33,654 nucleotides of DNA, taken from an uncultured Gammaproteobacteria bacterium. Its GTDB lineage: Bacteria; Pseudomonadota; Gammaproteobacteria; Arenicellales; JAANXG01. Shown piece by piece: positions 1 through 33,654 of this stretch. Where the stretch lies: contig CAMYKK010000040.1 of NCBI GenBank assembly GCA_947258975.1, forward strand, positions 1 to 33,654, given 5' to 3'. The translations under genes were made by a program, and so were the position numbers. A model generated the notes under the pieces. The model searched no databases. It worked only from the letters and a program-made list of their open reading frames with translations, and was not told the origin of the DNA. Numbering within the stretch: the first letter of the stretch is position 1; the number at the start of each line of letters is the position of its first letter.

Positions 1-2
1 AT

Positions 3-69
3 GCAAAAGCCTCCTGCGTGCTTAAGTATTTGTCAGAAAACACTATTTTCGCACAATCGAGGCTTTTGC
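3..69. repeat. Short inverted-repeat element (MITE-like or hairpin)
   Basis: Eleven bases at 3-13 (GCAAAAGCCTC) are perfectly inverted at 59-69 (GAGGCTTTTGC), enclosing an AT-rich core of about 45 bases. It abuts the broken MFS gene, so it may be the end of a small non-autonomous element that truncated that gene. A plain hairpin is the alternative. No second copy was seen in the window. Confidence 0.35.
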
Positions 70-298
70 TTTACCTGTTCATGAATAATCCGGGCTAGTG
101 ATGAAAGCAGCCACGGCAGCACCAGCTTAGCGCTGGCCAACTCATCGGTAACCTTGCTCAAAAAGTTGGCGCCGAGGTAGGTAAAAAAATGTAAGGCTGA
201 TCGTTACAGGCGGATTCCGGGATATCCTTACACACCCGTGCATCTTCGTCTCCGGTGATCAGGTCATACAGACTTTCGATCCGGTTCTTGTGATACAT
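68..298 (-). pseudogene. MFS transporter, N-terminal stub, frameshifted and truncated
   Basis: Read on the minus strand from ATG at 298, the product starts MYHKNRIESLYDLITGDED, then ARVCKDIPESACNDQP. After a frame change at the A7 run at 183-189 it continues as FFTYLGANFLSKVTDELAS and AKLVLPWLLSSL. This combination (GDEDARVCKDIP, NFF, KVTDELASAKLVLPWLL) is the start of a known group of bacterial MFS permeases, which are normally about 400 residues or more. Only about 77 codons remain, and the reading stops at the inverted-repeat element at 3-69. Family assignment is from recalled motifs. The gene is certainly not functional. Confidence 0.6.
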
Positions 299-502
299 CT
301 ATGATTGCAAGGTTTAGGAGGCGACTAAGAGCAGCAATGTTCACCAAGTCCGCGACCAGCCCCGGTATCTGACTACCGCCGGTCAAAACGTCAGCAAGAT
401 CCATATTTGCTGTAATGCACGCAGACATTACAGCTAGCGAGCGGATTTTTGAAGGTTTGTCTGTGTTAGCAGGAAGTGACGCCAGTTGCTAAAACTTAGG
501 AA

Positions 503-647
503 CCACTGATTAATTCAGGGGTTCCGCCGGCACACGGATGTGCCGACATGGTTTAATTACGCAAGTGACTGAACTATGGAGAAAAACGAGAATCGCACTT
601 TGCGTTTTTCGAGCTCTGATCATCGAGGGATGGATTATTCAGAGCTT
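503..647 (+). mobile_element. Solo left end of an IS110-family element
   Basis: This stretch matches, in inverted orientation, the 5' non-coding end of the IS110 transposase relic at 33068-33209. The shared blocks are GTTCCGCC, ACACGGAT, GTGACTGAACT, GGAGAAAAACGA, ATCGCACTTT and GGGATGGAT. No transposase follows it here. The end contains a hairpin at 581-610: eight paired bases GAAAAACG/CGTTTTTC, two further A-T pairs, and loop TCGCAC. At 499-525 there is also an imperfect palindrome (GGAACC...GGTTCC) at the presumed outer edge. IS110-group elements carry their guide RNA in this left end. Confidence 0.6.
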
Positions 648-913
648 CCCTAGGTAAATACGGGAACGATTTCCTTCCTCGTAACAATGTTCCAGTCCCG
701 GTGCCAGCCGTGGCCCGATCGGTCAACGAAAAACCAACGCTTACAATGTCGATGAAAAATTCAATGCGTCAATTGCCCGCGCCCGCTATGACTCTCCCGC
801 AGAGCTATACCGATATTTCCGCCGAGCACTTGGTTCTCGCGCAGGTGACTGCGGTTAGAGTAGTTCCGTGAACGTGGAACACAAATATTCACGGCGAACC
901 GGGGATCTTGTGA
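648..913. other. Intergenic, nothing recognised
   Basis: No supported gene. A 7-bp inverted repeat (CCGTGAA 866-872 / TTCACGG 888-894) lies just beyond the stop of the minus-strand gene at 914. It could act as a 3' end hairpin for that gene, but it lacks a following T tract. Confidence 0.3.
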
Positions 914-1615
914 TTAGAGTTTTTCAAGCGTACGTTTTTCTTGCTCCAATCGCTCTCTTTTTTCCGTACCCTTTTCAGAATATTTGATGACGTGTTGGAT
1001 CGATCCTTTGTCCCCCCAAAGTGTGGTGGAAATTCTCGTTTGCCCGGTCTCCCACTTTGCCGTGTACAACAAGTGCCCAAGCCTCACAGCCTCGCCCCAA
1101 AGATTGGAATCGTTTTTATAGCGCGTGTCTCTCCACATCACACGGTCTTTCAGCGGTGGCCCATATTTCTTTCTCAACAAATCTCTGAAGGCCGCGAAAT
1201 TTTGAATATAGTCATTTCCACTGCCCGCATTACTCTGATTATGATATTCACCCTCAATCAGTTTCCCATTCTTGAATGTGTAGACGATGTATACATTGAT
1301 CCCGGCGAGTTTCCCTGCATATATGAGATTATTGGAGTGATCCCCTACCAAACTTTCAGACTCCTGTTTTTTAACGGAGTCGATATCGTCACCCCAAGAG
1401 GCTCCTCTGAAGTCAGCTGCCAGTGCGACTTGGGACAGTAGTAACGCTGCGAAGAACCCTGATATCACAGTTCCCACACCTACCTCACCACGTCTATGAA
1501 TTCTCAGTCGACCTAGATTAGTGCCAGACTCTGCGGTTAGTTTCGCTATCCCAATCACCTCGACCATGTCATCTGCTCTACCAATACGTAGCAATTTATA
1601 CCGGTCCACTTTCAC
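914..1615 (-). CDS. Secreted hypothetical protein
   Basis: The function is not recognised. The 233-residue reading contains an internal signal peptide (VISGFFAALLLSQVALAA, about residues 50-67) followed by a soluble, charged domain. That domain begins DFRGASWGDDIDSVKK and holds the segments YIVYTFKNGKLIEGEYH, FAAFRDLLRKKYGPP and LWGDKGSIQHVIKYS. The layout (signal, 'FRG..WGD', a KYG motif, C-terminal helix rich in K and E) resembles many small uncharacterised exported proteins of proteobacteria. Because the signal peptide sits 50 residues in, the true start is probably the GTG at 1468 (about 185 residues), with GAGGTAG upstream as a ribosome site, rather than the ATG at 1615. It stands alone, opposite in direction to the pilus operon. 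A periplasmic or outer-surface role is inferred only from the signal. Confidence 0.6.
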   Translation of the reverse strand: MKVDRYKLLRIGRADDMVEVIGIAKLTAESGTNLGRLRIHRRGEVGVGTVISGFFAALLLSQVALAADFRGASWGDDIDSVKKQESESLVGDHSNNLIYAGKLAGINVYIVYTFKNGKLIEGEYHNQSNAGSGNDYIQNFAAFRDLLRKKYGPPLKDRVMWRDTRYKNDSNLWGEAVRLGHLLYTAKWETGQTRISTTLWGDKGSIQHVIKYSEKGTEKRERLEQEKRTLEKL

Positions 1616-2116
1616 GTACCTGATCGAAAATGGAACAACGTATTAAAACCACGATCCGATGTCGGCATTGCGCGTTTGAAGCGCCCTAACCGTGCACCGC
1701 GTAACTACAAGGATAGGTGCGGGAATCAACGAAGGTCAAGCAACTCGTGGGCACACAATCACTATTCCAGCGATTGTTACCCACATGATCGTTCCAGTGC
1801 GGCACGCGATACATTTCCAGACACTCATGAAAACGAGCGCTTGTTCGGATGCTACAGCTGGTGCATCCCCTTACCGGAAACCAGCAGGACACGCCGCAGC
1901 GAATACGGTTTGTAACATATTAGTTACATTCCCTTTCACGGAAGTCTGTTTCTTAAGAACGACAGCCAACTATCGGGAAAAACACGTTTTCTGAGCAACG
2001 GTGCTCATGACAGGCCCGCTTCTCCAGCGGCCGTTGTAATAGATCTGCTACACACACAGACACATGTCGCGAATGCCCGAAATACAATCCCTAAGATTTT
2101 CAATATGATACGTCAA
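1616..2116. other. Long upstream region of the pilus operon
   Basis: About 500 bases without a supported gene. Short open frames here lack family resemblance and ribosome sites. The notable content is the palindrome at 1911-1928 (listed separately), so the region is best read as the control region of the Tad operon. Confidence 0.4.
1911..1928. promoter_or_regulatory. Palindrome TGTAAC-N6-GTTACA, candidate enhancer site
   Basis: Perfect 6-bp arms with a 6-bp spacer (ATATTA). It lies about 190 bp upstream of the sigma-54 promoter at 2117, the usual distance for binding sites of sigma-54 activators. A half-like match (TGTAACATAATAA) occurs near 17270 upstream of the activator gene. Binding by that activator is inference. 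Confidence 0.35.
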
Positions 2117-2132
2117 TGGCATGGTCTGTGCA
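2117..2132 (+). promoter_or_regulatory. Sigma-54 (-24/-12) promoter
   Basis: TGGCATGGTCTGTGCA matches the consensus TGGCACG-N4-TTGCA at all but two positions, with the required GG and GC ten bases apart (2118-2119 and 2130-2131). The predicted start is near 2143, giving a leader of about 120 bases before the first pilin. A sigma-54 type activator is encoded at the other end of the operon. Confidence 0.6.
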
Positions 2133-2262
2133 TTTATGAGTTGCGTGGCAGGTGCGTTTCGACAATTCAAACATGGTTACAGTGATGCTCTATGTTTCCG
2201 AACGTTGAATCACGTCTTCCGCACTTTACTTTTATTAACCAATCACTGCGAAAGGAGCGATC

Positions 2263-2454
2263 ATGAGGACATTGCATGTTAAAGCAACTTGCCTGAAATG
2301 GAAGCTGAAAGACAAGCAAAAAGGGCTGACCACCGTCGAATACGCGGTAGCAGGAGCCCTGGTAGCCGCCACTTTGGTTGCCGCTTTCCAAGGATTAGGC
2401 GCCCAGGTTGAGGCCGTCATCACGTTTCTCACCGGCGAAATCACGGTGCCTTAG
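2263..2454 (+). CDS. flp: Flp-type pilin 1 (Flp/Fap family)
   Basis: A 63-residue precursor of the major subunit of a Tad (type IVc) pilus. A basic leader ends at KQKG, followed by the mature start LTTVEYAVAGALVAATLVAA. The Gly before the cut and the Glu at mature position 5 are the classic prepilin peptidase signature. The remaining 35 or so residues form one hydrophobic helix plus a short tail (GLGAQVEAVITFLTGEITVP). The ATG at 2263 is preceded by GAAAGGAG, a strong ribosome site. It is first in the operon, downstream of the sigma-54 promoter, and followed by a strong hairpin at 2471-2520. That arrangement fits a highly expressed subunit. Confidence 0.92.
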   Translation: MRTLHVKATCLKWKLKDKQKGLTTVEYAVAGALVAATLVAAFQGLGAQVEAVITFLTGEITVP

Positions 2455-2470
2455 AAGTCAATTACGGCTG

Positions 2471-2520
2471 CGTTGGTGGGGCGCCAAGTCGTGATCCTGC
2501 GGTTGACGCCCTCACCAACG
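2471..2520 (+). terminator. Stable hairpin between the two pilin genes (attenuator or mRNA stabiliser)
   Basis: CGTTGGTGGGGCG at 2471-2483 pairs with CGCCCTCACCAACG at 2507-2520 with a single bulge, around a loop of about 23 bases. It begins 17 bases after the first pilin stop. No T run follows, so complete termination is unlikely. A role in keeping pilin mRNA above downstream mRNA is inferred. Confidence 0.5.
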
Positions 2521-2631
2521 TTCGCCGCGTAGCTGTGACGCGCATCACTACTCGATAGGCCGTAACAAGAGCGCGAGCGTGATTCTAGGATGATCGGTTC
2601 ATAATTATTCGTAAGTTGAGGGGGCAGCAAA

Positions 2632-2835
2632 TTGGAATGGATGGCGGGAAATGACCCAGCGAGGGTTACCTTGAGGCGGATCCGGCTTGCGTCTTTCTAC
2701 AATCAGAAAGGCCTCACCACTGTCGAATACGCAATGGCCGGGGCTTTGATAGCCGCCGTATTGGTTACGGCTTTTGATGGACTGGGTGCTCAGATCGGCG
2801 TGTTAATCAACTTTCTAATCGATGCGTTTTCGTAA
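2632..2835 (+). CDS. flp: Flp-type pilin 2
   Basis: A second 67-residue pilin precursor. The cut site is YNQKG|LTTVEYAMAGALIAA, again with Gly -1 and Glu +5. The mature part is clearly a paralogue of pilin 1 (shared VEYA-AGAL, AFxGLGAQ), but the tail ends in INFLIDAFS. The likely start is TTG at 2632: GAGGGG at 2618-2623 stands about 8 bases ahead of it, but 17 bases ahead of the ATG at 2641. The leader is longer (about 26 residues) than that of pilin 1. It may be a minor subunit or a variant; the sequence does not tell which. Confidence 0.88.
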   Translation: MEWMAGNDPARVTLRRIRLASFYNQKGLTTVEYAMAGALIAAVLVTAFDGLGAQIGVLINFLIDAFS

Positions 2836-2972
2836 AGAAAATGGTCAATCAAATGTATGAACCGGCGGTTCCGACAAAAATCGACACAATCCAAACTTCA
2901 CCGGATGCCCCATTGGTCAATTAGGTGCCGAGGTAGTCGATAAATCATGCCGGAGAGCGGACAGGAAACACG

Positions 2973-4361
2973 ATGAGTAAGGGAATGACGACGCATTCTA
3001 TTCCTATGTCGGTAGACCAATCGTTGACCGAGATTGCGGAAGAACAAGGTAATGCACATCCCGCGGTCGAGCTGATACCAAGACCTACCGATATTGCGGC
3101 GAGCGGATTGACCGAATCCTTGCTCTCGGACTTGGTACTCAAGCATCTGTATCAATCCGGTACATTGGACGTGCTCCAGTTAGTGGATCGAGTGAAGCTT
3201 GCCAGTTCCGTGCTCGAGCCGGTCATCTCATTCTTGCGTAACGAATCCTATTTGGAGGTCCTGCAGGCGATGGCCAATGGCGCGCCACGCTACGCATTAA
3301 CCGATCGGGGGCGTAGACATGCCATGGACGCGTTGGTGAAATCCGGCTATATCGGCCCCGCCCCGGTTCCTCTCGAACTGTATTCCCGGGTGGTCAAATC
3401 GCAGTCAGTTCGCGCTGTGACGTTGACACGATCCCATGCGCGGCAGGCCTTCGACGACGTGGTGGTGGCTCCCGAATTGAGTGATCAGCTCGGGACCGCG
3501 CTCAATTCGGGACGCTCAATATTTCTCTATGGTCCCGCGGGGACGGGCAAAACCTACCTCGGCAGTCGGCTCGTACGTATGCTCACCGACACTATTTACT
3601 TGCCATACGCTATTTTGGTCGACGAGCGTGTTGTGCAGTACTTCGACCCTTCGATCCACCGGCGCGCGGACGATCATTCCATGAACAAGCTGATGCTAAA
3701 CGAAGGAAATGATCCTCGTTTTATTCGCTGCCATCGACCGGAAGTGGTTGCGGGCGGGGAACTCACCCTTGATATGCTGGAGGTCGAATATGATCCCGCC
3801 ACCAGACAATATCACGCCCCCCAGCAACTCATGGCCAATAACGGTTTGTTTATGATCGATGATCTGGGACGGCAGCGCGTAACTCCAAGTGCGCTACTGA
3901 ACCGCTGGATTACACCCATGGAAGAAGGTCGAGATTTCCTGACGCTCGGTGCTGGACAACGTTTCGAGGTCCCTTTCGACGTCATATTGATCTTCTCCAC
4001 CAACTTGAATCCCCTCGACCTCGCGGACGAGGCCTTCCTACGACGTCTCGGGCACAAAATCGCGTTCCACTATGTCGATCCAGATCAGTACCGGACTATT
4101 TGGGAAAGGATGTGCGCACACTTGAATCTCGCGTTCGATCAAGAACTGCTGGCCAAGGCATTCGAGCTCTACAGAGCCGACAACCGCCCGATGTTGCCAT
4201 GCCATCCAAGAGACCTTCTCACCAGCATGGTCGATCGCCTAAATTATGAGGGCTCGTCGCGCAACGTTCGCATGAATACGGAGCACTTGCGCGAAGCCTG
4301 GACAACTTACTTTGTATCGCTTGATTACGATCAGGAGCACGAGCGGAGGCTGTCGACATGA
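2973..4361 (+). CDS. AAA+ ATPase accessory to the Tad pilus
   Basis: 462 residues. The N-terminal 150 residues look like a winged-helix region (TESLLSDLVLKHLYQSG, ALTDRGRRHAMDAL). The AAA+ core follows: Walker A GPAGTGKT at 187-194, Walker B LFMIDD at 292-297, sensor-1 FSTN at 341-344, and an arginine pair RRLGHK at 357-362. The C-terminal part (about 370-460) is the helical lid (HPRDLLTSMVDRLNYEG). Such MoxR-like ATPases are found near some tad loci, but their job there is not established. Here the gene is inside the operon and overlaps cpaB by four bases (ATGA), so it is translationally coupled to pilus genes. AGGA lies ahead of the ATG. A remodelling or regulatory role is inference. Confidence 0.8.
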   Translation: MSKGMTTHSIPMSVDQSLTEIAEEQGNAHPAVELIPRPTDIAASGLTESLLSDLVLKHLYQSGTLDVLQLVDRVKLASSVLEPVISFLRNESYLEVLQAMANGAPRYALTDRGRRHAMDALVKSGYIGPAPVPLELYSRVVKSQSVRAVTLTRSHARQAFDDVVVAPELSDQLGTALNSGRSIFLYGPAGTGKTYLGSRLVRMLTDTIYLPYAILVDERVVQYFDPSIHRRADDHSMNKLMLNEGNDPRFIRCHRPEVVAGGELTLDMLEVEYDPATRQYHAPQQLMANNGLFMIDDLGRQRVTPSALLNRWITPMEEGRDFLTLGAGQRFEVPFDVILIFSTNLNPLDLADEAFLRRLGHKIAFHYVDPDQYRTIWERMCAHLNLAFDQELLAKAFELYRADNRPMLPCHPRDLLTSMVDRLNYEGSSRNVRMNTEHLREAWTTYFVSLDYDQEHERRLST

Positions 4362-5125
4362 AACTCAGATCTTTCTCTATACTTACCCTTGCCCTGTTAC
4401 TCTCAGCCGGCGCCGCTTGGTTTGCGAATCGCTGGATTCAGCTACAGGTCACGCCGGTCTCTGCCGGCGACAATCCGACGGCTTTCATTGTCGTTGCCGC
4501 ACAAGCAATTCCAATGGGGCAAAAGATCGTCGATACCCACCTCGAATTGGCCGCCTGGCCGGCGGACAGAATACCCGAAGGTACGTTCACTGAAATTGAA
4601 CCAGTAAATGGTCAGGTGGCACTGCAGACGATATATGAAGGTGAAGCGATACTCGAAAAACGCATCGCCAAACACTCTAAAGGCAGTACCCTTTCGGCCA
4701 TTATCAGCAAGAGCAAACGTGCCGTATCGGTACGCGTCGACGACATCATCGGGGTCGCGGGATTCGTGCTGCCTGGGAATACAGTGGACGTCATGGCAAC
4801 GCAAAAGCGCGGAAAGAACAATATTTCGGTTAAGACCGTATTACAGAATGTGAATGTATTAGCGGTTGATCAGACAACGGGAGATAAAGATACCCCGGTC
4901 GTGGTCCGAGCGGTGACACTGGAGCTCGATCCCGATGAGGCGGAGGAGCTGGTAAAGGCACGCTCCGAGGGGACGATCCAACTGGCGCTGAGAAACAGTC
5001 TTGATTCCGAAGTATACAAACCGCCGGTCCAAGCGGCACCGAAAGCCAGGCCAAAGCCAAAGCCAAAGCGGCGCCGATACGTCACGATTATTCGAGGCAC
5101 AACGGTGAGTGAGGCAACACAATGA
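4358..5125 (+). CDS. cpaB: Flp pilus assembly protein CpaB/RcpC
   Basis: 255 residues. An N-terminal membrane anchor or signal (residues 5-23, SFSILTLALLLSAGAAWFA) is followed by an SAF-type domain (about 45-110, VVAAQAIPMGQKI...AWPADRIPEGTF) and the RcpC/CpaB region (SAIISKSKRAVSVRVDD, VAGFVLPGNTVDVMAT, TVLQNVNVLAVD). The C-terminal tail is rich in K, P and R (KARPKPKPKRRR). CpaB is periplasmic and works with the secretin CpaC at the outer membrane. The start overlaps the AAA+ gene stop by four bases. A 10-codon frame (5122-5154) overlaps its own stop, perhaps only by chance. Confidence 0.92.
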   Translation: MKLRSFSILTLALLLSAGAAWFANRWIQLQVTPVSAGDNPTAFIVVAAQAIPMGQKIVDTHLELAAWPADRIPEGTFTEIEPVNGQVALQTIYEGEAILEKRIAKHSKGSTLSAIISKSKRAVSVRVDDIIGVAGFVLPGNTVDVMATQKRGKNNISVKTVLQNVNVLAVDQTTGDKDTPVVVRAVTLELDPDEAEELVKARSEGTIQLALRNSLDSEVYKPPVQAAPKARPKPKPKRRRYVTIIRGTTVSEATQ

Positions 5126-5191
5126 CAGAAAATGAGATGAAGACCCGTATGTAGGAACGACGATCAAGCGTGATGCTTTGGGGGGCAGTTC

Positions 5192-6727
5192 ATGAGAGCA
5201 ACAAGCCGAGGAAGTTCGATGTACAAGAAGACAGCGAGGTTATTGATCTTTGTGATCGGAGCGATTATGGGGATGGCACCGGCAAACGTAATAGCGCAAC
5301 CATCTACGGTAGAAATTCCGCTCAATAAATCCTGGGTTGTTCCAGTTGAGCGAGCGGTATCGCGCGTGTCCGTCGGCCAGCCGGAAGTCGCGGACATCCT
5401 CATTCCCGGACCCAAGCAGTTGTATATCCTCGGTAAGTCGCTGGGGACCACTAATGTCGTGTTGTGGGACGAGAACGGCAGAAGTTTTGCCACGTTTAAC
5501 GTGAGCGTGACACATGACCTCAATGCGTTGAAAGCGCAACTATACAAGTTGTTTCCCGATGAACGCCCGGAGATATTTTCATCGCAAAAACATCTGGTCG
5601 TCAGCGGTCAAGTCTCAAGCATTACAAAAATGGACGCAATCGCACGCATAGCCAGCACCTTCGCCACCAAGGAAAAGAAAGACAAGTCGGTCAAGTTTAT
5701 CAATTTGATGCAGGTCGGCGGCGTGCAGCAGGTCATGCTGGAAGTGAAAGTGGCCGAGCTGGCTCGCGCCGTGTTGAAACGCATGGGAGTAAACCTGGCC
5801 TCGATGCGTCCAGGTTCGCAGGAGGTCGGCTTTGGTCTCATCAATGGGGGGGCTACGTTTCCAGACCTGCTGCTTCCTCCAAACGACTTGCGTGTACCCA
5901 TCTACGGTCCGCTCGACGGAACGAGAAGCCCTATTGGCCCAGTCGTAGATGAATACGCGCCCAACGAACCCATCGTCAACGGCCCTGGTCTGTTCTTGAG
6001 TTTTCTCGATCCAACATTTTACCTACAGGCGATTATCGACGTTGCCAAAGAAAACGGGCTCGCCAAAATTCTGGCGGAGCCGACATTGGTCTCATTAACG
6101 GGACAGGAGGCTCAATTCTTGTCCGGTGGCGAGTTCCCCATACCGGTTGCCGACGACTTTGGTATCAAGGTGGAATTCAAGGAGTTCGGTATCGGGCTGA
6201 AGGTGCTACCGGTAGTGTTGGATTCCGGTCTGATCAATTTAAAACTCAATGTTGTAGTCAGCGAGTTAACCAACGCGAATAGCATAGTTGTTGGCGTACC
6301 AACGACGAACACCGCCTTCGCAATACCGGCACTAACCAAACGTAGTGCCAACTCCACGATAGAGCTCAAAGATGGCCAGAGCCTGTCCATAGCTGGTCTG
6401 ATCAGCGATTCCATGCGTGATGCAGTCACCAAGTTTCCCGGGTTAGGGGACGTACCCGTCCTCGGCCAGTTGTTTCGCAGTCAGGAATTTCAGCAGGATA
6501 AAACCGAACTCGTCATCTTCGTCACAGCACGCCTGGCACAACCGACCAATCCCGACCAGATTCGCCTGCCCACGGATGCATTGGTGGTTCCAAGCGACAT
6601 GGATTATTACCTGCTCGGCAAGACGGTCGGAAAACACATTTCTAAGAACGAACATATGGCGACCGCAGCACAGCTGAACGGTTCTGGTACCGATTTCGGC
6701 CATGACTTGAACGGTGTTGGGAGGTAA
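5192..6727 (+). CDS. cpaC: Tad pilus outer-membrane secretin CpaC/RcpA
   Basis: 511 residues. If translation starts at ATG 5219 (GAGGAAG just ahead), a normal signal peptide results (MYKKTARLLIFVIGAIMGMA). The ATG at 5192 (GGGGGG ahead) adds nine residues. The N-terminal pilus/secretin domain (about 35-110) shows VGQPEVADILIPGPKQLYI and LGTTNVVLWD. The secretin core in the C-terminal half contains LAEPTLVSLTGQEAQFLSGG, an insertion-loop region, and the signature stretch PGLGDVPVLGQLFRS, ending with ELVIFVTARL. It forms the channel through which the pilus leaves the cell. Length is usual for the family. Confidence 0.95.
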   Translation: MRATSRGSSMYKKTARLLIFVIGAIMGMAPANVIAQPSTVEIPLNKSWVVPVERAVSRVSVGQPEVADILIPGPKQLYILGKSLGTTNVVLWDENGRSFATFNVSVTHDLNALKAQLYKLFPDERPEIFSSQKHLVVSGQVSSITKMDAIARIASTFATKEKKDKSVKFINLMQVGGVQQVMLEVKVAELARAVLKRMGVNLASMRPGSQEVGFGLINGGATFPDLLLPPNDLRVPIYGPLDGTRSPIGPVVDEYAPNEPIVNGPGLFLSFLDPTFYLQAIIDVAKENGLAKILAEPTLVSLTGQEAQFLSGGEFPIPVADDFGIKVEFKEFGIGLKVLPVVLDSGLINLKLNVVVSELTNANSIVVGVPTTNTAFAIPALTKRSANSTIELKDGQSLSIAGLISDSMRDAVTKFPGLGDVPVLGQLFRSQEFQQDKTELVIFVTARLAQPTNPDQIRLPTDALVVPSDMDYYLLGKTVGKHISKNEHMATAAQLNGSGTDFGHDLNGVGR

Positions 6728-6733
6728 CGGCGA

Positions 6734-7009
6734 ATGCTCAAGTACAAATATTATTCAGCGCACGGCGCAATTGTGACCCTATGCATTGCGGTCGGTGTGT
6801 CGGGTTGTATTACTTATCCCGAGAAAGAGGACTTTGGTGACGCGGTTCGGCACATGCATGCCGTGCAGGACGCGACGCCAGAGACTGAGGGCTTTGCCCA
6901 GGACGGTCTTCGCGGGCAGAACGTCCTGAAGGTCTTTCGGGAAGATGTAGCAAAACCCTCTGAGGTTAAAAACGAGATCGTGATCAATGTCGGTAGTGAA
7001 GCCAAGTAG
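6734..7009 (+). CDS. Small Tad-locus lipoprotein
   Basis: 91 residues with a lipoprotein signal (VGVSGC, modified Cys25). The mature part contains DFGDAVRHMHAVQ and later GLRGQNVLKVFREDVAKP. The 'FG.AVR....LQ' plus 'G..G.....YR..VAKP' pattern occurs in short lipoproteins of gamma- and betaproteobacterial tad loci, occupying the place of CpaD. It starts seven bases after the secretin gene and probably helps the secretin at the outer membrane (inference). Its 3' end overlaps the next gene's first possible start by 23 bases. Confidence 0.75.
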   Translation: MLKYKYYSAHGAIVTLCIAVGVSGCITYPEKEDFGDAVRHMHAVQDATPETEGFAQDGLRGQNVLKVFREDVAKPSEVKNEIVINVGSEAK

Positions 7010-8240
7010 CCGCTCTCCAGTAAACAGGCGCTCGACACGACACGCCATGTGCAAACACAAACAGCGTGGTGCAGTGATGGCGTTCACCGCCATAGGATTG
7101 TTGGCGCTGCTGGCTGTGACCGGTCTCGCACTGGATATGGGAGACGTATACATCAACAAGACACGTTTGCAGAATGCCCTGGACGCCGCGGCCTTGAGCG
7201 CCGCCAAGGAACTGGTACTCAGTGACGGCGACACGGCTGCCGCCACTGCGGCCGCCCGCGCGACTTTTTCACTGAACAAAGACGAAGGCAACGAAGACCT
7301 GGCAGTTATCGCAAATACCGACGTAGATGTCGAATTTTCCGCCACCCTATACCCGTGGGTACCGAACAGTGGAGCGGTCTTTGTGCGAACATCGGTCACC
7401 AGCTTCAGTCGCGAGAGCGTGTTGATATCTGTACTCGGGATCGACGAGAAACAAGTGATCGCGAGCGCCACGGCCGGTCCGGAACAAGCCGGTTGCTCCC
7501 GCCCTTTTCCGTTGATGGTTTGCGGATTCGACCCTTTGGGTCCGGACACCCCCCCGGATGCCCACGATCCTTCGGCGGGAAAGTATTACGGCTATGAAGT
7601 TGGAGAACAGGTTGTTTTGAAGCGGGACTCGTCCGGCTGTGACGAAGTGGATCCTGTGACCGGCGACCCGGGCACGTGTAACGGTCCAGGAAATTTCAAC
7701 GTATTGGATGTTGGCTCCGGTGCAGATGCAGTGCGCGACGCAATCTGTGGCAAAGGAACCCTCGCTTGTGTGGCGGAGGGAGATATCGTGGAAACCAATC
7801 CTGGCAACATGGCGGGTCCTATCGCTCAATCGGTAAACACGCGATTCAATGATTTCAGCGGTCCGCTAAAACCTGGTGATTGCGCCGCCGACACCAACAC
7901 GACCGAATACCCCGAAACCGGCTTCAATCACTTCAGCCTCTACAAAGCCGGGGAACCGGGAACGTACAACAAACGCCGTCTCGTGCCGATTACTGTGGGC
8001 GAATGCACCGATGCCGGGGGACACAAGGATGTTAGCGTACTCGACACCATGTGTTTCCTGCTCACGAGAAAGGTGATACAAGCCGGAAACTTAAACGAGG
8101 TCTACGGTGAGTTCGTCGATCCCACCGATCCTATCGTTGGCACTTGCCTCACTACAGGGCAGTCCAGTCCCGATTCAACCGGCTCAGGCGGTCCGGTGAT
8201 TCTTGTTTTGTACAAAGATCAGGTCATGACTGACGGTTAG
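6987..8240 (+). CDS. tadG: TadG-like pseudopilin/surface protein
   Basis: 417 residues. The N-terminal membrane helix with the TadE/TadG start (QRGAVMAFTAIGLLALLAVTGLALDMGDVYINK) covers about residues 27-58. It is followed by LQNALDAAALSAAKEL, the standard 'pilus assembly TadG-like' signature. The long extracytoplasmic part has several Cys (for example CSRPFPLMVCGFD, SSGCDEVDP, GTCNGPG), suggesting disulfides. No von Willebrand MIDAS motif was recognised. The start could be 6987 (overlapping the lipoprotein gene) or the ATG at 7047, which would remove a basic 20-residue extension. The family is thought to help pilus secretion or tip assembly. Confidence 0.85.
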   Translation: MSVVKPSSRSPVNRRSTRHAMCKHKQRGAVMAFTAIGLLALLAVTGLALDMGDVYINKTRLQNALDAAALSAAKELVLSDGDTAAATAAARATFSLNKDEGNEDLAVIANTDVDVEFSATLYPWVPNSGAVFVRTSVTSFSRESVLISVLGIDEKQVIASATAGPEQAGCSRPFPLMVCGFDPLGPDTPPDAHDPSAGKYYGYEVGEQVVLKRDSSGCDEVDPVTGDPGTCNGPGNFNVLDVGSGADAVRDAICGKGTLACVAEGDIVETNPGNMAGPIAQSVNTRFNDFSGPLKPGDCAADTNTTEYPETGFNHFSLYKAGEPGTYNKRRLVPITVGECTDAGGHKDVSVLDTMCFLLTRKVIQAGNLNEVYGEFVDPTDPIVGTCLTTGQSSPDSTGSGGPVILVLYKDQVMTDG

Positions 8241-8244
8241 CGGC

Positions 8245-8733
8245 ATGAAACGAAAGTTCTCAACTGGAGCGCATCGACAATATGGCACGGTGACGGTTGA
8301 AACAGCCATCGCACTGCCATTGTTAATGTTGCTCTTTCTTGCTACGGCGGAAGTCGGGCGCGCGTATATGCATTACAACACCTTGGAGAAATCGGTACGT
8401 GACGGCGCGATGTATCTGTCGATTCAGGCGATTGTCGGCGCAACTGGTGTCATCAATGTCTCCTCGACTTGCGAGTCAAACGCAAAGAATCTCGCGCGCT
8501 TCGGAAATACAGCGGGCAATGGCGACACTCTGCTACCGAATTTCACGGCCGGCATGCTGAACGTGGATGTCCCGGACGCGAATCATGTCTCGCTGATCGC
8601 TGATTATCCTTATCAACCAATGCTTTTCGATGCGATTCCGACGTTTGGTTACGGCTCCGATGTATCGATGCTGTTTACCATGCGCGCGTCGGTGACAATG
8701 CGAGCGATAGAGAGATGGTCCGAGGGATGCTGA
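8245..8733 (+). CDS. tadE: TadE-like pseudopilin 1
   Basis: 162 residues. The TadE-type N-terminus is YGTVTVETAIALPLLMLLFL (Glu19 followed by a single membrane helix, then AEVGRAYMHYNTLEKSVRDGA). The rest is extracytoplasmic. It follows tadG by four bases, and its stop overlaps the next gene. TadE and TadF pseudopilins are processed like the pilin and are required for pilus production. Which of the two neighbouring TadE-like proteins corresponds to TadE or TadF is not clear. Confidence 0.88.
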   Translation: MKRKFSTGAHRQYGTVTVETAIALPLLMLLFLATAEVGRAYMHYNTLEKSVRDGAMYLSIQAIVGATGVINVSSTCESNAKNLARFGNTAGNGDTLLPNFTAGMLNVDVPDANHVSLIADYPYQPMLFDAIPTFGYGSDVSMLFTMRASVTMRAIERWSEGC

Positions 8734-9221
8734 AATCAAAACAGACGGGGCTGGCGACAGTGGAAATGGCGGTCGTGGGATCGGTGTTCTTCCTGGTGTT
8801 GTTCACGGTGATCGAAGTTGGCCGCCTGATGTGGACCTGGGAGACCCTGACCGAGGCCACACGCCGTGGCGCACGAGTCGCTGCGGTATGCCCGGTCAAC
8901 CACGCATCGGTCCCCAATGTCACAGTATTCGCGGACCCGGTTGGCGGCGGCCCAAGTGTTCTCCCCGGACTTTCCGCAAATGAGCACGTCGACGTGGATT
9001 ATCTCGACGTAAACGGCGTGGTGACAACGAATTGGTGTGCTATTCGCTTTGTACAGGTACGTATAAACGGGTACCAACACAGCCTGGCGATACCTTTTCT
9101 GCAAGACATTTTGTCAGTTCCGGAATTTGAAACGACGCTACCCAGGGAAAGCTTGGGAAAGATACCCGGCCGTGGATTTGAGTGCTTCGAAGTACCATCT
9201 GCGACGCCAATATGTACGTAA
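8715..9221 (+). CDS. TadE-like pseudopilin 2 (TadE/TadF)
   Basis: 168 residues. The N-terminus GLATVEMAVVGSVFFLVLFT is the TadE-type signal/membrane segment (Glu17), followed by IEVGRLMWTWETLTEATRRGARVA, a strong family match. The ATG at 8715 overlaps tadE by 19 bases. The ATG at 8727 overlaps its stop by seven bases and is equally possible. The last part contains Cys residues (FECFEV, PICT). It is co-translated with its neighbours. Confidence 0.87.
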   Translation: MVRGMLKSKQTGLATVEMAVVGSVFFLVLFTVIEVGRLMWTWETLTEATRRGARVAAVCPVNHASVPNVTVFADPVGGGPSVLPGLSANEHVDVDYLDVNGVVTTNWCAIRFVQVRINGYQHSLAIPFLQDILSVPEFETTLPRESLGKIPGRGFECFEVPSATPICT

Positions 9222-9236
9222 GTTTGAGGATCGACG

Positions 9237-10424
9237 ATGCCAAATTCGATGAAACTACTGATAGTTGGTCACTGTAAAGAGACCGTTGCGTCGCTTGAGC
9301 CCGTGCTACGCAAGATTCCAACTGTGAAATTCGACAGCCGTTTGTTCACCAACGGGACGGTGGATCCGTTGTATGGCGTTCGCGACATACCAGATGTGAT
9401 ATTGCTCGAACTGACCCATAACTGGGAGGACAAGCTAAAGGCACTGAATGTTCGACCGCCGGCACATCGTCCTAAGGTGCTCGCGGTGGGGGCCGCTGAA
9501 GACGCGGCTGTGTTGCGCCGGGCGATTCAGGGAGGTGTACGGGATTTCTTGAATGTCCCCATCGATCCAAGCGAGGTAGAGACGGCACTGAATAAGTTGG
9601 TGGAGGAAAAACGTGCAGTCCACAACCCTGTACCTCAGCGTATGACAGCAATATTCAACGCCAAAGGCGGTTCGGGTGGCTCCCTTTTAGCAAGCAATCT
9701 GAGTCATATCATGGCCGCAGAACTGGGCTTGCGAGTGGCCCTGATAGACCTGGATTTGCAGCTAGGCACTTCCGCATTGTGCCTGGATCTAGATCCGACT
9801 TTGGGGATCGGTGATGTGCTGTTTGGCACCGAGGACGTCGATGCAATCGCACTTCAGGGATATATGACACATCACGACAGCGGTCTCGACGTTTTGGCCA
9901 GCACACCCCACGGATTTTTCTCTTCGGTAGAAGTGCTGACGAGCCGAATGGACCAGATCTTGAACTTAGTCGCGCAGAGCTACGATCACGTCGTGGTCGA
10001 TGTTCCACGAATGATCGACCCAACGACCCTGTCGGTCCTGGCGAGAGCGGACCGTATTGTCTTGGTGATGCAACAGTACCTAGCACATCTCCACGATGCC
10101 AAGCGTATCGTGCAAGGACTACGCGGACATATCGAGAACATCGACGAGCGCTTGGTAGTAGCAATCAACCGTTATCAGAACAAGGCAAGCGTAAGCGCCC
10201 GCGACATCGCGCAAGGCCTGAACCACCTCACCAGTATAGAGATCCCCAACGATTACAAGCGCGTGTGCACGGCGGAGGAACTAGGGGTCCCGTTATACAC
10301 CCACTCGCGCTCGGCGCCCGTTTCTAAAGCATTGCGGCAATTGGCACGCAACCTGTCCGGGGTGACGCCACACAAGAAAGGTTTATTCAAACGAATATTC
10401 ACCGATCGGCATCCGTCTGTGTAG
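9237..10424 (+). CDS. cpaE: Tad localisation ATPase TadZ/CpaE
   Basis: 395 residues. An N-terminal atypical receiver-like domain (1-125, KLLIVGHCKETVASL, VLAVGAAEDAAVLRRAIQGG) is followed by a MinD/ParA-type ATPase. The deviant Walker A is KGGSGGS at 143-149: the signature lysine 143 is present, but the usual second lysine is Gly148. Variation at this place is common in CpaE proteins. DLDLQLG at 171-177 and VVVDVPR are the following nucleotide motifs. TadZ proteins mark the pole and recruit TadA. It lies directly before tadA, as in other tad loci. Confidence 0.93.
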   Translation: MPNSMKLLIVGHCKETVASLEPVLRKIPTVKFDSRLFTNGTVDPLYGVRDIPDVILLELTHNWEDKLKALNVRPPAHRPKVLAVGAAEDAAVLRRAIQGGVRDFLNVPIDPSEVETALNKLVEEKRAVHNPVPQRMTAIFNAKGGSGGSLLASNLSHIMAAELGLRVALIDLDLQLGTSALCLDLDPTLGIGDVLFGTEDVDAIALQGYMTHHDSGLDVLASTPHGFFSSVEVLTSRMDQILNLVAQSYDHVVVDVPRMIDPTTLSVLARADRIVLVMQQYLAHLHDAKRIVQGLRGHIENIDERLVVAINRYQNKASVSARDIAQGLNHLTSIEIPNDYKRVCTAEELGVPLYTHSRSAPVSKALRQLARNLSGVTPHKKGLFKRIFTDRHPSV

Positions 10425-10442
10425 GCGTGAGGGCGTAGAGAC

Positions 10443-11810
10443 ATGATTACCACGACGCAAACTGGCAATAGAAACACCGTCCCACTCGATAAAGGCCTTA
10501 AGGAGTGGGCGGACAGGCCTCTCACCGAACGCCAAGCGCTTCAGACTCTGCACCAGAAGTTGATCAAAGTTATGGATCTCTCGGTGTTGAGCACGATGGA
10601 ACAGGAGGACGCCAGGCGTAAGATCAGATCGATTGCCGACCAGGTGATCGTCGACCAGGCGATGCCGCTCAGCCTTGCGGTCCGACAGCGACTCGTCAAG
10701 CAAGTGGCAGACGAGATCCTCGGCCTGGGGCCGTTGGAGCCCTTACTTGCCGATACGAGCATCTCGGACATCCTCGTCAACTCGCACGACACGGTGTACA
10801 TTGAACGCCGCGGCCGTCTCGAGCTGACCGACGTTAAGTTCCAGGACGATCGGCATTTACTTCATATTATCGACCGTATCGTCTCCAGCGTCGGGCGCCG
10901 AATCGACGAATCTTCGCCGATGGTGGACGCGCGACTGAAAGACGGCTCGCGGGTAAACGCAATCATCCCACCGCTGGCCCTGGACGGCCCTATGCTCAGC
11001 ATTCGCCGGTTCTCGGTGAAACCGTTGAAGATGGAGGACCTCATCGGCTACGAGACATTACAACCCACCATCTCGCAATTGCTGATCGGGATAGTAAAGG
11101 CCCGACTAAATATCATAATCTCCGGTGGAACCGGATCCGGGAAGACTACGCTTTTGAACGTGCTCTCGGGCTACATTCCGGAGGGCGAGCGCATCATCAC
11201 CATTGAAGATTCCGCCGAACTGCAGTTCCAGCACGACCACCTCGTTCGGCTCGAAACACGGCCACCCAACGTGGAAGGAAAAGGAGAAGTGACGCAAAGG
11301 GATCTGGTGAAAAACACGTTACGTATGCGCCCGGACCGCATCATCATTGGCGAGGTGCGTTCCAGTGAGACGGTGGACATGTTGCAGGCGATGAATACCG
11401 GACACGACGGATCGCTCACGACCATCCACGCCAACAGCCCGCGCGACGCACTGACCCGGGTGGAGAACATGGTCTCCATGGCAGGATTTGAGATGCCGGT
11501 GGCCTCCATGCGCTCACAGATCGCTTCAGCTGTGCACGTCGTTTTACAGCTCGAGCGCTTGGAGGACGGTACCCGAAAATTGACCAGCCTGCAGGAGATC
11601 AATGGCATGGAGGGTGACATCATTACCATGAGTGAGATTTTCACCTTTGAACGGACGGGCATCGATGGCGACGGTCGGGTATTGGGGCAGTTCCGGGCCA
11701 CCGGTATGGTCCCGGTGTTCTTCGATCGATTACGCCGCCGTGGAATTGATCTCGGTCGAGACATCTTCGACCCCGGTACCGGTTTAGAGAGGGAGGTCGT
11801 CTATGGATAA
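10443..11810 (+). CDS. tadA: Tad pilus motor ATPase TadA/CpaF
   Basis: 455 residues, a type II/IV secretion ATPase. Visible motifs are Walker [10 protein letters not shown] (228-236), Asp box ITIEDSAEL (252-260), Walker B RIIIGEVR (299-306) and His box [12 protein letters not shown] (319-330). The N-terminal domain has the typical [11 protein letters not shown] and ISDILVN stretch (about 95-113). It powers pilus polymerisation (and retraction in some species) at the inner membrane with TadB and TadC. Its end overlaps tadB by eight bases. Confidence 0.97.
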
Positions 11811-12771
11811 CATGTTATTGATCTTCGTCATTCTTGTTTTCGTCGCTGCGTTTCTACTCATAGAACGCACCCTGGCGTTGACAATCGGCCCGAGACGCGC
11901 CGAAGCCCGGCGCTTTCAGGACCGACTGCGTTTCGTCACCGAGGTAGCGACCACGGGAGCCGCAGCGACCCTCCTTCGCAAAGCCGAACTCGATGAGAAC
12001 AATCGCTACCGGAAATGGTTCAGCGGTTGGCCGGGGATGAGTGTACTCGATGCCCGGCTGCGGGGAGCGGGTTACAAACTAACGGCGGCCCAGGTCCTTT
12101 TGATTTGCGTGGCCGTGGCGGCAACCGGCGTGGCGGCGTTTTGGTATCTGGGTAATCTGCTTGCGCTGGTGATCGGCGTCGTCCTTGCCTTCGCCCTACC
12201 GATAAAGATTACTGCCGATTACAACAAGCGGATGCGGGAGTTCGAGGAGGGACTCGTCGATGCGCTGGGAGTACTAACGCGATCCCTAAAGGCTGGACAA
12301 CCATTCCATGAGTCCATGTTGATGGTTGCCAAGGAATTGCAAGGACCCATCGCTGAGGAATTCGGATTGACTTTTGCTGAATTGAATTACGGCCTGTCTC
12401 CGAGGGAAGCATTTACCCACATGACCGAACGCGTTCCCAGTGTGACGCTAAAAGCGCTGGTGGTCGCGGTATTACTGCAGCGGGAAACCGGCGGCAATCT
12501 GGCCGAACTGTTGGAAAAGATCAGCACGGTCTTGCGCGGCCGCTTTCGTTTTCAGCGCAGAGTGAAAACACTGTCGGCGGAGGGTCGATTGTCTGCAGTA
12601 ATATTGATTGCCGTCCCCTTGGTTTTGTTCGGACTAATCTATATCACGACACCGAACTATTTGGTCGAGCTTACCGATAATTCGATAGGTCATACGATCA
12701 TTGCGATCTCAGCAGTCCTAATGGTGATCGGAATCATCTGGGTCCGTAACATCACTCGAATCGACGTGTGA
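11803..12771 (+). CDS. tadB: Inner-membrane platform protein TadB
   Basis: 322 residues with membrane segments near the N-terminus (about 5-25), in the middle (about 95-135) and two at the C-terminus (about 263-285, 297-317). The T2SS_F domain lies between, with [45 protein letters not shown] and [19 protein letters not shown]. It forms the membrane platform with TadC. The start is the ATG at 11803 inside the end of tadA, showing translational coupling. Confidence 0.95.
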
Positions 12772-12781
12772 GGAACAGATC

Positions 12782-13756
12782 GTGGAAAGTCTGTTGCGAC
12801 TATTGGAGAACTACTCGAGAGACCCGCTAGCGATGCGTTGGGGTCTCACCATCACAGTAGCGGTGGGCGTATTCCTTTTCATGTTGGGAGTCACCTACGT
12901 TTTCGTGGTGTTGTATGGACCGAAGCGAGCGCGTCTGCGTAAGGTAGTTGGTGAAGCGGTAAGCACTTCTTCTGCAGCGGTGAAATTCGGCGCGAGACTG
13001 GAACCGCTGGCGCCATACATCTTACCGAAAAAGGAATGGGAGAGAACCAAGACTGATGCGCAACTCGTGCATGCGGGATACCGTACGTCCCAGGCTTTGA
13101 CGATATTCTATGCGATCAAAACCGTGCTCGGCGTTGCCTTTGCCACGCTGGCGGTCACCTTAGGCCCACTGCTGGGGCAGCTGCTCGAGAGACAGTTCTC
13201 TCTGGCACAGATCGTGATTGGCGGACTGTTTCTTGGTTTTATTGGAATGGTAATCCCCAATTTTGTCCTCAATCGTTTGGTGGAACGACGACAACGATTG
13301 ATAAAGAAAGGTTTTCCCGATGCTCTTGATATGTTGGTCGTCGCCATGGAGGCGGGTATAGGCATCGCAGCCGCGATCGAACGGGTCTCCAGGGAACTGA
13401 GCCACAGTCATCCCCAGCTTGCAGACGAGTTATCTCTGGTAAACGCAGAGATCCGAGCGGGATTGGATCGTGGTGACGCGTTGAGAAATCTTGCACAACG
13501 CACCGGAGTAGAGGACTTAAATGTTTTCGCCGGTGTGATTGCCCAGACGCTACGCTTTGGCACTAGTATTGCCGATACGCTGCGCATCTTTGCGGAGGAC
13601 TTTCGTGACAAGCGTACGCAAGCCGCGGAGGAACAAGCCGCAAAAATAAGTACCAAGATGATCTTTCCTTTGGTTCTGTGCTTTTTTCCGTCGTTCTTTG
13701 TCGTCGCTGTAGGACCCGCAGTGATGAAAATAATGGCTGCATTTTCAAAAATGTAA
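12782..13756 (+). CDS. tadC: Inner-membrane platform protein TadC
   Basis: 324 residues. The start is GTG at 12782, ten bases after tadB, with GAGGAACAG ahead. Membrane segments are at about 20-45, 100-160 and at the C-terminus. The T2SS_F core shows FPDALDMLVVAMEAGIGIAAAIERVSRELS, ALRNLAQRTGVEDLNVFAGVIAQ and SIADTLRIFAEDFRDKRTQ, all strong TadC features. Partner of TadB. Confidence 0.95.
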   Translation: MESLLRLLENYSRDPLAMRWGLTITVAVGVFLFMLGVTYVFVVLYGPKRARLRKVVGEAVSTSSAAVKFGARLEPLAPYILPKKEWERTKTDAQLVHAGYRTSQALTIFYAIKTVLGVAFATLAVTLGPLLGQLLERQFSLAQIVIGGLFLGFIGMVIPNFVLNRLVERRQRLIKKGFPDALDMLVVAMEAGIGIAAAIERVSRELSHSHPQLADELSLVNAEIRAGLDRGDALRNLAQRTGVEDLNVFAGVIAQTLRFGTSIADTLRIFAEDFRDKRTQAAEEQAAKISTKMIFPLVLCFFPSFFVVAVGPAVMKIMAAFSKM

Positions 13757-13781
13757 TCGCATCACGAGAGACAGGTTTCCA

Positions 13782-14963
13782 ATGAAAAAAGACGCCAATT
13801 TGTTGATGTTCACTGTTGTTTTTTCGGCTCTATTGAGCGGTTGCGCAACTACTCCCACTACGAAATCCGGGCCTGACACTACTGATTTGTTGTACGACGG
13901 TAAGGCGGCGACGTTGTATGAAGCTAGAACAACTGTAAAAAGCAGTGCCGAAGCCATGGACCTTGCCAACAGCGCCTTACAAGTCGGAGACATCGATCGT
14001 GCCTTGTATCGGTATATCACCGCTTACGAGTTAGATCCCGAGTCCTACGAGGCACTCTACAAGGTTGGTGCGATTCACGCGAAGCAGGGTCATTTGGACC
14101 GCGCCGCATTGGCATTCGACATGGTCCTCAAACAGGAACCCGATCACGCCGCGACACTTGAAGAGTTAGGATTGATCGACATTCGCCGTAGACGATATCA
14201 GAAGGCCCGGGGGCATCTTAATAAGGCGGTGGAGGAAAACCCCAAGTTGTGGCGTGCGCTAAATGGTCTCGGAGTACTCGCGGATCTCGATAAGGATTTC
14301 GATACCGCGAAGGAATACTACGGTACCGCTCTGAAACTGTACCCTGGATCGCCGATGATATTGAACAATCTGGGCTATTCCGAGTATCTCCAAGGTCATT
14401 GGCAACGTGCCCAAAGCTACATAGAAGCGGCCCTAGACCGAAATCCCGGTTACAAGAAAGCGTTACTGAATTTGGGACTTATCCTCGTTCGCGAGGGGGC
14501 ATACGAACGCGCGGTAGCAGCCTTCGATCGTGTTATGGACCGCTCCAGGAGTTATGAGCGGATAGGTGCCTTGTGCATGGCGGAAGGGAAATACGATGCA
14601 GCCGAGCATTACCTTAATCTCGCAATTTCGACTTCCCCAACGTACTACAAAGAAGCGTTCGCCAAGTTGGAGCAACTGACGGCGCTGAGAACAGGGGCGA
14701 TAAAGTCACGGGTCTCAGTGCCCGAGCCGCCACAAGAACCAAAAAGATTCGAAGCGTCGTCCTATGATCTTTCGTTCATGGACGTCGCGCCAGGTCGTAC
14801 CGAGAAGGATGGAGGCCACAATGCCGATGAGTCATTGACGCTGAGTCGCCTGACGTTGGATCGCTCATTATATGTAACAACTACCGAACCATTGCTAGCT
14901 GACAATGACTACCACACCCGAAAGAAATTATTGGCGCAGTCGCATCAAAGCGCTCATGAATGA
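13782..14963 (+). CDS. tadD: TadD-like TPR lipoprotein
   Basis: 393 residues. The lipoprotein signal ends at LLSGC (Cys21). About six tetratricopeptide repeats cover residues 50-290 (for example LANSALQVGDIDRALYRYI, YEALYKVGAIHAKQGHLDRA, SPMILNNLGYSEYLQGHW, KKALLNLGLILVREGAYERA). TadD lipoproteins act as pilotins or scaffolds for the secretin and pilus proteins. The C-terminal 90 residues are low in recognisable features. The last 59 bases overlap the start of the downstream regulator, so the two are probably co-expressed. Confidence 0.88.
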   Translation: MKKDANLLMFTVVFSALLSGCATTPTTKSGPDTTDLLYDGKAATLYEARTTVKSSAEAMDLANSALQVGDIDRALYRYITAYELDPESYEALYKVGAIHAKQGHLDRAALAFDMVLKQEPDHAATLEELGLIDIRRRRYQKARGHLNKAVEENPKLWRALNGLGVLADLDKDFDTAKEYYGTALKLYPGSPMILNNLGYSEYLQGHWQRAQSYIEAALDRNPGYKKALLNLGLILVREGAYERAVAAFDRVMDRSRSYERIGALCMAEGKYDAAEHYLNLAISTSPTYYKEAFAKLEQLTALRTGAIKSRVSVPEPPQEPKRFEASSYDLSFMDVAPGRTEKDGGHNADESLTLSRLTLDRSLYVTTTEPLLADNDYHTRKKLLAQSHQSAHE

Positions 14964-15591
14964 ACGGCGACTTTCCCAAGCCGATCTCGCACCGGTGTTC
15001 GGTGTCAGTAGGGCATCAGTCAGCCACTACCTGACCGGACGTAACGAGCCGACGATCCAGCAGATCGCCGCGATTGCACAGTACTTTCAGGTCTCCCTGG
15101 ACTACCTGATTTCCGGAAGAGAGAAAGCTGCATTCGTGGTACCGGTTCTGGAATGGAGCCAAATATACACTTACATAAAAAAAGAAAACGGTGACAGCCG
15201 GACAACCCCCATGGATTACATTTCGTGTCCCCGGCAAAATTGTTCGAGGCGGACTTATGCCATCGAAGTGCAAGGTGATTCAATGGCTGGGGTTGGCGGT
15301 TATTATCACGGCGACCTAATCTTCGTGGATCCTGACGAGCACCCGGTTCATGAGAGTGATGTCATTGTAAGGTTGATAGATCAACGTATCTTGTTTCGCC
15401 GTCTTTCGATCCACGAAGATGCATCGATGTACCTACGCTCGATAAATCACAATTTACCGCTCGAAACGATTTCTTTTCAAATAGTAGCGAACATTCTCGG
15501 CGCGGTTGTATTCAGCGGCCGCGAACGCGTCAAGCCAAACACTACGGTTCGTTTACCCGCGCTGCGAACCACGACTTACTCAGCGGATTGA
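14905..15591 (+). CDS. HTH + S24 (LexA/CI-like) regulator, apparently non-cleavable
   Basis: 228 residues. An XRE-type helix-turn-helix at about 12-70 (LSQADLAPVFGVSRASVSHYL) is followed by an S24 peptidase-like domain. The nucleophile motif GDSM is present (Ser126). Two things needed for self-cleavage are changed. The usual Ala-Gly site after 'VPV.sW' reads VPVLEWSQIY here. The catalytic Lys in the 'vtvKRL' position is Arg165 (ILFRRL). It therefore probably acts as a stable DNA-binding protein that uses the S24 domain for dimerisation rather than DNA-damage induction (inference). Its start lies inside the end of tadD, so it belongs to the pilus transcript and could be a feedback regulator. 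A prophage origin is not supported, since no phage genes are nearby. Confidence 0.82.
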   Translation: MTTTPERNYWRSRIKALMNERRLSQADLAPVFGVSRASVSHYLTGRNEPTIQQIAAIAQYFQVSLDYLISGREKAAFVVPVLEWSQIYTYIKKENGDSRTTPMDYISCPRQNCSRRTYAIEVQGDSMAGVGGYYHGDLIFVDPDEHPVHESDVIVRLIDQRILFRRLSIHEDASMYLRSINHNLPLETISFQIVANILGAVVFSGRERVKPNTTVRLPALRTTTYSAD

Positions 15592-15605
15592 AACACTCAT
15601 TCCGA

Positions 15606-17021
15606 TCACTGGGATACCGTGGACTTACGCTGCCACGATGCAATATTTGGCGTGGCTACGGTGGATTTTTTCCGTAATCCGTACTTGTCCAATAATCGGT
15701 AAAGGGTTATCCGCGACACACCCAAAGTATCGGCCGCTAGCGATACCTGATATTGGGCATCCTCAAGGGCACAGATGATTGCATGCCTATCCGCATCAGC
15801 ACGAACCTCTTCGAGCGTTGCCGTACCTCGATCCCGTTTTCGCCGCTCCAAACCCAAATCGCTCGTCTTGATCAAACGCCCTTCTGACATCACCAACGCG
15901 CGCCGCACGCAGTTCATAAGTTCGCGAACATTACCAGGCCAGTGGTAATTTTGCATGAACGCTAACGTGTCCTGGCGAAATCCCTGAACACGTCCGTTCC
16001 CCTCACTGGCAAACTTTGTGCCAAAGAAATGCACAAGTGGTTCAATGTCCGCCTTGCAGGAGCGCAGCGCCGGCATCTTCACACGCAACACATTGAGACG
16101 ATGATAAAGATCTTCGCGGAATTGCGAGGTTGACACTGCTTTCATCAAGTCTACATGCGTTGCGGCGATGACGCGGGTATCGACTTTCAGGCTCTTTGTG
16201 CCGCCTACATGCTCAATGGTCTTTTCCTGCAGAAAACGCAGCAAAGTAGACTGAACATCAAGCGAAAGATCGCCTATTTCGTCCAGCAATATGGTTCCTT
16301 GGTCAGAAGATTCGATGAGTCCGATCTTGGCCTTATCCGCGCTAGTGAATGCGCCTTTTTCATGACCGAACAGTTCGGACTGCACGAGCGATTCCGGCAA
16401 CGCAGCGCAGTTTACGGCTACGAACGGTCCGTTGGCGCGCGCGGAATTAAGATGTATCGTCCGCGCTGCCAGTTCCTTGCCGGTGCCGGTCTCACCGGTG
16501 ATCAATACAGGGACATCAACGGCGGCGATTTTGTCAAGAACACGCAGGAGTTCTAGGATCGGGGGGCTGTTGCCCACGATTTCCGAACCCGCTCTTTGTG
16601 CTTCCATCGATTCCAAAGGCTGCCCATGGATGATTTCTGACATACCGTATGCGCGCCCCAAGGTGATCGCGAGCCTCTGCGGATCGATCGGGAGAGTGTG
16701 GAAATCGAAGCAACGATCCGCAATAAGTTCGCGCACGGAGCTGTCCTCCGTATCGCACCGGTTGACGAGGGCCAACCACTCTACGTTAGGCATTGAAAGA
16801 ATTGTGTCCCGAGACCGCAGGAGAAATGCGTCGTTACGACGGTCTGCAAGACATACAGCACCCACCCGTAGTGGATGTGTCCGGGCAATCGCCACCGCTT
16901 GTTCGGGGTCAACGACCGGGTGTACGTTCCAGTCAGTGGCGATGCAACGCAACAATGACGAGGTCCCGTTGGACCCGTCATGCAATAATAGTAGATGCTT
17001 TTTCATGTCCCACCCGTACAC
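15606..17021 (-). CDS. Sigma-54 dependent type activator (NtrC/VpsR-like)
   Basis: 471 residues from GTG 17021; ATG 17006 is an equally good start. The N-terminal domain (about 6-128) is receiver-like but shows no convincing phospho-acceptor Asp (strand VGAVCL followed by AD). The AAA+ domain has Walker A GETGTGKE (176-183), the sigma-54 contact loop GAFTSA (223-228, normally GAFTGA), Walker B ILLDEIGD (244-251) and arginine finger segment FREDLYHRL. A Fis-type helix-turn-helix (LGVSRITLYRLLDKYG) lies near the C-terminus. It converges on the tad operon, whose pilin promoter is of sigma-54 type, so it is the obvious candidate regulator. The degenerate receiver recalls the VpsR group, some of which sense c-di-GMP instead of phosphate. 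That is inference. Confidence 0.9.
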   Translation of the reverse strand: MYGWDMKKHLLLLHDGSNGTSSLLRCIATDWNVHPVVDPEQAVAIARTHPLRVGAVCLADRRNDAFLLRSRDTILSMPNVEWLALVNRCDTEDSSVRELIADRCFDFHTLPIDPQRLAITLGRAYGMSEIIHGQPLESMEAQRAGSEIVGNSPPILELLRVLDKIAAVDVPVLITGETGTGKELAARTIHLNSARANGPFVAVNCAALPESLVQSELFGHEKGAFTSADKAKIGLIESSDQGTILLDEIGDLSLDVQSTLLRFLQEKTIEHVGGTKSLKVDTRVIAATHVDLMKAVSTSQFREDLYHRLNVLRVKMPALRSCKADIEPLVHFFGTKFASEGNGRVQGFRQDTLAFMQNYHWPGNVRELMNCVRRALVMSEGRLIKTSDLGLERRKRDRGTATLEEVRADADRHAIICALEDAQYQVSLAADTLGVSRITLYRLLDKYGLRKKSTVATPNIASWQRKSTVSQ

Positions 17022-17358
17022 ACTTCCCCAAGTTGTGTGGGCGTACCCCGTTTATCTAGTAATAAATTCTAGTAATCTCAGACTTGGCCTCAGTCATTCT
17101 TGAGCGGCGCTGCAGATCGGGGCCAAGTGCGATCAAAACGCCGCGTGACCGTGCTTTCGACCACCCCAATCAATTTCCCGACACGGTTTGACCGAAAACA
17201 GAATTCTTCGTTGAGATTCTATTTCGTTCTATAGTGATTATGTTTGAGATACTACCCCCATCATCAAGTGTAACATAATAATTTGGGATTTTAAGTAACC
17301 GTCAAGCCCCATTCACACGCTATGTACGGCCAACCTTGCCCCGCCACAATTGGTGACG
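17022..17358. other. Upstream region of the activator gene, no gene seen
   Basis: AT-rich around 17200-17300 and without a supported frame. TGTAACATAATAA near 17270 resembles one half of the palindrome at 1911-1928 and could be an autoregulatory site. Confidence 0.3.
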
Positions 17359-17666
17359 ATGTCACAGACCTTCGACACCTCAGGTCATTATCGAGGTCCA
17401 CGACCTCCGAGGACGCTGCTGCTTTCCTCTTTGATTCTGGCCGTGTTCTCAATACCTGCACGCAACAAATCCCGGTAATGGTTTCAGCGTGCGGCGCGAA
17501 TACCTATAAAAAATGTCGCAGACTATCGGCACCTCAGGTCGTTATCGAGGTCCACGATCTCCCAGAACGCTTCTGCTTTCCTCCTTGATACTGGCCATGT
17601 CCGCAACACCTGCACGCAACAAATCCCGGTAATGGTTTCGGCATGCGGCGCGAATACCTATCAAAT
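17359..17666. repeat. Tandem duplication, two units of 154 bp
   Basis: Unit 1 (17359-17512) and unit 2 (17513-17666) are imperfect direct copies. Shared blocks include ATCGAGGTCCACGA, CTGCACGCAACAAATCCCGG, TAATGGTTTC and GCGGCGCGAATACCTAT. Differences are scattered single bases, so the duplication is not recent. Neither strand has an intact frame through both units. The identity of the unit is unknown. Confidence 0.85.
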
Positions 17667-18225
17667 TCCCGGGAAAATACCGTCTGTAGGACGTACCCGT
17701 CGCCCCTCACTCGCCGACTCCGTCCGAGTGACTCTGCTGGTGGCTACCCAGGATTTTTGACCAGTAAAAGAACATAAAAACAGGCTCTACCTGGCAAGCG
17801 CCAACGTCGCTAGACCGCATATTGCACCAGTCGCCCACCCGCCTTCAGGGAACTGACTGCAGAATCAATTGCATATACTGAATCATACCCTTGTCGCTCC
17901 GAGTACACTTTGCGCACGGCCGGTGTCCTATCCGGGCTCTGGCTAGTCCAGGCGCGCCTGCACTTGGCGTTCACTCAAGCCATAGCTACGGCTATGACTT
18001 TCGCTCCACTCCTTCGTTCAACCACCTCTGTCCTGCGCCAGCTTCCCGGATACTGGTGCAATATACGGGCTGATCCGCGGTCGTGTGGCACCGGCCGGTC
18101 ACGGCGATTTGCCCCTTCAGGTTTCTACCTGCCGCTACGCCATTCGTGTGGAAATTCCCGAAAGTCTTTGACTGCTTGGCAAGGGGATTGGACAATCCCA
18201 GGTAGTTCGGTGCCGTCGGATTTGG
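17667..18225. other. Mobile-element debris, not identified
   Basis: No intact gene. The region leads into the IS91 transposase relic and may include its 5' end; amino-terminal transposase sequence before 18226 is too degraded to read. Confidence 0.3.
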
Positions 18226-18727
18226 CCTCACGCGCGTTGCGAATCCTGCCACGCGGAACGCCTGGTGGCGTTCAGTTGTAAGCGGCGAGGTATTTGCCCC
18301 AGCTGCGGGGCACGGCGTATGGCGGAAAGTGCCGCATTGCTGGTGGATGCGGTCTTTCCCTCTCAGCCGGTGCGCCAATGGGTGCTGAGTTTCCCGTATC
18401 CATTGCGTTTCCTGTTCGCCAGCCGCCCAGGCGTAATGGGTAAAGTGCTGGGGATTGTCTACCGCGTCATCGCCACGCATCTGATCAAAAAGGCGGGTTT
18501 TACAAAAAAGGCCGCTCACACGAGCGCGGTGACGCTGATCCAGTGTTTGGGGGGTTCGCTGAATCTCAACGTCCAGTGCCTGCGGCGGCGCCGTCAAAGC
18601 GATCGCCTGCATCCAGGATCCGGCAGTAATCGACAAGATCCTCACCCATCTACAGGAAAAGGTCGTCTCGGGTCCAAACGACCTGCTGCCCCAAAGCCGG
18701 GCACCACCTGCCGGTCTGTTCGACTGA
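18226..18727 (+). pseudogene. IS91-family transposase relic with internal deletion
   Basis: The readable frame gives CESCHAERLVAFSCKRRG, ICPSCGARRMAESAALLVD, VRQWVLSFPYPLRFLFASRP and YRVIATHLIKKAGF, which are standard zinc-finger and core motifs of IS91-type (Y2, rolling-circle) transposases. After LIQCLGGSLNLNVQ (near 18575) the frame jumps. The next recognisable part is the extreme C-terminus (AVKAIACIQDPAVIDKIL...SRAPPAGLFD, stop 18725-18727). The middle third, including the catalytic region, is missing. A fragment from that missing middle lies at 32056-32192. It is non-functional. Confidence 0.85.
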
Positions 18728-18895
18728 CCCGACAGAACCCACAATGTCATCAAATTGCTGCTACCTACAGGGACACGGCAGGGTATCGCTTGGCCCCCGG
18801 GCTGAAAATGGATGGTCAATCCGGGAAACACGCTGGACAGCGCACCCCAATCGGGCAAGCATTCTTGGTGAACAGGACAAAAAGCGCTGTGAACG

Positions 18896-18949
18896 GCTCC
18901 TCAATAGATACCGACTTCAGAGAAAAGGGCTTTTATTCTACTTAAACTC
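18896..18949. repeat. 54-bp repeat, left copy
   Basis: Identical over all 54 bases, and in the same orientation, to 32577-32630. It starts GCTCCTCAATAGATACCGAC and ends CTTTTATTCTACTTAAACTC. Its right edge is the exact point where readable aceK sequence begins, so it marks a recombination or insertion junction. It may be a terminal part of an IS; which one is not established. Confidence 0.9.
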
Positions 18950-20121
18950 TGCCGGACGTCCAATCCATCGAAATGATTGACGCAGGTTTCTATCGAAATC
19001 GAGGTGCCTACTTGGTAGGGCGAATTATTTTGCAGGACGCAGCTGTCGTTCCTTTGATCATAGCCATCCTGAATGGGGACCACGGTCTTTATGTTGATGC
19101 GGTGCTGAGCGCCGAGGCGGATGCGCATAACTTGTTCAGTTCGACACTGGCAAATTTTCACGTCACAAACGAGTACTAACACGAGCTAGCCGCATTTTTG
19201 CATAGCATCATGCCGGAGCGGCCCTTGGGTCTGCAGTATACGTCCATTGGGTTTAATCACATCGGAAAAGTTGCCGTGCTGAGTGAGTTGAAGGGAGAAC
19301 TTACCGCGACCGCAGAGGTATTTGAAACGGCCGTGGGGTATCCAGGTACCGTTACTATTGGTTTTGCGGCACCTTCCTCCTCTTATAACCTCAAGGTCAT
19401 TCGAGATAAACCCACGGAGCAATACAAGTGGGGAGACTATGAAGGCCGCGCAGCGGTGCTGCGGAAATACGGCGGAGTGCATGAAATTAATCGGGCAGGG
19501 AGCATGCTTGACAATGTCATCTACTTCAATCTCAAGCTGGAAAAAGAATTATTCGAGGCGTCGTTACTCGAGGAAATGTTGCGAGAAGCGAGCGAGAGTG
19601 TCTCGTTGGAAGACGACAGCATCATTTTTAAGTATCTTATAGTGCAGCGAAAACTCGTTCCATTGCCGGTGTTTTTAAAGTCCGCTTCCCGCGAAGATGC
19701 AGAAACAGCGGTCGTTAACTTAGGCTATTGCATTAAGAACAATATGGCAGCGAATATCTACAATAAAGATCTCGATGCACGAAATTATGGTGTTAGCAGA
19801 TTCCTGAAAGTGTTTTTATTCGATTACGATGCGCTGGAACAGTTCACGGACGTCAAGATTCGAAGTAATACAGACCGAATTGACGGCGAAGAAGACATAC
19901 CGGATTGGTACTTTGAGGACGGCGTTGTCTTTCTGCCCGAGGAAATCGAAGTGGGGCTGGGCATTGAGAACAGATCCTTGCGCCGCCTGTTTCGCGCGGC
20001 GCATGGAGACTTGTTGACAACGGAGTATTGGGAACGGATCCAACGCGACCTGAAGGCGGGGAAAGTGCCGCGCTTACACGTATATCCAGAGGAACGGCGA
20101 CTGAAGAGGGAAACCAACTAG
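18950..20121 (+). pseudogene. aceK: Isocitrate dehydrogenase kinase/phosphatase, 5'-truncated with in-frame stop
   Basis: The frame reads LPDVQSIEMIDAGFYRNRGA then YLVGRI...YVDAVL, and FSSTLANFHVTNEY. A TAA follows at 19177-19179, then the same frame goes on with HELAAFLHSIMPERPL, IGFNHIGKVA, the ATP-site NLKVIRDK, and MLDNVIYFNLKLEKELF. It ends with NIYNKDLDARNYGVSR, the DFG-like FDYDA and DWYFEDGVVFLPEE. These are the core and C-terminal parts of AceK, which toggles isocitrate dehydrogenase between active and phosphorylated forms at the glyoxylate branch. Full-length AceK is about 570-600 residues. Here the N-terminal regulatory third is gone, cut exactly at the 54-bp repeat. The consensus acidic residue after DYD is Ala. 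The longest remaining open part is 19198-20121. No aceA or aceB is in the window. Confidence 0.88.
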
Positions 20122-20352
20122 TAGACCTGCTCTTGACGTTAGTTTGTCATAGTTTTCGAATTGCTGCTTCGGCACTGAACAGTCGTATATGGATCTCGAC
20201 CCTGCGGCCGTTTTTGCGCAACTGGTAGTTGAGGTCGTGCTCTTGAAGCTTACACTGAAAGATCATATTCCGACGTTTACACTGAATCAGAATTACAAGT
20301 TCCCCAGGAACACGCATGCGCAATGGAATCTGAAGTCGTGTGTCGCCTTAGT
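20122..20352. other. Spacer between convergent genes, nothing recognised
   Basis: An open frame runs on the plus strand from 20189 into the anti-sigma gene, but its product matches no family I know and has no ribosome site. It is probably non-coding decay downstream of aceK. Confidence 0.3.
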
Positions 20353-20604
20353 TCATAACTTCTCAATTGAAGCAGCCAATCGACTCTTGAGCGTATCGGG
20401 TACCTTGCCTTTTGTTGACTTAATGCGCTTGGTTATTGCGGCTTCGAATTCTTTACGCGAAAAACAACTGCGGCAATGATCCAAGTGATTTTCGAATTTT
20501 TCGATGTCTTGTGGTCCAAGCTCGCCATCCAAATAGGCATGCAGATTGTCAATTGCCTCCAGGCAATCGTGCTCAAGATGACTGTTTTTTTTCTCGTGTG
20601 TCAT
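20353..20604 (-). CDS. Zinc-finger anti-sigma factor
   Basis: 83 residues from ATG 20604, which overlaps the sigma factor's TGA (ATGA). A GTG at 20613 is an alternative. The sequence CLEAIDNLHAYLDGELG followed by KFENHLDHCRSCFSRKEF is the ZAS (RsrA/ChrR-like) anti-sigma fold: an N-terminal Cys, then H-x3-C-x2-C for zinc. The C-terminal half is basic (ITKRIKSTKGKVPDTLKSRL) and has no membrane helix, so it is cytoplasmic, as in redox-sensing RsrA-type factors. It normally binds and silences the adjacent ECF sigma factor. Because that gene is frameshifted, this one may now be an orphan. Confidence 0.85.
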   Translation of the reverse strand: MTHEKKNSHLEHDCLEAIDNLHAYLDGELGPQDIEKFENHLDHCRSCFSRKEFEAAITKRIKSTKGKVPDTLKSRLAASIEKL

Positions 20605-21202
20605 AAGGTGCACCCCTGAACAGGATTACTCTCTATCAACCCAGCGGTTTTTGCCTGCTCCCACAGGGTCTTCTTCAATAGAGTACGCCCGCGCTTCATA
20701 CGGGAGCGTACCGTTCCTGGCGGCACGCCGATGACTTCCGCCGCTTCGTCATAGGAAAGACCTTCAACATTGATCAGTATTATGGTCACTCGAAAAACCT
20801 CGGGCAGATTCTCAATCGCCAAGATAATGTCTTCTTCCAAGAGATTGTTCGCGAACTCCCTTTCTGGATTTGCCCACCAATATAGGAAATCGTCGGACTG
20901 TGCGAGCAGTAATGACACGACACTGTCGTCATCTTCATCGTCAGTATAATCCTCAAAATTGATCTCGGCGGGACGTATTGATGTCTTCCGATAGTCGCTA
21001 ACAAAGCGATTGTGCAAGATCCGAAATATCAAGGACGAAAGCGGTCCCGCTCCTTCAGGGTCGGGAAGGCCGCCCAAGCTTTGGCAACCGATTCGGCGAC
21101 CAGATCTTCCGCATCCATGTTGTTTTTTGTGAGCGGGCGTGCGAGTCCATACAGCGACTCCACGCATTCTTCAACGCATCGGCTGAAATGGACCTTATCG
21201 TC
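20601..21202 (-). pseudogene. ECF sigma-70 family factor, frameshifted
   Basis: The 5' part reads CVEECVESLYGLARPLTK, MDAEDLVAESVAKAWAAFP and TLKERDRFRP, then hits TGA. Restoring one missing G near 21030 (CGT CCT TGG ATA) continues it as WIFRILHNRFVSDYRK, the normal sigma region 2. Region 4 follows intact: ENLPEVFRVTIILINVEGLS then YDEAAEVIGVPPGTVRSRMK. The single-base deletion breaks the gene unless it is a sequencing error. No good start codon is seen either, since a stop sits just upstream of 21202. It is coupled to the anti-sigma gene, suggesting an RsrA/SigR-like stress pair. Confidence 0.82.
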
Positions 21203-21298
21203 TCAGCAGATCACCCGTAGCGTGTGCCGAGTGGTCTACCGCAGCTACGGGAACCGAAGCCGAATCCCATCGCTGGTCACCCGAGCCTACAGAGTAGT

Positions 21299-22552
21299 TC
21301 ACGCCTTGTCGTCCTCGGAATGCTGCCAGGTATGGGGTGGACTGAGCACGCCCTTCTGCTCGTGTGCGGATCGTACCTGAAAGGAATAGGCGCGCCAGTG
21401 AAAGTCGTAGGCGTATCGCCAGTCGCTTGGGTATGCGCCCACATCAACAAAGTATTCGCCTTGGGTCAGGTCCAGCCGTTCCAGGTTCAAGCTGATCTTT
21501 CCCGGCCGATGCGTGGTCGGAACCTCAATACCCTCTGCGGCGGTACTCAATTCGGAACAAACCTCGCCTTCGGCGTTGTGCACCGAAACCATAAAAATTG
21601 GCGATTCTATTGTCTTTCGAGGTGTGTAGCCTAGCTCGATCTGCATGGGGTCGCCGCTGCGGATCTCTTTGACCGAGTCGCCGAGCGTGTCCAGCAGACG
21701 GACCGAGGTTATTTCCAACTCCATGGAACCGAATCGGTTCTGATTGGTGCGCAGCGGGACACCAGAATCCGTGACTCGGGTGGACGATTGCGTCGGGGTG
21801 TGGAGACGCGTATTTCGTGTCATAGCCAGCTCGTATTGCTGGACAACGACTTCTGAATTGCCCAGGGCACTCACTGTCCCGTCTTCCAGCCACAATGTGC
21901 GGTCGCATATCTGTCCCACTTGCTGCATGTCGTGGGATACCAGGACTATGCTGCAGCCGTCGCTTTTAAATTTCAGTATGCGTTCGATACACTTCTGTTG
22001 AAACCCGAGATCGCCCACCGCCAGCACCTCGTCGATCAACAGCACGCGTGGTGAAGTGTGCACGCCGATGGCGAACGCCAGGCGCAGTTTCATGCCGCTG
22101 CTATAGGTGCGTATCGGGTTGTCTATGAACGGCTCCAACTCCGCGAACTGGATTATGGATGCGAGTCGTTCCTTCGTCTGCGCCCGGGTCAGTCCCGCGA
22201 CCAGGCTGCTGACAAAGATGTTTTCACGCCCGTTCAATTCCGGATGAAACGCAGCCCCTAGCTCCAGCAGCGCCGCAATGGGTCGCGGTACCCACACAGT
22301 TCCCCGGTCCGCCCGGCCGACGCCACCGATAAGATGCAGGAGCGTCGACTTACCGGCGCCGTTGCGCCCGATAACGCCGAGTATTTCGCCCGGCGGTACG
22401 TCAAACGTCACATCCCGTAGCGCCCAGAACCTCTCCCCGGCACGCCACTTACTGAACCGCCTTACTATCGCCTCCTTCATCGTTGTCGGCCGATCGGCGT
22501 GATAACGGTAAAACTGCTTTGAGAGACCTTCGACGTGAATCCCCTGTTGCAT
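21299..22552 (-). CDS. wzt: ABC polysaccharide exporter, ATP-binding subunit (Wzt-like)
   Basis: 417 residues. Walker A GRNGAGKST is at 62-70, signature YSSGM at 150-154 (the usual form in this O-antigen/teichoic acid subfamily) and Walker B VLLIDE at 170-175, then the H-loop VSHDM. After residue 250 comes a C-terminal domain of about 150 residues with beta-strand character (ITSVRLLDTLGDSVKEIRSG, IESPIFMVSVHNAEG, GKISLNLERLDLTQGEYFVD), matching the Wzt_C carbohydrate-binding domain. That domain recognises the modified end of the glycan before export. The gene follows the permease by three bases. Together they export a lipid-linked polysaccharide made by the upstream glycosyltransferases. Confidence 0.93.
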   Translation of the reverse strand: MQQGIHVEGLSKQFYRYHADRPTTMKEAIVRRFSKWRAGERFWALRDVTFDVPPGEILGVIGRNGAGKSTLLHLIGGVGRADRGTVWVPRPIAALLELGAAFHPELNGRENIFVSSLVAGLTRAQTKERLASIIQFAELEPFIDNPIRTYSSGMKLRLAFAIGVHTSPRVLLIDEVLAVGDLGFQQKCIERILKFKSDGCSIVLVSHDMQQVGQICDRTLWLEDGTVSALGNSEVVVQQYELAMTRNTRLHTPTQSSTRVTDSGVPLRTNQNRFGSMELEITSVRLLDTLGDSVKEIRSGDPMQIELGYTPRKTIESPIFMVSVHNAEGEVCSELSTAAEGIEVPTTHRPGKISLNLERLDLTQGEYFVDVGAYPSDWRYAYDFHWRAYSFQVRSAHEQKGVLSPPHTWQHSEDDKA

Positions 22553-22555
22553 CCC

Positions 22556-23326
22556 TTACAATTCCTCCGCGAACGCGTGGCTGAGCTTCAGGAAGTATCG
22601 GTAACCGGTCAGCAGTAGCACCAGGGCAACGCCGATTATGATCGCCAGGGCCGACCAGCTCACCTCAGTTGCCAGTAGCGCCGAACGATAACCGTCCAGA
22701 ATATGTACCATAGGATTTAAGTTGTATATGTGTCGATATTCCTCCGGAACCATGCTTGCTTGGTAGAAAATGGGGGTGAGGAAGAAGAACAACTGGAGTA
22801 TTACTGATACCAAATGGGCGGTGTCGCGGAACAGGACATTTGCCGCGGCGAGCCAGTACGCCAAACCCAGGGTAAGCGTGAACTGAATTGCGATGAACAG
22901 GGGTAACAACAATATTCGGAACCCCGGACCGGCGTCGGTCAGAACGAGAAATAGTATGAACAGCACGAGTCCGAGCAGGAAATGGACCAGGTTGCTGACT
23001 ATCGTGACCGCCGGCAGAATCGCGGGCTGGAAGCCGGGGGTCCTGACGAGTTCGCGGTTGTGAACGATCGCGCCGATTGCCTGAGACAATGAACTCTGGA
23101 ACCAATTCCAGACCAGTATCCCAGTGAAAGCGAACGGACCAAAGCGGGGAATGTTGATCGACATAGCCATCTGGAACACGAAGTAAAATACGGTCAAATA
23201 CATCAGTGGATTGGCGAGTGTCCACGCAAACCCAAGAGCCGATCTTTTATATCGCACCTTCAAATCACGAGAGACGAGCTCCCGTAATAGGTCGCGGTAG
23301 TACACCGCACGCGAGAGAGTATTCAT
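22556..23326 (-). CDS. wzm: ABC polysaccharide exporter, permease subunit (Wzm-like)
   Basis: 256 residues of the ABC-2 type. The amphipathic N-terminus YYRDLLRELVSRDLKVRYKR is typical, followed by LGFAWTLANPLMYLTVFYFVF and about six membrane helices. FTGILVWNWFQSSLSQ and FFLTPIFYQASMVPEEYRHI are family landmarks. It is paired with the Wzt-like ATPase immediately downstream. Its ATG overlaps the stop of a nine-codon frame (23323-23349) that has a better ribosome site than its own. Confidence 0.93.
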   Translation of the reverse strand: MNTLSRAVYYRDLLRELVSRDLKVRYKRSALGFAWTLANPLMYLTVFYFVFQMAMSINIPRFGPFAFTGILVWNWFQSSLSQAIGAIVHNRELVRTPGFQPAILPAVTIVSNLVHFLLGLVLFILFLVLTDAGPGFRILLLPLFIAIQFTLTLGLAYWLAAANVLFRDTAHLVSVILQLFFFLTPIFYQASMVPEEYRHIYNLNPMVHILDGYRSALLATEVSWSALAIIIGVALVLLLTGYRYFLKLSHAFAEEL

Positions 23327-23349
23327 GCCGATCTTCGTGGTTTAGTCAT
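23323..23349 (-). other. Possible leader mini-ORF coupled to wzm
   Basis: MTKPRRSA with stop TGA overlapping the wzm ATG (ATGA). GGAGGT stands eight bases before its ATG, whereas wzm itself has only a weak site. This would place wzm under translational coupling. Eight residues are too few for a coding test. Confidence 0.4.
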
Positions 23350-23557
23350 CGCCGCCTACCTCCGTCTGGTGTCCGGGCCTATAAACGCGCCGGACATTAA
23401 CAGCGCCTTATGGTCAGATGCGATAAACGCTATGTGTCGACGCGCTCTTCTGCCCCGATGGAATCATTGCCGATCGCAATATCAGGCGCTCTGCTCCGAC
23501 TGGAGACCATCTTAACCGGAAACGTAAGTGTGGCTCGCCCCGTGCCCCACGTCGAAG

Positions 23558-26224
23558 TTATCCGGCCGGACTGTGCTCGCCGTATCCGTGACTTTCCGGC
23601 GGCGCGCTCCTGCCCTCCCTGCGCACCCGCCGGCGCGATCTCCAAAGGGCAAACGGTCCGACGAAATTGCCCATAAGCTCCACTGCGAGGAGGGACATTG
23701 GGTACACGCTTCGCCCGCGCAGCCTCCGCTTGGCGCGGCCGAGATAGGCGAGGGGCAGACCCAGGAACAGACGGGAGAGGGCGCGCGCATCGCGATCGTT
23801 GAACAGGGTGGTCAGATGATAAGCGACGTGCCCCTTGCTGTAGTTGTAGATCTGGCGACGTAGCGCCGTGCGGCTGCGTCTATGGGTATGCCACACGTAT
23901 GCGTCCGGCTGATAGGCCAGGGTGTGTCCCGACTTGATGATCTTGTAAAACAGGTAGGTATCCTCGCCCACCCCGCTCGGCATGCCCGCCCCCAGGGTCT
24001 CCTCCATCAAACCTATCCGAGGATCTCGAAGCAAGCGTGCACGGAATGCAGCGTTCGCGGTTCCGCCCAGGTTCCAGGTGGGTACGGATTGCCACTTGTA
24101 TGAGCGAAACCATGCGAGATCTGCCTCCAATTTTTCAAAACCTCGGCCCAACCCGCCGTAGACCTCGTACAGACACTGTGCTTCGGTTTCCAGTTCCTCG
24201 GGCAATACGTTTCCGGTTACCGCTCCCACGTTGGTGCGTTGAAACGGTACAAGCAGGCGCTCCAGCCAATCGTCGGGCATGGTCACGTCATCGTCGGTGG
24301 TGACGATAATCTCCCCCGAGGCGGCCAGGATTCCCGCGTTGCGTCCGTAGGACGAGCCTTGACGGGGTTCCTCGATGAGTGTGGCCTGCGGGAAGTCCAG
24401 AACCACTCCGCGGGTCAGCCCCGACGACGGATTATTGTCCACGACCAGGATCTCCGCCGCACGGTCCGTAGCCTGTGATACCAGGTAGCCTAGGCAGCTC
24501 CGCAGGTGGTCGGGCCGATCGAAGGTCGCGACGATGACGGACACCGAAACATCGCGGGAAAGACCCGTCGCCGTCGACTGCGCGCCGCCGCTCAGGCTGT
24601 CCAATCCGGTTTTCGCTGCCTCGGTGTAAGGATCGTAGCGGAATTCCCCGGGCTCGCCGGTTACCCGATACGCAAGCTGGTCCGCGATGGCGTCGCGCAG
24701 ACAACTCGCGCTGACCGGCTGGAACAGATTATCGATGTCAACATTGCCCAGCAGGCGACCGGACAGGAAAGCAAACACCCGGACCTTGGGATAGTCCACC
24801 ACGTCGTCCAGCGCCCCCAGCGGCTCACTCAAATCGACGGTGCGTACCGCAATCGGGTACCTGCGGCGCATAGAGGAAAACCGCTTATCGTAGTCAATCG
24901 CGACGACCGGCGGCTTCCTCGGGTCGGAAAGGGGAATCTCCATTACTCCATAGCGGGCTTCTATGTCAGACTGGATTTTCCGCGCTTGGCGGTAACGTCC
25001 GAGGCCGACCAGCGACCCGCGAAATTCCGCAAACACCAGCTCGCGTGGCATATTACCCTTACCCAAAAGACTCTTAAGCAATCGGCGGAGGTTCCACCAC
25101 CACATCCACCAGATTCCGAAGCGTATGACGCGGGTGCGTAGAGCGGGATAGGCCCGGGCGGAGCGTACAAAATGGGAATAGAGCCCTATGCCGTGATTGG
25201 TCAGTTGAGTCTTCAGCTCCTCTAAGGTGGAACGATGACAGTGGCGGATGACGGCGGCGGGTTCGTACAACAGGGTGTACCCCTCCTGGATGACCCGGAA
25301 AAACATCTCCAGGTCGCCGCCGCCGTTGGTCACCGTACCGACGTCCAGGGCGGGATCGAAAGGCCCGATGCGATCGAACACTTCCCGCCGGTATGCCATG
25401 TTCGCACCGGTGCCGAAGCACCCGGATCCGATGTGCAGGAGCCGGCCGCGGGGATTGACGCCCGCGCGGCCCCATCGCCTGCGAAATCCCTTGCCGAAAC
25501 CGCCGTAGCGCTCAAAGAGGATCTGGGCCTGGGTATCCAGGGCGTGCGGCACCACGAGTCCAGTCACCGCCATCACGTCGGAGTTCTGCGTAAACCCCGC
25601 GACCAGGACGTCGACCCAATCAGGATCGACCCGCGCATCGTCGTCGGTGTACGCGAGTATTTCTCCGCGGCACTCGGCGATGGCGCGGTTGCGCGCCCAG
25701 TCGAGTCCCGGCCGCGGTTCGCACACGTAACGCACCCCGGGGAAATCCCGCTGCACGAGCCGCTCCGTGGCCTCGTCGCTGGGGGCGTTATCCACAACCA
25801 GCAAGTCGAGTGAGGGGTAGCGGAGCTTGGTTAAGGCATCCAGGCAATCGGCTAGATAGGAGGCGCGGTTCCGGGTGCACACCGCCACGGTGACCAGGGG
25901 TCGAGGGTCCACCTCGACACCCGGAGAGTTTCGCCCTGAATCCACGGGCGACCACGTATCGCCTTCGAGGGGCCTCGCTAGCCGCTGAATCGTCATCACT
26001 CGGAGGATCTCACCGCTATGATTGCGCAGTATCTCATCTCGCAACGCTTCCGCGCTGCAGCGGCCACCGTCGAGGGGCAGCGTGATATAACCGAGGGGGG
26101 TGCCGTGTAATCGAAGCAACGCCCGTATTTTGTCGTAGGCGTCAAATCCGGCTATGTCGTTCAACGGCTGCCCAAGCTCCACGTCCAGGACCTTGATGCG
26201 GTTGTTGATTGCAATGTTAATCAC
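23558..26224 (-). CDS. Tandem-duplicated family 2 glycosyltransferase
   Basis: 888 residues made of two copies of one unit. Each unit has a small N-terminal module (about 9-72, VLDVELGQPLNDIAGFDAYD; and 458-520, VRTVDLSEPLGALDDVVDYP, both followed by K(I/V)R and a CLRD/ALRD helix) and a GT-A GT2 domain. Domain 1 (110-340) has VTVAVCTRNRASYL, TDDD at 193-196 and a GGGDLEMFFR acceptor/catalytic segment. Domain 2 (558-800) has VSVIVATFDRPDHL, TDDD at 643-646 and GVGEDTYLFYK. The offset is about 450 residues throughout. A short hydrophobic patch (IWWMWWWN, 371-378) sits between them, and no clear membrane helix was found. It probably adds two sugars, or alternating sugars, to the exported glycan (inference). 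It follows the next GT gene by three bases. Confidence 0.9.
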   Translation of the reverse strand: MINIAINNRIKVLDVELGQPLNDIAGFDAYDKIRALLRLHGTPLGYITLPLDGGRCSAEALRDEILRNHSGEILRVMTIQRLARPLEGDTWSPVDSGRNSPGVEVDPRPLVTVAVCTRNRASYLADCLDALTKLRYPSLDLLVVDNAPSDEATERLVQRDFPGVRYVCEPRPGLDWARNRAIAECRGEILAYTDDDARVDPDWVDVLVAGFTQNSDVMAVTGLVVPHALDTQAQILFERYGGFGKGFRRRWGRAGVNPRGRLLHIGSGCFGTGANMAYRREVFDRIGPFDPALDVGTVTNGGGDLEMFFRVIQEGYTLLYEPAAVIRHCHRSTLEELKTQLTNHGIGLYSHFVRSARAYPALRTRVIRFGIWWMWWWNLRRLLKSLLGKGNMPRELVFAEFRGSLVGLGRYRQARKIQSDIEARYGVMEIPLSDPRKPPVVAIDYDKRFSSMRRRYPIAVRTVDLSEPLGALDDVVDYPKVRVFAFLSGRLLGNVDIDNLFQPVSASCLRDAIADQLAYRVTGEPGEFRYDPYTEAAKTGLDSLSGGAQSTATGLSRDVSVSVIVATFDRPDHLRSCLGYLVSQATDRAAEILVVDNNPSSGLTRGVVLDFPQATLIEEPRQGSSYGRNAGILAASGEIIVTTDDDVTMPDDWLERLLVPFQRTNVGAVTGNVLPEELETEAQCLYEVYGGLGRGFEKLEADLAWFRSYKWQSVPTWNLGGTANAAFRARLLRDPRIGLMEETLGAGMPSGVGEDTYLFYKIIKSGHTLAYQPDAYVWHTHRRSRTALRRQIYNYSKGHVAYHLTTLFNDRDARALSRLFLGLPLAYLGRAKRRLRGRSVYPMSLLAVELMGNFVGPFALWRSRRRVRREGRSAPPESHGYGEHSPAG

Positions 26225-26227
26225 AAA

Positions 26228-27397
26228 TCAACACCGTTGACCGCCGGAGGCGGATATCGGATTGTCGGCCGTGCGCGCCGTCAACGGTGTGAGATTATGC
26301 TCACGTTGCAGGCATTGGGCGCGGGTCAGGCGCCGTTGTTGGATGCGTCGCCAGATCCCCCAACCCTGTGTATCCACCTTAGATGCGGCGTAGGCGTCGG
26401 CATTGGCATCCGCGTCGCGTCGCGAACGGCGCCACTCACTGACACGTTCGCGAACGAACCTGGGGGAGGCCCACTGTAACAGATTCTTCGCCAGCAACCT
26501 GCGCGCCCTCCTATTCGTAACTATCGCAGGGTCCGCCGCTACGGCGCTGAACAACCAGCGCAGCGCCTGGCCATGGTTGCCCGCGAAGCTACATCGACCC
26601 GCCAAATACCAGGCGTAATTGCCACGAGACCAGCGTTCGATCGCGCGCGGGATCGACAGTTCGCGCTGGCGCACCGCGCGCATCATCGTCCTGTAGGACT
26701 CTAACATCTGCTCCGAGTTGCCCGACATGCTGTCCGAGGTCTTCCGGTAGCGCACGAGATACTCGGGGATGCACGCAAACTCATAGTGTTCCGCGATGCG
26801 AAGATAGAGATCCCAGTCCTCGCACCCTTGTGCTCCACGCTCTTTGAAGTCTTGGTTGTAGGTACTAACCCGCTCTAAAACCGCCCGCCTAATCAGAGGA
26901 GAGCTGGAGTTGCCGATAAAGTTACCGAGCAACAAAGGCAGCCAGACATCGCCCTGCACTCCGAGTTGGTTCCCGTAGCCGCTTAAGATCTCATTGTTTT
27001 CGTCAATTCGCTCGGACCACGTGTAGATCAGTCCGACGATGTCGGGCGACGCGGCCATCAACCGGACTTGTTTCTCTAGTTTCGATTTGTGCCAAAGATC
27101 ATCGGCGTCGATGGGTGCGACATAAGCGCCGCGGGATTCCCGAATAGCCCGGTTGCGGGCCGCGGCGACTCCCGAGTTTTTCTGTCGGAGCACGTGCACG
27201 CGATTGTCAGCACCGGCGTAGCCTTGCGCGATTTCGGCAGTGCGGTCGGTGGACCCGTCGTCCACGACCCACACCTCGAGGTTCGTATAACTCTGCCCGA
27301 GTACCGAGTCGAGGGTTGGGCCGATATACCGCTCGGCGTTGAACGCCGGGAGCACAACGGTGACGAGGACGCTAATATCGTTTTCGGCTGGTCTCAT
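26228..27397 (-). CDS. Family 2 glycosyltransferase
   Basis: 389 residues. The GT-A domain starts SVLVTVVLPAFNAERYIGPT, then VWVVDDGSTDRTAE, GVAAARNRAIRESRG and the DxD-type metal motif PIDADDLWHK, with the downstream acceptor-side CEDWDLYLRI. The C-terminal 150 residues are basic and helical (RARRLLAKNLLQW, RRIQQRRLTRAQ). It is soluble or membrane-associated at the cytoplasmic face. It overlaps the upstream GT gene by four bases, so the three GT genes form one translational unit. Confidence 0.92.
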   Translation of the reverse strand: MRPAENDISVLVTVVLPAFNAERYIGPTLDSVLGQSYTNLEVWVVDDGSTDRTAEIAQGYAGADNRVHVLRQKNSGVAAARNRAIRESRGAYVAPIDADDLWHKSKLEKQVRLMAASPDIVGLIYTWSERIDENNEILSGYGNQLGVQGDVWLPLLLGNFIGNSSSPLIRRAVLERVSTYNQDFKERGAQGCEDWDLYLRIAEHYEFACIPEYLVRYRKTSDSMSGNSEQMLESYRTMMRAVRQRELSIPRAIERWSRGNYAWYLAGRCSFAGNHGQALRWLFSAVAADPAIVTNRRARRLLAKNLLQWASPRFVRERVSEWRRSRRDADANADAYAASKVDTQGWGIWRRIQQRRLTRAQCLQREHNLTPLTARTADNPISASGGQRC

Positions 27398-28431
27398 CTA
27401 ACAGGACTGCGAGGGGCATCGGCAACGCGCGCCGGTTTCTTGTCTCGTTGCCCTGATGGCAAATTGAGCAACGTTCTGGCTAAAGTTAAACCCAGCGTGC
27501 GCGGCGCAATCCACACCATCGCGAGAGCGACCGACAGCGCCAACGCTTTTACCCTTCCTGTACCGCCGGTCATCAGCGGCGACAATACCAGCACATGGAA
27601 CGGAATGGTTTCGTAGTTGCGGTCCATCAGCGCAACTGAGTGGGCTTCCAAATTGTGTCGCCAGGACCGTTTCCACTTATGCCAACGCTCTTCGGGGGGC
27701 TGGTAGCCTGCCTTCTTTGCCCAATGCGTCACGTAATCTATGTTTCGCTTCACTCTATGAAGTTTCTTCTTGAGTGATGCCGCTGTGAACACAGTCCGGC
27801 CGTACCAATGGTTGTCGTCGTGTATCCGATAATGGGCTACGGTGACGGGAATGGACTCGACAGGTCCAAACAGGGGTGCGACCCGGTTTAGGTATCCGTC
27901 TGGATAATCGATCTCAGGAAGCGGCATGACCAGTTCGAGGAACCAGCGCCGCCAGGCGTTTCCGGAATTATAAGGGGCGCGATAACTCGGCCTCGTGGTC
28001 AGCAAGTCCTCGCTGTAATCTCCGGACGGTGGAAGTTTACGGGGAATCTTCTCCCCGGTCGGCGTCCCAGACTTGTCGACTACCTTAAGATATCCTTGGC
28101 TCTTGACGAGGCGATTGTCCCTCCGCAAGGGCTCCACCAGCGTACTTACCGCGCCTGGCAGCAGTACATCATCGGCATCGAGAAATATCACGACCTCGCC
28201 GCGGCTCATCGCAAAGCCTCTATTGGTGGCGGCGCACTGACCCGCGTGAGGACTCCCGGTGGCCACCACCTGATCGCCAAAGCTTGCGATGACGGCCTGC
28301 GAATCGTCGCTGGAACCGTCGTCGACGACGATTACCTCGATGGGATCATAGGTCTGCGCGAGGACGCTGTCGATGGCCTCGCCCAGAAAATGACCGTAGT
28401 TGTAGTTCGCAATGACAACGCTGACTAGCAT
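27394..28431 (-). CDS. Family 2 glycosyltransferase, first gene of the polysaccharide operon
   Basis: 345 residues when started at ATG 28431, where the canonical GT2 beginning MLVSVVIANYNYGHFLGEA appears and GAGGGTGG lies just ahead. The frame is open for another 74 codons upstream from 28653, but that extension has no family resemblance and is rejected. Motifs: VIVVDDGSSDDSQ, AATNRGFAMSRGE, and FLDADDVLLPG (DxD). The C-terminal region is basic with a hydrophobic patch (VALAMVWIAPRTLGLTL) that may contact the membrane. A CRP-like site is centred about 70 bp upstream of its start. Confidence 0.9.
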   Translation of the reverse strand: MLVSVVIANYNYGHFLGEAIDSVLAQTYDPIEVIVVDDGSSDDSQAVIASFGDQVVATGSPHAGQCAATNRGFAMSRGEVVIFLDADDVLLPGAVSTLVEPLRRDNRLVKSQGYLKVVDKSGTPTGEKIPRKLPPSGDYSEDLLTTRPSYRAPYNSGNAWRRWFLELVMPLPEIDYPDGYLNRVAPLFGPVESIPVTVAHYRIHDDNHWYGRTVFTAASLKKKLHRVKRNIDYVTHWAKKAGYQPPEERWHKWKRSWRHNLEAHSVALMDRNYETIPFHVLVLSPLMTGGTGRVKALALSVALAMVWIAPRTLGLTLARTLLNLPSGQRDKKPARVADAPRSPVR

Positions 28432-28494
28432 ACCACCCTCGGACCGGCATCCCCCCTGCACAATCTTATTATATCCCCTCGCCCCCGGGCGCAT

Positions 28495-28510
28495 GGTGAC
28501 GAAAGTCACA
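28495..28510. promoter_or_regulatory. CRP/FNR-family-like binding site
   Basis: GGTGACGAAAGTCACA contains the core GTGA-N6-TCAC(A) of CRP-type sites, here part of the perfect palindrome GTGAC-N4-GTCAC. It sits about 64-79 bp upstream of the first glycosyltransferase start on the minus strand. The same core occurs at 33221-33236. Confidence 0.45.
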
Positions 28511-29166
28511 GAGATGTTCCCCGGTACCCCACTATGTTTTCTCCCCCGAGGTGCCGAGTCTGCGATCCCCTTTGCACGGCGCACAGGGCTCCGCTTTATA
28601 CCAATGCCGGACCGACGCAAGGCATCGACGATCACTTGTGTTTCCGGCGCCAACCCAGGCGGTGTTCCACTTGGCGGCGAAACGGATTCACATACTGCGA
28701 CTACCCAGGTTTCCGGCAGCGCCGACAGGAAGCCCCGAGCGATACGCCGCGACCGGAGAATGGGCGCGACGTCCTGAAAGGTCGAGGTGAGGGGATTGCA
28801 GGCGCAGGTTAATGTGGCAGGCGCAGTGTGGTTTCCCGATCCGTCTTGTCTATTCTATGTATACCGTATTTCAATACGGGTCGTACTCTTGAAAAATAGC
28901 TTTTATCCGACCTATTCTCAGACCGTGGCAGCGGGCTGCGGGGACGGCTGTTGTAGAATTAGCTTTATCCATCATAATAAGGCGTTGCCGGCCCGGTGTT
29001 CGGCCACTATTCGGCGATGCGGTGGGTTTCGCCATGGAGAGTTTCGCAACCAAGCAAAGAGCGCCTGCGCACCGCGAATACCAGCAACGGCTTCGCCACC
29101 TCGGCGGGGCGCGGTCATACAACGGGACATGCCCTCCCAGGACAGTAATTCGGAACACAATCTAAG
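28511..29166. other. Divergent intergenic region
   Basis: No supported gene between the minus-strand glycan operon and the plus-strand DHH gene. Open frames on both strands look like GC-driven chance. It contains the palindrome at 28864-28879. Confidence 0.35.
28864..28879. promoter_or_regulatory. Palindrome CCGTATT-TC-AATACGG
   Basis: Perfect 7-bp arms and a 2-bp spacer in the divergent intergenic region, the size of a typical dimeric repressor operator. The partner protein is unknown. Confidence 0.3.
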
Positions 29167-29184
29167 GTGTATCTTTAAATACAC
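29167..29184. promoter_or_regulatory. Palindrome GTGTAT-N6-ATACAC at the DHH gene start
   Basis: Perfect 6-bp arms ending 12 bases before the ATG at 29197 and directly touching the ribosome site GGAGA. It could be an operator or an RNA hairpin limiting translation. Confidence 0.35.
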
Positions 29185-29196
29185 GGAGATTTGCGC

Positions 29197-30153
29197 ATGA
29201 AGTATTATGACGTTTTCAATGGAGACGCAGATGGAATCTGCGCCTTGCAGCAACTGCGCTTGGATGAACCAGTCGCCAGCGTCCTGGTCACCGGCGTCAA
29301 GCGGGATATAGCACTGCTCGAAAGGGTCGCGGCCGATCCCGGTGATCGGGTTACCGTACTCGACGTCTCGTTGGACTCAAACAGAAAGGGGCTTGAGGCC
29401 TTGCTCTCTCGTGGCGCCCAGGTACTCTATTTCGATCATCACTTCGCGGGCGATATCCCGGACGATCCCAAGCTGACGGCGACCATCGATACGTCACCAA
29501 AGACTTGCACAAGTCTGTTAGTGAACAAGCACCTGCAAGGGAAACATCTTCCGTGGGCGGTCGTCGGCGCGTTTGGCGACAACTTCGACGAATCAGCGCG
29601 CCAGGCGGCGGCTTCTCTGCACCTAAACGAGGACCGATTTAACCAACTGCGGGAACTTGGGATACTGATCAACTACAACGCGTACGGCCGCAGCGTAGAC
29701 GATTTGCACATAGCGCCGGACGAATTGCTCACCCGCCTGCGTTCCTATAGCGACCCATTTGCATTCATCGCCGAGAATACGACCTTTGCCTTACTGCGCG
29801 ACGGATATGAAGGCGACATGCGCAACGCGCAAGCCATCGCGCCGGATAGAGCCAGCGAGAAAAGTGCGGTGTACGTTCTTCCCTCCGCCGCATGGGCCAA
29901 TCGGGTAAGCGGCGTATTCGCCAACCAGCTTGCTCGTCAAGCACCGAATCGTGCTCACGCGCTGTTGACGACTCTGATCGACGGTGGCTACCTGGTCAGT
30001 GTGCGCGCGCCGGTGAACGATCCGCAAGGTGCCGATACGCTGTGCCGACAATTCCCCACCGGAGGGGGACGCAAAGCGGCGGCCGGCATCAACCGGCTGC
30101 AGGAGAATGCACTGCAGGAATTTATCACCCAATTCGAAGCGGCGTATCAATGA
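29197..30153 (+). CDS. DHH-family phosphoesterase
   Basis: 318 residues from ATG 29197 (GGAGA eight bases ahead). The TTG at 29191 is less likely. The metal-binding DHH motifs are visible: FNGDADGICAL (Asp10, Asp12), TVLDVSLD (Asp56) and FDHH at 79-82. A DHHA1-like C-terminus is suggested by the glycine-rich FPTGGGRKAAAGINRL near residue 295. Related proteins cleave phosphoester bonds in small nucleotides or short RNAs with manganese. The exact substrate cannot be read here. A transporter gene follows 52 bases downstream in the same direction, likely in one transcript. Confidence 0.85.
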   Translation: MKYYDVFNGDADGICALQQLRLDEPVASVLVTGVKRDIALLERVAADPGDRVTVLDVSLDSNRKGLEALLSRGAQVLYFDHHFAGDIPDDPKLTATIDTSPKTCTSLLVNKHLQGKHLPWAVVGAFGDNFDESARQAAASLHLNEDRFNQLRELGILINYNAYGRSVDDLHIAPDELLTRLRSYSDPFAFIAENTTFALLRDGYEGDMRNAQAIAPDRASEKSAVYVLPSAAWANRVSGVFANQLARQAPNRAHALLTTLIDGGYLVSVRAPVNDPQGADTLCRQFPTGGGRKAAAGINRLQENALQEFITQFEAAYQ

Positions 30154-30205
30154 CGGCTTGCCCGCTTGGGGAGCGGCGATAACGGCATGGAGTAACATTG
30201 CGAAT

Positions 30206-31975
30206 ATGATCTGGGAGGCTTGGCTTACCTTGGGAGTAATTGCGCTGTGCTTCGGTACCATGGTTACGAACCGAATCGCACCGGATATCGTGATGATGGG
30301 TGGGGTCACCATCCTGCTTGTCAGCGGCGTGCTCAGTCCCGCAGAAGCACTTGGGGGGTTGGCCAACGAGGGATTAATCACCGTAGCCGTGTTGTACGTC
30401 GTGGTCAGCGGCTTACAGGAAACGGGGGGAATAGCGTGGATCGTTCAGTCGCTGCTCGGTCGGCCGAGGTCGCTGGCCAACGCGCAACTGAAAATGATGA
30501 CGCCGGTGGCGGCGCTCAGTGCTTTTCTCAACAATACACCTGTGGTTGCGGTTTTTTTACCTGCCATCAAGGAATGGGCGGCCTTGCATCGCATGTCTGT
30601 GTCCAAGCTTATGATCCCGCTGAGTTACGCGGCGATCGCGGGTGGAACCTGTACCCTCATCGGTACCAGCACCAATTTGGTTGTCAATGGCCTACTCATA
30701 TCCGAGACCGATCTGCCGCGACTCGCCATGTTCGATATCGCCTGGATCGGCGTACCCGTGGTGGTGGCGGTGTTTTGCTATCTTGTAGCGGTAAGCAATA
30801 CGCTGCTGCCGGACCGGCGCCCCGCCATCGGCGATTTTTCAAACGTTCGCGAATACACGGTGGAAATGCTGGTTGAACCCGCCAGCCCGCTGGTAGGAAA
30901 GAGCATCGAGGAAGCCAATTTACGACGCCTGCCGGGTATGTACCTCATCGAGGTGGAGCGTGATCAACACGTGATCACGGCGGTTTCACCGGAAGAGCGT
31001 CTGCGCGAGCACGACCGATTGGTGTTCGTTGGTGTAGTGGAGTCAGTCGTTCATCTGCAGAAGATCCGTGGTCTCAAACCGGCCACCGATCAGGTATTCA
31101 AACTGGATCCACCGCATAGGGAACGTTGCCTGTCGGAAGCGGTGATCTCCAACAGCTCGCCGCTGGTAGGCAAGAACGTCCGCGAGGGTCAATTCAGAAC
31201 CCGTTACAACGCCGCAATTATCGCGGTGGCGCGAAATGGGGTGAAGATCAAGGACAAGATCGGTGACATCGTATTACGGCCGGGAGACACATTGCTGATC
31301 GTATCCCATCCCTGGTTTGCGGAGCACTATCGTAACTCCCGAGATTTCTTTCTCGTCAGCCGCCTGGATAACGCGCGTCCTCCCCGCCACGAACGTGGCG
31401 TGCTTGCGATGGGCATACTCGGGGCCATGGTCGTATCGGTGGCGTTGGGGTGGTTGAGCATGCTGCAGGCGGCAATGCTGGCCGCCGGACTCATGATCGT
31501 TACCCGCTGCACCCGCGGATCCGTCGCACGCAACGCAGTGGATTGGCAGGTTCTGATCGTGATTGCAGCGTCTTTCGCGATTGGTAACGCGCTGCAGAAA
31601 AGCGGAGCGGCTGGGACCATCGCTGAACAGCTCATCGGCCTGTCGGCCGGGATGCCGTGGCTGGCCTTGACCATCGTGTATCTCGTCACCTCGATTTTCA
31701 CCGCCCTGGCTACGAACAACGCGGCTGCCGTAGTCATGTTTCCCATAGCGCTGGCCACCGCACAAAGCCTCAACGTAAGCTTCCTGCCGTTCGCGATCAC
31801 GCTCATGATCGCCGCTTCCGCCGCATTTGCCACTCCCATCGGCTATCAGACGAACCTGATGGTGTTCGGAGCTGGCGGTTATCGCTTCTCCGACTACGGC
31901 CGTATTGGCGTTCCTCTAACGGCGTTGATCTGTTTCATCACGGTGCTGATCACGCCTCTCGTGTGGCCGTTTTAG
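30206..31975 (+). CDS. SLC13 (DASS) family transporter with two RCK_C domains
   Basis: 589 residues from ATG 30206, where the first membrane helix begins ([17 protein letters not shown]). The longer frame from 30029 runs back into the DHH gene and is rejected. The first membrane half contains [18 protein letters not shown] and [19 protein letters not shown], the SNT sodium/substrate motif. The middle holds two TrkA-C/RCK_C regulatory domains (about 213-290 and 303-376, both with SPLVGK). The second half repeats the fold with [17 protein letters not shown] and [20 protein letters not shown]. Members carry sulfate, dicarboxylates or related anions; the substrate here is not determinable. Confidence 0.92.
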
Positions 31976-32055
31976 GGTGACGTTTTTGGGGAGACGCTCT
32001 TTCACTTCTTGCAGCGCACGCGGATTTTGCTCTTCCTGTAAGACGCCAGCGCTTG

Positions 32056-32192
32056 CCAGCGGTGTCGCTAATTCACCCGGCCGATGATATTGGATCAGTG
32101 ACTATCGTTGAACCCAAACGGTGACGTCCGCTACCAGCTAAAGACGCCGTATCAAAACGGTACGACGCATGTCATCTTCGAGCCCCTGGTGT
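32056..32192 (+). pseudogene. IS91-family transposase fragment
   Basis: One frame gives FTRP, a stop, then LSLNPNGDVRYQLKTPYQNG and TTHVIFEPL. This is the conserved 'TRPa.s..rLsLtpnG.v.Y.LKtPyrdGTTHv.fePL' stretch from the later middle of IS91-type transposases. That region is absent from the relic at 18226-18727, so the two pieces are complementary. Sequence on either side is unreadable. Confidence 0.75.
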
Positions 32193-32254
32193 CCTCCGCA
32201 AATACCTCATCTGCCTTGTTCCGCTTAGCTTCATCAAGCGTTAGTCATCGTGGA

Positions 32255-32467
32255 CTATCCCGCATGAAACCCGAGATACCGTACGCGACAATTTCCATTA
32301 AGCTGACCTTGGAGACAATCTTTGAATACTTCCTTGCGCGGTCGGGGATTACGTGTTTCGAATACCGCGATCTGTCGGCGTGACACCGGGTCTTCAAGAA
32401 CCAACTCATGACTCGGACGGGCGGCAGTTCGCAGAGCGCTCATCACTAAGCTCAACCATTTGAACAT
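32255..32467 (-). pseudogene. IS3/IS481-type integrase-core transposase, N-terminal relic
   Basis: The minus-strand reading MFKWLSLVMSALRTAARPSH, ELVLEDPVSRRQIAVFETR, NPRPR resembles the usual start of rve-containing transposases ('l.s.lrs...L.lENlaLRqQLavl.r..prpr'). After NPRPR the homology is lost, so it is a short stub. Confidence 0.55.
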
Positions 32468-32576
32468 GGCTTTCAGACTAGCTGGAGTGCGTAGAAGAAG
32501 GTCATATATTCAAGCACAATCAATTTGTAGCACCACACGCCGGTTTAAAAGCAGAACTACGAATTCGCCATGGACA

Positions 32577-32630
32577 GCTCCTCAATAGATACCGACTTCA
32601 GAGAAAAGGGCTTTTATTCTACTTAAACTC
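32577..32630. repeat. 54-bp repeat, right copy
   Basis: Identical to 18896-18949 in direct orientation, 13,681 bases away. Its right edge coincides with the truncation point of the IS110 transposase relic, just as the left copy's edge coincides with the truncation of aceK. Confidence 0.9.
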
Positions 32631-32983
32631 CCGATTCACCGTCAGCACGGCTTGTTGCTTGGGGGGGGTTCACCGCCACAAAGCGCACGTTCGGTCGGGT
32701 GAGCGTTTCACAGATCGCCTCGGCGTCGTTGCGGTCGTTTTTATCGCTTTTACGGTAGGCCTTGACAAAGCGCGGCGCCATCAGCCAAACCTCATGTCCA
32801 AGGCGGATAAGCTCGCGCACGCCTCCATGCCGACCATGCAAGGCGCGAGCTGCTCAAAGAACCGCAATACTTTCCCCGGGGCAGCCGCCGGTGAACCCCC
32901 AACTCACCGCGTGCATCGATACCGTGGACCTCGAATACATGCTTTGCTATATTATATGCAAGGCCGATGTGTGCAATCTTCAT
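32631..32983 (-). pseudogene. IS110-family transposase, truncated and frameshifted
   Basis: From ATG 32983 (GGAGGAG ahead) it reads MKIAHIGLAYNIAKHVFEVH, GIDARGELGVHRRLPRGK. Then, with frame changes and a small deletion, it reads QLAPCMVGMEAC, RELIRLGHEVWLMAPRFVKA, YRKSDKNDRNDAEAICE and PNVRFVAVNPPKQQAVLTVNRE. These are the N-terminal DEDD-type motifs of IS110 transposases. Only about a third of the usual 340 or so residues remain before the frame runs into the 54-bp repeat. Confidence 0.88.
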
Positions 32984-33067
32984 GCTCGGACTCCTCCTTC
33001 CTGTGATTGGTGGAAACAGACTTCCAATCTGGCACATCACGATGCCGAATGGGAGGGGAGTCCATGC

Positions 33068-33209
33068 CATCTGAAGTATCCATCCCTATATTATCAGAGT
33101 TCGAAAAACCAAAAGTGCGATTTTCGTTTTTCTCCACAGTTCAACCACTTACGTGACTGAACTGTGTAAGTAGATCCGTGTAATGGCGGAACTTCTGAAT
33201 TCATCAGGA
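33068..33209 (-). mobile_element. Left end of IS110-family element with hairpin (putative guide RNA region)
   Basis: Non-coding end 5' of the transposase relic; inverted copy of 503-647. The hairpin at 33103-33132 has arms GAAAAAC/GTTTTTC and AAAA/TTTT with one C-C mismatch and loop GTGCGA. The presumed outer edge is near TGAATTCATCAGG. In IS110-group elements this left end is transcribed as the guide (bridge) RNA. Confidence 0.6.
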
Positions 33210-33220
33210 GCCGCTTATAA

Positions 33221-33236
33221 AGTGACTTTAGTCACA
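33221..33236. promoter_or_regulatory. CRP-like binding site upstream of the last gene
   Basis: AGTGACTTTAGTCACA matches TGTGA-N6-TCACA at nine of ten informative positions and is a perfect GTGAC-N4-GTCAC palindrome. It lies 173 bp before the ATG at 33409 and just outside the IS110 end. Confidence 0.5.
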
Positions 33237-33408
33237 AAACCACAGCGTAAAAATAGGTTACATTTTTCAGTAGTTCTCCCGAGGCAGCATTGTGCGATGA
33301 GCACGTTAAGAGGTAAACTACCGCTGTTAGTGTGGGGGCCGTAGTAAATTGGTGATAAATCCAAGTTACGTTACGTGACGGGCCGAAACTGCGGATCGGG
33401 AGGTAGTG

Positions 33409-33654
33409 ATGTCATATCAAAACTCACTTGCCTCGATTTCAACAGAAATCGAGGCAAACAGAGCGAACGTACAAACCACTGAAACTGGAACAACGTTGTC
33501 ACCCAGTGGAACGACGTTGTCACCCAGTGGAACGACGTTGTCACCCAGTGGAACGACGTTGTCACCCAGCATCGTACGGGGGTTGTTTGGGATACTTGAC
33601 GCTCTGTTGATTTTTACCATCGGCTTCGTAACATCCTTGGTCGTACCAAGCTCG
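33409..33654 (+). CDS. Partial membrane protein with GTTLSPS heptad repeats
   Basis: Open from ATG 33409 to the window end (82 codons, no stop), with the strong ribosome site GGGAGGT six bases ahead. Residues 1-26 (MSYQNSLASISTEIEANRAN VQTTET) are hydrophilic. Residues 27-54 are four copies of GTTLSPS, encoded by 21-bp units at 33487-33570 that are nearly identical in DNA. Residues 55-79 form a membrane helix (IVRGLFGILDALLIFTIGFV). A short low-complexity cytoplasmic tail before a 'LDALLI' helix recalls polyprenyl-phosphate sugar transferases that start polysaccharide chains, but too little is visible to claim that. Confidence 0.6.
   Translation, partial: MSYQNSLASISTEIEANRANVQTTETGTTLSPSGTTLSPSGTTLSPSGTTLSPSIVRGLFGILDALLIFTIGFVTSLVVPSS

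Follow-up and report, generated by a model that had tools for sequence, protein, structure and literature searches.

A probable fused pair of module-bearing GT2 glycosyltransferases beside an ABC exporter in an uncultured gammaproteobacterium

How does a bacterium come by a glycosyltransferase that carries the same two-part plan twice, and what does the small part of that plan do? Both questions are raised by a gene in the stretch of DNA analysed here (33,654 nucleotides of a contig from an uncultured gammaproteobacterium, below called the window). The encoded protein could have arisen by duplication within one gene or by fusion of two genes, and its repeated module of about 65 residues could serve the catalytic domains, their substrate or their partners.

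The dual protein and its gene cluster

The sequence-only reading of this DNA gave the length and position of the 888-residue frame correctly but named no strand. The frame is open on the minus strand and starts with GTG (Table 1). That both halves follow the same plan at an offset of about 450 residues is borne out: the order is module, GT2, module, GT2, and the two TDDD motifs lie 450 residues apart. After iteration of the module HMM the modules span residues 10–70 and 457–518, an offset of 447–448. The HMM match stands directly before the GT2 domain in both halves; this HMM had the window in its seed and was cross-tested with profiles made from one half only.

Table 1. Features of the dual gene and its cluster in the window.
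Feature	Position	Strand	Evidence
GT2 glycosyltransferase gene, first of cluster	27394..28653	-	PF00535 1e-28
GT2 glycosyltransferase gene directly upstream of dual	26228..27397	-	PF00535 1e-36; GT2 gene at same place in L009/L016
Gene for fused dual [module-GT2] protein, 888 aa	23558..26224	-	Open frame; two PF00535 stretches
Module 1 (residues 8-73), strand-strand-strand-helix	26006..26203	-	Module HMM iE 4.6e-27 (window in seed), 3e-22 after iteration; AlphaFold
First GT2 domain (residues 107-345)	25190..25906	-	PF00535 at 112-286; own GT HMM 4e-87 (window in seed)
TDDD, first GT2 (residues 193-196)	25637..25648	-	Conserved acids across duals
D304 of GGGD, first GT2, probable catalytic base	25313..25315	-	D in 34/34 duals
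Module 2 (residues 456-522), same predicted strand/helix order	24659..24859	-	Module HMM 1.2e-23 (window in seed), 4e-19 after iteration; AlphaFold
Second GT2 domain (residues 557-795)	23840..24556	-	Second PF00535 stretch; own GT HMM 3e-77 (window in seed)
TDDD, second GT2 (residues 643-646)	24287..24298	-	Conserved acids across duals
E754-D755, second GT2, probable catalytic acid pair	23960..23965	-	Conserved across duals
Wzm-like ABC-2 permease gene, downstream of dual	22556..23326	-	PF01061 7e-20
Wzt-like ATPase gene with C-terminal Wzt_C domain	21299..22552	-	PF00005 2.5e-19; PF14524 1.7e-21

By sequence, both GT2 halves have intact catalytic acids. Among 34 duals the first TDDD keeps its acids in 32 (D194), 31 (D195) and 31 (D196) proteins, and the second in 34 (D644), 32 (D645) and 32 (D646). 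Position 754 is E in 31 of the 34 and position 755 is D in 32. By analogy with GT2 enzymes, D304 is probably the catalytic base of the first half and E754-D755 probably the acid pair of the second.

Directly downstream of the dual follow Wzm and then Wzt with its Wzt_C domain. Pfam finds GT2, ABC2_membrane, ABC_tran and Wzt_C domains in the five cluster genes, and no chain terminator or sugar-nucleotide domain. A dual homologue (L016, 54% identity; the same gene as L009) repeats the order GT2-GT2-dual-Wzm-Wzt. We searched for this context by phmmer with the Wzm and Wzt sequences of the window (E<1e-20) around 31 duals, one per locus; second duals (L026, L029, L034, L030), split, cut or frame-broken ones (L017, L041, L043, L045, L048, L054, L082) and an independent fusion (L047) were left out. 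Wzm lies near the dual in 28 of the 31 loci and both Wzm and Wzt in 25, the window included, two of the 25 having them on the opposite strand. Neither was found at three dual loci, one of which is incomplete, and neither Wzm nor Wzt at any of the 13 "other" single-unit loci. Hence, the link to the exporter is not universal for the module. The 78 loci sampled come from the best 80 of at least 447 confirmed matches, so close relatives of the window's dual are over-represented and overall abundance can hardly be judged from them.

The repeated module

The modules of both halves are homologous. Pairwise blastp, with its small search space, aligns residues 1–105 with 446–557 at E 6e-5, although within single proteins such a comparison reaches E<1e-3 in only 6 of 29 duals. 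Profiles are more sensitive: an HMM built from first modules only finds 28 of 29 second modules (the window's own at 1.2e-7), and the reverse HMM also finds 28 of 29. Neither one-half HMM matches any of 3140 decoy ORFs, a lenient control because any ORF with a module HMM match at E<1 had been removed from the decoys beforehand. The sequence-only reading had named unrelated folds of the two N-terminal segments as the result that would refute it, and this result did not appear. Compared by secondary-structure order and profiles, the two segments share the order strand-strand-strand-helix in an AlphaFold model of the full-length protein (pLDDT 87, pTM 0.84), with E10-16, E32-39, E42-50 and H58-81 in module 1 and E458-464, E480-487, E490-497 and H506-522 in module 2.

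The sequence-only reading did not recognise the module, and neither do the databases: there is no credible match in Pfam, NCBIfam or the PDB, and the module profile finds nothing among PDB chains beyond one chance match. Among the papers that searches of open-licence PMC listed, we recognised none about the module or the dual family. Many PD-(D/E)XK nucleases and Rai1/DXO proteins, besides others, appear among the Foldseek/VIA matches of the fold (best Z 3.8, best E 0.1). We rejected a nuclease-like fold and treat these matches as a common three-strand-plus-helix arrangement; they are likewise no proof of a new fold.

The module is not confined to duals. Single-unit homologues with the same module, which the earlier reading had suggested looking for, exist, and in the examined loci it precedes most GT2 units of the dual's subfamily. 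It also occurs on sulfotransferases and on GT2-methyltransferase-deacetylase proteins of such clusters (hhalign 98.7%, E 2e-16). In type II clusters the middle GT2 carries a diverged copy on its C-tail (hhalign 90.7%, E 1.3e-6, whereas 100 column shuffles reached 5.2% at best), and this copy matches the sulfotransferase-type modules only weakly (27.5%). Copies are single or double and stand before or behind the catalytic domain; five loci have module-bearing frames cut by the locus edge (L053, L056, L068, L088, L018). In 15 genomes or records searched whole there are few module hits, 1 to 6 each, all on one contig in 12 of the 15. These counts are lower bounds, because the profile used (A4) misses some known modules, giving for example one in the L078 genome, where another search gives two. 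In the window's genome the profile search finds the module on the dual only; the same search and inspection by eye find none on the two other GT2s of the window.

Origin of the two halves

The same order in both halves and an identity of 30% between them (blastp E 5e-45, pairwise in a small search space) would fit a duplication of the whole unit, as the sequence-only reading had claimed. The trees do not agree with this claim. In a tree of 172 rows that includes both halves of 36 duals, the N halves of 34 make up one clade and the C halves of 34 another (support 97 and 99), each across many phyla; the duals outside this pattern are L047 and L086. The nearest rows of each half are mostly the same half from other phyla, and the modules behave alike: in 29 duals the best match is N to N in 29 of 29 and C to C in 29 of 29. 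Forcing the two halves of the window protein to be sisters gives a p-AU of 2.3e-44. Barring a gross failure of the tree model, a recent duplication within the dual gene of the window is rejected by this test, and we consider it extremely improbable. Its milder form, a duplication ancestral to all duals, gives a p-AU of 0.034 in a test chosen after the tree was seen, and such a very ancient event is weakly disfavoured. In its favour, the 172-row tree shows no resolved branching where the N and C clades meet.

The trees fit best with a fusion of two old, diverged paralogous [module-GT2] genes. In a tree of 68 rows a further gene family, the IIIb genes, joins the C clade (SH-aLRT 99), a grouping that the 172-row tree leaves without resolution. 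The N and C halves are kept as adjacent genes in two Acidobacteria loci, and the tree places the genes of the adjacent-gene forms L048 and L043 as N, then C. L047 is an independent fusion of another pair. One-of-each pairs recur across the 92 tabulated loci: N+C in 27, to which each dual contributes by construction, IIa+IIb in 13 and IIIa+IIIb in 13. Branch support is SH-aLRT from a quick search, and quick trees also underlie the AU tests. Three duplicate loci of the same genes (L009, L094, L101) were set aside before counting, as were GT matches weaker than E 1e-25 or covering fewer than 140 residues.

Possible functions of the dual and its module

WbdA, WbbB and Klebsiella O7 ORF6 (two GT2 modules) are polymerases of ABC-dependent O-polysaccharide assembly, and the window dual resembles them in having two GT modules in one chain, encoded in an ABC-exporter locus. 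To our knowledge the modules of WbdA are not GT2. The window dual differs from all three in carrying the module of about 65 residues twice, and its five cluster genes are without a terminator domain. WbbB consists of GT99, GT102 and GT103 modules, and Klebsiella and E. coli provide established examples of dual GT polymerases docking to partners (both from PMC11231755).

The sequence-only reading had named chondroitin or hyaluronan type synthases as known dual-GT2 proteins, and some likeness in plan is apparent. E. coli K4 chondroitin polymerase K4CP and Pasteurella heparosan synthase PmHS2 also have two GT2 domains per chain and come first in a Foldseek search with the whole model (E 2.5e-14 and 6.5e-12), although at TM-scores of only 0.2–0.3 (K4CP 0.20/0.29). 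Kinship with K4CP by phmmer is limited to residues 108–217 (E 4.3e-9), far from full length. The best NCBIfam match of the GT2 domains is the mycofactocin glycosyltransferase MftF (TIGR03965), but its 193.9 bits stay below the curated cut-off of 280 and its best stretch begins only at position 68 of the model.

Our best joint reading, held with moderate confidence, is that the dual is a fused bifunctional GT2 making an exported glycan and that the module probably docks enzymes. The two halves would extend a lipid-linked glycan at the cytoplasmic face, adding sugars alternately or successively. They would thereby build the repeat, or else an invariant portion, of a surface polysaccharide, and the adjacent Wzm/Wzt transporter would export it as in ABC-dependent O-antigen pathways. 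Alternatively, the dual could make only a fixed adapter or a short oligosaccharide, with the repeating chain polymerised elsewhere. The cluster is small (four GT2 domains and an exporter) and shows no terminator domain in its five genes, which makes an adapter a real possibility, if somewhat short of probable; in the comparable Klebsiella and E. coli loci described in PMC11231755, however, the dual-GT proteins are polymerases.

We are less sure of the module. It may be a docking piece that joins glycan-building and glycan-modifying enzymes with each other or with the exporter, since chemically different enzymes of these clusters carry it in varied copy number and position. In the window's genome only the dual bears it, and therefore docking between like modules would there be limited to the protein's own halves or to a partner without a module. 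More broadly, we propose tentatively that the module is an undescribed docking domain that would gather glycosyltransferases, sulfotransferases and methyltransferase-deacetylases of ABC-export clusters from many phyla into a complex. Gene fusion, at least twice, would then be the extreme form of keeping a pair together.

It is also conceivable that the module binds the glycan or its lipid carrier, holding the growing chain or an undecaprenyl-linked acceptor for successive enzymes. A common substrate would explain its presence on GT2s and sulfotransferases alike, and Y30 of module 1 is well kept (Y in 29 and F in 2 of 34). Sugar-binding modules, however, typically have more aromatic surface than module 1, in which the best-kept positions inspected are R38 (33/34), P43 (32/34) and G41 (31/34), followed by E16, D14, Y30 and P50 (29/34 each). 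No sugar-binding module is prominent in the Foldseek/VIA fold lists either, which is weak evidence, and overall we regard glycan binding as rather unlikely. Even less likely is a mere structural cap that helps this GT2 subfamily to fold and has no role of its own. Its place before most GT2 units of the subfamily would suit a cap, as would its lower conservation (mean identity 0.40 and 0.34 for the modules, 0.60 and 0.57 for the GT2 domains). Against a cap, the module is also present without this GT2 domain on sulfotransferases, follows other GT2s and occurs in tandem.

Glycosyltransferase duals next to Wzm/Wzt were already known as a kind, but here a small domain without a Pfam or NCBIfam model marks many enzymes of widespread glycan-export clusters, among them enzymes that sulfate or methylate. 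If the docking reading is right, it would suggest an ordered assembly complex other than the coiled-coil scaffold of Klebsiella. The module can also serve as a sequence tag for finding more clusters and sorting out which enzymes cooperate.

Single [module-GT2] genes, in cyanobacteria and elsewhere (e.g., Gloeothece L012 and Nostoc L068), are also close to the dual: they have the same module and GT2, lie beside Wzm/Wzt and occur in one-of-each pairs. Unlike the dual they are unfused, and usually a third GT2 gene lies between the pair. One and the same pair, known both as neighbouring genes and as a fusion, offers a natural series in which to ask why glycosyltransferases fuse. We considered whether type III pairs correspond to the heterocyst polysaccharide genes alr2836/alr2837 of Anabaena and dropped this link, because at about 970 bases (PMC2211374) those genes are too short for a [module-GT2] gene. 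At one locus (L052) the ABC protein beside the type III pair is nearest to HepA (583 bits, under the cut-off of 725).

The repeated module

In the dual glycosyltransferase each GT2 domain follows a module of about 65 residues, and the repetition of this module, proposed by the sequence-only reading, is borne out. One profile matches residues 10-70 and 457-518, and the two modules match each other directly in a pairwise search (E 6e-5). By blastp at E<1e-3 a protein's two modules detect one another in only 6 of 29 duals. Profiles built from one half recover 28 of the other half's 29 modules, in both directions, with no match in 3140 decoy ORFs (ORFs with a module HMM match at E<1 had been taken out earlier). 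In an AlphaFold prediction for the full-length protein (alignment of 34 sequences; pLDDT 87, pTM 0.84) the two modules share one order of elements, three strands and then a long helix, so the two N-terminal segments are predicted to be related, not unlike, in fold. Modelled alone, the module has a pLDDT of 89.5, and of about 95-98 across residues 11-80. Conservation is lower in the module than in the GT2 domains, with mean pairwise identities of 0.40 and 0.34 versus 0.60 and 0.57.

The module had not been recognised from the sequence, and the libraries agree. Pfam has no match to either of the window's modules at a cut-off as loose as E 10; of three related stretches searched with them, two gave weak, stray matches. 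In NCBIfam, module 1 has one weak match, to a regulator (0.014), and module 2 has none. A sequence-profile search of the PDB gives a single chance match (0.97), and a fold search with the module none at E<0.001 (best VIA Z 3.8). Hence, the module is undescribed in the Pfam, NCBIfam, PDB and fold libraries searched; we make no claim of a new fold.

Both GT2 halves look active, because the acids are kept in both across the alignment of 34 duals: D194 (32/34), D195 (31/34), D196 (31/34) and D304 (34/34) in the N half, and D644 (34/34), D645 (32/34), D646 (32/34), E754 (31/34) and D755 (32/34) in the C half.

Origin of the dual protein

Scanning GTDB species genomes with a ten-unit profile gave at least 593 pattern matches and at least 447 relatives (a unit being one module with its GT2 domain). 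From the best 80 of these relatives 78 loci were kept, and together with other loci they supplied 172 units for a tree. The 31 dual loci counted for gene context belong to Cyanobacteriota (13), Verrucomicrobiota (6), Chloroflexota (4), Planctomycetota (2, from one genome), the window, and one each to Pseudomonadota, Actinomycetota, Nitrospirota, Gemmatimonadota and an unplaced bacterium.

The protein had been read as a whole-unit duplication. The repeat itself is real but old, and as an event a fusion of two paralogous genes fits better than duplication within the window gene. Of the 36 N halves in the 172-unit tree, 34 group in one clade (SH-aLRT 97), and 34 of the 36 C halves group in another (SH-aLRT 99); the proteins outside this pattern are those of loci L047 and L086. 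Single-unit homologues, whose existence had been a question, are present in both clades, 11 single genes in the N clade and 3 in the C clade. Constraining the two window halves together is rejected (p-AU 2.3e-44), which speaks against a recent duplication inside the window gene. A constraint that groups every N half with every C half is weakly rejected (p-AU 0.034), in a test picked once the tree was known. A 68-row tree joins the C halves to the downstream members of type III pairs (99) and not to the N halves, a join without resolution in the 172-row tree. Fusion is further suggested by two Acidobacteria loci (L048, L043), where a gene of the N clade stands directly before one of the C clade, unfused, an arrangement that may be ancestral or a later fission, and by a second fusion in Myxococcota (L047:2980-5616), whose halves are placed among the paired genes of type III and which lies downstream of an ABC_membrane/ABC_tran protein.

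Locus L017 has three genes in a row, two N-type and one C-type; the C-type unit (L017:7700-9358) carries two tandem modules ahead of one GT2 domain. Other fusions join a module-less GT2 to a module-GT2 unit, with the module placed in the linker (L014:3876-6209, L015:4092-6269, L086:3993-6344, L091:2189-4393).

Gene cluster and exporters

The dual gene belongs to a compact run of five minus-strand genes (see table). Another uncultured gammaproteobacterium (L016, the same gene as L009) has a dual 54% identical, with the same kinds and order of neighbours. The dual is rare in its class: of 369 Gammaproteobacteria genomes, 2 (window included) have it full-length and one more has a match to a single unit. 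None of 99 other relatives that were searched gave a match at E 1e-30.

Coordinates of the window cluster and of four long module proteins
Feature	Coordinates	Strand	Remarks
GT2 gene, first of run	27394-28653	minus	domain search
GT2 gene, second of run	26228-27397	minus	domain search
Dual GT2 ORF	23558-26224	minus	888 aa, GTG start; gene 3 of 5
ABC-2 permease gene, fourth of run	22556-23326	minus	domain search
ATPase gene with Wzt_C domain, fifth of run	21299-22552	minus	domain search
GT2, module(s), NodS-type methyltransferase, polysaccharide deacetylase	L074:7636-11196		very long
Same domains	L085:7634-11245		very long
Same domains	L080:163-4971		very long
Same domains	L062:6640-10107		very long

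By clade, exactly one N+C pair is found in 27 of 92 loci (each dual supplies its pair by construction), IIa+IIb in 13 and IIIa+IIIb in 13; the remaining 39 show other patterns, among them a lone unplaced unit (12) and a lone IIIb (6). Among the 31 dual (type I) loci, window included, 28 have the permease Wzm and 25 both Wzm and the ATPase Wzt, close by on the same strand in 23 and on the opposite strand in 2. Neither occurs in 3 of 31 within the stretch examined, one of which (L028) is incomplete. Type II loci, with two separate units and usually a third GT2 between them, have both in 11 of 13 and Wzt only in 2. In type III, 12 of 13 have an ABC protein of only weak likeness to Wzt; that of L052 is nearest to HepA, and ABC_membrane plus ABC_tran make up that of L055 and of L047, the latter outside the 13. 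Wzm or Wzt is found in 0 of 13 other single-unit loci. Going by these counts, the exporter link holds for types I and II.

According to PMC11231755, dual-GT proteins of ABC-exporter loci in Klebsiella and E. coli build O-polysaccharide ahead of export, with interactions among the polymerase, the terminator and, in one case, adapter enzymes. The window likewise has a fused pair, intact acids and exporter neighbours, and in addition the shared module. By analogy, its dual would be a bifunctional glycan-assembly enzyme feeding the adjacent exporter. No terminator domain is among the domains found in the five genes. A ligase for the glycan is possible, since the genome has three Wzt_C domains and three matches to Wzy_C, the family to which the ligase WaaL belongs.

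Around the cluster, an IS91-type transposase remnant (18265-18945, within 17910-20121; Zn-binding domain 26.1 bits, cut-off 26.3) adjoins an ORF matching only the AceK kinase model (19198-20121); both are perhaps rearrangement leftovers. About 4 kb off the cluster's end lies a sigma-54 activator with a VpsR domain (15606-17021, minus); VpsR regulates polysaccharide genes elsewhere. A gene run at 4358-14963 resembles a Tad/Flp pilus cluster, with a Tad domain detected in 6987-8240 and the remaining names taken from reading translations.

The module on other enzymes and its role

The first-pass module HMM also matched proteins outside this GT2 subfamily (E 1e-8 to 1e-2). By Pfam these are sulfotransferases (L053, L056, L088) and proteins joining GT2 to a NodS-type methyltransferase (L068, L074, L085, L080 and L062, the last brought in by an iterated HMM). 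Four of these five also have a polysaccharide deacetylase, and the fifth, L068, ends at the locus edge; the L053 protein has a deacetylase-like end too. In L018 the GT2 frame meets the locus edge, and a whole-genome search finds a 1213-aa frame there. Two module copies occur in L053, L056, L068, L074 and L085. In profile comparison the modules on other enzymes match the N-terminal ones at 98.7% (E 2e-16). The C-tail of the type II middle GT2 (14 sequences) looks like a diverged module copy, matching the N-terminal modules at 90.7% (E 1.3e-6; best of 100 column shuffles 5.2%) and sulfotransferase-type modules at 27.5% only. Across 15 genomes or records searched whole, each has from at least 1 to at least 6 module matches, in frames of 374 to 1603 aa, confined to one contig in 12.

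What could such a module do? Our first choice is docking: it may be a docking piece on the glycan-building and glycan-modifying enzymes of one kind of cluster, because one fold occurs there on enzymes of different chemistry, at either chain end and in one or two copies. The main rival is a glycan-binding domain. In the window genome a profile search finds the module in no protein but the dual, which favours neither docking nor glycan binding. The dual enzyme is a variant within a known class of dual-GT enzymes; the module is the part worth following.

Added to the sulfotransferases and ABC-2 exporters found in similar clusters, the activities of the four long proteins recall Nod factor synthesis. 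In L053 a Wzt whose Wzt_C domain is followed by a fused sulfotransferase domain (L053:7030-9099) adjoins the separate two-module sulfotransferase and is possibly an exporter-linked end-modifying enzyme.
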